From: Acarospora socialis
Taxonomy: Eukaryota; Ascomycota; Lecanoromycetes; Acarosporales; Acarosporaceae
Length of the DNA: 64,000 nt
Assembly (NCBI GenBank): GCA_025617375.2
Contig: JAMYGW020000011.1
Location: 1,488,001 to 1,552,000, forward strand
Reading direction: 5' to 3'
The notes under the pieces are model-generated. The model had not been told where the DNA came from, searched no databases, and was given only the letters and a program-made list of their open reading frames with translations. The translations under genes and the position numbers were made by a program. Shown here one piece after another: positions 1 through 64,000 of this stretch. Position 1 is the stretch's first letter. Each line of letters begins with the position of its first letter.

Positions 1-2646
<2,646 letters not shown>

Positions 2647-3288
2647 CTGAGTAGGTCGGCGGTCATGGTCAAGCGGGCTTTCCTCAGTAGGTGCAAGATT
2701 TGAGGTTTCATTAGTTACGGTAATTTTACAGTCAACTACTCTCCCGAAGCGAAATCAGGCTGTCATCAACCCTATTCTTGATTTTAATCACTACTAATGT
2801 CCGTTTCACATCATCTATCTCATTCTCATCCTTTCATGCTTATTCAGTAGTTGAGTTAGTTTTTAAAACTCTCGAACCTGTTTCAACCCGTCAGGCTGTA
2901 AGGCATTAGCTATGTGAGTGATATGCATATATGCAAGCATATAATATGTGTCTTTTTGCGTGCAGACACATGCACCAGGATTGGGATGCGTCGCACACAA
3001 GAGGTGTGAGTCACCTTGCAGGCAAGATGGTTGTGGGGGTCAGCTTACATCTGGAGAGAAGAGAATTTTGAGCTGTTAGCTATTTCCCAAACATATCCGA
3101 CTGCTTCTATATAAATACTCATCCGAGAATCCCTGGACATCTTTGAAAATCTTTCCCACGTCCATAAATCAGCGATTGAATGCTTGTATACTGAGAGCTG
3201 CCAAACGATTACAGATGCTCTTGACTCTGTAGAAAATTCTTCAGTGAGATCACATTATCATCCATCGTTCTATTCTTCACAGAAGACA
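2647..3288. promoter_or_regulatory. Divergent intergenic region, LeuRS / P450
   Basis: About 640 bases between the starts of the LeuRS gene and the P450. No convincing gene is present. It must hold both promoters and marks the left border of the metabolic gene group. An AT-rich TATA-like box near its right end is listed separately. Confidence 0.6.
3108..3117 (+). promoter_or_regulatory. TATA-like box upstream of the P450
   Basis: The sequence TATATAAATA lies about 170 bases before the preferred P450 start and 67 bases before an in-frame upstream ATG at 3184. The position fits a core promoter, but no transcript data support it. Confidence 0.4.
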
Positions 3289-5393
3289 ATGTTGTTGACC
3301 GCAAGAGTTTTCATAGGGTGTGCTTTGGGCATCACAGCACATCTTGGCCTCTTTATTCAGGGGGAATGGCACATGCAAGCACCTGTAGTCTTTGCTCTTC
3401 ATGTTCTCTTTGGTTTTCTTACATTCTTCTTCGAAGTTCAAAAGCTAGGACTCTCGCAGTTGCCCTTCATCAATGCCACTGTAATCATTGCAGGCTATCT
3501 GTTTGGCTTGTTCTCCAGCATTGTCGCGTACCGCCTATCATCTTTCCACCGTTTGCACAACTTTCCAGGGCCACGACTGGCAGCTGTCAGCAAGCTTTGG
3601 CATGTCTGGCAGTGTCGAGATTCGCGTAATCATGAGCTGATGGACTGGTTGCATGAGAAGTATGATGGTGACTTTGTCCGTATTGGTATGATCAAGATCT
3701 TTCAAATCCAAACGCATCTTAGCTGTTACTAACACTTTCATCGAGCACTTCAGGACCGAGTGAGGTAGCCTCATTTCATCCAGAATCCTTTGCCATTTTG
3801 GAAGGCTATGGAACTCAGTGCAGAAAGTCGGACTTTTACGACCTGATGCTTCCTGACTTCTCGCTGGTATTCACTCGAGAGAGGGAAACACATAATGCAA
3901 GGCGCAACGTCTGGAGTCATGCACTCAGTACAAGAGGTAAGTTCTGCCAAATAAATGAGGGAAGAAACCGCACTGTTTGCCTCTCTACACTTCCCTGCTG
4001 ATCACAGAGCCACCCAGCCATCTCATCATATCAAGACAGGATAAACCGACAGATTGGAGTTCTCATGAGGAACATTTCCGACTCAGCCGCCGTGAAGAAA
4101 CCGGTTGTAATCAATGAAGTCATGTACTGGTTCACCTTCGATTCCATGGGCGAGTTCGCCTTCAACCAGGACTTTGGCATGATGCGGCGCCAGGAATGGC
4201 ACTTCGCCATTACTTTGTTTCGACGCGCACTCTCGATCATCGGTCCCTTTGCACCGACCATCTGGCTGATCAAGGTTGGATTTGCGTTCCTGCCCTGGTT
4301 CTGGAAGATCAGAGATTGGTTTGCGATGCTGGCTTTCTGTAAACAACAGATGGATAATCGGATGAAGGTTTGTCGTTATGAATAAAACATCAAATACTTT
4401 GGTGTTCTGGTTGGAATATGCCATCTGACTCGATACACAGATGAGACCCGAGGAGAAAGATATTTCATCCTTCTTCCTTGACGAGGCCGATAAGGAACAA
4501 CACAGCACGTCTATGCAGAACTGGCTGAAAGGCGACACAGCAACAGTCATAGTTGCGGGGAGGTACAAGACATAAGCCCAACTCAACCATCTTCTGCTTT
4601 CATCCTCCATATCTCTACCAAGCATGATATTACGTATAACTAATCCAAGTCAACAGTGATACGACAGCTCCAAGTCTAACATTCTTATCCTACTGCCTTG
4701 CCAAACACCCTGAACACGCAGAGAAGGTCCACGCTGAGCTCGCCGGAATCGACCCTCTCGACCTCAACGCCGTCTCCGCTTTACCTCATCTCAATGGCAT
4801 CATCAACGAGGTCATGCGTCTGTATTCAGTGGCACCCACTGTTGTCTCTAGGGAGACTCCTCCGCAGGGCATTGTGATAGGCGGTACCTTCATCCCGGGG
4901 TATACGAAAGTGCTGGCGCCTCGCTGGGTCATTTTCAGACGTAAGTTGATGCGCGTAACCCTCCGCATATACTGCTCGGAATCGATTCTAACATGGGTTG
5001 TCGCTCATTTTCAGGTGAGAGTTGCTTTGAACGAGCCAAGGAGTTCATCCCAGAGCGCTGGTACAGCAGGCCCGAGATGGTGAAGAATAAGCATGCGTTC
5101 GCACCTTTTGGAATGGGTGAGTACTTCATATGGCATGATAGCTTTCCGCTGTCGGTGTGTATAAACAAATCGGAAAGGCTCACCAAACATTCCTTACGTC
5201 TACAGGACGCGCAAGCTGCGTCGGGCAAGGACTTGCAACCGCGCAGCTGCGGCTGGTGCTGGCGTCTCTGGTGAAGAAGTTCTATATACGGTTTCTGCCG
5301 GGTGAGGATGGGAAGGAGGTGTTGAGGGATATGAGAGATCAGCTTACGGCGCAGCCGGGGAGGCTGAGGCTTATGTTTGAACCGAGAGAATGA
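3289..5393 (+). CDS. Cytochrome P450 monooxygenase (cluster)
   Basis: Haem-thiolate monooxygenase, probably ER-bound and oxidising the product of the neighbouring cluster. Seven exons: 3289-3685, 3754-3936, 4018-4367, 4441-4562, 4657-4940, 5015-5116 and 5206-5393, giving 541 residues in one exact frame. The N-terminus has about three hydrophobic segments before a FPGPR proline hinge. The I-helix reads AGSDTTAPS (about 349). The ExxR helix is NEVMRLY, the PERF-type motif is FIPERWY, and the haem loop is FGMGRASCVG with the Cys ligand. The N-terminal part (YWFTFDSMGEFAFN) resembles fungal specialised-metabolism P450s. An in-frame ATG at 3184 would add 35 residues; 3289 was chosen because it directly precedes the first membrane segment. 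All key motifs are intact. The substrate is unknown. Confidence 0.93.
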
Positions 5394-5825
5394 GGTGAGG
5401 ATGTCAAGGGAAATTTGGATTGTGTGACCATCACAGAGAGGTTGTGGCGTGGAATCATGGGAGGGAGACGGTGCAAAAGAGTACTGGGCCGAGGAGATTA
5501 GTGTTTTTAGACCGTCAGTCACGCTTTGCTCTTAGTTCATTCTACATTTGACAATGGATATACAGTTGATGTATGGCCACAAGTCATACATGCAAATGAT
5601 GATTCACTTGGGTCCTGTGATGGCACGATGGTTGCACAGTCTAGCACCTTCACAGTATACATGTCACAGACGAGTAGTCAGCCAGATGAAGCAGTTTGAC
5701 AATGCACTCTTGCACTCTTGCACTCTAATCTGTATGGCTGAGAATGAGCACGACATAGCTTCAAGCACAGTTTACTTTAAAGACAGAGCGGGAGGGTTAT
5801 GACAACATGATGTCTCTCTCTCCAT
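5394..5825. other. Convergent intergenic spacer
   Basis: About 430 bases between the 3' ends of the P450 and the FAD oxidase. I see nothing beyond expected 3' untranslated sequence; short open frames here have no recognisable features. Confidence 0.6.
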
Positions 5826-7717
5826 CTACGTACTTCCACTCTTACAGAGTCTTCCATCCTCCGCCACAGCCCAGTACTCGCTCCCGACCCCAGTCAGCGC
5901 ATAGAACATATGCGTGGGATCATATTTATCCTTGATAGCGTTCAAACGAGCGTAATTGGCCCCGTAGAACGTCTGCTGAAAGTTGGGCTGCTGAAAGTCG
6001 GCTTCGCTAAGGTAGGCACCGCCGCCGGGGGTTAGTTTCTCTAGTTGCGGGACGAGTTCGTGCGTCATTAGTTGCTGGTTTGCAAGATTGATGCTCCAGT
6101 CCGTATAGTTATATAGTGTGTAGAGGACCATGTCAAATAGCGTGTCACGCCATCCGGGATTCACGGAGTTGTAAGGAGAGCCGACGACGCGGTTAGAGAC
6201 GTTAAGGGCGAGGCCGGTGGCCCCACCGCCTTTCTCGTTGATGATGCGGAAAGCGGCAGTTAGGGCAGAGTTATTATGCTCGACGAGCGAGCGTGGGATC
6301 CAGCGGCCGCCAATTTGAATTTCGGAGGTCGGGATTGGTGGGTTCATGGCGATGTAGCTGTCTAGAAAACTGGGATACTCATTCACAACGTATGCTGTTG
6401 GGAAGCAGTCAGATCGGTCGAAATGCCACACAGTAGAACATGTGTCTAGCAAAAACATGCCTGTGACTTACTGTAGTTCAAGTTGTACTGGTCGAGCTTG
6501 TCGGTCACGGGCTTCAATATGGTGTCCATCTGCTCTTTTGAAATGTTCGGGCCATACGTCGGCGCCATTGAGAAGGTGGTGTTCGTGAACTGCCAGACGC
6601 TGACACCCCCGGCATCCACAATAGGGGCGAGGGCCTCATGGAAGGTCTCGATGACACCATAGTAAGCATCTTGCGAGACACCTGCATTCGTAAAGGTGAG
6701 GTTAGCAGCAGAACTTGGCATGTCCTTATGTGCCTTGCTCGTCATCGACAGCACGACGCCGAAGACACCACCGCCGCCTCCAGCGAGCGCCCAGTACAGG
6801 TCTGAGTTGTTAGAGGGGTTAGCGCGCAGAAGTTCCCCCGTCCCTGTGACGAGCTCCCACTCAAGAACTTGGTCTGCTGCGAGTCCGAATTTCGAGGCTA
6901 GCGGCCCATGACCTCCGCCTTGGGTATAGCCACCAGCAATACCCACCGTTGGGCAGTTGCCGCCTACGACTACCAGACCTTGTGCGTGAGCAGCTTCGTA
7001 TGCCTCTTGCCCTTGGACGCCGGCACCCATTTTCATGGCTTTGCCAGTATAGTTGGGTGATATATAATCCAAGATTTCAATGCCTTTTATGTTGTGAGTC
7101 CAGATACCGATGGCGCCGGCTCCAGTTGATTTCGCATTGTAATCGTGTCCCGTGTTGCGGACTGTAAGGCGAATGTTGTGGCGTTGCACGAACTCGATGG
7201 TCTTCTGGTAGTCGGAGGCTTTGCTGGCGTTCACAGCATACTGGATGTACGTGCCGAGAACGCAGCGAGCGCTTTCTGGCAGGAACGGGTCGCAGCTCTG
7301 GTTGGCGAAGAATGGTGCCATGACTGAAGAAGACGAATCGTAGTGGGTTTTTTCTAAGAACCATATGGACTGTAATTTGGCGCATGCTTCGGCGTCGTAT
7401 GGTGCGAAGGAACTGTGGTGGCATGCACTTGCGATGGGCACGGTTGCTATAAGCTTGCCGCCTAGTGTTCGGTTGAAGTCATCCCATTCTGTGGCTTTTG
7501 GCCAGCAGGCATCGCCGGGGTAGCAACGACATGATGAGCTGTTGTTTGACGTGTATGACGGTGTAGATCTTGATGGAAGTCTTCTGTCAAATGATGATGA
7601 TGATAAAGCAGCTCGCACATAGCTACAGAAACTTAACAGTGTAAATAAAAGCTGAAGAGAGCCATCAAGCCTGTATGAGCCACGATTGAGATGCATCATC
7701 GTCGCTGATACTGGCAA
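5826..7717 (-). CDS. Secreted FAD-linked oxidase, berberine-bridge type
   Basis: Flavin oxidase of the FAD_binding_4 plus BBE architecture, which oxidises C-H or alcohol groups with O2. Two exons, 7717-6472 and 6394-5826, separated by a 77-nt intron, encode 604 residues. A hydrophobic segment at about 20-36 looks like a signal peptide, and there are many N-x-S/T sites, so an ER or extracellular enzyme is likely. The FAD domain has RNTGHDY (His about 191) and GGNCPTVGIAGG (Cys about 255). These match the two residues that carry bicovalent FAD in BBE enzymes. The C-terminus has the BBE signature FYGANYARLNAIKDKYDP. Starts at 7717 or 7699/7696 are possible and give nearly the same protein. It lies convergent to the P450 and probably belongs to the same pathway. 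The reaction is unknown. Confidence 0.93.
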
Positions 7718-9172
7718 TACTTTTTCTTCAGCAAACGCTTAACAGGAGATGCCAGACATATGTATTCGATAGACAATTCTCTTACAACCCTTCAGCCTCA
7801 TCTATCCTTCAACTAATTCGTAAGCCACAGGATAAGAATCTACATGGTAAAGAATCTAATTGCATCATGGTGTATTGTCCTGTAAAAGCTTTCCGAACAG
7901 GAAATTTTCAATATTAACTACCAAGTTGGAAGAGATGGCATTGAACAACTGCTCAAAATGCAAGGTAGTTGTACACCTTCATTTCGACCTTAAGGGAGTC
8001 AGAGATAATGCCGTAGTATCATGATAGTGATGGCCTCTTTGATGGAGTGCATACATGGTGATCAACTAGCAAGTATAATTGCACTCATTATAGCGAGGAT
8101 TGCGGGCTCGTTTGCAGGAAAGCTCCGTAATGTCTCCGAGATCACCGCTCTCCTGATGGATCCGAGCCCAGTCAGACATACATACTCATTCTTATGGGGG
8201 CTGTGCGTCGAATTTGGCTAGGTTTTGTCGACCGGCCCCAGATTCACGGGATAAGTAGGATTGGAAGTGCATGGCATCGGAGATACCGTGGGTGTGGCAC
8301 GGGGATCATAAAACAAACTCCCCATCGCCTGTAATGACCTCTCGGAGTTTAAAGGTTCAGGCGTCCATGCAGCACGTATTATTATTGTTGGGGCAAGGGT
8401 CATGAAAGCTGCATTAGCAGCCTTACCTTAACATTATGAGATACTTTGCAGAGTTGGACTGCATGACTTGCGAGTAACATATGTGTACTACAATATATAG
8501 ATATCCGTCCTGCCCTCTCATCCTCGTCATCTCTGCTTTCATGTTGTACCTGTAAGCCCCCAAGATTTTTTAGACGCAACTCAGCACACATGTACATTGA
8601 CAGGCGGCAGGTCTGCACCTTCATGTTGTGACTGAGTGTCAGTGCCTCCTCCGGGAGGGATTCTAAGACACATTCACATGATAAAGGAAAACAGACACAA
8701 CTCACAATGGCCCTGTGACCCTCGTTTTTACAGAGTTGAGATAAAACGATCAATACCTTGTATTATAATACAAATATGCCATGACAGCATGTTGAGGTAC
8801 TGTACAGCAGAGTCAGTCTCAGCCGGGTATATTTAGGGTATGTTTTTCCGTCTAGAATACTTATGATTGAAAAGGTTTGACCGTTTTGCATGTTTCCTTT
8901 TAGCTCACTCGTGCAAGACCAACATCAAGATCCTGAAGTGTGGGACAGGTCGACCAAATGTCGGTATAGGAAGGTGATGTAAGGATAACCCTTGTACATA
9001 AGCCAGTATTGGTTGCTTAGTAGAGGTGCGAAAGAACACCCTGTTAGACTGAGCCTTGCTACTTTGCGGCGCTCAGTATAATGAAAGATTAACACGTACA
9101 TTGAACAAATATTCAAACAGTTCCTCATAACATGTTCCATCCACCCTTAAAAGAAAACCTCATCTCTGTCTG
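7718..9172. other. Gene-poor spacer inside the cluster
   Basis: About 1.45 kb without a supportable gene. It includes the promoter of the FAD oxidase on its left and the 3' flank of the rhodopsin-like gene on its right. Short open frames at 8021-8221, 8400-8753 and 8925-9140 lack domains and splice-consistent neighbours. It may be decayed sequence, but I see no recognisable relic. Confidence 0.5.
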
Positions 9173-10456
9173 TCAAAGCATTTGGTGTTTCTGCGGCTCA
9201 CCAGTAACATAATAATCATGCCGAACACCAATTGCATTTGAGTCACTCATACACGATTCATCCTCCTGGGTGATAAAAGGCGATCGTACTACCGCCTCGG
9301 CATTGCTGAAGTTCCTGCCCTCCTCAAGCTCGAGGAGAGAACCCTCGTTCAGGCGGCTGAAGTTTTTTTTGCTGAGGCCGCGCGACTCTGAACTTCCGAT
9401 GGTGTTTCGGGTTTCCTTAAGCTGCCTCTTGCCTGTGCCCTTTCCTGAACCCCTCTGGATCCTTGACACAGCTGGTCCGAGGTATTTTGAGAAGAGGGGT
9501 GCGAGTGTGGGTAGGCAAGCGACAATGATGCCGAGCCAGACCTCGAGGTGGGCCACAAGGCCTATATTGCCCAGTCCGTAAACAAAGTCGCTCTGGGTGA
9601 CCGATTGGACAGTGATTTGAATTCTCCATCCCATGATGGCTACAACCCTGTTGAAGCAAGTTAGTCGCTAATGGGCAGAAAATGACCAAAATCGAAGTGC
9701 TGATGGGCCTTACAAGAGACCGAGACCGAAGAGACCACTGATGGCAACTTTCTTGCTGGTTGGCATATGGAGCCCCCACAAAAGTGGCATCGGTAGTATC
9801 ACAATAGAAGTGTCAATGACCATGTTCACACTGACAGAGGTGATTTCCTCAATGGCCACATTCTTACAATATCCGCCTGGAACTGGGTTCCAGGAGTATG
9901 AAATCGGGTGGCAGTTGGTGCAAAAGACAACAAGGAATGCAATGCCATAGCCTGACACAATGAACATTAAGATCCATGCGGCGATTTTGAAATGCTTTGT
10001 CGTAAAGATGCATGTGTAAAACCAGAGAATTGAAAGTTTACAAAAGACTGTTGCAAAGAGCCATGTGAAGCCGGTGCCTAACAGGATCTATTATATGAGT
10101 CAGTCTAACTATTCTATTGCTTTGCCCTTCTACCAGCCCGTATTACCTGGTATTGCACACCAATCTCATACTCAGTGAGCTCCGAAGTGTGCGCACCAAG
10201 ACCGTTGGCAATACCCCACCACGTACAACCTTCCAGAGCAAGCATACTGATCTGAATCTTTCATAAGTGCTGCACTAACAGGTGAAAGAACATCTGCTGC
10301 GCTTACAAAAGCAACAGTGATCAGATAGTCATCTGGGCGAAGTGCTCGCTTCTTGATTCTGACAGCCCAAAAGCGAAATGCGACGACCAATATTATGATG
10401 ATAGTGAAGACCACCATCCATATCATCAGCGAGACTCCTTGATGACTGAGCAACAT
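9173..10456 (-). CDS. Fungal rhodopsin-like seven-helix membrane protein
   Basis: Integral membrane protein of the fungal rhodopsin-like (PTH11/SAT5-type) family. Exons 10456-10307, 10251-10147, 10087-9714 and 9647-9173 give 367 residues in one frame. The order is typical: a first helix (MIWMVVFTIIIILVVAFRF), the RALRPDDYLI cytoplasmic motif, a helix pair around GCTWWGIANGLG, the extracellular CxP/CxN-type loop with NCHPISYSWNP and GGYC, then PMPLLWGLHMPTSKKVAISG and a last helix in LGIIVACLPTLAPLF. A polar tail of about 100 residues follows. Members are common in plant-associated fungi and are often found inside biosynthetic clusters, where their role (sensing, transport or scaffolding) is mostly unknown. 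Its place between the oxidase and the A/B-barrel gene suggests a cluster function; this is inference. Confidence 0.88.
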
Positions 10457-11214
10457 TATAACAAGTATAGAGCAAGTGCTGTTGTTGAAACGATAAAAAG
10501 CTGCGCCAAAAGCGCGACGAGTGGTATCAATTTTTTCGAAAAGGGTACCAATAAGGGCTTATCTGAAATTCTAGCACGGAGTATTTTTGGGCCCATAAGG
10601 CAAGGGTTCATAATAACGTTAGTATGCAGGAAGCCGCGTTTTCTCCAAAGACTCCAAGCCACTCATGCATAACGGGAAATGGCGCAATAACGTTACAGTG
10701 CATAAGTCTCCGTCCGATAGTGAGAGTCACGCAATGTCAGGATTTATCATCGTTGTAAGACCCTGTACCATCCCAGACCAGACAAGAATCTGTCAAGGTG
10801 TACTAGCGAAGTATTGAAAGCAAAATTCAGTCCTGGTGTTACAACAGCTCATGCAAGCAACAATTCATGCAAGACCAATGAGCTCACCCGTCCCTGTAGG
10901 GTAGCCAAACAGAGTGTATGTTCGGTGGAAATGACACCTTATAACTGCTTTTATGTTGGAAGGTTTCGAAGGTATTGAAAGACATATCATAACTTATACC
11001 TAGTAGCGCCCCTGAGACTAAGGTCACATGCTTTCAGCCTTTTTATCTATTATTGCAAGCGTTACTCTTTATGTATAAAACCAGCCGGCGTCCATTCATA
11101 CCGTGTATTCGCTGATATCATTCATCAGATCTATGGCTGATACAAGCTGATCTCAAAGATCATAACTTCTTTGTTCTAAACCGTAACGAACAACCACTGC
11201 TCAACTCAACCAAA
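10457..11214. promoter_or_regulatory. Divergent intergenic region, rhodopsin-like / A/B-barrel
   Basis: About 760 bases between two divergent cluster genes, holding both promoters. No supportable gene. A TATA box lies near the right end. Confidence 0.55.
11074..11080 (+). promoter_or_regulatory. TATA box upstream of the A/B-barrel gene
   Basis: TATAAAA lies 135 bases before the ATG of the A/B-barrel gene, a normal distance for a fungal core promoter with a short 5' leader. Confidence 0.5.
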
Positions 11215-12117
11215 ATGATAACCGAAATAGTAACCTTTCAGCTAAAAGCCAACGCCAGCCTGGCTGACCCGGGCTCACCAGCTGGCAAAGTAATCAGCGA
11301 GCTCCTCGCGCCAGAACTCGCCGCTCATGGGGCACACGATGTGTACTACGGGCAGTTCATCGAGAAGCCTGAGACGGCCATCATCTTCGTTCAATGGGAT
11401 TCTATTGATGACCACAAGAACTTCATGAGCTCACCGTAAGTCAAAGTCCACTCTTGCTGTCCTCCAAAAGAGGAGGTAGTATTTGGGCTTTAAAGCTCGC
11501 CACGGTAAACCTTCAGACCGCTGCATTCTTTCTCACCGTATCCGTCCACTTCTTTTTCGCTCTCGTTCGCTCCTCAGCTTTCCCAACAGAGATTGAATTG
11601 GAATCTATCACCCTGCCGCCCCCTGCTGACAAACTGGACAAAAAGCAACTATGAAAAACATGAGACTCACCTCCGAACCATTGTCAACGATGAAGAAACC
11701 GTCACAGTCCTGCATGTCCCCTTCAACCCTTCGGACGACCCATCCCCCGCCCTTGGCGCCAACAGCAAAGTTGGCGCTACTGAAGTCGTCTTCTTCTACT
11801 TCCCCTCCACTCTCACCCACAGCAACAAAGACGCGATCATGTCCTCCGTCGACAAGATGCGGCCCGTCATGAAACGTTCCGAGGCGCTTGCCGTGTATGA
11901 CGGGTGGGCGCTAGAGGAGGCGGTGCCGAACCCGGGCCCGCAGGCGAGCGATGGGGAGACGAGCAAGGTCTATCTCAATGTGGTGGGTTGGGCTGATGTT
12001 GACGCGCATATGCGATTTCAAGGTAGTGAGGATTTCCAACAAAACATTCATCATTTGTTGGGGATTAAGGATATGAGGCATACCGAATTGTATCATGTCA
12101 AGTTGCATGCGGTATAA
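11215..12117 (+). CDS. Double dimeric A/B-barrel (ABM-like) protein
   Basis: Two exons, 11215-11435 and 11646-12117, encode 230 residues. The 210-nt intron is the longest in this group; it was placed by frame (the junction reads SSPNYEKHETH). Two repeats of a ferredoxin-like alpha+beta barrel are visible. The first starts MITEIVTFQLK and contains VQWDSIDDHKNFMSS; the second contains TEVVFFYFPS and VVGWADVDAHMRFQGS. This pattern matches antibiotic-biosynthesis-monooxygenase / stress-responsive A/B-barrel families, which include cofactor-free oxygenases and cyclases in natural product pathways. The fumagillin cluster has an ABM-family member (Fma-ABM) beside its UbiA terpene cyclase, which makes the neighbourhood here notable. 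No catalytic residues can be assigned by eye, and a non-enzymatic role is possible. Confidence 0.85.
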
Positions 12118-12293
12118 GGTGGCGAGAAGAACACAGGCTTGCGTGCTGCTCGATGGCTTTATAGGGTCAGTGGTTGGGGATAGTGACTGCTTCGTTTCAT
12201 CAAAGATGCCTGCTCAAATTCAAGCTCTATCCATTTCAAACCCTTTGGATTTCAACGGCCAAAGATGAGTAGTCTCATCCATGCTTCTCAGTA

Positions 12294-13211
12294 TCAACCA
12301 AATAAAGTTCCCGACACCTTAACCAATGGCAACAGGTACACCGAAACAAGCCACAAATTCCAAAGCCGAAACGTGGTCTTATCCCCTTTCTCACTCCTCT
12401 CTGTCAAAGTCCTCACCGCAACAGTCAGCCCCAGTAGCACAGGCGCCATATACCCAACCGTCGGAGACGCCCACAGCCAGGGTGTGGCCCAGGACCACAC
12501 AACCATCGGAACTGCAATCGTCCACCGTGCCGGCGCATCGCCCATCACCAACGGCACAGTCTTGCGGTTCCTAGCGGCATCGCCTCGCTGGTCATGCATA
12601 TCCTGCGTCTGGACGGTGCTGAATACAATGCAGCCAATGACGAAGGACCACCATCCCAGGAGCTGGAGCGCGGATGCGCACCGACCGATCGTGACTTGCA
12701 TGGCACCGGAGGAGAAGCAGATGAAGCCGCAGGCGTTGATGAGGTTGCGGATGAGGCAGTTTGAGTCGGCGCCGCGGAGGTTGTTGTACCAATATCCGAG
12801 CAGTATCAGCGCCAAGCACTGGGACAGGGTTCTGAGGAAGAGGCTGACGACAAGGGCTACAGAGTAGAGTGCGAGCATCAAGCGCTTGGCGGATTCTGGC
12901 GAGAGTCTTTGGGAGGGCATAGGCCGCCATAGCTTGTTCAGCGAGTCCTCTTGGATGGCTTCGGGTTGTCGCTGATTGTTGATAGCGAAGGGGAGGAGGT
13001 TTACCCAGACCCAGAAGAGCACCAGCGGGGTTTTGCTCAGGATTTGATGGGGTGGTGGGAGGTGGATTTGCGAGGAAAATGTGTGCTCGTTGTTTAGGGA
13101 GATGGCGACGCCGTTGATGAGGCCGAAGGCTGTGCTAGGGAGTATGATGGTTTTGAGGTCGCTGAAAGTAAAGAGCCAGACCGAGTAGAGGTGGAATGCC
13201 CATTGCTTCAT
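12294..13211 (-). CDS. UbiA-family prenyltransferase or terpene cyclase
   Basis: Intronless gene for a 305-residue integral membrane protein with about seven to nine helices, the normal size for UbiA enzymes. These enzymes bind prenyl diphosphates through two Asp-rich motifs. The second is clear: QDMHDQRGD (Asp 204, 207, 211) followed by the conserved R-x-T-x-P. The first is unusual: NNQRQPEAIQEDSLNKLWRP (about 78-97) keeps the Asn and an ED pair but lacks the usual NDxxDxxxD. This N...ED..NK.WRP form is the fungal UbiA-like type that I associate with Fma-TC-like terpene cyclases. It is convergent with the A/B-barrel gene, only 176 bases away. It probably makes or attaches the terpene unit of the cluster product. 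Whether it is a cyclase or an aromatic prenyltransferase cannot be decided from the sequence. Confidence 0.88.
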   Translation of the reverse strand: MKQWAFHLYSVWLFTFSDLKTIILPSTAFGLINGVAISLNNEHTFSSQIHLPPPHQILSKTPLVLFWVWVNLLPFAINNQRQPEAIQEDSLNKLWRPMPSQRLSPESAKRLMLALYSVALVVSLFLRTLSQCLALILLGYWYNNLRGADSNCLIRNLINACGFICFSSGAMQVTIGRCASALQLLGWWSFVIGCIVFSTVQTQDMHDQRGDAARNRKTVPLVMGDAPARWTIAVPMVVWSWATPWLWASPTVGYMAPVLLGLTVAVRTLTERSEKGDKTTFRLWNLWLVSVYLLPLVKVSGTLFG

Positions 13212-14464
13212 GATCTTTTAGCAAAGAACAAATTCATGTGCGTTCTAAGATATGCCATGCTACGAGACAAGATAAACTGTCAAGGAAGCTAATATACACG
13301 TGAAGACATGAAGCAGTGAAAGAGGCAACGTCTATTCCGAAAACATCCTGAGCCATGATCTGCTGAGGTGAGAGAATAATAATGGAGCTTGGTAGCCTTA
13401 CTCAGACGAGGGATTGCACAAATCATCAAGAGTAGCTGCCTGATTGGCTTCATCAATATCGTCATAGCCTTATGAGCAAAGACCTTTTTGGAAACATCAG
13501 AGGGTTCCGAGCCCTGTAGAGTACCCTACTAATTCAGCTTGTGCTCCGCTCATGCATCCTGCACCTATGAACTTGTTACCAACGGAACTGATTCAGAAGG
13601 GTAGCATGATCGGCCAGATTACTATAGGATCATCAATGTATGGGTAAGGCGCAGCAAGCAAAACGGGTGTTACTAGCAGTGCTTACGATTGCTGCGCCGT
13701 CGCTGCGCTGACCATCTCAGCATGATTACAGCAAATTGGAACCCTCCGCGATGTGATAGTGCAGCACATGTATACTAAGGGCGCAGCAATGGTAGGGATA
13801 AGGAGGAGCGGAGTCCGAGTGAATTGGGCTTCTTGTTCCGTCGGGGACTTTCCATTTCTTATTTCTATGTTGTACGGAGGCAACCAACATAAGTCCTGTA
13901 CTTTGTACAACTTAGATATTCAAATTCCAATCCTGCACGCAATCCAGCTCCAATAAATGCAGCAGCCTGTTCTTGGTACATATGCGCTGCTGCTGCATCA
14001 ATTGAGCTAGTAAACCACCATCCTGTGGTCATGGCGGTGGGGACACGGCATATCGAGAGTTGTGGGGGCCGCTATTGCCTTCGAGACTGCATTTAGAAGG
14101 CAATAATGTGAACCATGTAGAAAGAAGTGGTGTAACAGAGGCCCTTCACATGCTTGGGCTATACGAGTGTCACATCGCACTGAGGTGTCAACCTGTATCA
14201 TGAACGTTGTGCATAATCTCGAAATTCGGTCAATCAGAGACCTCAGTTTCATTCTGAAGCTCGGATCATCTGATATGTGTATTGACTCAGGTGCAGCAGA
14301 CTGACGCAGTTGCAGGCCGTGGGCAGAGAAATAAGGTACTTCATGAGGAATGGTCCCCAAGCACAGTAGGTGAACGCTCTTCAAGGCCACACAGCTGCCT
14401 TACATTCTTGGAGGAAACTATTGTCATATCATCAAGATCAAGAGAAAGAGAGGATCAAATCATC
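13212..14464. promoter_or_regulatory. Divergent intergenic region, UbiA / SDR
   Basis: About 1.25 kb between divergent cluster genes. It must hold both promoters. Short open frames at 13683-13956 and 14007-14390 have no features of real genes. Confidence 0.5.
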
Positions 14465-15672
14465 ATGAAGCCGCCTTTCCCATCAGCAACACCAACCTGG
14501 CACAATGATACTTATCCAGCAATCTCGCCTTCCCGCCCCGAATTGAGCGTTGCTGGCAAGACTGTTGTCCTCACCGGCGCGGTAGGCTTCTGATCCCTTG
14601 CTACAAGGTCCGCCAGAATTACAAAAACACGCCCACTGACAACGCCACAAGGGAAGCGGCATCGGCCGCGAAACCGCCTCCGCCTTCGCCAGCGCCGGCG
14701 CAAAGCAACTCATCCTCTTGGGCCGCGACAAAGCCAATCTCACGGAAACGAAAGACCACCTCCCACCAAACAGCGGGAGCTGCTCCATCCACGCCGTCAG
14801 CGTCACCGACGAGAATGGGCTGAAGGACGTCGCCGCTGCTGTAGGGACCTGGGACGTTCTGGTTCTCAATGCCGGGTTTCTGTCGGATCCCGGCCCGGTC
14901 GCGCAGACGCGTGTGGATGACTGGTGGCAGAGCTTCGAGGTGCGTTTCTCTTTGCCGGACCGAGCTTGTGTCTCGGTTTCCTCCACGAGCCCTGTCGGAA
15001 GTCAGGCGTCCGAGCGCAAACTACGAGCCCAGGATCAGAACGCAAGCAACCCGCTGAACTGATTTGCCTCTCGCCAGACCAACGTCAAAGGCACAATGGC
15101 AACCACACAAGCCTTCCTCCCCACCGCGAACCCTTCCCACGCCGCAATCCTCGGAGTCACCACCGGCGTCAGCGCTCTCCCGCCCGCGATGTTGCCCGGC
15201 CTCTCGGCGTACGTCAGCTCGAAGCTGGCGCAGGTCAAATTCCTCGAGTTCTTGGCGGCGGAGAACCCGAATGTTTTCGTTGCGAGCGTGCATCCCGGTA
15301 TGGTTGAGACGGCCATGTTTCGGAAGAGCGGGGGGCAGGCCGATGCCATGCCGATGGATAAAGGTCGGTCATATTTTACCGACTGATTCCCTCCTTTCCC
15401 ACTCCTCTGTCTCGCTATGTTTTTGATTTCCGTTCAGAGGGTGACTTCGTTTCGAGCCTCGAATGAACGAACTACTGACGTTGCATGTTACAGTCCAACT
15501 CCCAGCACACTTCATGCTCTGGTTGGCTAGTCCCGAGGCGAGTTTCCTGAAAGGCAGATTGGTCTGGGCGAACTGGGACGTGGATGAGCTGAAGTCACAG
15601 GCCGAGGAGATTCAGTCCGGACAGCAGATGACCGGCGGCATCATCGGGTGGCCGTACCCGCACATGGGCTGA
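14465..15672 (+). CDS. Short-chain dehydrogenase/reductase (cluster)
   Basis: NAD(P)-dependent oxidoreductase of the classical SDR fold. Exons 14465-14581, 14652-14939, 15078-15363 and 15494-15672 give 289 residues, the usual SDR length plus an N-terminal extension. The first splice joins the cofactor motif TGAGSGIG. Further motifs are [13 protein letters not shown], and the catalytic YVSSK (Tyr and Lys), preceded by a Thr/Ser-rich stretch [11 protein letters not shown] that supplies the catalytic hydroxyl. HPGMVETAM follows the active site as in typical members. The Arg after strand 2 (LGRD) suggests NADPH, as inference. The last gene of the group, it is divergent from the UbiA gene and may reduce a ketone or oxidise an alcohol of the terpenoid. 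Confidence 0.92.
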
Positions 15673-16375
15673 TGATGATGAGGATGAATCACCCAAGAGC
15701 TATGTAGCAACTCTCCGATCAATGAATGCATCCAGCCTACACAGCTTCCTTGGATTGAGATTGATACTACCTAAAGCCTGATCATGTCTTCCAAATGAAT
15801 GAGGAATGTCTAGCTTGACCTCATCACCATGTACTAGGCACATACTACACTCAACCACATCTGTTCACAAACTGTAGAAGTCCTCCTTTTGACATTAATT
15901 CACGCAACCCTCGAGGGAGTCTTGAGTTTCCTAATCAGAGTCTTACCCGATGTAGCTACGAGCTCCTGCTACGCTTATGTAATCAAGTCAAGTCGAGCCT
16001 TGCCGCCAAGGTCTCGACCTGGACTTCCTCCTACTTGAGTGTAAGATACGATCAACCTCCTCGTAGGTACATATCCAGAGGGATCATTCGAGAGCAAGGA
16101 ATTGTCATCTCTGTATTTAGTTTGATGCTTACATGGTATAAGGTGTTCTCCAAGATTACTGAGTAGGCCCGCATCTGAGTTTATCGGTATGATTATCCAC
16201 ATAGCCAACCAGGAGGTTCAATTACGTCTGTTGCACTTGCTACTGTATGGAATCATGCTTTTGGTTTGCATAGCCCAAGTCGATAAATACATCAAAATCT
16301 CCAAGACGACTTATGTAATGTTCGAACAACGTCGGCCTTGCGATCGCCCGTGATACATGACACCAACCTCGTCTA
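15673..16375. other. Spacer between SDR and formate dehydrogenase
   Basis: About 700 bases between two convergent 3' ends. I see no supportable gene. It is the right border of the metabolic gene group. Confidence 0.55.
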
Positions 16376-17965
16376 CTACTGCTTGTTACCTCCAGCCCCA
16401 GCCGCCGAACGCTGGCCATAAGCCTTGGTGGCGTAGTCACCCTTGTGGACGATCAAGTCCTCGGGTCGGTAGTCGTGCTTGCCGGAGAAGTAGGACTCCA
16501 GGATGTCCTTGGTGCCTTTGGCGTAACGTATCTGGGCGTCGATGGATGTACCGGACATGTGCGGCACCATGGCGTTGCCGCCGCCGTAAGGGTTCTTCGC
16601 GTACCGAAGGGGATGATCCTTCGGAGCGGGTTGAGGGAACCACACGTCACCACCGTAGCCGCGGAGGTGGCCAGACTTCAACGCATCGGCGACATCTTCC
16701 TTGACGACAATGGCACCACGGGCGGTGTTGACGAGCCATGAGCCTGTACGTTGATGTCAGTATCTTGTAGTGTAGATGAGACCATCGCGGTTTCGGCTCA
16801 CCCTTCTTCATTTTGGAGATCAACTCCTTGTTAAAGAGACCCCTAGTCTTCTCGTGGAGCGGGCAGTTGATGGTGACAACGTCACACTGTGACAACATCT
16901 CCTCCAAGCTGTCAACACGCCTGCATCCAATCTCCTTCTCGACCTCGGGCTTGAGTGGCTGGTAGTCGAAGTACAGGAGCTCCTTGCAGTCAAAGGGCTT
17001 CAGTCTTCGCAGGACACGCTCTCCGATCCGGCCGACGGCGACGGTTCCGACGACCTTGTTCTCGAGGTCGAACTCGTTCTTCGCGACGGCGGCAACTTCC
17101 CAATCACCCGCCTGGATCTGCTCGTGAGCGGGGACGAAGTTGCGGACAAGAGTCAGGATGGTCATGACGACGTGCTCGGCGACGGAGACGACGTTGGAGC
17201 CGGTCACTTCGGCGACGGTGATACCGCCGTTGGTTTTGTTTGCCGCGTTCAGATCAACATGGTCAGAACCGATACCGGCGGTGATGGCGATCTTGAGATT
17301 CTTGGCCTTGGCGAGACGCTCCGCGGTGAGGTAACCGGGGTGGAAGCTGGAGGAAGGTCGAATAAGTTAGTGATGAGTTGTGCCAAGTAAAGTCAAGTTA
17401 TGCTCGTTGATAGTGATGAACGCATTGCGCCCAGCGAGGAGGATGAATTTTAGAGGTAGGTAGTGGTGGTGATGGACTCACGGGGTGGTGATAATAACCT
17501 CGGCGTCTACCAACTCCTGGTCGAACTTGGAGTTCTCACCTTCCTTGTCGGAGGTGGTGACTAAGGTGTGACCCTGCTCCTCGAGCCATTTCCGGAGCCC
17601 GAGCTCATTCTCCGTTGTTCCCAGAAGCTCTGGGACTTCGTCGGCGTGCTTACCGCCCTGTCATGGCGGAGATGTTTAGTTGGATTCAATTGAATTGATT
17701 GGAAGGGTAACAATAAATGGCAATGCAACTGGTCCTTTTCGGGATGCCAGAAAGAATTGTTCAAATCTGAGAAGATGGATTGACTTACATCGTAAAGGAC
17801 GAGAAGAACTTTGCCCTGGCGGTTGGATGTCGCGGTTAGCGTTCTGACCCCGCCTGCTTGCCGAAACAACGACGCTCGGGCAGCCGGAGCTGTTTTGGTA
17901 GATGCAGAGAGAAGGGAGGAGGCAGGGCGCGACAAATGCCGCGAGACAGAGCGAAGAAATACCAT
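16376..17965 (-). CDS. FDH1: NAD-dependent formate dehydrogenase
   Basis: Oxidises formate to CO2 with reduction of NAD. Exons 17965-17789, 17657-17482, 17346-16802 and 16743-16376 encode 421 residues, about 50 more than the catalytic core. The extra N-terminus ([17 protein letters not shown]...) is basic and free of acids, like a mitochondrial presequence. The nucleotide fold carries [15 protein letters not shown] with an Asp in YFDYQPL, as expected for NAD rather than NADP. The substrate and catalytic parts are visible as [37 protein letters not shown], the Gln in WFPQPAP and the His in [11 protein letters not shown]. All splice junctions keep the frame. It is a housekeeping enzyme of C1 metabolism and probably not part of the adjacent cluster, although it could serve as an NADH source. 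Confidence 0.97.
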
Positions 17966-19200
17966 GATGAAAGAATCAGTTCAATTGATTGAAACTGAAG
18001 AGAATCCGCTTGAAAGGAGTGGAGTGGAGTGGAGGTGAAAGTTGGGAGAAGGTCGAGTCGGTGGTTGATAGCTACAGGTTACTGCGAGAAGCGGGTTAGC
18101 GTCAATTGGAGCTTCATTAAGACGGCAGATAACGTAACTTAGCCGGTTGGATCGGTGATTTCTCCGACTGGGTTGAATTGCCTACCTGGTGCAGTCTGTC
18201 TTCTTGCTCCTTAAGAGTGGAGGGGGGATTATTTTTGTCTGCCCGAATAAGGTAGTAGTAAGGTAAGTGACGAGACTTGGGAATTATAGCTTCAGGGCTA
18301 CAGTAGTATGGACGGGGTAAGTGGGTGAATACCTTAAGGTATTGAGTGTGTGAGTTCGAGGTCTCCTTTACACTTTCTCTCAGGAGAGGGAGATCAGAGG
18401 GATGAGCTCTCTTTATAACTTGCTTCCGGAGTCAGAATGGGGAGCTGGAATACCTGGTAGGTAGACAACCTGACTGACTGACCGACCCAATGATATTGGA
18501 TCTCGATAGTCATATTTTCTACACATCCACTTCTCAAGCCCCTCTCTCGTCTCGTGTGCACTCACAAGCCTGATCTCTCACTCGTCCGTTGGAGTTGTGG
18601 TCCAGCTAAGTTATCCGGACAGGCCATACGGCACCTCTGAACCCCACTTAGCAGTCCGCTTCCTTGGTATGAGGAACTTTATGACGATGCTGCTTTGGAT
18701 TATTGCTGTATAAGGTACCCTTCTAACCACCAATGGTACCTATAAAGCTTGAGTACATCTGACATGGAGAGGGAAACACCTTCCGTTCTGCGATGCTCCT
18801 TCTTCACCATTGCTCTCTGCCATATCATGCGATGCGAGGCGATGTGATGCGGGGCTCATCTGTTTGTCTGGCTCGCTTTGGCCCGAACGTCCGGCAGCGA
18901 GTCCAAAGCACTTATTAATAATAATTTAATTCTCCGGAATTACCCGATAAGGCTGGTCTGCTGGCTGGAACAAATACTTTTAGTGTAACTGGCTGGAAAG
19001 TGGCCTGATCCTGACTAATCCTTTACGTAACCTCCTTTCTTGACTCTTGACATTGCCGAGCGGTATCGGCCAAGTCGGCCGAGTGATCAGTTCTCGAAAC
19101 CATTTACTCTTGTCGGACGGGGCCATCATCTTGGAGAGTGGAGCTTTAGTTATTCCGTATTGAATGCTATCCTAACGGTACTGCATTGATCAGTGAAGCT
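17966..19200. promoter_or_regulatory. Upstream region of formate dehydrogenase
   Basis: About 1.2 kb without a supportable gene. It holds the promoter of the formate dehydrogenase at its left end and the 3' flank of the membrane protein gene at its right end. A short AT-rich tract (near 18911) is the only obvious local feature. Confidence 0.5.
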
Positions 19201-20545
19201 TCATCCACCAGCCCACGCGCCAAAATACGTCATGCCCCAACTCGAAAACAGACCATCGTTCCACCCAATAATGGCCCCCCTCACCCCTGCCGTCGCCAGC
19301 GTCCCGGCATACAACGAGACCTCGCCGTGCACATCCATGACCACCACCACCCGCTCCGTGATGCCCGGCGGCAACTCGTACGCATACCGAATCCCATAGA
19401 GCAGCGTCACGCCCAGCACGGCCATGCCGCCGAAGATGGTGCACCACGGCCGACGCATCTTGACCTCGGCCCACTTGGACTCGGAATTGACGAGCACCAG
19501 AATCAGCAGGTCGACGGCCTCCAGGACGAGCGTGAGCGAGGTGACGATCAGCGTGCCTTTGATCCACGCCATCTGCTGTATCCCTGGGATGTGGATGCAG
19601 CCGATGCCTTTGTTGAAGGTTTGCTCGACGGCGTAGACGTGGCAGTTGCCGTCCAAGACGGCCACTCCGAATGGCTGAAAGATGGGCGAGCACCAGGACA
19701 CGGGCGGTGCGGCGCCGTGGTTTTCGAGGGCGGCGGCGGCGTGCAGGCCGAGGAGTTGGAGGACGAAGACTGCGATGAAGAGGGTGAGTGACGCTATGGC
19801 TACCCAGAACGTGCGGTCTTTCCGTAACGGTTTGCTTGTGCCGTGTCCTTGCTCCTGTGGGGATGGCTTGGGAATTGTCAACACTTCAGCCGGCGCAATT
19901 GGAGGTGATGTGTTGGGAACATCGTAGGATATGCCAAGCGACGTTCGCGAGGGTGCTTCGTTCTCATCAGATGTATCTCGATCCGAGATAGCCGTACGAG
20001 TTATCCTGACTTCGCCCTTCTCCTCATCCGCACCATCCCCTCGACCAGCGAACCCAACTTGCCCACGTCCCCGTCGATGTCCGCAACCAGAACCAACCCT
20101 CGCCCCCACCCGCCTCAACCCCACCATCCACCCCGCAACCACCCCCTTGACACGCACGACTAACCCACCCGCCTCCACCACCAGCACGAAAAGCTGCAAC
20201 ATGCTCCCCGCATCCACAACCAGCAACAGTGGCGTCCACGTCAAGACCTGCTCGGCCGCAAACCCCGTCGACACATACGCCTGCGCATACAGCACCACCG
20301 TCAGCAACGTCGCCGCCCAGCACCACGTCTGCGCCGTCTCCCACCGTTGCACGCGGATGATGACCGTCGGGATGTGCACGACGATCACGACCACGGTGTA
20401 GTTCCACGGCAGCAGCGCGCCGCCAATGTCCGGGCGCAGGTAGCTGGAGCCGGTAAGGGTGTGGATGAGCGAGGAGAAGGCGGTGCGCCAGGGTGACGGA
20501 GGTGTTGGGAATGGTGAGGTTGGCGAGAGCGGGGCAGAGGTCCAT
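19201..20545 (-). CDS. Polytopic membrane protein with apparent frameshift
   Basis: Unrecognised fungal integral membrane protein. An open frame from about 20400 down to 19201 encodes around six hydrophobic helices. They include TVVVIVVHIPTVIIRV, the TLLTVVLYAQAYVSTGF region, TFWVAIASLTLFIAVFVL, LIVTSLTLVLEAVDLLILVL and IFGGMAVLGVTLLYGI. A long charged cytoplasmic loop lies after the third helix. This frame has no ATG before the third helix. A good start, MDLCPALANLTIPNTSVT, with two N-glycosylation sites, lies at 20545 in another frame. The two frames meet at a CCC run (20491-20493 on the plus strand). Removing one base there would give a continuous 447-residue protein. Assembly error, real mutation or an unseen upstream exon (a possible acceptor lies near 20568) are all open. 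Function is unknown. Confidence 0.65.
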
Positions 20546-22015
20546 TCGTAAGGTGGTGGATGGGAGCCCTAACGTTCGATTCGGAACAGGCGGAATAATC
20601 GACAACTGGAGCGATGAGAGCTCCGATGCGACTGAGCAGCCAGTGTAGTATCAAAACTGAACCGAACCAATTCCGATCTTCTTTTGGAATCACATCTCTC
20701 ATATACTATTGTTGTCAAGACGCATAAACGACATCTTCAAGAACCGAACGCCAAGTGCGCGCAGCCTCGCACCATATAAACCCACAAAGTGAGGCAATGC
20801 ACCACTTTAAAAATGCTGTATCACCTCTCCTCCCGTCCCGGCCAAGACAGGCCCAGGTAAAGCCCAGGTAGAGCCATTGGCCCATCATATTATCTGACGA
20901 AAAGAAAAAAGGACACCGAACGAAAGGCTGAGTTTCCCCCGCTAGCATTACATATATATGCAAGCCACCGTGCCGTTGCCGTAGCCTTGCAAGATACCTT
21001 CTCTCGCACAAGAGACTGCAGTTCTCCGGAGCAGAATCGTATGGAAGGAAATAATGCACACCGTATTATTGATTTGGGAAAGGGTGTTACTTGTTAAGCC
21101 CAGCTAGGCTTCTTCTTGTAGCTAATTGTCGGGATGGCTGCTCTGGGCAAGTTGGCTGTGCTTGGAGTAGTTACCCCGTTCGTATGCTGCTGGGTACCTC
21201 AAGCTAGGGTTCGCCCTTGACTCATCCCGTCGTCAGTCGACTGTCGCTTTTGCTCCGTATTTCTTTCTCAGCGCGATTGCATCCCACCAGCCAGGTGGCG
21301 TTAGGGCTGGCGACGAATTATCACGTGTCTGAGAATCAGTACAAGTACACATATTATTGTCAATGCTTTGACAGCGTCGAATCAACCACCTTACCCTTCG
21401 CCGCTAGTCACGCATCTGTGAGTCAAAGTAATATCCCTCGCCCAAGACTACCTAGGTAGGTATAAGGCAACGTATGATTCACTGTAGAGTCGATAGATAC
21501 CTTAGCTTTGTCAAGGTATTCTACCATAATCCACGGAGGTAGGCCTACGCCCTTGCTCCATGACTATGGTAGGTAGACTGACTAAGCCCTTCTTACCCTA
21601 CTCGTGCGAACACACGACTCGCCGCCATAGAAGGTAAAGGATCACACAATCCAACACCTCTTCAATTCCATTTCCGCCACAGCTAAGGTATCCTATCCTT
21701 AATACAACACTAACCACAAAGGCACAACGACTCGGTATCCTACCCACCCAACAAGTGACTCGGATGGACGTCAACGCGCGCAACGCTATACGGAAAATTA
21801 GGCGCCCGCGGACCGGACCGGACGGACACAATAATACCCAACCGACCATCGCTCGCACGCTATGCTATGCACCGCTGAAACGGGTCCCGGCTGTAATTCA
21901 CCGCTGGCCATAAAAAGGAGTATAATACACAAGGAACACAAGAAAAAAGCGACTACAAGACATACAAGACTCGGGGAAAAGAATCTATGTGCGCCAAAAC
22001 GCACCAGTGCGCAGT
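20546..22015. other. Intergenic region left of the formin
   Basis: About 1.45 kb without a supportable gene, between the start of the membrane protein gene and the 3' end of the formin. It contains a TACCTAGGTAGGTA motif at 21449-21462. The open frame at 20715-21059 has no recognisable feature and is probably chance. Confidence 0.5.
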
Positions 22016-25000
22016 TCAGTCGTCTATTTCCAACGGCTTCGTCGCTGTCCCGTATGGCGATGGTGGAGAGACGATCGTTGTTGGTGTAGGAGGGTTATCC
22101 AGCATGTCTCTTTCCGCACTACCATTTCCGTTGCGGAGGTCAGTCCTGCTATGGCACGCTTCGCCGGCTGCTGACTCCTCGATGATCGTCCCGGGTTCGG
22201 TGGCGGAGGAAGAGGACCTCGGGTCGTGGTCGCCAGTCCCACTACTACTGCTGGCTGCAGTTCGGCGCCGTCTTCGATCTTTCCGCTCGTCATTCGAGCT
22301 CTCCCGCCTTCTGCGGACACGTAGGCTGCCGTCGCGCGAGTGGTTTTCGTCTCCATCCCCATCACCACGTAGACCTTGGAGCATGTTCGCCGCTCGATCG
22401 GCGACATCTTCAGTCTCCGGCACCTCGTTCTCAGGGATGGTGGGGATGGCTTCACCAGAGTTGCGGTTCGGGCTCAGGAGGCCGGTATCAGTCGTGTCAG
22501 CATCGCTCTTGGTGGTGAGATCGGCGATGTCGGGGATCTTCTGACCAGACGCGATCCGGACTTGATGACGGTCCTTTAGTCTAGCACGCCGTCTACGATC
22601 TCTTTGATCTCGTGCTTGGGGCGCAGCAGCTCGTAGCTTCTCGAGCAAGGAGTCCATCGCTCCGGTCGCTCCGCTGGACGGTGAAGGGGGAGCTTCGGTG
22701 GCGCTGGTAGCGTTTACCAAAGCGGGGTTATTGCGCTTCCGGGCCATTGAAGCCTCAATTCGCCGGCGGTTTTCCTCCATGGTGACGTTCTTCTCTTTGG
22801 ATTTCTGGGAATTGGTCAGTTCGACGGCTCGTAGCTACTATCTGCCAGTATAGACTTACTCTCCACTCAGTCACGAATATAGCCAACTTCGCAAAGAAAT
22901 CCCTTCGAGCGTTGTCATCCTTGGGGTCCTCACCGTAGAAGGTCATGATGTCGTCGTATGTTCTCGTCATCTCCTCTAGGTAGAGTTGCATCTGTTCTGC
23001 CTTTCGCCGCGCATCTTTCATAGATCGTTGTACGACTTGGCTGACACGATCCTGCGGATGGAACTTCTTCGAATCACTGAGATTGCCGGAATCGAGCGAG
23101 CTCTGAACGTTCTTGATGTTGTCAATGTACTGCTTAGCGTCCAACTGCAGCTGCTCTACATTGATCTTCTGAGCTGTAACAACACCGCCAATGTCTTCAA
23201 CAAAACCTTCCCACTCCGGGTACTGGTTTCGGACGATTCTCTCCACTAGGTCGGCGAAAGTCGACTCGTTCTTATCATCCTTGACCATCCCTAGCCTTGC
23301 GAGAGAACTGAGCTTGAACCCATTCGCTTGCTTGTTCGAGTCATTCATATAGTTACCGATATCGAGGATAAGACCCAAAACGTTCATCAAAGCCACGGAA
23401 TCGCGTAGAGACTCGGATACTTTGACGACGCCTTTGAGCTTCTCAGATATGATGTCATATTCGGGTTCGAAAGATCGGGTCAAGGCCAAAGCTCGCATCC
23501 GTGACTTCCAGTAGTGGCGTAGCTCGAACGCAGTCTGTAGATAAATCTGGTCCTCCCTTGTCAATTCATTGGGATCCTGCTCCCGTGGTGTGGTAAGTGC
23601 ATTGGGTCCAGTCCAGTCCTTGCTATAAGGGGCCATAAGCTTAGCAGTATTGTCGGGTATGGTACACAAGTCATTCTTTTGCAAGAAATCCATGACAACT
23701 TCGTTATCTAGAACTTCCTTGTCGCAGTGGATGATCATCCGAACAACCTCGTCTACAGGGATCTGAGAGAATTTGGCCATGGAGATGTGGAAACTTCTCA
23801 TCAGATCGCTGGAGATAATCTGCTTCTTGTCACTCTTCTTACCTCCACCGGATCCTATTACCTTGATCTCTTTCGCCATGAAGAGCTTCTCAACCTCATC
23901 GAGGACGCCCTTCCTCGACAGTTCCAAATACTTCTCTTCTTTGGCTTCATGCGTCGGAGCATGAGCCGCCCATACTGTGACCTGTGGTGTGTCAACCTTC
24001 TCCCAGTGCAGCGCCTTGAGTTTCTTCTTCGGGCGGATGAAAGGTAGGCCAATGGTTGCTGAAGGAGAATATGGCGACTGAGGGAGATAGCCTCCCTTCT
24101 TCATGCCCGGAAGAGGCGGAGGACCAGGTGGAGGTGGCGGGCCCATAGCAGCAGGTATTGCGAACTTGCCAGGCATAGGGGGTGGTGGGGGTGGAGGAGC
24201 ACCTGTACTGAACCCAGGCATTGGAGGAGGAGGTGGCGGAGGAGCGCCTGAACTGAACCCAGGCATCGACGGAGGCATTGCTGATATAGCTGACGAGGGT
24301 GGTGGTGGTGGAGGTGGAGGAGGCGGGGGCGGAGGGCCACTTTCAAAGCCAGGCATTGTAGCAGGACTTGACGGCATAGGAAGCGGTGGCGGAGGTGGAG
24401 GAGGTGGCCCACTGAACCCTGTTTCAGATCTCGGCATACCTTCGTCGGACGGCGTCTTAGGCGAACTCGAATCTAGGCTTGGGTGCGATGGGCCGGTCGT
24501 CACGCCGTCGTCATCTACATCCTCATCCTCACTGGCATCGTACTTTCGGACCTTAGAGGCGATCTCCTCCAGCACTCCAGTCGCCTGCTGTGTATTCATC
24601 CGCGGCCGTTTCATCTCCACGATCCGTGGCTTCTCAAAGATGATGGCATCCTCGCCGTCACCTTCGGTGAGATCGTCTAAGCGTTCACTTTCAGCCAGAG
24701 CATCAGCTGCCGCTCGCCTCGGCCCTCGAGGTAGATTGCTCTTGGCTCTCGACACACTTCCAAGCGTACTGTTGCTGAAGTTCCGCCGGGTAGTATCTTG
24801 TAGATCATCCCTTTGACCTAATTCGCCATCCATCTTCTCCCGTAGCTCGCGTAGTCGGTCCGAAGGCCCAGCCTGTTGCCATACTTTACCCTCAAGCTTG
24901 CACTGGGTCTTGGCTCTCTCAAGCTGCATTTCCAGTCGGTCCATTAACCGGGTGCGGTCCAAAATACCCTGCATCTGCTTGGGATCAATAGCACCAAGGT

Positions 25001-27815
25001 CGTTCTTGCCTCCCTTTTTGGCAGCTGACGCAGCAACTTCTTGCGCGTCTCGCAGCATGAGGTACAATTCCCTAGTCTCGAGCTCGTTCCGCTGCAATTC
25101 CTGCGCACGAATGCTTTGGAGATCAGCAAGCTCGCCCTTCAATGCGTCGTTTTGTCGAGCCTGAAGCTCAATGATAGCCGCCTGTTCATCCAATTGCTTT
25201 TGCAGCCTTGCAACCATGCCGTTTGCCCCGAGCTCGACTTGTGCCCTCATTTCATCACGCTCCGCTATTGCAGCATCCGCGATCTGTCTGGCTTCCGTAG
25301 CTTCGTCCAGGGCCAGACGAGCCTCGGAGTCTGTGTGGAGCTTGTCGAGGAGGTTCTGCACAGAGAAGTTCAAACTTTGCTTGAGATCCATGTCTGGTAA
25401 CCGTCGGTCCATAGCAACATAGCTCAGCATCGAATCAACCAATTGGAACATTCGCAACCGATCCTCGCCGTCATTGTCTCGAATAAGTAGCATATGCTGC
25501 ATCGCTGACATGAAGTAATCTTGTGACCTAGTCCCTTGGACTTTGGTCATGATTGCATCCACAATCTGAGCCGGATCGTTAAGGTCCTTTACTTCTCCTT
25601 CGAAGCTGTCCTTGATACTGCTGTTTTCCCGTTGGAGAAGGTCTTCATGGTCGATGGCCTCGTTCTCCCTATACCGATCTATCTGCTTGTCAATGACATC
25701 GTACTGAAAGCCTTCCATCTTGGTCAGTATCCGCCGGATGCCACAGGATATGAATTGAGCTCGGATGTGACATCGTAGCTGCAGGTCTCTCTCCGGTGCG
25801 TCGATGATCATGTTGATAAGGAAGAGCGTAGTCACAACATACTCCATGAGTAGGTTCTCCATGCCAATACCGCCGCTTCGAACTTCCTCGCTGGCACCAA
25901 CAAGACTGCCCATCTTGCCTCGGCCGTCGACAGTAACCTCGACGATCCGCATCCACGCGTCAAACCGGCCGTTCTCTCCTTGTTGAGACTTGACATAGTC
26001 CATGGCCTCCAATACTTTGACATGGCCATGTCCATCGGCCCAATGACACAAGAATGTCAGGACCTCGCTGACAAGCTTCCGCGTAGTCAAGCGAGGGGAG
26101 ATCAGAGAACTAGCCATGGCAACCAGAATTTGTTGATGAGACAGAGCATCGTCTGCGCCGTACTTGTTGTTCATCAAGGCTTTGAGGCATTTCACAATGT
26201 CATACTCGCGGTCAAGGTCCTTGTCACTGGTCGAGCCGGTGGCGGGTGCAGGCCCTTGAGCCTGCCTTCGATTGATTTTCGAAAGGACATTGGTCAATGC
26301 AATCTGCCCTTGAGCTTCCACGAACGATTTGACCCAACTACCTTTGTTAGTACGCAAGGACTGTACGCGATCGCGGGACGAGGAGCACCAAATTCGAAAG
26401 GGAACATATATAGGTAATTTGGCCTCTGACTGTTTGAAGGCAACATGGAAAATAAACAGTCAACATATTGTTGGCCATGTCAAGCCGACATTCTTGCATT
26501 AGATCTTAGATCTTGGAACAAACCTATATGCTCTCGCAAGAAACGTACAGAAAGTAGAGACAGATTAAGAACAGCGTGCTAATGCTTACCTGATTGGCTG
26601 TGTCCGCAGGCTAACACTCAAACTCTGCAATTGTTTCGCGTTTATAGAGTCATCCATCACCCTCTTCACGAACCATTCCGGGCTGCCTTCTTCATCGACG
26701 CGGCCATATATTCCAGAATGCCCGTCGGCGCTAGCAACAGTCTGCCGAACATGTTGCCTTCTCTTCTGCTCCCCTTGCCATTCCGTCAACCTATCCTGGT
26801 GCACCAAGGTCCACTTCTTATCTGACGGATATGCCAGCATCTGTCGCTTTGCTTGCTCCGGAAGGTTCTGCCACCCACGCTTGTGCATGAGCGCGAGGAA
26901 TTGCGCCTCGACGACACTGTCATCGCTGGGTCGTACTAGATGAAACCCTTCTGGGCTGAAAGATGTGGTGGAGCCGAAAGCAGACGGCTGCTGTGGATGC
27001 CAGTTGGTTTTGGGTGTGTTCGATTGACGAGAGGATGAGTGTGATACAACAGGTGATGGTGTGGGATACTCCATGCTCTGTGAAGGTATGGCGGTGCGTG
27101 ATGAATTGTCGGATGAGAATAGGCTTGAGCCACGTGTTGCGGAAGAAATCGAAGAGTAAACGCTGGCTTGATCGAATGATGTGCGAGGGTTGGTTAAGGA
27201 ATCCGCGGTCGAATAAGAGTTGTAGTTGCCGTAAGCAGGAGTATGTGTCGAGTTCGCAGCGCCTCCACCTCTTGCCCACTGCTGCGGTTTTCCATTCCGA
27301 TCGGCTGTAGCACTTAAGCTCACTGTGGTACCGGTAGAGTGTGGAGGAGGCCTGGGCCCTGTAGGATGCGAAGAACCGTTCGTAGTCGGACTCGTAGGAT
27401 TCCATGCTGGATATTGATGGAAGTCTCCACCTCCTTTATTGAGATGATGTGGTAGTGGCTCTTTTCGAGCGGGGATTTGATCGCTGCGAGGTAAGTAGTC
27501 GACGGATATGGGCGTTTTGCTGTCCGCTAACACGCTGTCGTAAGGTATTGAACTTATCACTCCTGCCGTCGTCGAGAGTCCTGACCCGTCCACGCCATTG
27601 GGAATATCTACCGATACTGACGCACGGTGCGAGTGCCTAGATGATCTCGACCCTGACGCGCTGCCGCCATAGTTTGGTACGGCGGGCATAAGATTTGCCT
27701 CCTCATTATCACGGCTGTCGGATGACTTGTCTTTGTGGAGCTTTCGCCCGAAGAAGGACCTGCCACCTGAGGATTGTCTCGTCTTGGAGTCGACCGGTGC
27801 AGTTGTCGTCGGCAT
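22016..27815 (-). CDS. sepA: Formin, SepA/Bni1 type
   Basis: Nucleates linear actin cables and rings for polarised growth and septation. Exons 27815-26590, 26337-22860 and 22804-22016 encode 1830 residues, near the size of Aspergillus SepA. The order is a disordered Ser-rich N-terminus, then a GTPase-binding/FH3 region beginning near SPEWFVKRVMDDSI, a coiled coil, an FH1 with several polyproline tracts (plus-strand 24103-24420), and an FH2 starting at LKALHWEKVDTPQ. The tail has a DAD-like autoregulatory motif, SLLEKLRAAAPQ, followed by a basic RRRRARLKD patch. The intron 26589-26338 (252 nt) was placed by frame; its acceptor gives PISWVKSF. An upstream in-frame ATG at 27884 would add 23 residues. 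GBD, FH1, FH2 and DAD parts are all present and intact. Confidence 0.95.
24103..24420 (-). repeat. Polyproline FH1 repeats in the formin
   Basis: G-rich on the plus strand, coding for at least five runs of 5-13 prolines separated by related spacers of the form MPGFSSGA or MPGFSTGA. The spacers are near-copies, showing local unit duplication. FH1 runs bind profilin-actin and SH3/WW domains in known formins. Confidence 0.85.
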
Positions 27816-28595
27816 GTCTAATTCTTTGAGCCAGTATCGACCTTTGCCCCGGCCCTGGTTCTCTAAGCGCAGCGTCTTGATCACTGCCGCTCACATCAAC
27901 ACTGAACGGTGACCACCTCTATACGAACATATTCGCTGTCGAAGAATATGAAAGGATAGTCGGTCAGATACTGATGAACGGTCACGAAATACCCAGCTCT
28001 CAGTCAATGCCAGACTGTTCGATACCGCATACTCCGTTGTCGCGACGTCTCCTCTCACTTGTTGAACCAAGGAAAGCAGCAACAGGACAAATTGCGACCA
28101 GTGTTTGAATATCGAATGAGCCTTCACTACCACCTCACCACCATGGAGAGAGCGTGGCGAGAAGAATTATTGGTATCTGACAGTGATGCTTGAGTAATAC
28201 GGGGTTGTATCTCAATGTTCAAACATCCTTTTCCGAAAGCAGGACCCCTGAACATTTCATAACAAAGTCGAGGTTCCCGTCACGTCGGTTCGATGCATAA
28301 GGTAGCGGGAACTGGAATTGTGCCTTCTATTTTCGGCATCTTCCACTAACGCGCCTTTCACAAGCCAGCCGACAATTGGAGTCTGGAGCCAGTCGTCGGG
28401 CTGACAGCACTGTTACACACCCAGTGGTATGCAGTACGTGTAAGATCGGATCAGACTAAACCAGCCCATCTCAGCCTCGACGCTTCGACTGATCTTGTCT
28501 CGCAGAGAAGGTCAATATACGGACAACCCGACCGATGGCTGAGAGTGCAACAATCCGTCGCATATCATGACATCCACGCCTTACCAATACATCGC
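27816..28595. promoter_or_regulatory. Divergent region, formin / small membrane protein
   Basis: About 780 bases shared by two divergent genes, holding both promoters and the formin leader. A short open frame at 27891-28133 (minus) starts with a hydrophobic segment but has no further support, so I leave it uncalled. Confidence 0.5.
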
Positions 28596-29260
28596 ATGAA
28601 CCCATCCATCTCACCTCCGCCCGCACAGCGCTCCCTACCCGGCAACATCCCGCACATACCTCCACCGCCGCCGCCGCCGCCGGAAACCAGTCAGCCCCAG
28701 AACCCAATGGGTAGCTCCCTCAGCTTCTTGAAGGTCCGTCCTCTTCTAAAGCTCTTCAACCCCTCAGCGAGCCCCTATCAACCCACCGCCCACTAACCAC
28801 CCTCACTCTACGAGCATAGACGATCCTCATCCCTCTCCTCATCTCCCTCGCCCTTTACCTAACCCTCACCTACGCCCTCCTCCCCCTCTACCGCCGCCAC
28901 CGCGCCCGCTACGCGCAATACCTCCCCCTCCACACTCTCTCCACGCAGACGTCGTCGGTCCGGACCCGTCTCTCGCGAACCCTAACGTCCTTCCTACTCC
29001 CTTCTTCCTGGCAGCGGCGGTGGAACGGAAGACGGGGAAGTGACAGCGATGACGGGCTGTTTGATTACGAGGAGGGCGAGGGCATGGTGGGGTTCGAAGT
29101 CGATGCGGGGAGGAGGGAAGAGTTGGAAAGAGATGCGGCTGTAAGGGGAGAGGGTGGGGCGGACGAGAGGAGGTTGAGTAGGGATCTGGAGGAGGGGTTT
29201 AGGGATGATAGTGATGACGATCAGGGCCATGACCAAAGGAGCTTGACCACTGGGCGCTAG
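28596..29260 (+). CDS. Small single-pass membrane protein, unknown
   Basis: Two exons, 28596-28733 and 28820-29260, encode 192 residues. The start is followed by a Pro-rich stretch. The splice then joins SSLSFLK to a hydrophobic helix (TILIPLLISLALYLTLTYAL), a basic patch (YRRHRARYAQY) and a highly acidic C-terminal tail ending TTGR. The frame is exact across the 86-nt intron. The basic patch after the helix predicts that the acidic tail is cytoplasmic. I do not recognise a family; it looks like a lineage-restricted small membrane protein. An in-frame ATG at 28545 is an alternative start. Confidence 0.7.
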
Positions 29261-29443
29261 CGTCTTGAGGCAGTACGGTATGGAATGTTTTAAGAAGGGC
29301 TACAGTGTTAGGTTTCACTTGGCTGGCTACACATCGGGGTACTAGGCGGATCTGTACCGGACGGATAGATTGGAGTTACCGAGTTACCGAGTTACCGCCT
29401 GGCAGGGGCGTTTATAGTCCCACAAATGACGCACTTCGCTGTT

Positions 29444-30079
29444 TCACGCGGCTTTGGAAGTGGCTCTTTTCAACGCGAGTTCATTGAGTTCTTGGGAACA
29501 TCCTCTTGCCCTCTGGCTCCTTCTCCATCCCCAGCGACCAAAACCTCCTAACGTCCATACACCTTCGATATTATCCCCTATCTCCCGCAGATCATCGCTT
29601 ATCCTTCTCAGATCATCGGTCGTCGCTCCTAGACTATCATTTATCCCTCTCAGACTATCACTCATCCCTCTCAGACTAACGTTCATCCCTTTCAGACGCT
29701 CACTCATCCGTGTCAAACTCCGGCCTATCCTTCCCATCTGCTCCCGAACCTCACCCATCATCGCTCGAATCTCACCGAGGTCTTTTCTCTTGGCGGAACG
29801 CGACCTGCGGCGATCAGCCAGAATGATGGCGCCTGAGACCGTTTGTGCGCAGATTAGATAGAAGGGCAGGCTGTTGGAGGCTGCTAATACATAGCGAAGG
29901 GCTATGGGGTTTAGATCAGGGTTAATCTCATAGGTTTTGCAGCAACTTACGGAGTGTGACGTTGACGGTGCCTGTCGACCAGTCAGCAAGAGATGCTAGA
30001 GAACAAGGACGAACGTACGAGGAATCCTGGAAAGAAGTGAGGGCGCATGCCGAGACTTATGGTTGATAAGCGCAGCCAT
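29444..30079 (-). CDS. Small membrane protein with heptad coiled coil, unknown
   Basis: Three exons, 30079-30019, 29971-29951 (21 nt) and 29901-29444, give 179 residues; all junctions are GT-AG and keep the frame. The N-terminus (MAALINHKSRHAPSLLSR) is basic and could target mitochondria. Then comes a moderately hydrophobic segment (YVLAASNSLPFYLICAQTVSGAIIL), followed by a basic RRRSRSAKRK patch. After that, about nine heptads end in L/M/I (SLRGMSDSLRGINDSL and similar), predicting a coiled coil. The heptads are visible in the DNA as a 21-nt period. I do not recognise the family. The layout resembles small organelle-membrane adaptor proteins, but no function should be assigned. Confidence 0.65.
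29575..29760 (-). repeat. 21-nt tandem repeat coding heptads
   Basis: Plus-strand units of the form ATCACTCATCCCTCTCAGACT recur every 21 bases with drift, about eight copies. They code for heptads such as GMSDSLR, GINDSLG and RISDDLR in the overlapping minus-strand gene. Confidence 0.8.
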
Positions 30080-31904
30080 CTTGGCGGTGGCGATGTTCTG
30101 TGCTTGTCTATTAGCTCGTGAAGTCGTTCGTAGGACTGTCTATATGATAAGTGGAGAGGAGGACGAGAAACGGAAGAGGCTGAGGTATGTAGGTACCTAG
30201 CACTCCCCTCGGCCTCAATGCGAATCCGCCCACTTGGACACCCTTCATCCTCCACTGGCTGCTCTTAGGTACCCAGAATGTGTTTGTGCGGAGCACCCGC
30301 CTGACACTCTCATGCTTCTCTTATCCTCTCACTCCCGCCACCACCCACACCGACGCTATTGACTTCGCAGCGGTCCCATATCCCATGAACGTCCATCAAT
30401 CATACAATATCGTTGGAACTGACGTCGAAACCTCAGTCTTCTGTCGAAGATCTCTGGATATTGCAAGTTGTAGCTCATTGGTGCTCTTTTGAGATCACTA
30501 TAGCTACTGAAGACACTGTCGAAGCACGCTATATAACCCCTGTCCATGAGCGTATCTCAGACTCTCCACCTCGGCGGTGGCAAGATTGTCTTGGCCGCAT
30601 GAGGAGATTTTGGTCAACATCTTCCACGAATTCTTTCCTTGCACGTCATCCTGCAAATCCAAGCCGACGACGCCCGCACCTTTCCAGGCCTCTATCTAAC
30701 AGCATAGCTGCACCCACTTCATTCAAGAAATGATATTCAAAGCCGGGAGAGCTAGGCCAGTCAAACGCCTCAGCAGCCCGAGGGAAAGACAAGAACAGCT
30801 TTTCGAGCTCACGTACTCGTACCGAAACACAGCATACCTTATAGAGGACCTCAAGCGCGAAGCAATCGCTCCAAAAACAAATGACAGACCAGACCACTCC
30901 CCATTCCCATTCCCATTCCCATTCCCATTCCTAACCTCAGCAATAACAACACGCCAACAGACCAACGAAACAAATAGCACCCGCAGCAACAACAGACAAA
31001 CCCATCTCTCCAAACCCCCCCCTTCCCGGAACTCAGACCCCTCCATCCCCCCGCTCCCTCTCTCCCATCGGACTGACAACCCACAACGTCATCCACATCC
31101 ATCCATCCTCCCATCCTCCCACCACCACCACCACCACCTCCCACCCCGTCCCCTGATCTGCACTCCTCCTTCCCCCTCTTCCTAAACCATCCGCCCATCT
31201 AGGTACCCACACCCACACCTGTATAACTACCTTATGCGTCGGAAACATAAAACACGTGCACAAGCCTGAGTCCAAAGCCTCTCGTACCTGATCAAACAAC
31301 TGGATCAGAGCGTGGGGCTGAATATGCTTTTTAGCCCCCTCTGAGATATGTATAGGTGTCTTGGAATGCGGCTGCGCCGCGCTACCTACTGGAGGCCGCC
31401 TCCTTGCATGTAAGCTTGGGGTCGGTAGGAGAGGGCGAATGGATATGTATAAAGGTGTAGATTGCTCCTCGGTGGGAATGGTCAGGGAGATGGGTTTTCA
31501 TTCGTTTGGATGCGATACGTGAGGATGGCACAAGGTAGTATGTATCGTTTGATGATGGCTTGAATATCTATTACGCACAAATTGCAATGTACGTCAGTCA
31601 TGCACATTCAAGACGGTCAGAGGGTGTGAGCTGATTGGGCAAAAGAAGGGTATCATTTGTGCGTAGTGAGTATTACATCCTAAGCTTATGCCGCATAAAC
31701 ATTGACCGCTTCCAGCCAGCCATCGAGCCATCTATCCCCGACTTGCTCCAGCTCATTCGTCGATTACCGCCCTCGACTCGGCTATTACCAACCCCGAAAG
31801 AGAGAGATAGAGAAAAAGAATGTAAATACAAAAGACTGGAGGAAAGTGATGCGCCGCTATGATCGCAGGAAAGACAACTCTGTGCACATCCATCCAATTG
31901 ATGT
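30080..31904. other. Low-complexity intergenic region
   Basis: About 1.8 kb without a gene I can support. It includes a (CCCATT)5 run at 30899-30931 and a CAC run near 31120-31138. An open frame at 30730-31185 codes mostly Pro/His/Ser low complexity and depends on these runs. Confidence 0.5.
30899..30931. repeat. (CCCATT)5 microsatellite
   Basis: Five tandem copies of a six-base unit, perfect within the run. Confidence 0.9.
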
Positions 31905-33109
31905 TTACAAAAGAGCCAAGGCTACGAGACCGGCGGCACCAAGGAATCCACCAGCGACCAGTTGATCGGCACCGGAACCAGCGGGCTTGCTAGTGCTGGC
32001 CGCTGCGGCAGAGCTCCCACCAGCCGATGAGCCAGCCATTGAGGATGGCGTCATGCTCGTAGTGATGGTCGCTCCGGCGGAGTTGGTGGTAGTGACGAGA
32101 CCGCCGGTCATGCTGTTCATGCTGCTCATGCTTTCACCCGACGTGGTACTGGTGGTGATGGTCGAACCGGCTGAGTTGGTGGTGGTGATCATAACGATCC
32201 CTCCAGCTCCCATACCTCCGGTAGCAGTCATGTTGCCGCTCAAGGTCGAAGTGTACGTGCTACCGGCAGAGTCGGTGCCGGTGGTAATGACAACGGTGGC
32301 AGCACCTGTCGCAGCACTCGAGTTCATCGAGGGGCTCAGGGTCGAGGTGAAAGTGCTACCGGCAGAGTCGGTGCCGGTGGTAACAACGACAGTCGTAGCG
32401 CTGGCACTTGTGCTCGGGGTGAGGGTGGAGGTGAAAGTGCTACCTGCAGAGTCGGTGCCGGTGGTAATGACAACGGTGGCAGCACCTGTCGCAGCACTTG
32501 AGGAGGTCGCTGGTCCGCTGACGGTGGAGGTATAAGTGCTGCCTGCAGAGTCGGTGCCCGTGGTGATGACGATGGTTGCTTGACCACCCTGAGCAGTAGA
32601 GGTGGCGGTAGAGACGCTAGCGCTGCTGGAAGAGACCGTGGTCGTGACCGTCGCTGTGCCATCGGAGGCTGAGCCGGAGGAGGAAGCAGAACCGGAACTC
32701 AAGGCAGCTACGTCGCGTGTTAAATCCAATCTACGCGTCTTGGGTAGGGTGGAAACCCATCGGTTTACTTACCTTGACAGAACGATTGACCAAACGAGAT
32801 TGTCTTCTCCTGATCGGCTTGATTGCAGATGGCAGCGCTGCAGTCCCGGATCCCAAAGCCGAAGTTTTGGTTGTTGCAGAGGCACTTGACATCGTTGGCG
32901 GAGCAGCCAAGATCCGCGGCTTTACCCAACATGCTGGAGATGCATTGTTGCTGCAAAGCACGTCAGTACGAGGACGTGTACAAGTCGCGCTCACAGTTGC
33001 GAAGCGATTGAGGTTGGCATCAACTTACACCACATTGCGGGAGCTGGCTCAGGTCCTGCGCGACGACTCCAGCCGCGAAAACGGCGGCAGCAACGAAGAG
33101 GCCCTTCAT
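31905..33109 (-). CDS. CFEM-domain GPI-anchored cell wall protein
   Basis: Secreted surface protein. Exons 33109-33029, 32950-32773 and 32707-31905 encode 353 residues. A signal peptide (MKGLFVAAAVFAAGVVAQ) is followed by a CFEM domain with eight Cys, including QCGQQCISSML, GCSANDVKCLCNN, RDCSAAICN and GQSFC. The conserved Asp of haem-binding CFEM proteins may be the D in CSANDVKCLC. The rest is a Ser/Thr-rich stalk with four near-identical TTGTDSAGST-type repeats and two degenerate TTNSAG repeats. It ends with a hydrophobic tail after a small-residue site (SKPAGSGADQ), as expected for GPI attachment. Known CFEM proteins act in haem/iron uptake, wall integrity or host interaction; which applies here is unknown. 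Confidence 0.93.
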
Positions 33110-35490
33110 GTTGAACCGACGACGAGACTTGACTTTTGAGATCGACGACGACGAGCACAAGAAACGAGGGTTGTATGTTTCGATTGAGACGCGTGGATGA
33201 AGAGGCGGTTGATATGTCTTGATCACGAGAGGGAGTGAAGTGGAAGAAGGTGAAGAAAAGGGAGAGAGGGAAGTTTAAGTTGAGGAAATTATGATTGAGT
33301 TTGGCTTTGGTAAGGTATGGTGAATTACCTAGGTTAGTGGAAGGCGTAAAGGGAGATTACGAGGACTGTCTTGATGAGGTTTGGTAAGGTATCGATTCTC
33401 GTTTATTACAAGATCTTGCCCGTCCCCTTCAAGGTTCTTCACCGGCTGACCACGCCAATATAGGTAGTAGGTAAGGTTTAGAATACTCCTCTATGAAGTA
33501 CCATTGCTATCTATTGACACCGATTGATACTTGCTTACGTTGTACTGACGATGAATTGAAATTGCAATTGTTTTGCTGTTCTTCAACGCGGAAATTGGCA
33601 GCGCGAACGGCAACCAATCGTTCGTTCACTAGCGACAGGCTAGAAGACCGTAAAACCGGTTCAGTTGAGGAAGCCGATGCAGGCACGAGCACAGGTTCTT
33701 TAAAAATACCGAAGTGGCTTACGCATGAAAAAACACCTCATCTCAGGGCAGTCACACCTTAACGTTAGCTGATTCCGACGTGGCTCTCGTGTTTACTGTG
33801 TACTTGTGTCTTTCCAAGATCCGGCCGTGGAAGTTGATCTCTCGAAGCTTGAAGATGCTTGTCTTGCTCAAGCTCTCGCTCAAGGAAACTGCATACCCAA
33901 CGCATACACATACGTACACATACGGTACGGTACGGTATCCTGGCCCACGCTAGCCCAGGTCAAAGCTTGTTTGTTTGCAGGTGCCTCAGCCACCCGATGG
34001 ACGTCATCCCGACGACCAAGAGAACCAACCATATCATTCCGGTCCCTTCCTCAGCTCACCTTTCAATTTCCTCGCTTCATCGTCTCTGGTGACATCAACG
34101 GTGCGACGATTTTGTCTGTGCATCTTTCGTGGTCTGATTATACGCACAAGACAGCATCATCATTGCTGCAACTACGTCATCATCATGATCATCACATGTC
34201 CCAACTCGTGACTTGTAAGCACCTTAAACTTAAAGGTGATCCGTGAAGTCACCCTCGCTTGCAGATTTGCAAGGCAAAGTTGGTCGAGGCATTTGCCGTG
34301 TGGCGAGTGACTCTTGTTCCTGACTGGGACGGGGGTCGCGGCATCTAAATAAAGGACCTCGTTGGGCCACGACGGAGTGGCTTGATCTCGATCGCCATGT
34401 CGCGTGACCGAACTTGCTGCCTTAGCTTTGTTCCGGTATGCTGTTTCTCAAACTTTGAGGAAGGAGCTTTGCAGAACGAGGAACTCGTCGAGTTTACAAG
34501 GGTAGAATAATCCAGACAGACGACTGTTGACGTTGTTACAACAAGTAATGCCATAGACGCGATGAATGAACGTCCTGCTAAGAACCGGACCTTAAGTTTC
34601 GAGGAGGAGTGCTTTGCAGTTGGTGAGAGTAATGTACTCCGATGTGGCTTCACCTTTCTCGTATCACTGTGCCTCTGAAGTGCCTCAAACTGAGCACTTC
34701 CTTCCTCTCGTACGGACAGTGTCGAGCTGCGGGAGCATTGGTACGACCGGACGCCAGATAGGGCTGAATCGTGGAGGCTGAGAAACAATGTCAGAGACGC
34801 TAAAAGCAAGGCCGTTGTCGACTGAGGCATTTCCGCCGAAGAGCGAGGCTTGCACTTGACAGAGGTCAGACTGTATGTGTTGCTCACAGCATGCCTCCGG
34901 GCACTGAACCAGTTGAGGCTTTTCCGCCAGTGGCGCACAAGGCTGCCTCGTGGGGCACAGCGGTCCTGAGATTTAGGGCTCATGGAGATGGGGCGTGAGG
35001 ATGCCAGTGTTTGAGGGGTTTACTGTGCTTTGTGTGCGAGTATGATTGTGTATGAAATAGAGCGCCGGAGAACAGACCAAGTCCCCTTTCCTCTTGATCA
35101 ATATTCCGAAGTCTCTACTATTGCATGGAACATATATCCATTACATCACAACAAGTTTTATTTCCCGTTGCGGTGATCAGCGTGACGTGTAATCATTGTT
35201 TGTCCTCAAAGGTATCCTGTCTGCACGGATCTCCTCTCATTTCTATCTAACACGAGGATGGTAGGTTGATGGGGAGAGGCGGTTACAACAAGACGCACAC
35301 AGTCTATCTATCGACGACGTAAGCTGACCGGAAAACGACAGGAATACGCCAACGGCATTCCAGATGGACCAGGCGCCTCGAGATGTAATCGGTGGTTTTA
35401 AGTTGGTGATGTAGGAGCGGTGAAATCAGTGCATACAGGGAGGAAAGGCGGACTGTCATGGAGTCTTCTCAGATTTTTATAGAATCCTGA
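33110..35490. other. Long spacer between CFEM gene and MSS1
   Basis: About 2.4 kb. The left end is the CFEM promoter. A 212-codon open frame on the minus strand (34983-34345) has no recognisable domain, a Ser-rich biased composition and no splice partners; I do not call it a gene. An ACCTAGGT motif lies at 33327-33334. Confidence 0.45.
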
Positions 35491-37476
35491 TTATTTTCCA
35501 ACACAGAATCTGTGGGTTAATAAGTAGTTGTTACACCTTCCTCAAAATTGATATGGGCTTACTTCTCGAACACCACCCCCAATACTTCCTCAACATCCCC
35601 TGCTTCGCCTTTCCCTGTGATCTTTGCCAAGCAGCCGGCAGCTGCTCTGAGGTGTTCAGCCGCGAGCACAACATCATAGTCGTCGCTGACTTCCGGAGAT
35701 AGGTTGGTTGGGGATTCGTCGCTCCGTAGGAAAGCATCGAGATGCCCTAGACTTTCCTCAAGAAGTAGCCGCTGCCGCTCCGTAGCCCCGAGAGATAGCT
35801 CATACATCGCCGGTTCAATTGGCATATCTTTGGTGTTCGAGCATATGGGTGCAGTAATCCTCTCCAAGACGTGAGTCAATCCTCGGAGGAAGTATTGGAT
35901 TCCCCCAGCATCATGGTCATGGCTGTTTGCAATTTCAGCAATTTCAGCATTTGCGCAAGAAATTGCGAGGATTCCATCAGCGTGACCATGAGTGTCTAGC
36001 ATTGTCTGCGATAGTAGCCTCGATACTCCAGGCTCAAAGTCCGGTGGCTGGCCCGGGGTAAATATGTCACTTTTGTTGACGACGTAAATCACTGCTTTAC
36101 CGTCTTCGGTACATCTGGTGGCCATTTCAGCCACTTCTGGATCAATCTTGACGATAGGATTGTGCCTATAGACGATGTCCCATTCGGCAGACAGAACAAC
36201 AATGACAACATCGGAGTCAAGCGCTCTTGCTTTGGCCCTTCTTATACCCTCCTCTTCCACCTCACCAATTGTGGATTTCGAGCTTCTACGTCGAGCACGA
36301 GATGATTTCTTGGACGAAGGTGTGCCGCTTCTCAAACCAGCCATATCACCAAATTTGCAGTAGAAACCACCAATATCTACACCAACTTCGACAACATCCC
36401 TCGTTGTTCCTTCCTCTTGACTGACAATAGCAGCTTCCCTTCCCACGATAAGGTTCAGAAGGGAGCTCTTGCCGGCATTCGGAGCACCCAGAAGGGCCAC
36501 CTTGATCCCATTGCGAACAAGCTCACCTCTTGATGCGTTCGAAACATGAACTTGCATGTGCTTCTTTAGAGTCACGATCTGCTCAGTGACAGACGAGACC
36601 AGCTGCTTGGGCGATTCGTCAAAGTGCTGATCCTCCGCGAAATCGATGAGAGCTTCTAGCTCACCACGAGCATGGAGCAGTTGCTGCCGCCATGATTCGT
36701 AACGCCTTGCTAGGGCGTTGCTCGTTCCACGAACCGCGAGACGGCGCTGTTGTTCGGTATCGGCCGCCAAAGCATCCCCCAGGGCTTCGATCTGAGTCAA
36801 ATCCAGCCGGTCATTCTCGAAAGCTCGACGAGTGAACTCCCCAGGTTCTGCGTAGCGAACAGTACGTCTTCGCCTTGACTCGTACCCTGGAAATGTCACG
36901 CACTGGGGTATGGCTGCAAGAACGGCTTTTACGATCGCAGGCCCACCGTGTATGTGCAATTCTAGAACGTCTTCACCCGTGACAGTCTGTGGGCCGGGAA
37001 AGTATAAAACTAGGGCCTCAGGGTCGAGGACGCCATCTGCTCTAGGACCTTTGATAGGATCATAGAGCGAGCGCAGTGTAGCATGTCGTGGTTTGAGGGG
37101 TGGTTTGCTCGGGCATAATGCTTGGTATATCTACGTGACAATACTTAGCAAGCTTAACGTCTGCAAAGGATATGTGACACACTTCAACACATCGTGGACC
37201 AGAGATCCGAACTACGGCAATTGCAGCCCTGCCCGGCGCTGTTGAAAGCGCATATATGATTGAACCGCTCTCATCGACATTTTGACCGTATTTCTGATTT
37301 TCCCGAACTGGTGGATTAACTGTCCGGTATCGAGCAACCTGTATGGTTGGGAGTAGAGATGGATATACAATGTGGCTGCAATCACAGGACAAACGGGATG
37401 TTGGCTTCCAAGCTTGCGGGAGACGCCGATCACAATGTATGCAAAGGCGGCCACCTGAACGAAAGAGCTGTCGCAT
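35491..37476 (-). CDS. MSS1: Mitochondrial tRNA modification GTPase (MnmE/MSS1)
   Basis: With MTO1 it installs the 5-carboxymethylaminomethyl-type modification on wobble uridines of mitochondrial tRNAs. Exons 37476-37183, 37130-35563 and 35509-35491 give 626 residues. A basic presequence leads to the folate-binding N-domain (IYALSTAPGRAAIAVVRISG, PGEFTRRAF). The G-domain has GAPNAGKSSLLN (P-loop), EEGTTRD (switch I), DMAGLR (G3) and NKSD (G4). It carries a Lys/Arg/Ser-rich insert after G3. The main exon stops at VVFEK, which would lack the essential C-terminal FC[IV]GK. A 53-nt intron and a 19-nt final exon restore exactly FCVGK-stop. The catalytic Cys is therefore coded by a tiny terminal exon, easily missed by gene finders. 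Confidence 0.94.
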
Positions 37477-37719
37477 TGACCGATAGTATAAGGCAACGTC
37501 AGAGGAGTTGAACCACGAGGCTCTGCCCTTGCACCAACATGCTACTCTACCTAGCGTTCCTCGCGTAAAATTTCCTTGTCAACGTCTCATACTGGGGGCA
37601 GATTTTCGCTCGATCAACAGCAACTTACCCCGTCCGCCACCTCCATAAACGTATCTTCCACCACCTCTACCACTCTTCAGTAACTCCCAGGCCCTGTTCT
37701 GGCATAGGGCGCAACCGAG
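37477..37719. promoter_or_regulatory. Short bidirectional promoter, MSS1 / MAK16
   Basis: Only 243 bases separate the two divergent start codons, so the promoters must overlap or be shared. Confidence 0.6.
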
Positions 37720-38756
37720 ATGTCGTCGGACGAAATCGTTTGGCAGGTCATCAATCAGCAGTTCTGCTCATTCAAGTTGAAGTACGCTGCCCCACAGCTG
37801 ACAATACTATAACGTCTCTAACAAATCACTTTAGAACGCCGAAGCTGCAGAATTTCTGCCGCAATGAATACAATGTGACCGGTCTTTGCAACCGGCAATC
37901 CTGCCCTCTCGCAAATTCTCGCTATGCTACGATTCGCTCACATCCTGGGTCGGGGACGCTGTATCTGTACATGAAGACTGTCGAACGTGCACACATGCCT
38001 TCGAAGTGGTGGAAACGCATCAAGCTGTCGCAGAACTATGCAAAAGCGTTGGAACAGATCGATGAGCGGCTGATCTACTGGCCCAAATTTCTCGTCCACA
38101 AGTGCAAACAACGACTCACTAGACTCACACAGGTGGGTATCAGAACGAGAAGACTTGCAAAAGAAGAAGAGAGGCTAGGCGAAAAGCTTGTGCCCAAGCT
38201 TGCACCAAAGGTCAGGAGGAGAGAAGAGACGAGGGAGAGGAAGGCGGAAGCTGCGGCAAAGGTCGAAAGGGCGATTGAACGGGAGTTGATTGAGAGGTTG
38301 AGGAGTGGCGCCTACGGTGACAGACCGCTTAATGTCGAGGAGGGTGTGTGGAAAAAGGTTCTCAAAGGCTTGGAGAGGGGCGGTGAAGGGCAAAGGGACG
38401 AAGATCTAGACGAGGGAATCGAAGAGGAGGAGGAACTGGAGGGCGAAGAAGAGCTGGAGGAAGAGGGTGTAGGAAATGTGGAGTATGTTAGCGATATTGA
38501 GGGTGAAGAGGAAGAAGACCTGGGAGACCTGGAGGACTGGCTTGGTGGTGAAAGCGGCGATGAGGATGAAGAAGACAGTGAAAGTGGAAGCGGTAGTGAG
38601 GAAGAAGATGGTGACATCGCAAAGACCGCAACGCCAGGAGCGAAGAGGAAACGGGCGGACGCGCCACCCCCGAAACCAAAGAAGAAGGGACCTCGTGTGG
38701 AAATTGAGATCGAGATGGAAAACGAACTCCCAGCACGTGAAGCGGTCTTTGCTTGA
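37720..38756 (+). CDS. MAK16: Ribosome biogenesis protein MAK16
   Basis: Nucleolar factor needed for 60S subunit assembly. Exons 37720-37781 and 37835-38756 encode 327 residues. The start [19 protein letters not shown] is the family hallmark, and the splice gives [21 protein letters not shown] with the conserved Cys set. [19 protein letters not shown] and [14 protein letters not shown] follow, then a basic helical region ([11 protein letters not shown]). The C-terminal third is an acidic Glu/Asp-rich tract followed by a basic nuclear signal ([16 protein letters not shown]). The size is normal for fungi. The first exon is short (62 nt), typical for this gene. Confidence 0.97.
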
Positions 38757-39214
38757 GACTGTTCGCTTTGATATCAGCGTTTTTTAGCCCTAGTTTTATC
38801 AATGGATGCTACTCTAGACAAGCTATCACCTTTGCACAAGTAATATCAAGTTGCAACGTCATTTCTTTATACAGTATTGAAGTTGGTAGTAGATAGCGTC
38901 CTCGCAATTTTCCCTGTGGATGTAGTTCGAGACTTGAGACAACCTTGACCGAGAGTATATCTGTATTCACCGAGTTGACGATGTGCTAATGATAATACAA
39001 CATCCACCGCGGCGGTCTATCAAGCACCAACCCAGCACGGATCTCAGTTACTACTTGTCAGTAACATACCGGAGTGAGCTAGCCAAGCCGCCATGTTCAA
39101 GATAATCTGGCTCCTACTTACCTACACCAGTCTTAACGAAGAGTCCGAGATCAACCAACAGAATCACATCAGCCGTTCACACTGCCTCTTCTACACAGAT
39201 CCTGAACTGCCAAC
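38757..39214. other. Intergenic spacer, MAK16 to Mso1-like gene
   Basis: About 460 bases holding the MAK16 3' end and the promoter of the next gene. Nothing else seen. Confidence 0.55.
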
Positions 39215-40129
39215 ATGTCCTCATACCTTTCCTCTCTAGTCAGCACAACAACATCCCGTTACAACACCCTTCGCCGAACACTCCTCTCGGATGAAGCAGA
39301 CGGGGATACAGAGGATGACACCCATATCTGCCGCGTCTTGAGGGCATACTATACGGAGAAAGGAAGACCGTTCCCGCCATGGCTGCCTCCAGATCCGAAA
39401 GCGACCCAACCATACCCGAGTGCCAGCTACGGCAAAACCAGCGGCCCGCAAAGGGGAAGCGGTGGGGTTGGATTGAGTGATCTGTGGGAGGGTCCACAAC
39501 AGCCTCCAGCCGAGGAAAACATGACGTTGAGAAGATCAGGTCAAGGGAGGGCTCCTGGTAGAGGAATACCGCCAAGGCCCGGGAATACCGACCCTTACAA
39601 CAGTAGAGTCGCTGGATTACAAGCAGAGCCGGCAGGCCGGCCACTGCCGAGTCAACGGGTGGGGAGCTATCAGACTCAATTCCCTCAACAACAGAGTTCA
39701 CGTAATGAGAGTACCCCCAGTCCCGCTCCCAGCAACAGTTCAGGAACATCAGCACAGGAAAGGTTGAAAGCTAGATTATTGGGCGCAGCCAGGGCTCCAA
39801 GTCCAACGCAGAGCGGAGGCCCTCAGAGTCCTCCAATATCACAAGGCGGGTCAAGCAACCCTTACGCAACAGGAGGGAACTACTCTGGGTATGATGGAAG
39901 TACAAAAGTTGGGTCTGGTTACGGTGCAAACGGGAGCCCTTATGATGGTCGAGGGTCTACAGGAGGTGGGCGCAGTGTGAGCGACCAGAAGCCTTTTGTA
40001 TCAGCTACGGCGCCCTGGAGCAGTGGCGATGACGGAAGAGGAGCGCCTGCAAGTCAGGATCTTCCTCCGACCAAGGGTATAGGGCGATGGGCCGCAGGAG
40101 GAAGACTAGGTGGGTTGGGACGAAGGTGA
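39215..40129 (+). CDS. Mso1-like Sec1-binding protein
   Basis: Single exon, 304 residues. The first 65 residues (MSSYLSSLVSTTTSRYNTLR, DTHICRVLRAYYTEKGRPFP, PWLPPDPK) match the Sec1-binding region of Mso1 found in filamentous fungi. In yeast, Mso1 binds the SM protein Sec1 and the Rab Sec4 at sites of exocytosis. The remainder is a disordered Gly/Ser/Pro/Gln-rich tail with a repeated basic RLKARLLGAARA element, ending GRWAAGGRLGGLGRR. Only the N-terminal motif is informative; the tail has no recognised domain. Its role in late secretion is inferred from the family. Confidence 0.88.
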   Translation: MSSYLSSLVSTTTSRYNTLRRTLLSDEADGDTEDDTHICRVLRAYYTEKGRPFPPWLPPDPKATQPYPSASYGKTSGPQRGSGGVGLSDLWEGPQQPPAEENMTLRRSGQGRAPGRGIPPRPGNTDPYNSRVAGLQAEPAGRPLPSQRVGSYQTQFPQQQSSRNESTPSPAPSNSSGTSAQERLKARLLGAARAPSPTQSGGPQSPPISQGGSSNPYATGGNYSGYDGSTKVGSGYGANGSPYDGRGSTGGGRSVSDQKPFVSATAPWSSGDDGRGAPASQDLPPTKGIGRWAAGGRLGGLGRR

Positions 40130-40582
40130 AAGCTGCTCGAACAGGGCGTCAGACTGTTTCTATCATTACTCAAGACGGCGTTCTGCCTAGACCACCGGAT
40201 ATGTCCAATAATTAGTTAGCCCTCTAATGAGCATTCGAATTTACCACGCCTATACTCTGCCTCCCCCAGTGGTGTTTATCAGTTAGTTATTCATTTGAAA
40301 GTGAATTCGAAAAAGCCAGTTTGAGGTATAGTGCGTTGCAAACATCACTATCTGATGACCACTTCCGTCACGGAGCCCACTGACCTAACCCCGCCACCTA
40401 CGCAAACCCCTGCCCCTCCACATTCCAGTCTCCAACCTTGGAGTCTATAGGACCGCAACACACAACAAGCCCTTCGACTGAACCACCGATCTCCAGGGCA
40501 CTGATAGTTGTTCTCTACCAAGAGGAAAGAATCTTCGAAATTCCAACGTCGTGCTTTGCGCGGCAGACGCTGGTAACAAACA
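40130..40582. other. Intergenic spacer, Mso1-like gene to GYP7
   Basis: About 450 bases with the 3' end of the Mso1-like gene and the promoter of the Rab GAP gene. Nothing else supported. Confidence 0.55.
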
Positions 40583-43340
40583 ATGACGACGCTGGCTGGC
40601 CGTCATACTCCACCACCTACGCCTCCCTCACCGTCCGCTTCTTTCTATGATCTCAGTGACGACGAAGAGGGAGAATACAATACCATAACTCACACTAGCT
40701 CAGGCAGAGGGGTGAAGTTGCTTTTCTCAAAGAGCAAGGTAAGCTGCAGGGAGACTGATACATACCTGCGTTGTCAATAATGAACACCTGCCAAGTCAGC
40801 TCATGGCAAAAGAATGTTGCTGATTATATGCGAAAATAGGTCTATGTCCATCCAACACCGTCCGCCAAAGACAATATTCCAGGCTTTGTTGCACTCATTC
40901 AGCAAAAAGCCCCACTAGATACAACTACACGTCCGCCACCGTCGTCCTCACCTAAAAGCTCGAGAGCTTCGTCATTACTTCTTGCCTGGTTGCCCGAGTC
41001 TTCACTGGGTGATGCTTACGATGCATATGTAAAGGTGGACCTTTCCGACTCCTCTTCCCCACCACGGCAAACTTACCTCGTTCCTCCTCCGCCCACGACA
41101 ACGACCCACAGCAGCGCTGTTGGCACATATGCTTTTGCCGTTCCTGTCAGCGAGATATATTCCTTGACTGTCCGCCCGCCAAGTATCGGATGGTGGTTTG
41201 GTAGCGTCATCTTCAATACTCGTGCTGGCGACAGTTTCCCGGCTTTGTTTTTCCACGACAGCGAGTGCCAATCTACAATACTACAGAAGAAGAGGAGGGC
41301 TAGAGAAAGTTTTGATCCTTTTAGTGATGATGGGGGTATGTTCTGGGGCGGTGATGAGGTTCTGAGGTGGCTGAAGAGATATGTGAACGTGGAGCGCTCG
41401 GGCGCCGACCCAAGCATTTACCTCATAGAGCCGAGTGTAGAGGACAAGCTCGGGTTTGGCGCAAAGTCTCCAACAACTGGATCTCCAACCGACGGACAGA
41501 AGAATGTTGGTGTTGTGGCAGGTCAGGCCGGCGCGGTGGCTGGCGCTTCCAGCTCACGAGATGGAGGTATGGACCCGCTTACCAAAGCCTTGAAACAAGC
41601 AAGATGGAGCTTTCTGGAGAAGATGAGCCAAGTGACAACATTCACAAGGCGGACTGCGCAGGATATTGTAGAGAACCCAAAAGTGCCGCCCCAAGTGAGG
41701 CGGTTGATGAAGAATCCCGAAGTCCAGACCCTGCAAGATGAATTTGACAGTGCACGTTTGTACCTTGCCAGATGGGCCATGGGCATCGCTGAGCAAAGCG
41801 ATCGGGAACGGAGACAGCGAATATGGACAGCTAAAGACGTCTTGGAGATGGAAGAGAGCTCTGTTGGCGAGTTCGAGATCCTCGATATGGAGGCCGGCAG
41901 TATGTCTTTGGCAGATAAAAGAAAACCTGTAACTCTGAAAGAATGGAATGGCTTCTTCGACGACCGTACAGGGAAGCTTCAGATCACGCCTGACGAGGTC
42001 AAAGAGCGGATCTTTCATGGTGGATTGAATCCAAACGATGGGGTACGAAAGGAGGCTTGGTTATTCCTGTTAGGCGTTTACGATTGGGATAGCACCACCG
42101 ATGAAAGAAAGGCGTTGATGAACAGTAAAAGAGACGAGTTCATTCGCTTGAAGGGCGCCTGGTGGGAACGGATGGTGAGCGGGACAGGATCATCAGAGGA
42201 AACCGAGTGGTGGAAGGAACAGAAATTGCGTATAGGTATACACCCTGTGCTTAGTTTTGACGTCTTTACGAAGATAAGCTGACACAACCCATTCCTTGGG
42301 ATCCATCATATAGAAAAGGACGTTCATCGTACCGATCGTCATATACCGCTTTTCGAGGGCGAAGACATTCCACACCCGGACTCGGAGTCGCCCTTTGCGG
42401 AGGTTGGCACAAATGTGCATCTGGAGCAGATGAAGGACATGCTCCTGACGTACAACGAATACAACCGAGACTTGGGCTACGTCCAAGGCATGAGCGATCT
42501 ACTGGCGCCTATCTATGCGGTTATGCAAGACGACGCCGTAGCGTTTTGGGGTTTCGTAGGTTTTATGGAGCGCATGGTAAGATACCCTCGAGTTGAGGTC
42601 TGTAGCGTTACCTTACATATCACAGGAAAGGAACTTCCTACGAGACCAATCAGGCATGCGCGCTCAGCTTCTCACCTTAGATCATCTGGTCCAATTAATG
42701 GACCCCAAGCTATACCTGCACCTCCAGTCCGCCGATTCGACCAATTTCTTCTTCTTCTTCCGCATGCTTCTCGTCTGGTACAAACGCGAATTCGAATGGG
42801 TCGACGTTCTACGCCTCTGGGAGGCATTGTGGACCGACTGGCTTAGTAGTAACTTCCACCTGTTTGTAGCGCTTGCCATTCTGGAAAAGCATCGGGACGT
42901 CATCATGGAGCACCTCAAGCATTTCGACGAGGTGCTCAAGTACGGTACGCTACCATTCCCCAATACAACACTGACTGCGCTGACCTACCTATCTAGTTAA
43001 CGAGCTCTCCAATACCATCGATCTTCAGCCCACTCTCATACGAGCAGAAGGCCTGTTCCGCCGTTTCCAGCGCACAGTCGAAGCAATCGACAAGAAAAAC
43101 AACTTCCCGGCACCGAGCGTTCGCCAGCGCAAACCTGCTCAAAACGACAGTCCCTCGCAAAGCTCCAATGCGACGGGCGCGGATGCCGGCAGTGCGATTG
43201 GAAAAGCTGTCGCGCAGGGCATCAATGCCGAGAAAGAGAAGGAGAAGGTCATCAGTCCGGAGCTACGGCAGCTGTTGAGCAGGAAAGTCGTCAAACTCGA
43301 CAAGACGGCGGTTGTAGAGAGTGGAGGGGGCGTAAACTGA
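40583..43340 (+). CDS. GYP7: Rab GTPase-activating protein, GYP7 type
   Basis: TBC-domain protein that stimulates GTP hydrolysis by Rab GTPases of the vacuolar route (Ypt7 in yeast). Exons 40583-40738, 40840-42235, 42314-42576, 42626-42944 and 42997-43340 give 825 residues. The N-terminal DUF3548-like domain contains FSKSKVYVHPT and PPSIGWWFGSVIF. The TBC core begins at FHGGLNPNDGVRKEAWLFLLG (the Arg finger region) and has IEKDVHRTDRHIPLFEG, YNRDLGYVQGMSDLLAPIY (the Gln finger in YVQGM) and LLVWYKREF. A low-complexity C-terminus ends VVESGGGVN. The catalytic IxxDxxR and YxQ fingers are both intact. Confidence 0.95.
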
Positions 43341-44128
43341 GTGGGTCTTCGGTGAAATGAGGCGTTCGGTCGCTTGTGTCGGTATGGTGGCCAGGAGAGG
43401 TATATTGGGGCTTTTGACTTTTGCTTGAGGCGCTTGTCTTTGTTGTTTTTGTGACCGGCTGATGATGATTCAGCCCGTGTTGTACTTTATGAAGGATATA
43501 TGTCCATGCAGTTCCAAAACTCAATATGTCCTGCACTTTCTAGATCCTCATGGGTGTCGTATTCCAACCGTGAACGAAGCTAGATTGATAGATAGCGTAA
43601 TAATGGACGACACTTCGAAAGCCCCGAGTTGACAAGTAATTTTCAATCATCCAGGTCAGAGATGATACGGCAAGGAACAAAGATCGTTATGTCGAAGAGC
43701 ATAATTGTGTCCACCCTAAGCTCAAGCTCGCAACCATGCCAAGCCCCCATCAACACACTATCCATTATTGCCCATACCCGATCTCTCATCTCATCCAGAT
43801 CAAGCTTTGCGTATCTCCAGCCATTGCCATGCAGTCGCAACAACGGAGCTCTAGTACTAGCTTCTGCTCTTCTACCATCGTTTTTACCCTATGCTGTCCC
43901 TGCACATCCTCGAGCATGCACGTACTCGGTCACCATGGACTATCCTTCTCACCAGGGCAACGCGTAGATAGCGGATGATGGGCACCTATTTTGGGCAGTC
44001 TCTTTCAACAGCCCACCCGCGGAGACCTGGGTAGCACTTAGTACGACAGACTGACATGTCTGTTTCGGGACTACCTCGCCGAGCGTTGCAAATCGTCGTG
44101 TTCGAAGGGAGCCATATTGAGTGGATAG
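43341..44128. other. Convergent spacer, GYP7 / HUS1
   Basis: About 790 bases between two 3' ends. No supportable gene; the 112-codon open frame at 43629-43967 lacks any recognisable feature. Confidence 0.5.
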
Positions 44129-45539
44129 CTAAGCACTGTAGGTGCTAATGTAGTACTAATTCAACATCAGTCCGGTATTCATACGCCATCACGATTCCCG
44201 GCAACAACAACTCACCGTCAAGACCGACTCATCGCCGCCATCTTCGTCGTTGGAAATGTATACATAGAGTATAAGCGCATGCTCATGGCAGAAACCTATC
44301 GCTCACCAATCAGCAATCCTTACCTTCACTCCTCCCACCCTAGCCCCACCGCCAATACCAGCAATAGCAACGACACTCACAAGCAATGACCCTTCCACCC
44401 AGTCTTCCCACACTCAACACCCTCCCCCAATCCCTCCCATCAATCCTCACCCTCGCCCACCCCTCCTCCCCACTCCCATCCCCCCTCCCAAGCCCCTTCA
44501 TCCTCGTACTCGGATGCTCCCTCACCCCTTCTACCCCGCCCTCCACCTGAGTGTGATCCAACTCCGGATTCACCAACCCAGACCACAAACTCGCAATCCG
44601 CAACCCCTCCGTCACAAGCCCCAACCTCAAGCACCCATGCATATTCGCGCTCAACTCCAACCTCGGCCCTGCTGCCAACCCCCCACTCCTACCTCCGCCA
44701 TCGCCCGTCGCCAGAGCAAGCTTCGTGAACCGCTCCGACACGCTCTTCAGCTGCAGCAGACTCGGCAGCAGAATGTGCACGTCGGGCGCGCGGCACCGCG
44801 GCTCGTGGAAACCCTCGACGCTCGCGGCGCTGAGGACTCGCACGGGCACTTCTTGCGTGATGGTCGTTTCGCGCACCCGCGAGTCGCTGCCGGCCGCGTG
44901 CAGGTCGAAGCTCAGGTCGCCGTCGTAAGCGGCGTCGTGGTCGGCGTCAGCGGCGGGACCGGGAGTGGCATTGGCACTGGCGCTTGCGAGGCCGATGCTG
45001 GTTGCATGGCTGATGGTGCTGGTGACGATGGTGAGGATGAGGAAGGGCTTGTCGTCTTTCTTCGTGAGGCGGAGCGATGCGGAGGTGGCGCCGAGGGCGG
45101 AGCGTAGTGCGCGGTGTAGTGGCGCCACGGGGAGTTCGAGGTTAATTGTGTTTTTGGGCGCGCCGGATTCGATGGTGTAGGTCTCGAAGATGCTGTTCTA
45201 AGGGCGAGTCAGGGACTCGGCGTGTAGATGTGGATGTGAATTCAGAGGAGCGGATAGCATACGATAGCTAGGACGCTGCAAAGGCGTTAGTTGAGAGCTG
45301 CGCCAGGTGGAAGGGTAGGGTAAGGGGAGCGGAACGTACGCCCATACTTGTGTGCCCTTCTCGGGGATGACTGTGAAGCGCAATTGATCGTCTTCGAGGC
45401 GCACCCAGGCTACTTTCCCGAGGGATGATAGTGAGGCGGTGAACTCTATAATGTCTTGGTCAGAGCTGGAAGGGTAGATGGGAAGTCAATGCTTACTAGT
45501 GAAAGTGCTGATATTCCTGATCGACGCTCGAAAGCGCAT
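44129..45539 (-). CDS. HUS1: Checkpoint clamp subunit HUS1
   Basis: Subunit of the 9-1-1 (Rad9-Hus1-Rad1) sliding clamp that loads at DNA damage and activates the Mec1/ATR checkpoint. Six exons: 45539-45497, 45445-45340, 45275-45263 (13 nt), 45197-44381, 44295-44216 and 44155-44129 (27 nt), total 361 residues. The N-terminus MRFRASIRNISTFTKFTASL and VRLEDDQLRFTVIPEKG match Hus1. Later parts include INLELPVAPLHRALRSALGA, EVPVRVLSA, DVHILLPSLLQLKSV and the tail CFCHEHALILYVYISND ending in YYISTYSA, like the YFIP-type end of other Hus1 proteins. The insert of about 40 residues after ISHATSIGLAS is Ala/Asp-rich. The model is exact in frame but relies on two very small exons. Confidence 0.86.
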
Positions 45540-46012
45540 CGCGACTGGAAGGGAGCCTGTAGGGGTGTAGGTTACCTGAAGCGTTTCTTACATGGCGCTC
45601 AATCTTGGGTGTTGACTAGATAGTGAGGACTACGGCATCATGACGATCGAAATAGTAGTCATAAGGAAACATCAGTAGACAGATCATGGGTGAGTCAAGT
45701 GCACGTCTACTGTTGATAGAATTGCATGCATTCTAGCTAGCTGCTTTCGCCCATCTAAGGTCTAATAAAGATCCGCCCTAACTGAACCCTATCGCGTGCC
45801 GCCGCCCACGATATACCAAAGTCCAGACTCCCTTCACACCAACAAAACCCGCTGGAAAAGATCCACTACCGACATGCCACTTATTGCTGCGCACCCACGT
45901 CCACCAGAACATCTGCCTCCGAGCGGTCTCACACCATATCCTTCGAGCTAATAAACCAAAGCTGCCGTATAAAATCGTCTGTTCAAGCTCACGTGTCCAT
46001 TCCGTATCCCTT
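45540..46012. other. Intergenic region right of HUS1
   Basis: About 470 bases with the HUS1 promoter. Nothing else supported; open frames here lack features. Confidence 0.5.
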
Positions 46013-46768
46013 CTACGTCCATCCTGGCGTATCTTCATCATCCCTTTCAGTACCCTCTTCGTTAACCATAGGCAGAATGAACGTAACCCTCCGCACATGA
46101 GCAAGGTCAGTCCTTTCACCCGCCGTCTCCAGGCCAGCAAGAACTTTGGGACCCTTTCCACTTTTCGACTCGTTCGACTTGCCGTCAACGCCGCTGGGGA
46201 CGCTATCGCCATCGTTCCCCTGGCTCACGATCTGTTGAGAAAGCGCTTCGACATGCAGCCTCGACTTGGGACCCTCGGCCCCACCGACCAACCGCTGTTC
46301 CTCATGCAGTCGTCTTTCTTCTTGCACAGTTGCCAAACCGCCATCCGGAAGCTTAGAGCCTAGCAACCCCAACCCAAATCCCAACCCTCCCTCCCTGATT
46401 CCACCCGCGGGAGTCCCTCCCAATGTCTCCGCACCATCTTCCCTTACCAAAGAACCCGCACCCTCCACCCCTATTACATCAGAAACCTCACCAGCTCCTC
46501 CTCCTCCTCCTTTAGCGTCCTTCGACTCCGTCGACTCCGACCACCGCCTTCCACTCTCCCCATCACTCTCATGATCCAACAACTTCTCATCCGTGTCTTC
46601 GTCCGCGGGCATCCATTGATAAGCGCTCTGCTGTTGTCGCTGAAGCCTGAAGGCGCGGAGGAGATGGTCGATCTCGTCGAGTTGGCTTGCGAATGCGGTG
46701 GGTTCTAGGTGTGGTTGTGGTGTTGGGGGGTAGGTGCGTGGTAGAGGGAGGTGGGCGTGGTGAAGCAT
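46013..46768 (-). CDS. Hypothetical protein, disordered
   Basis: Single-exon model of 251 residues starting MLHHAHLPLPRTYPPTPQ. A short helix-forming stretch (SQLDEIDHLLRAFRLQRQQQ) is the only ordered-looking part. The rest is Gly/Glu/Asp/Ser-rich and likely disordered, ending TERDDEDTPGWT. The frame stays open further upstream to 47239, so a longer form starting at another ATG cannot be excluded. I do not recognise a family; the helix with preserved heptad-like hydrophobics argues weakly for a real gene. Confidence 0.45.
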   Translation of the reverse strand: MLHHAHLPLPRTYPPTPQPHLEPTAFASQLDEIDHLLRAFRLQRQQQSAYQWMPADEDTDEKLLDHESDGESGRRWSESTESKDAKGGGGGAGEVSDVIGVEGAGSLVREDGAETLGGTPAGGIREGGLGFGLGLLGSKLPDGGLATVQEERRLHEEQRLVGGAEGPKSRLHVEALSQQIVSQGNDGDSVPSGVDGKSNESKSGKGPKVLAGLETAGERTDLAHVRRVTFILPMVNEEGTERDDEDTPGWT

Positions 46769-47288
46769 TTTTGAAAATTCGCGGGTAAGGGGGCGTGGTT
46801 GGATCAGCACCCGCGGTGGGAGCGTTTTGTGGCGATAAGAGGGGTGAGTTGTGTGGTAGAGAGACTGGTGAAGGGACTGAAGTGTGGGCTTGTTTAGAGA
46901 ATGAGATGCCGTAGAGATAGCCTGTTTAGTGATCTGGGATAAGGGTCGTGTGATAGGCAAGTGTGACTGGCGATATGCTGAAGATTGCCTTAGTGGGGCA
47001 CATAGGGATGAAGGTGAATAGAAGCAATGTTGCACCAGAACTGAAAGAGCCAAACACAGATTAAGCCATAATGCCAGTGAATCAGACTTGAGGATTCGAC
47101 TGAGTTCAAAAGATGGATAACTTCTCATTTGATAAAGAAGTGAGCATATGTACAGTATCCCGCCACGGTGCACTCCTATGTACCGATTCTTCAGCCGCCT
47201 GCAGCCATATGCTCCTGATAAATCCCAAACACCTAGCAATGCTCGCTAACGTAGCAGACTGCAAGTGACAAATGAGAGATCTACTCTA
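46769..47288. other. Spacer left of the GAR-domain gene
   Basis: About 520 bases with the 3' end of the GAR-domain gene and the upstream part of the hypothetical gene frame. Nothing else supported. Confidence 0.4.
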
Positions 47289-50200
47289 TCAAGCTTCTTT
47301 GCTCGATCTCATAAAGACTCTTTTGGTCCCACCTACCTTACCAAGGTCGCCGAACAAGTTTTCGTCGGTTTTCTTCCTCTCGGCACTGGCTCTCTTCGCT
47401 TGTTGCATCATCCCATCCACCCAAGCCTGCTTACCAGGCGAAACCTCGATCCTCTTACTTTTTGGCCCTGCCAAGCCAAGCGGAGCATCTTCACCGGTCC
47501 AAGACGAACGCGACGAAGGTCGAACAGATGTGTTGGGCGACTCGGTTGAGCCGGGAGTAATGTCGTGAAAACTAATGAAAGGTTGGTCGGGTGTGCTTGG
47601 TGTAGCGAAATCTGCTGGGGAGGCGCTCGAGAACCTCGACTTCCGCACGCTGAGGGCCGACGCTGGCCTGCCTAACGCTGAGCCCGGCCTGCTGGTTGGC
47701 GTGGTCGAGAGACCTGCCAGTGTGGCGATCGACGAGGTTGAATGACCTTGAGGAAGTCCTTTGATTTCGAATCGCCCATCCGAGACTGATCGCCGACCGT
47801 GGTGATTCGCATACTCTTTCAGATATTCGCCGAGATCCGCCCAGCCACCGCCGACTCTGACCATGACCCTCTCCCCGTACTCGCCGACCAGTCGTACATA
47901 CAGTTTGATGGGTACGTCCTTGCCTGCTTGATGTAGATGATACAACCTGATCTCCGGATCTCCAGAGGAGGCAGAGGATGGAGATGATTTCGCATAAGCC
48001 GGCGCGAGCGTCAGTGATGGCCCTTCACTTGAGTTTCGCGAGCTACGCATCGCTGGCGAGAGAATGTCAGGCCTTTTGGTTCCCGAAAGGGATCTAGGTC
48101 GCACTACTTCTGGAGCATTAGCGTCTGGCCCCGAGGTAAGTCGGATTCTGGCCGGTATAGTCGTTAAAATGGAACTGATCTTCTCCTCCAGTTGATCTTC
48201 GGTACTCTTGGTAGGGCTAGTCAGATGGACAGGCTTGTTGACTCGGTTAGTGTCATCCCCTAAGGGCTCTGAAGCCCCTCTTCGGCAAGGCCTTACACGC
48301 GCCCCCTGGGAGCGACTGGGACTGGCAGGAGGTCTTGCTGAACCTTTGGGAATAGAAAGTGACGCTGGTTTAGTCTTGTGACCACCAATCTCCTCATTCC
48401 GCCGCTTGCTCTTTTTGACTAAGGGAGAAAGTTCTTCTTCGCCAAATGTTGGCATTAACGGTGATAGAGGGCTGTCAGACTTTATTTCGTCTTGAAAGGT
48501 ATCGGTATGGTGGGCTCGCCGTATTGATGAGGTGGGTGTACGCTGTCCGCTAGCCTCAACTAATGGACCTGATGGCATTGGCTGAGAGGAGGAGTAACTG
48601 CCACTTCTTCGCCGTACATTGATGCTCTTGACCTACTTGAAGTCAGTTGTCGTGTCCAAATCGATTCTTCTAGTTAGTGCTGAGAGTTTGCTCACCTCTT
48701 TCCGTGAGAGAACCTCGATAGATGCGATTGAAGCTCTTCGCATCTCAGTGTCTCTGTCATCTCCTTCATGACCTAGATCCTCAGTTTGTCTGCTAACGGC
48801 ATCTTCGTGTATGGTAGGCTCGAGTGCGAAGTTTGAGCCGCGATTACATTGAAGGACAGGAGTCGTCGAGGCACGTGAATCATCTTGTCCAGGGAGATCA
48901 TGATTCGCACGAACCGTTTGCTGGCTTGGGCTCCAAGTATCAAAACTCAAGCGATCATGGTCTCGTCTATTCGACGACCTGATAGGCGATGTCACTTCCA
49001 CCGGCTTGCCAAAGCTCTGTGCAGCTCGAGCGTCTCGAATTTCAGGGCTGGATGCGTTAGAGTAAAAGTCGGAAGTGGCTGATCCGGGCTGTGAATGCTC
49101 CGAGGGTGTTGATTGATCGGCATAATTTATATGTGATAGCAGAGTAAGAGCTGTGGGTCTGCTGGGTCTGTTCTCGGTAACAACCTTCTCAACATTATGC
49201 ATGTGAACGTCGTTCCCTAAGCTGTCCTGCTGCGGTGGCGAGGTTGTTTCTGTTCCGTTCTCAACAAGAGTCTCGGAACCAAGAATATCGTTGGGTGGCG
49301 GAGTTGCTTTGGCTGTGGCCTGTGTTGTTCCTGTGTCAATGCCCTCTCCATCCCAAGATCCGGGCATAGGCAAGGGCGTTGCGGTATTAACTGTCGTATC
49401 AGAATTAGATTTTGCGGGTGTTTCTGAAGTGAATATCGGAGCATCATATAACGAAGTGGATGCGTTTGATTCCTCAGATAGCGAGCTTTGCTTCGCCTGG
49501 GGTGGCTCTGGATTCATGATGGACCCAGGGGAAGTAAGACTGTTGTTTGCGTATATTGAATCTTGCCCACTATTATGATCATTCCACGCATTGGACAAGC
49601 TCTGATCGGTATGTTCATCTGAATTTATCTGCGGAATCTGAAATCCCGAGGCTCCGTCCGTCTGCAGCGTATCTCTCGCATGAGTCTCGGGTTGCGGGTT
49701 GAAGGATTCCGGAGGTAGCGGTTCTGAAATAAGTATTCCTGGCTGCACTTCTTCTATAGGCTGTGGTTCTTTGTTGTCTTCGTGATTTGTTAGTAACCTA
49801 GAGTCTGCGTCGTGCGACGGTTCCCAGCTTTGCTTGCTGCTGTTGAATTCAGGTTTCCCATGCTGCTCTATTGCAGTAGCATCAGAGCCTTCCGGCTGGT
49901 GGTATCCTGAGTTATATGTGCTTGCTGGCAGTTCCTGGTCCTTAGTGTTGGACGGATTTATCATATCAGCTGAACTGATGCTAGGTACCAAGTCTCTGGC
50001 CGTAGAAGGCGGCTCTGATGATGCTTCTACTGATAGTGGAGACTGTCCTGCCGGTGTAGACTTCACCTCTAGCGGCACTACTGTCACTCCGTCCTGAGCC
50101 ATATCATTCTCAACCACATCCGGAAGCCCTTCTTCCTTTTGTCGTACCATCGAGCGCTCCTTGTCGAACGGTCTGAAGTCGATACCTGAGGGGCCAGAAC

Positions 50201-51527
50201 TCAAGTCAGTCGCTACCGACGAGTTGGACAACTCCGAAGCCTGCGACGAGGGTTGCACTTCAATCGAATGACTTCTCCCATTGTATTTGGGTGATGTGTC
50301 GGTAGATCCGTCTCCGCTCATGGGAGGGTGCTCCGAAGGGCTCGGTGGTTTCTGCACATTTTCTTTTGAATCTGCAGGCTGGTGCTGCGATCCATGTTGT
50401 TCTTTACGATATTGGCGCAACTCGTTTTCCAACACTTTCTTCTCGGCCTCCACGACCCAGTTGCTATAGTCAGCCTCCAGCACCTCCATCTCGTCGATCC
50501 ATTGCTTCGGAACGGTATCTTCTCGACCTTCTAAAGCGTCCAGCATACGGTCTAACCTTTGCCCTGCCGCCGTCAATCGGTTTTCCAATATAGGCTGCAT
50601 GACATTTAAAGCCTCTCTCGAGATACTAGTGTCACAGCTGGGAGTTGAGGTACCAGATCCTGAGATAGTAGTCCACCCAGATGTGATTGCTGTGCTGGCA
50701 TCTTCTAGAGCTCTTAGAAATCCAGGAACTTGTCGGAGAACAACGAAACGGACAGACCAGGTGTGCAGAAGTATATTGAGGCGTGCCACGTACGGAAGGG
50801 CTTGCAATATCGTTGCAGTGACGACGGCAGTGAAGTCATTTAGATGATTATGGCTAGCCTTTTCGAGGGACGCTTCTTGTTGATAGGACTCTGACGCTGA
50901 TCTTGATCGTGGTGGCATATGCGCCTTGAGGACGTGACTCTTCAACTCTTCCACATCCAAAGCCTCCATTCCATCCGCGATTACCTCGATGCGTTCCTCA
51001 TGTTCTTCAACAATATGCCTAGGGAGGCTACCCCAGTATTCCTGCTCCTTGTCCATCCCCGCACTTTGGTTCTGTCCACGTGCATCACGCGCGCTCAGCC
51101 CAGCGTCTCTGTCACCCGCATTTGGCACATCGAACCCATTCGTGTCCTCTGTAGATGCCGGCCACGCCCACCCCAACACCTCTGCATGCCATTCCTTGAG
51201 CTTCTTGGCAGCCGATGCCGCTCTGATACCCAGTGCTCGTTCCGAACTCGAGGCGCCCGCGATGCTTTCTCGGAGTTCACTGCTTGCCTTGCGTGTCTCA
51301 GCTGGCCGCAATTCCGTATATGAGAGGGCTTCAAGCGTGGATGTCGGAGAGAGGTTGGAGAGTAGTGGATCGGACTCGTGCGAGGAACGTTGGTATCGTG
51401 TTCGCGATCGTGACCTGGAACGAGCATTCGAGCTGTATTCTGTTGGTGGCGGTGGCTTTGTCGGGTCGAGTGTTGTGGTATGCTTGTGTGACATGTTTAA
51501 GTTCACGTCATCGAGCAGTAGCTTCAC
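47289..51527 (-). CDS. GAR (Gas2-related) domain cytoskeletal protein
   Basis: Large protein of 1391 residues from two exons, 51527-48696 and 48632-47289, joined as SRKEVKSINVRRRSGSY. The N-terminal third is predicted helical (GSLPRHIVEEHEERIEVIADG through WIDEMEVLEADYSNWVVEAEKK), like a spectrin- or Kar9-like bundle. A long disordered Ser/Pro/Glu region follows. Near the C-terminus is a GAR domain: PEIRLYHLHQAGKDVPIKLYVRLVG, then ERVMVRVGGGWADLGEYLKEY. GAR domains in Gas2/spectraplakin proteins bind microtubules. Filamentous fungi have GAR proteins of this kind, so a microtubule-associated role is likely. Starts at 51527 or 51494 are both possible. No frameshift or missing part is seen. Confidence 0.88.
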
Positions 51528-52251
51528 TGCTTATCGAGATATTCTCGACCCAAGTCATAATTGTTCTGGCCTTCCGATAAGGCTTTCACCTACGTCAGGA
51601 AAAGCAGGAGTGGTCTCTTGAATGTTGTGGCGAGGGTTGGATTTTGGTGCCGCTGCAGTGGAATTGGTATCAGTGAATCCCTGCTGCAGCATCCCCATTA
51701 CAGATTGTTTTTCGTTGTTATGAGATTAAAATTGAATGTACACATCACAACATATAGAGTATCCAAGGTGCACTGGTCAGATTCATGTATTTATATGCAA
51801 GTTCTAGTGCACATTTCAGGTTCTTGGGGCGCTCCAGTCGCTCTCTTTTTTTGAAGTGTTGCCTATCTACTGAGCTACTACTCTTTTGGGATATATGTTC
51901 TTCCACCTAGTATTCAAGATGATTGCTGTTTTATGCATGTAACAGCCATATATCCACGAGGCTGTAAACAGGTCTCAACCCATTCGTTGTGTTGCATGAT
52001 GTTGCCAGGGTGCTGAAGTGCGCCTGGGATTGGTGCCCACTCATATTAAGTATGCAAACATGACCTGGCTGGATAGATTGACCTGCAGGCATGTTGAACG
52101 AAGGTTCGAGAAATCGTAGCCTCATGTCAGCTTCGACCGTGACAATATTTCGGTCACTGCTGGCCTGCTGTTCTGGCGGTCTCCATTCAGTTTTTGTCCC
52201 GTCATGTCCCATCAATCCAAGGAAAGCAAGAAGAAAATATAAGTCTCGGTA
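51528..52251. promoter_or_regulatory. Divergent region, GAR protein / deaminase
   Basis: About 720 bases with both promoters. No supportable gene. Confidence 0.5.
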
Positions 52252-54299
52252 ATGACGGGTAACAAAAACAAAGGGAAGATACGGGAGGGCGGGCTTAAGG
52301 CGGAGAGCTACTCAGACCCAAGCAATATTGGTCCAGGCATCTCGCCGCAGAGGCAGCTAAAGGGGAAACACGCCACAGTACCTATCGCTCAGTCTAAGAA
52401 GGGGAGTTTGCAGTACGAGTCAGCTCAGGATGAGAAGGCCATCGCGACGCCGAACTCGTTCACTGAATCGACCCGGCAATACAAGCCATGGAAAGCCGTA
52501 CGAGATGGTACATCTTTCGGCGCCACGAAGTCAGTCAGCCCGAATACCGGAAACAGGACCAGTGGCAGTTCCACGGATAGTCTAGGACATCCACCCTTTC
52601 TCCATCCTTCCGATGCAGATGTCAACTGTGTTCCAGTAAAACTCAAACTCCTTAAGCGATTCTATGAGCCGCTGGTGCTTCTTCATGTGCTTGATCCCAG
52701 TCGCGGAGATCGTATCCCTCGGTATACCGGCGATGTGGGGTGCGAAGAGGAGGAACTCCGGAGATCTTTCATCGATTCCGTGGCATACATATGCGACTAT
52801 GAGAAGGGAGGCGATACTGTCACCGCAGCAGCGATGCAGAAAGAGCCGGCCGGCGTTACGATATGGTTGGCGGCCAACACCACCATTCAAGTAAAGACAC
52901 TTCGCTTTCTGCACGACGTTCTCGATTGCCTCGCCGCGATCACTGTAAGTAACCGTGCATCAACCGAAGATATTCTTGCAGCCAGAATTATCGATTTCAA
53001 CACGAAGAGGCTGCAAGCCTACAAAACCTTCGTTCGTCCGCCCCTCCAAAAGTGTCTCGAGATATTGGGAAAAGTCCGTAGCCGTAAGTATAAGTCACAG
53101 GGGTGCCACCTTGTCTTGCTAAATGGGACGCCCGTCTGACAGGGAAAAAAAGCATTGACAAGGGACAGGCTTGGTGACTTCCGAAGACCTCAGCCAGACC
53201 TCAGCCTGGCTGGAGGGATTCGCGGACCTTGTTCACACCAAAGATGGCGATTTACACAAGCTCGTGCAGCATTGCTTCATGGTCCGCACGATGACCCCTT
53301 TCCGGGTCATATCTCATCTGGCGATGGGCGAAGAGTCCGGATCGGCATACAGCAATCTGCGCCACTATATTGGACGGCTCGGAGGACATTTGAAGGCCAT
53401 AAGAATTTTAGTCTCCACCGCGTTGGTAACGCCGTCCCTGTTGGACAATTTTAGCATCAAGGTGCGACGCTCTTCACGCACTATGCCATCCCCGCTTGCG
53501 TCTGATCGGATCGATTTGAACGGCATTATTGGCCGCGCATTCCATACCGAGGAGGAAATAGCGCACTATCGTGCCCTGATAACCTCGATGGATCGAATCG
53601 TCGACGGGGGTCTCCAGCGGGGTGTGAGAGACAGATGTTCACTCTCCACTCGAGTGCATGCCGAACTTCTGCTTGTCGACCTGTTCCAAGAGCATGGCTT
53701 TGAGTTTGTGGCAGACGACAGGTATGTTGGCTGCAGTAAGCCAGCGTGCTATTGCTGCTACCATTATATCTTAGCTTTGCGCGGGGGCTTTTCGCTCTCA
53801 ATGCCAGCATGTCACAACAATCTGTATCTGCCTTGGCGAGCTCCTGATATACCCAAGAATCGAGGCGCAGCACCGGTAAAGATGCGAGAGAACGCTCTGA
53901 ATACCATGATCGTCAGTTTTCGCGCCGATCTACAAAGACAGATTGACGGTCAAGCACCACGGAGATCCTCGCAATTCGATTCATTGACCGGAGTCACGTC
54001 TCTGCGTGAAAGAGAGCTCCCAGGAGGGGGCGACTTCGAGCCAACTTTTCTTGAACATGTGGAGCGTGGGTACCATCTTTATTTGCTGGAAGATATCACT
54101 TGATACTGACTCTTCTCGAAAAGCTCATAGTGACGACGAATCCACAGGTCTTGGGTCAAGGAGCTCTTCAGTTGACGTGTGTGAAGAGCACTTGGTCGAC
54201 GCTTTGCGATTGAGTCAAGACACCACCGATTCAAGTCAATCCTCCGAATCTTTCGAGGACTCTGATAATGGAGGTGTCTGGCTTCGGCAATTGCTCTAG
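52252..54299 (+). CDS. OTT_1508-like cytidine-deaminase-fold protein
   Basis: Exons 52252-53083, 53169-54069 and 54131-54299 encode 633 residues in an exact frame. The N-terminal 130 residues are disordered and basic. A helical region follows. The C-terminal domain has the zinc-site signature of the deaminase superfamily: TRVHAELLLVDLF (HAE, His about 441, the catalytic Glu) and CSKPACYCCYHYI (P-A-C-x-x-C about 470). This combination with a [CS]KxxCxxC loop is the fungal OTT_1508-like deaminase family, also known from Orientia. Substrate and role are not known; family members have been linked to effectors or nucleic-acid editing by comparative analyses. A short acidic tail ends the protein. 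Both metal-binding halves are intact, so the enzyme may be active. Confidence 0.87.
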
Positions 54300-56399
54300 T
54301 AAAGATCAGGGGCCCGTCAGCATTTTCTGCCGAAAGTCCGTTTTGTTTATGCTCGCTGCTCGTCTGAGCACCGAGCTGCCTGTTACTGTGAGGAGTTGAT
54401 TGCTGTGTTTCCGTTGTTGGATCTATGCCAAATCGAAATAAAAGAAGACGCGAGCTTCACTAGAAAATGAGAATATAAGTATGACCATAGAGATGACTGG
54501 AACTAGGAATAATTGCGCGCTTCATCACTTGTCGATCTTTGAAGTGTGATTAACAGATGAAGTCAGACTTTCATGATATGGAAACCCTCCATAGGTACGT
54601 ACAGTCAGACTGGTGTGTGCCAGCCCTCGCCTTGTGGACATCCATAGGGCTATAATCTACACTTCGGCTTCAGCACTTCAGGCAGGCGAATAAGGTGAAG
54701 CTCTGTGTTGACCTTTGCTGCAACAGGGTACTCTCCTTCGTACCTGGTCTCCTATCCGAACAATATTCATCAGTGGAAAGAGAGATGCTTTGAAAGTGAT
54801 AACTCATAGTACAACATTAGGTAGGTAGTGCAGCAAGTACTTGCATAACCCTGAAGTACGGAGTATCAGTACTTGAATTAGCAATCCTGCAGACTCCGGT
54901 CGAGGCCCTGACAATATTGCAGGACGAAGAGCTGCATTCTTTATAAGCGAGGTAGGGCACATCTCCGAACTTCGTCCACTGAAACCCCTTTTGTATCTCG
55001 TCATTGTGGAAGAAAGAAAGATCAATAATCAATGCTTTCGAGATACGTTTGTCGTCCGGTCTCGACCTTTGCTTCCTCACAAGCAGAGTCTGAGCAACAG
55101 GGCTCCCACTGAGCCGCAGATAGCTTACAACAGTCATAGTCTAAGCAATCTCCACGGCGTCAGAAGGCAGGAAACCTAATACAACCATCAGGTAATAGAT
55201 ACTCCGTCCCGCTCGAGCATGCGGCACCTCAGCCGACGACTTTCTGAAACTGCAGCACATGCTGCAGCTGTCAAGGGTGTCTCTTGGCATCTGCAAAACC
55301 GTTGACTTATGTGTACACGCCTGTCAGCGATTCGCGTCACGATCGAGGCTCAGTAATAATCTGCAATGCTGAAGCAAAGCACGTAAGCCACGACAAGAAG
55401 AGGCGTTGAATGAGTGCACGTGCACACATGGCCGAAAAGTTGCTTGAACGCTAATCCGGAAGCCCCAATCTCCGAGATCTTCCTGAAGGGGTGCTGTTTC
55501 ATATTTTCGGTTAGCCCACCCCCAAAGGAGTAGATCGCTCGCCGATTTAGGAAGGAGCGCAGCTCATCGAAGGAATACACATCTTTGCGCTACTCCGTAC
55601 TAGGTCCGTAACGGGCCCGTTCGCAATGCTTACTTTCCCGCTCGATCCTGACCAGGAAGTCATCCCTGGCTTCTACGAGTACCTACCTAGGTAGGTATCC
55701 GAAGATCCTCCACCACCCTAACATCTTGAGACTGACGAGTTCCTCAGCAAACACCTCATATGGAGTATTGGAAGGCATTGAAAGAGGATACAGGTATCCA
55801 TCTATCGAAATTGCATACAAACCATGGTGTACATGCGCATCATGTATATAAGACGTACTTAGGTTACTTGTACCTGCTAAACCGCGCCTGCATAAGCTTT
55901 TGCGGATGCCCATCGAGGTTGGCTCGCTAGACGAAGGTCTTTTCCTCTCATTCTTTGTCGATGCTCTAGCGACGAGGAATGTTCAGATGATCCAATCACA
56001 GCTTGCTGATTTCAACTGCAATGTTAGAAACATGCCTTGAGCTGTTATGGTTTCCGGGGCTTCCTGCCACGAATGATACGAGGACTGGTCGGCTCCGCGT
56101 GAGGATGACAAGCCCTACGTGAAATCGGCCGTTCCATGTCCAGGTTGATCATGGGGTCCAAAACTGTGCCTGTCTAGCCCGCTTTGCCTCGTCGAGCTCT
56201 TTTGTCCCCCAGTGATCCGTGTGCCGCAAGCAGCCATTTCATAAGAGACCTTTCCGCCCTGACAGTCCCCTGTTGCTCCTACCCGACGTCCATTCCTCTC
56301 GCGGTCCCCCTTAACACCAACACTTTTGCTACTCTCTTCTACTCGTGCTATTCTGCTTATCACTATACCTATCCCATTGACTCTTATCAAGCCCTCATC
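54300..56399. other. Long spacer with palindromic CCTAGG motif
   Basis: About 2.1 kb without a supportable gene. It holds the 3' end of the deaminase gene and the promoter of the GPI protein, and the 18-base perfect palindrome at 55680-55697. Open frames (for example 54817-55137 and 55350-55580) have no features. Confidence 0.5.
55680..55697. repeat. Perfect 18-bp palindrome TACCTACCTAGGTAGGTA
   Basis: A perfect inverted repeat without a spacer. Shorter relatives lie at 21449-21462 (TACCTAGGTAGGTA) and 33327-33334 (ACCTAGGT), all intergenic. Confidence 0.85.
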
Positions 56400-57483
56400 A
56401 TGCAATTCAAAGCTCTTGCTCTCCTCGCTGCCGTTGGCACCGCCATCGCGCAGCGGCCATCAAACACCTCCATCTGTGACTACTACACCACTGCCCTCCT
56501 CAAAGAGAACAACGCGACCAACCAATACACCCTCCTGACTCTCGTCGTCAACACCGCCGTCATCGGCAACTACACCAAGCCTAACGTTGGCATCAAGGTC
56601 CCCGGTATCCTCGCGACGGGCACCATCAACGGGACGACCGTCAACCTCCTGCCATACTTCGATGGCGGTCTTGCTTCCACCAACAATGGAAGCGATGCCG
56701 GTGTTGCCGTCAACTTCCTCGACGACGGTGGCGCGGTGCCGCTGATGATGAACAAGCCTGCAAATGGCACCAGCTCGAATCAATAGTAAGACTCGTTACT
56801 TCCGTCCCGGGAAACTGAATAATGACTGACAGTCTATTAGCACGCTGTTGACGCACTTGTACGAGTACTTTGGCGTCCTGCTCGGCTGCTCCAAGGTGGG
56901 AACCACTGGCTTCCCGAAATACGGTGGTGACGGCAGCCAGTACGAAGTCCACAAGTAAGCAAGCCGACGAGTCGCGAAGTTCAACTTGCCGAACAATTGA
57001 CCAATCAACCTCAGGTTCATGGCTCTCGACCAATACCAAGTCGGCTATTTCATCCAGCAAGTCGGGCTCGCCGCTGCCTCCTTTGGTGTTGCAACCGAGG
57101 ATGTAAATGCCGTCGGCAAGGCTCTCACCCAGCTGTTCGACTACAAGTGTGCCCCGAACACCACCGTCGTCCCAGAACAAGGTCCTCAACTCCAGGCCAT
57201 CTGTATCGCAGACACTTGCCCTCTCGCCATGAACGCGACATGCTCCGCTTACGCGCCTGTCGTTGAACCTTTCGCTGCGAACGCGACATTGGCCATGGGC
57301 GAAGGACGCAACCAGAGCATGAACGGCACCGGTTCCGGTTCCGGTTCGGGCTCGGGCTCGGGCTCGGGTTCGGGCTCTACCACGAGCAACACGCCACCCA
57401 TGCAGACCAAGAACGTGGCGGCGCAGAACTTTGGATCCGTTGCTGCGGTCCTTGGTGCTGCTGCTCTTGCCTTCGCACTATAA
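56400..57483 (+). CDS. Secreted, probably GPI-anchored protein
   Basis: Exons 56400-56785, 56841-56954 and 57015-57483 give 322 residues. The signal peptide is MQFKALALLAAVGTAIAQ. The mature part has many N-x-S/T sites, several Cys, and the stretch HLYEYFGVLLGCSKVG then HKFMALDQYQVGYFIQQVG. This arrangement is found in fungal secreted proteins of unknown function. A Gly-Ser repeat (57331-57378) leads to a hydrophobic C-terminus (GSVAAVLGAAALAFAL) that fits a GPI signal. Fungal relatives are usually annotated as hypothetical; a haem-peroxidase-like or structural role cannot be claimed. The frame is exact with both introns of 55 and 60 nt. Confidence 0.85.
57331..57378 (+). repeat. Six-base Gly-Ser coding repeat
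   Basis: About eight tandem GGTTCC / GGCTCG-type units coding (Gly-Ser)8 just before the C-terminal tail of the secreted protein. A length-variable linker of this kind is common in cell-surface proteins. Confidence 0.85.
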
Positions 57484-58422
57484 GCGACGATATTCTCTGG
57501 CTTCCAATAAGATAGTAATCATAATGGATTCTCGGCGTTGTTCAGTGTATACCTAGCGCCAGTGTAAAACATTCTCGATATCGTTGTCATCCACGTGTGA
57601 CATTGTGCCCTTTTCTGATCAGTCTCACAGAATGTCAGCTTGTCTCGGAGATACGTTTTTCTACAGTAGCATAACAGCACGGGTAGAACTCTGATAAAGG
57701 GAAGAGACCAGCTTCTGAGAAGCCATTGACGCTGCTCAGAACGGAATGCCCATCTACGTTTGATTGTCGACTCGCCCGCTGCGCAGGCTCAGTAACCGCA
57801 AGGGTTCAGCCATCTCTCCAGACAAGCTGTAGTGGAAGACAACTGTAGTGGCGAGATCAGCTGCTCGATGCTTCATGCTGCATCTTGAAACCCTGGTCTT
57901 TCAGGCTCTTCAGCGGCAGGATCTCGATCTGTCCCTAGTTGCGCATCTGAAAAGCTGAGATAGCTTACTCAGCAGGTTTGCCTAGGAATAGAAAGTTTGT
58001 GCTACGAGTACAGCTCTCCCCAGATTTCGCGAACGCAGGTACGGGAAGTGCACAGACCATCTGTGATTCTTATCCTAAACTTATCGTATATGGCAGCAAT
58101 CGTGATTCCATCATAGCACAATGGATACTCTGAGTTGCGTGTTGGGATTGAGATCGTAGTTTGCTCTCATGGCTTCGAACGAGATGGTAAGTTGAGAGTC
58201 AATGTTATTGTTCAACTGTGCTTACCTCACTTAGGGTTGCATTTAATGATCAGCGTCAAGAGTCACATTTACATGGCTTCGACTGTTCACTGTTCACTCA
58301 CATCACATCAATCGCCCATTCTTTGACGTAAAGCTGACTGCCAAACACGACACCTCCTTCATTTATACTCTCACCAAGTCTTGTACAACATTGTCACCAA
58401 ATACCGTCCACACTGTTACTCG
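57484..58422. other. Intergenic region before the DUF7918 gene
   Basis: About 940 bases with a 3' end and a promoter. Nothing else supported. Confidence 0.5.
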
Positions 58423-59692
58423 ATGGCAATACTCGATAATGTTGAGGTCCGCATCTGGTCCGATGGCAAGTTGTTGACCGAGTACGAGGATCCCGATGAG
58501 CATGCGGCCGATGATACCAAGACAGCGATAAAGTTCATTGAAGCGACACCAGGGGTGAAATTCTTCATTGAGGTTACGATCATGGCAGGTTATAGGTTTC
58601 ATGGTGCTGATGGCGTACGAGTTGATCGGCGCATGGATGGACAGCTTTGCATTTCAAAGATACTCAAGAATCATGGTTCTGGCGATTCAGTTACCCAAAG
58701 TATAACAGCAAAGTTCCAGCGCGATATACGTTTTGATGATAGGAGCGGGCAGTGGATCGAAGCATTCTTCAGCTTTGGACGGCTAGAAATTCGTATGTCA
58801 TTGTCTAATCCAGGCGTCACAATGTGCAACATATTAATTGAGCTCAGTGGAGCATAGCGAGTTGCCAGATGACCTCAATCCTCAAAAGGCGATGCAGCTT
58901 GGTACGATAGAGCTTACCTGCCAACGCGCTCGCAAGATTCCACTACATGTACCCTGGGTACCGTCAAAGATTCCTGGGTTGACCTCCGTGGATCAGACTT
59001 CGGAGAAAGTCTTGAAAGGGAAGACAATCGAGAATAACATACGGTTGATCCGAGCAAAACCACTTGCCGGAAAGTAGCTAATTCTGTCTAGATACACCGA
59101 TGAACATGTCATACCCCAACCGGCGGCCAGAAACACACATTATGTTGCTACGAACGGACCTTATGGAGGTTGTCTGACCTTCAAGTTTCATTATCGATCC
59201 CATAGTAAGCTTCACAGTCCCCCTACTTGCATAGTTCTTCAGATTTTGACAAGTATAGGGGCCCTCCAGACACTCGGTTGCATTCCTCGAAGCGAATCTC
59301 CGGCTATAGTAATCCAAGATGACAAGGAGGCAGAGGAGAAGCCGATCCTAGCAACCTCAGAATCGGACAACGCTGAGCTAGAGTCTTCGCAACGGGCCAA
59401 AGAGATAGAAAGACTTCAGGCGAGCACATGGCAAGCTATCAATGGCACACTTTCCATCGCTAACCTCTCCCAGGCGGAACTCGCAAAGCTTCGTCGTCTC
59501 GACCAAGCACCTCGCGGCGTCAAAGTAGAAGCTGGCGATAACGAGAACACCTCAGGGGAACGCGACACCCTGCCGAGCCTGAAGCGCGAACTTGAAGAGA
59601 ATAATGTCCGCATCAAACGAGAGGAATCCGGACCTCGAAAGCGGTCCAGAACGTCAGGGCCGATTGAGATGGTTGACTTGACCGCAGACTGA
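58423..59692 (+). CDS. DUF7918 domain protein
   Basis: Exons 58423-58792, 58848-59043, 59092-59204 and 59259-59692 encode 370 residues. The opening MAILDNVEVRIWSDGKLLTEY, ATPGVKFFIEVTI, and the later GGCLTFKFHYRSHRALQTLG block are the pattern of the large fungal DUF7918 family. The family has no known function and is expanded in many Pezizomycotina. The C-terminus is Lys/Glu-rich, includes a nuclear-type basic run (GPRKRSRT) and ends MVDLTAD. The intron 59044-59091 (48 nt) begins GTTGAT; reading through to a later GT would leave an 18-nt intron, too short to splice. The family assignment is good; the role is unknown. Confidence 0.84.
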
Positions 59693-60174
59693 GCGTTCAG
59701 TAACTCCTCCAATCTGGCATTTTCCTTCCTCTTGCAGCAACCACCACGTAGTTGTTGTGAGCTTATTCCTTTCCTATTGCACTCCGTGTACCGGTTATTA
59801 CATTTTGGGTCGGCAGCTTTCGTTCCTCAATTCAGCGCATCTATCGCTGTCGCACCTCTCTTTGCGGGCTTGGAAGCTTGTTACACTACGTATCTCGCGA
59901 TCTCTATCTGGCGGTTGATGTTACTTTCTCTTGCTCACCTTCGCACGATACCCTTCTCGCATACTTCTGGCTGAGCTTGTGCCATCTTCAGGTTGACTTA
60001 TGGTGGTGACATTAATATATTCATACTCGCGGTGTTCGTGGTGACAACGAAATAGTCTTTGGTATCAACAAAACTGCAAACGTGTGCCCTTCTAAGCGAA
60101 GAAATAATGATACAATACAGAAGCCAAAAAGGCAATATACACAACCAGAAAGAGCAAGACCCAAGCGTTGCAGA
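59693..60174. other. Convergent spacer, DUF7918 gene / SEC16
   Basis: About 480 bases between two 3' ends. I see nothing else. Confidence 0.55.
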
Positions 60175-63100
60175 TCACGGCCGTGCCTGATCATTCGCCA
60201 TGATGTCAACGTAACCCCTCCCCTTCTTCGTTTTCTTGACTGTTCCTCCTTTCCGCACTGCCGGTGCGCCGATCAGATCGTCTATGGAGCTGGCATTACT
60301 CATTGACGTCGCAGGTCGGGATGGTGGACCAGAAGGCGGACCACCCCCGGCACCCGATGCTATTGCGGCCAAGCTGGGCGGTACAAGTGTGCTGCCGGGC
60401 TCGACAGGAGAATCGGTCCTTTGCGGCGTCCCGGTACCGGAGGGCGGCCCTGATGGCGGTAGAGCCGCAACAGAAGGCATCGAAGTAGATGCGGCTGCCG
60501 ATAGATTCGAGCCTGAAGTAGGCGCTTGCGGCCTTGCGCCAACTGGGATCGGGTTTCGAGTAACCGGCGGACTACTCACAGCTCGAGTTGGTGGTCCCCT
60601 CGGCGGAGGCGGTTTGGCACTGGGTACGGAAGTGTCGGTGCCGCCTTTCTTGTTGATCCATTTCTTGAGATCTGGATCGTAGTAGAAGGAGTTTTCTTCG
60701 CCGAGCTTGGCTTTGATGGGTCCAGGGGCTGCGTTGGGATCTTTCTTGCCGAACCAGCCTCCAAACCAGCCCTTTTTATCTCCGGACTTCGCATCCCTTT
60801 TGGCTGTGGTATCTGTCAGTACATCTACGCCGTTATCCTTCGCGGTGCGTGACACTTACCATCTTCCGCAGCGGCTTTTCTGAATGCCTCATCTGCCTCT
60901 TTGTCTTTCCGTGCTTTCTCGTTTTTGAGTACATCTGCTGCTTTCTTCGTAAACTCGTCGTCATCGTCCTCGTCCATGGTGAACCTCTTCTTGGGCTTTT
61001 GTAAATTGGGAGAAGCTTCAGGATCATCATACTGGGGTTTGTACGATGGGGGTTCGTAGGTGTTTCCATGGACATTCTCGGCTTGCGAGTCATGCCCCAA
61101 GGATGCCACGGGTTCATATGGGGAGGAGTTGTAGTTGGAGCCTGAGTAAACATGTCCATCGTTCGATTGTATCGTACTCTGATAAGCATCGTAGCCATCA
61201 AACGGAGTATTGTGCAAAGAGGGAAGTGGGGGCCTAGAGGCGTTCTGCTGATAAGGCGACGGTAGAGGCTTCAAGGAAAACGGAGTTTGCGCCGAGGATT
61301 GTTGAGAGGATTCTGTGCTGTCAGGTAGATTAGATGAGACTTCGGGACGTTGCCAATGCTCCGAGGGATGGTATTGTGGGATATGGTTGCTGGGTAAGGA
61401 AACGTGCGGCTGGTATGGCGCCCCGTAGTCGCTTCCTTGGCTTCTGGCAGGCTCGTAGGGTGAAGGCCTTTGCGATTCATATGAGGATCGACCGGGTTGC
61501 TCCAATGAAGTGCGAGGTGCGTAGGATCCAACTGGCGCATAGCGGGTATTGCTCATACCAGCCACAGATGGCGGTCCGCTTTGTACACCTGAGTATGATC
61601 CATAAAGTTCAGTGTTTGATGGTGAGCGACTGATTGTAGGTGTGCCACCAGCGACTTTGGCGAAAGGTCCGACATCCGATTCAGCTTGTCTGCCCGAACC
61701 TGTTGATGGGCCATCGCTATCGTCACCGGCAATAAAGCTATTGAACTTGGCCCAAACCGAGCCCGATACCTTGTCCATGCTTGGTTTCCACGAAGACGAC
61801 CCGTCTTTCGGTGATTGTTGCAGTCTCTTCGTAAGATCATCCAAGGCACTGAACAAAAGGCTATGATAGTACGGCGCAAGTTTCGTCGTCAACTTGAGCG
61901 AGTTAGCGATAGCGTCACAGTACTGCTGTGCTTCTGCTCGATAGCCGTATTCCGCCAATTTCATTGCATGATAGAGCTTGTACCCCTGGAGATGAGGCAC
62001 CACCGATGAAGTCGAAGAAGAAGGAGAGATGGAGATGCAGTACTCGTACACTTCACTAAGTAATATAGCATCAACGCCGGCAGCGTCACCAAAATTTTGC
62101 TGGCCTAGATCAGCGCCGATCAGCGCGATGTGGGCGTGGGGGTTGTCCGACCCTCCAAAGATGATCAAAGATCTCGCGAACAGGTAACAAATGTGCGCTG
62201 CCTCAATTCTGCCATATCCCGAGAGGAGTCGTCCTAGTGCTAGTATGGCCTGGGGATCGCCCGTACTGCGATTGCTCAGTATCAAGCTTAGAGTCTCCCG
62301 CCATCGGTCAAGACCATCAAGAGCGTTCTTCGTGGGTCCACTGTTTGGGATTTTGCTAACCATCTGTAGTCCAGCACGGGCTGAAGGTGGGACAAGCTCG
62401 TCAATGCATTCTTCCCAGTTCCCGGCAAATACCTCATATAGAGCGGCCAAAGACTCTGTGTTGTTTCCGACCAGCTTCACCTCTTGCCGCACGAACTCTT
62501 GAGCGACTTGTTTCCACACATTTTTACTCAGAGTTGATGAGATCAACATTGCATGAGCCCACAAGCGTTTGTCCACAGCGTGCCACACCGCCTTCTCGCG
62601 TTCTCCATTGACCAAGAGTTTCCTGAGTGATTCCACGAACTCGTAATTGACCGGATCCGGCTGGACAGATGAGCCGCTGGGTTTAGATATGCCAACAAGA
62701 TCCACTCCTGTACCGTACGATGGATTGGCCTCACTGTTACTTCCATCCTCTGCAAGCTCAGGGGACAGAATGGTTCGAGTAAGTTTCTCGAGGTTAATAT
62801 TACCCTCGAGAACTCCATCATGCTCAACAAGCGCTCGTAAAACCTTCAACAACAACACTCTTTCTTCGAGTTGCTTGCGAGGATCGGGAAGTGTTGTCCC
62901 TTGGCTAACGAAAGGAAGCTCTGATTCAAGCGCCAAGATCCTATTGTCTAGCCAAGTAAGGATATCTTTCTTCTTGCTTTTGGTGCGGAGTGGACCTGGA
63001 AACTTCGCAACGTGATCTTCGAGTGGTATAACAACATTTGCACTCCGAACCTGTACTTCACCTGGGCTGCACTTAATCATTGGGGCCAGATGTCCTGCAC

Positions 63101-64000
63101 TATAACGAGGTATGTGTTTAGGAAAACTGCTTACAACAGTCCCACCAAAGCCGAAAACAAACACTGGACACCCTTTCCATCGCTGCAAAGGGTCTGCTTC
63201 ACGGCCGTCCGTCGGACTGATAAAGTTTGCTGTCTGAGGAGTACTTTGCTGAGGTCCAGACTGCTGAGGCGCAGATGAACCATGCGGTGTCGATTGATGC
63301 AAGTAAGATGTTGGTTCATGGACCGAAGCAGGCCGCTGATAAGGTTCCTGTGGTATTGTCGGAAGCCTCGAGCCAGAGAATAGTTTTCCAGGTGATTGTG
63401 TCTGAGATCTACGTGGAGCAGCAAACACTGGATCCTTGACAGGTTGGTACGTATGAGGTTGCGGAGCGTATGCAGACGTTGCTCGCTTTAGTGGAGATAA
63501 TGCAGCAAGGGGAGGTGAGTTTGATGGTGGAGTTTCTGATATGCCTCGGTTCAGGATTGAATGATCTTCAGACTCAGCTGGAGACTCAAGAGCAGTGCCC
63601 TCAAAAGAGCCATGTACTACGTCATCAATTGAAATGGGTTCCTCGGTCTGTTGTAATGCGAGATCCAAGTGGTTGGATTCATGCGGTACAGTGTTTAGAC
63701 CGGCGTTGCTCGATGCGTGTATTTCTTCGGAGGCTCTTTGGAGATGGGGAGTTGAAGTAGGAATTTGTCGCTGTCCTTCGTAGGATTTCTGATGATGAGC
63801 TAGTGGGCTTGAGGTACGGGGCTGAAACGGCAGCACTCGAGACGGTGGTGGACCGCTTGTTGGTGGAGTTGCATACTTAGTCCGGCTTTGTGCAACATTG
63901 GGTTGAGTAGGAGGGGCAGATGAGTACCTTGAGGTGGTGTTGGGTATAGGAGGAGCACCGAGAGTTGATTGTGGCGGGTCGGCATACGGGTTAACCCGCT
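60175..64000 (-). CDS. SEC16: COPII coat assembly protein SEC16, 5' part missing
   Basis: Scaffold of ER exit sites. Visible exons: the window edge to 60860, and 60803-60175; the frame is open at the right edge, so the N-terminus lies outside. The visible N-terminal part is disordered. The central conserved domain runs from VFGFGGTVVSSFPKH through PLEDHVAKFPGPL, WAHAMLISSTLSKNVWKQVA and NTESLAALYEVFAGNWEECID to ALGRLLSGYGRIEAAHICYLF, the ACE1-type helical region that binds Sec13. The C-terminus has the conserved GWFGGWFGKKDP and NSFYYDPDLKKWINKKGG (Sec23-binding region) and a Pro-rich stretch ending in a basic tail. Domain content is as expected for Pezizomycotina SEC16. Confidence 0.95.

Follow-up and report, generated by a model that had tools for sequence, protein, structure and literature searches.

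A candidate gene cluster for an oxidised sesquiterpenoid around a UbiA-type enzyme in Acarospora socialis

Gene content of the locus

The locus lies in a 64,000-nt window of Acarospora socialis DNA (contig JAMYGW020000011.1, assembly GCA_025617375.2, positions 1,488,001-1,552,000), and coordinates are positions in this window unless preceded by a contig label. Genes for LeuRS and FDH enclose six intact genes, encoding a P450, a BBE-type FAD oxidase, a PF20684 protein, an ABM-like protein, a UbiA-type enzyme and an SDR (Table 1). With introns spliced out, all six reading frames are open from start to stop. Gene models and family assignments thus confirm the preliminary description, which had placed the six side by side between LeuRS and FDH.

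Table 1. Genes of the locus and of its two flanks
Product	Position	Strand	Exons	Length (aa)	Family
LeuRS (flank)					PF13603 editing domain
P450	3289-5393	+	7: 3289-3685, 3754-3936, 4018-4367, 4441-4562, 4657-4940, 5015-5116, 5206-5393 (introns all GT..AG)	541	PF00067
BBE/VAO-type FAD oxidase	7699-5826	-	2: 7699-6472, 6394-5826	598	PF01565 + PF08031
Fungal rhodopsin-domain 7-TM membrane protein	about 10456-9173	-	4 (start codon uncertain)	367	PF20684, E 3.5e-28 (one exon frame)
ABM-like (alpha+beta barrel type) protein	11215-12117	+	11215-11435, 11646-12117	230	
UbiA-type enzyme	13211-12294	-	Single exon	305	PF01040, E 4.4e-23
SDR	14465-15672	+	14465-14581, 14652-14939, 15078-15363, 15494-15672	289	PF00106, E 2.8e-31
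FDH-like 2-hydroxyacid dehydrogenase (flank)					

The heme stretch of the P450 is FAPFGMGRASCVG, and the SDR contains GAGSGIG and YVSSK stretches. The BBE oxidase aligns over residues 51-594 with MtVAO615 (6f72), its closest relative of solved structure (E 9e-137). Three residues of that enzyme are retained, the flavin His and Cys and Glu519: His185 and Cys249 are compatible with bicovalent attachment of the flavin, and Glu540 aligns with Glu519. By eye, the N-terminus is short and hydrophobic, a possible signal peptide that a hydropathy scan did not flag. The ABM-like gene, with a putative 210-nt intron, encodes a protein that matches PF03992 (25.8 bits, cut-off 23.1) and DUF1330 (25.4 bits, cut-off 23), both barely above cut-off, and a search of solved structures with it returned only matches of E 0.1 and E 0.71. 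Some ABM proteins are cofactor-free oxygenases.

The UbiA-type protein

The UbiA protein matches PF01040 with 82.3 bits (cut-off 34.2). Its motif II, QDMHDQRGD at residues 203-211, is of the cyclase type QDxxDxxxD, which occurs neither in the COX10-like protein nor in the two COQ2-like proteins of the same genome; both COQ2-like proteins have NDxxDxxxD, which is not present in the UbiA of the locus. Each of the three Asp residues of motif II is needed in Tps1A (PMC9835599). When the essential Tyr (Y155 in Tps1A, Y139 in AfUbiA) was sought, Y142 was found to be invariant in an alignment of the three UbiA paralogs of the genome.

Motif I, NQRQPEAIQED at residues 79-89, follows the Pb_BisA-type pattern NQRxPxxxxED. 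It has the same 11-residue length as NQRHPGSVAED of Pb_BisA, with N, Q, R, P, E and D in common, whereas position N+5 is Glu here and Gly in Pb_BisA; the distance from motif I to motif II is 115 residues as against 114. The motif is two residues longer than that of Fma-TC, EriG and Tps1A, which has the form NXXX(G/A)XXXD, and we therefore do not file the protein in their subgroup. Luo, in 2022, is said to have named a UbiA-type subgroup with a distinct motif I.

Separate COX10 and COQ2 genes, above cut-off for TIGR01473 and TIGR01474, respectively, exist in the genome. The UbiA of the locus is above cut-off for no ubiquinone or heme-o prenyltransferase model, its best score against prenyltransferase models being 48.7 bits (cut-off 269), and it shares 14-15% identity with the one COX10-like and two COQ2-like proteins. 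In a tree of the genome's UbiA proteins it pairs with a UbiA on contig C5 (support 0.976), both join a copy at C11:701k (1.000), and this clade is separate from COQ2 and COX10. On sequence grounds, the UbiA of the locus is not a housekeeping protein, and COX10 and COQ2 are other genes; the preliminary description had counted grouping with a housekeeping family as a refutation, and, compared with the UbiA proteins of its own genome, it falls in a clade apart.

Searches further afield gave little. Against solved structures there was a weak match to digeranylgeranylglyceryl phosphate synthase (E 0.008) and another at E 0.71; among genome_contigs 43 pattern matches yielded 0 confirmed relatives, and the single match in viral_contigs was not confirmed. 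An AlphaFold2 model built without an alignment was set aside (pLDDT 46, pTM 0.25).

The protein might instead be an aromatic or other prenyltransferase that prenylates an acceptor from a pathway outside the locus. PF01040 membership and the weak prenyltransferase-model matches are consistent with such a role, but it is highly improbable given that QDxxDxxxD stands in place of the NDxxDxxxD of both COQ2-like proteins and that the six genes include none making a prenyl acceptor, for example a PKS. The UbiA is probably a sesquiterpene cyclase and the core enzyme of the locus.

A second locus on contig C5 and the extent of the cluster

The closest paralogs of the UbiA, P450 and rhodopsin genes all lie at one locus on C5. 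The UbiA paralog (C5:1436401-1437273, 54%) has beside it both the closest P450 paralog (C5:1438641-1440564; 57 other P450 loci were found) and the closest rhodopsin paralog (C5:1434148-1434778). The exons of the P450 paralog score 149.7+106.2+104.3+46.5+39.2 bits, compared with 108.7+22.9 for the next-best locus. The margin for the rhodopsin paralog is small (86.4+27.3 bits versus 77.3+25.0 at C11:1481k), and the four-sequence rhodopsin tree has a support of only 0.914. If random placement is assumed, the chance of both UbiA neighbours coinciding at C5 is ~5e-4; 9 of 58 P450 loci have some rhodopsin gene within 6 kb, and thus P450-rhodopsin pairing alone is not rare. This diverged second copy of the core in the same genome supports a common membership for the core genes at least.

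Half of the genes thus recur together at C5, and the other three do not: BBE, ABM and SDR have no counterpart there and their nearest paralogs are elsewhere. The ABM has one paralog (C8:1170173, 34%) and the SDR paralog is at C6:1376817, neither in an obvious cluster as judged from ORFs of at least 170 aa. The C5 methyltransferase and the P450 at C5:1443496 have closer paralogs elsewhere, and the only methyltransferase-type frames encountered were at the two further UbiA loci. A third full cluster at C11:701k was considered and dropped, as the UbiA there is truncated and no part of motif I was seen in the ~750 bases before it. The C5 locus also holds a further P450 (C5:1431473-1432802). RAD7-like, PKS, ABC-transporter and FAD-monooxygenase frames were side observations, named by eye without a family search.

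The alpha/beta hydrolase of the C5 locus has its best paralog at C11:1482048, left of LeuRS, and so the cluster may cross LeuRS. The six-gene cluster bounded by LeuRS in the preliminary description therefore stands in part: UbiA, P450 and rhodopsin are supported by their recurrence, BBE, ABM and SDR are putative members by adjacency, and the left border may be wrong, with the cluster extending beyond it. A second rhodopsin gene sits left of LeuRS together with the hydrolase.

The rest of the 31.15-Mb genome holds at least 57 P450, 71 rhodopsin and 12 BBE loci, which gives an expectation per 12.4 kb of 0.023, 0.028 and 0.005 other loci, respectively (product 3e-6), and 0.0004 for ABM. Fungal secondary-metabolism genes tend to cluster, and since the families concerned do so anyway, the random-placement figure of 3e-6 flatters the idea of a cluster. 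The four upstream regions tested (534, 800, 758 and 1253 bp) have no word of 7 to 10 bases in common, whereas shuffled versions share a mean of 1.28 7-mers, and a set of CGG-type gapped patterns gave no pattern present in three or more of the four.

Some of these results favor a shorter pathway consisting only of UbiA, P450 and the rhodopsin-domain gene, perhaps joined by two genes from the other side of LeuRS (hydrolase and second rhodopsin), in which BBE, ABM and SDR would be unrelated neighbours. The recurrence of the three alone, the paralogy of the C5 hydrolase and the absence of a promoter word common to the four regions all point this way, as does MtVAO615, the closest solved relative of the BBE, which has no known substrate (PMC6017366). 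We consider this reading unlikely, though a serious contender, as BBE and ABM sit between the P450 and UbiA, loci of either family are expected so rarely in such an interval, and BBE, SDR and P450 form a known tailoring set elsewhere (aspoA, aspoD and aspoF; PMC8752850). AspoA differs from the BBE of the locus in having no flavin Cys, and its role, in a PKS-NRPS pathway, is that of an isomerase (same source).

Proposed pathway and comparison with known systems

Taken as a whole, the locus is probably a biosynthetic gene cluster through which the fungus makes an oxidised sesquiterpenoid, sesquiterpenes being small scent-type molecules. The observations behind this reading are the intact genes, their families, the Asp motifs, the grouping apart from COQ2/COX10 and the UbiA-P450-rhodopsin recurrence; the pathway that we infer extends to the substrate, the cyclisation, the bisabolane skeleton, and the nature and sequence of all tailoring reactions. 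The intramembrane UbiA would ionise farnesyl diphosphate, with Mg2+ held by the two Asp motifs, and close the C1-C6 ring to give a bisabolyl cation and then bisabolene or bisabolol. The membrane P450, the probable first oxygenase, would oxidise this product, after which the BBE-type flavin oxidase and SDR could change its oxidation state (oxidation of an alcohol to a ketone or a shift of a double bond, followed by reduction of the ketone). The ABM-like protein might act late, as an oxygenase or cyclase, and the 7-TM protein may serve in transport, sensing or as a scaffold. As the spacing of motif I is that of Pb_BisA, a bisabolane-type sesquiterpene appears likelier than a fumagillin-like one, judged by this spacing only.

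A bolder version, which we regard as doubtful, makes the PF20684 protein a dedicated part (for example scaffold, exporter or unrecognised membrane enzyme) of an old module of UbiA, this P450 type and this 7-TM type, perhaps with the alpha/beta hydrolase; the cluster would span the housekeeping gene for LeuRS and yield a bisabolane-type product via a P450-BBE-SDR-ABM series. Such a tailoring series is not described for UbiA-type clusters in the portions of the open-licence PMC literature compared. Of 102 open-licence PMC papers matching at least two of the terms searched for PF20684 in gene clusters, the 20 listed contained neither PF20684 nor 'fungal rhodopsin domain'. Should the 7-TM gene prove to belong, it would put a large family of fungal membrane proteins, with at least 72 loci in the present genome, into the context of a pathway.

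UbiA-type terpene cyclases are a lately recognised kind of membrane enzyme, with few in the literature compared, and cluster predictors can omit their genes, as SMURF did (PMC4205913). The new evidence for a genuine cluster here is the recurrence of UbiA, P450 and rhodopsin at C5. The locus offers a candidate that can be put to the test, with a skeleton predicted from motif I; the diverged second locus shows which neighbours travel with the cyclase.

The fumagillin cluster (Fma-TC, Fma-P450, Fma-ABM and Fma-KR) shares with the locus the classes of UbiA-type cyclase, P450, ABM protein and reductase, whereas our six genes are without a PKS, acyltransferase or C6 hydroxylase and include an extra BBE and 7-TM protein. 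Nor did Pfam scans detect a PKS in FDH and 9 of the 37 ORFs of at least 170 aa to its right, or in 5 of the 16 ORFs of at least 120 aa in the 10 kb left of the window. Fma-ABM forms fumagillin by oxidatively cleaving prefumagillin, which by then bears its PKS-made chain (PMC7020470), and an ABM in a PKS-free cluster would therefore not be doing the same job. The comparison is thus weak, and the 'same enzyme logic' proposed in the preliminary description is not supported: Fma-ABM acts on a polyketide-bearing ester, P450 and SDR are generic classes, and motif I is Pb_BisA-like. Its broader proposal, a small cluster of terpenoid type centred on a UbiA that is not housekeeping, with no PKS seen and a product expected to be unlike fumagillin, is supported by the separation from COX10/COQ2 and the lack of a PKS among the six. 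A fumagillin-type pathway, in which UbiA would form beta-trans-bergamotene, the P450 would open the ring as Fma-P450 and ABM and SDR would act as in fumagillin, fits the four broad classes but is very unlikely, since dioxygenase and methyltransferase genes are missing from the six along with the PKS and acyltransferase, the Fma-ABM substrate bears its polyketide chain, and the spacing of motif I fits Pb_BisA and not the Fma-TC form.

Further close systems are found among bisabolene synthases. Pb_BisA of Penicillium brasilianum, named alongside a P450, Pb_BisB, is a reported bisabolene synthase; in the passages covered, the assignment draws on co-isolated compounds, transcript level and a tree, and an enzyme assay does not appear (PMC11745945). 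The Pb_BisA/BibS subgroup of UbiA-type terpene cyclases is represented in Penicillium brasilianum, Stachybotrys and Fusarium. By its printed motifs, Pb_BisA resembles our UbiA in the 11-residue motif I and in motif II, QDMxDQxGD. In the basidiomycete Antrodia cinnamomea, the tps1 and tps2 clusters encode the alpha-bisabolene synthases Tps1A and Tps2A, with a P450 (Tps1H) and a methyltransferase (Tps1D) (PMC9835599). Like the locus, they place a QDxxDxxxD UbiA-type cyclase with P450 genes, and a PKS is not mentioned in the part of that report available; motif I of Tps1A is of the shorter form, and tps1 has a methyltransferase and reductases where the locus has BBE, ABM and SDR.

Six genes between LeuRS and an FDH-like gene

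Six protein genes with GT..AG introns lie between the LeuRS gene and an FDH-like gene; they encode a P450, a BBE/VAO-type FAD oxidase (BBE), a seven-transmembrane 'rhodopsin', an ABM-like protein, a UbiA-family enzyme and an SDR. The models were rebuilt by hand, and all six spliced models read uninterrupted from ATG to stop; the rhodopsin start codon and a 210-nt ABM intron are our choices. With these intact models and their Pfam matches, the grouping noticed in the preliminary description is borne out. 'Rhodopsin' is the Pfam family name for these fungal membrane proteins and does not imply light sensing.

Features of the window and of the second UbiA locus
Feature	Position	Basis or score
LeuRS (left flank)		PF13603 and class I synthetase matches
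P450		Pfam match
BBE		Pfam FAD_binding_4 and BBE
Rhodopsin gene		Pfam Fung_rhodopsin (PF20684)
ABM		Pfam match, spliced protein; weak: 25.8 bits (cut-off 23.1)
UbiA		Pfam match
SDR		Pfam adh_short, spliced protein
FDH-like gene (right flank)		PF02826/PF00389
Formin	window 22758-26459	
MnmE-type GTPase	window 35562-37130	
Mso1-type gene	window 39206-40126	
Reading frame with OTT_1508-like deaminase domain	window 53159-54100	PF14441, E 5e-18
Closest rhodopsin paralog found	C5:1434148-1434778	86.4 + 27.3 bits
C5 UbiA copy	C5:1436401-1437273	
Closest P450 paralog found	C5:1438641-1440564	exons 149.7, 106.2, 104.3, 46.5, 39.2 bits

Six-frame searches of the assembly (31.15 Mb, 38 contigs), in which all locus counts are lower bounds, gave at least 58 P450-like loci (84 matches merged), at least 72 rhodopsin-domain loci (105 matches merged), at least 13 BBE-like loci (our own count from 21 matches) and at least two ABM loci at E ≤ 1e-3. 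Excluding the window's own copies, the numbers expected per 12.4 kb are 0.023, 0.028, 0.005 and 0.0004, respectively. The grouping is non-random under a null that ignores the clustering tendency of such genes; genes of these families do generally tend to cluster.

The four upstream regions tested have no 7- to 10-base word in common, and none of the gapped CGG-type patterns tried occurred in three or more of them. Shuffled regions share 1.28 7-mers on average, so the absent word speaks neither for nor against co-expression. The six genes include no transcription factor gene.

The UbiA protein

Searching the genome for the UbiA family gave six places, of which five scored above cut-off. COX10 (TIGR01473, 250 bits versus a cut-off of 210) and COQ2 (TIGR01474, 281 versus 275) are other genes, and a third protein is COQ2-like and retains NDxxDxxxD. 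In a tree of the genome's own proteins, the window UbiA forms a separate clade with a copy on contig C5 (54% identical; support 0.976), joined by a copy at 701 kb on the window's contig, C11 (1.000), and all three share QDxxDxxxD. The window enzyme is thus not a housekeeping protein. The COQ2-like gene (L003:81-2484, contig C1 near 450 kb; 211.8 against the COQ2 cut-off of 275) adjoins a reading frame resembling an FAD monooxygenase by eye, and its locus is possibly a meroterpenoid locus. The 701-kb copy (L009:7748-8350, C11:701747-702349) lacks the motif I half, adjoins a methyltransferase-like reading frame and looks like a relic.

In the Antrodia enzyme Tps1A, α-bisabolene formation is reported to need all three QDxxDxxxD aspartates as well as D100, presumably in motif I, which is given as NXXX(G/A)XXXD for Fma-TC, EriG and Tps1A (PMC9835599). 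Pb_BisA, with motif I printed as NQRHPGSVAED, was named a (Z)-γ-bisabolene synthase on tree, transcript and compound evidence, and its tree places BibS α-bisabolol synthases close by, with Fma-TC and Tps1A nearby too (PMC11745945). Motif I of the window UbiA, NQRQPEAIQED, equals that of Pb_BisA in length, and the distance between motifs I and II is 115 residues here and in the C5 copy versus 114 in Pb_BisA. Luo 2022 reportedly names a subgroup whose motif I is distinct. Judged from these motifs, the window UbiA is very probably a UbiA-type terpene cyclase, putatively of the Pb_BisA kind; that its product has a bisabolane skeleton is about an even call. A predicted structure was discarded (pLDDT 46).

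A second UbiA locus and the extent of the cluster

The closest paralogs found for the window P450 and rhodopsin genes both flank the C5 UbiA copy. The next-best P450 locus, on contig C4, scores 108.7 + 22.9 bits; the rhodopsin lead is narrow, with C11:1481k next at 77.3 + 25.0 bits, and a four-sequence tree splits the window and C5 rhodopsins from two others with a support of 0.914. The joint chance of both coincidences is ~5e-4 if paralogs are placed anywhere, a value weakened by 9 of 58 P450 loci having a rhodopsin gene within 6 kb. The C5 locus additionally carries a methyltransferase, an α/β hydrolase and two further P450s; for the methyltransferase and for one of these P450s, at C5:1443496, the closest paralogs lie elsewhere, and the C5 locus has no BBE, ABM or SDR counterpart. 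Gene order there (C5:1431473-1445122; L007:3474-9427, L008:576-7123) is P450, rhodopsin, UbiA, P450, methyltransferase, α/β hydrolase, P450, next to a RAD7-type LRR gene judged by eye.

The window locus is probably a real and functional UbiA-type terpenoid cluster. Its core is UbiA–P450, probably with the seven-transmembrane gene. Of the six-gene cluster originally proposed, this core recurs at C5; BBE, ABM and SDR are putative, if likely, members.

The closest paralog found for the C5 hydrolase, C11:1482048 (79.7 bits; next 46.6), lies left of LeuRS, ~9 kb from the window P450, adjoining the second-closest rhodopsin gene. The module may therefore continue beyond LeuRS; alternatively, LeuRS may have ended up inside it. 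This PF20684–hydrolase pair occupies L011:2749-4590 (C11:1480749-1482590), and a sugar-transporter-type gene (PF00083, L011:7089-8285) sits between it and LeuRS.

Tailoring genes and comparison with known clusters

The closest solved structure to the BBE protein is MtVAO615 (E 9e-137), described as an oxidase with bicovalent flavin and unknown substrate (PMC6017366). The flavin His (185) and Cys (249) are retained, and Glu 540 aligns with Glu519 of MtVAO615. AspoA, a BBE relative, is reported to shift a double bond via Glu538, after which its SDR partner AspoD reduces the ketone, with a P450 in the same cluster (PMC8752850); PylE catalyzes a similar isomerization (PMC11375781). Since the AspoA/AspoD cluster also has a P450, the P450, BBE and SDR set has precedent in another pathway, and by analogy a similar sequence of steps is plausible here. 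A 40-kb stretch of contig C8 (C8:1885000-1924999, L039-L042), with a PKS gene by eye, a P450, a rhodopsin-domain gene, two BBE paralogs and ABC-transporter-like frames, resembles another secondary-metabolism region containing rhodopsin and BBE genes.

The preliminary description proposed fumagillin-like enzyme logic without a PKS. No PKS was found among the six genes, the FDH-like gene, 9 of 37 longer ORFs rightward and, over the 10 kb leftward, 5 of 16 ORFs. The fumagillin-like logic is not supported: the reported substrate of Fma-ABM is prefumagillin, an ester bearing a PKS-made chain (PMC7020470). Since the six genes include no PKS, the ABM protein presumably does another job here, and the fumagillin parallel is best dropped as a guide to function. 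Bisabolene-type UbiA clusters, rather than fumagillin, are the better comparison.
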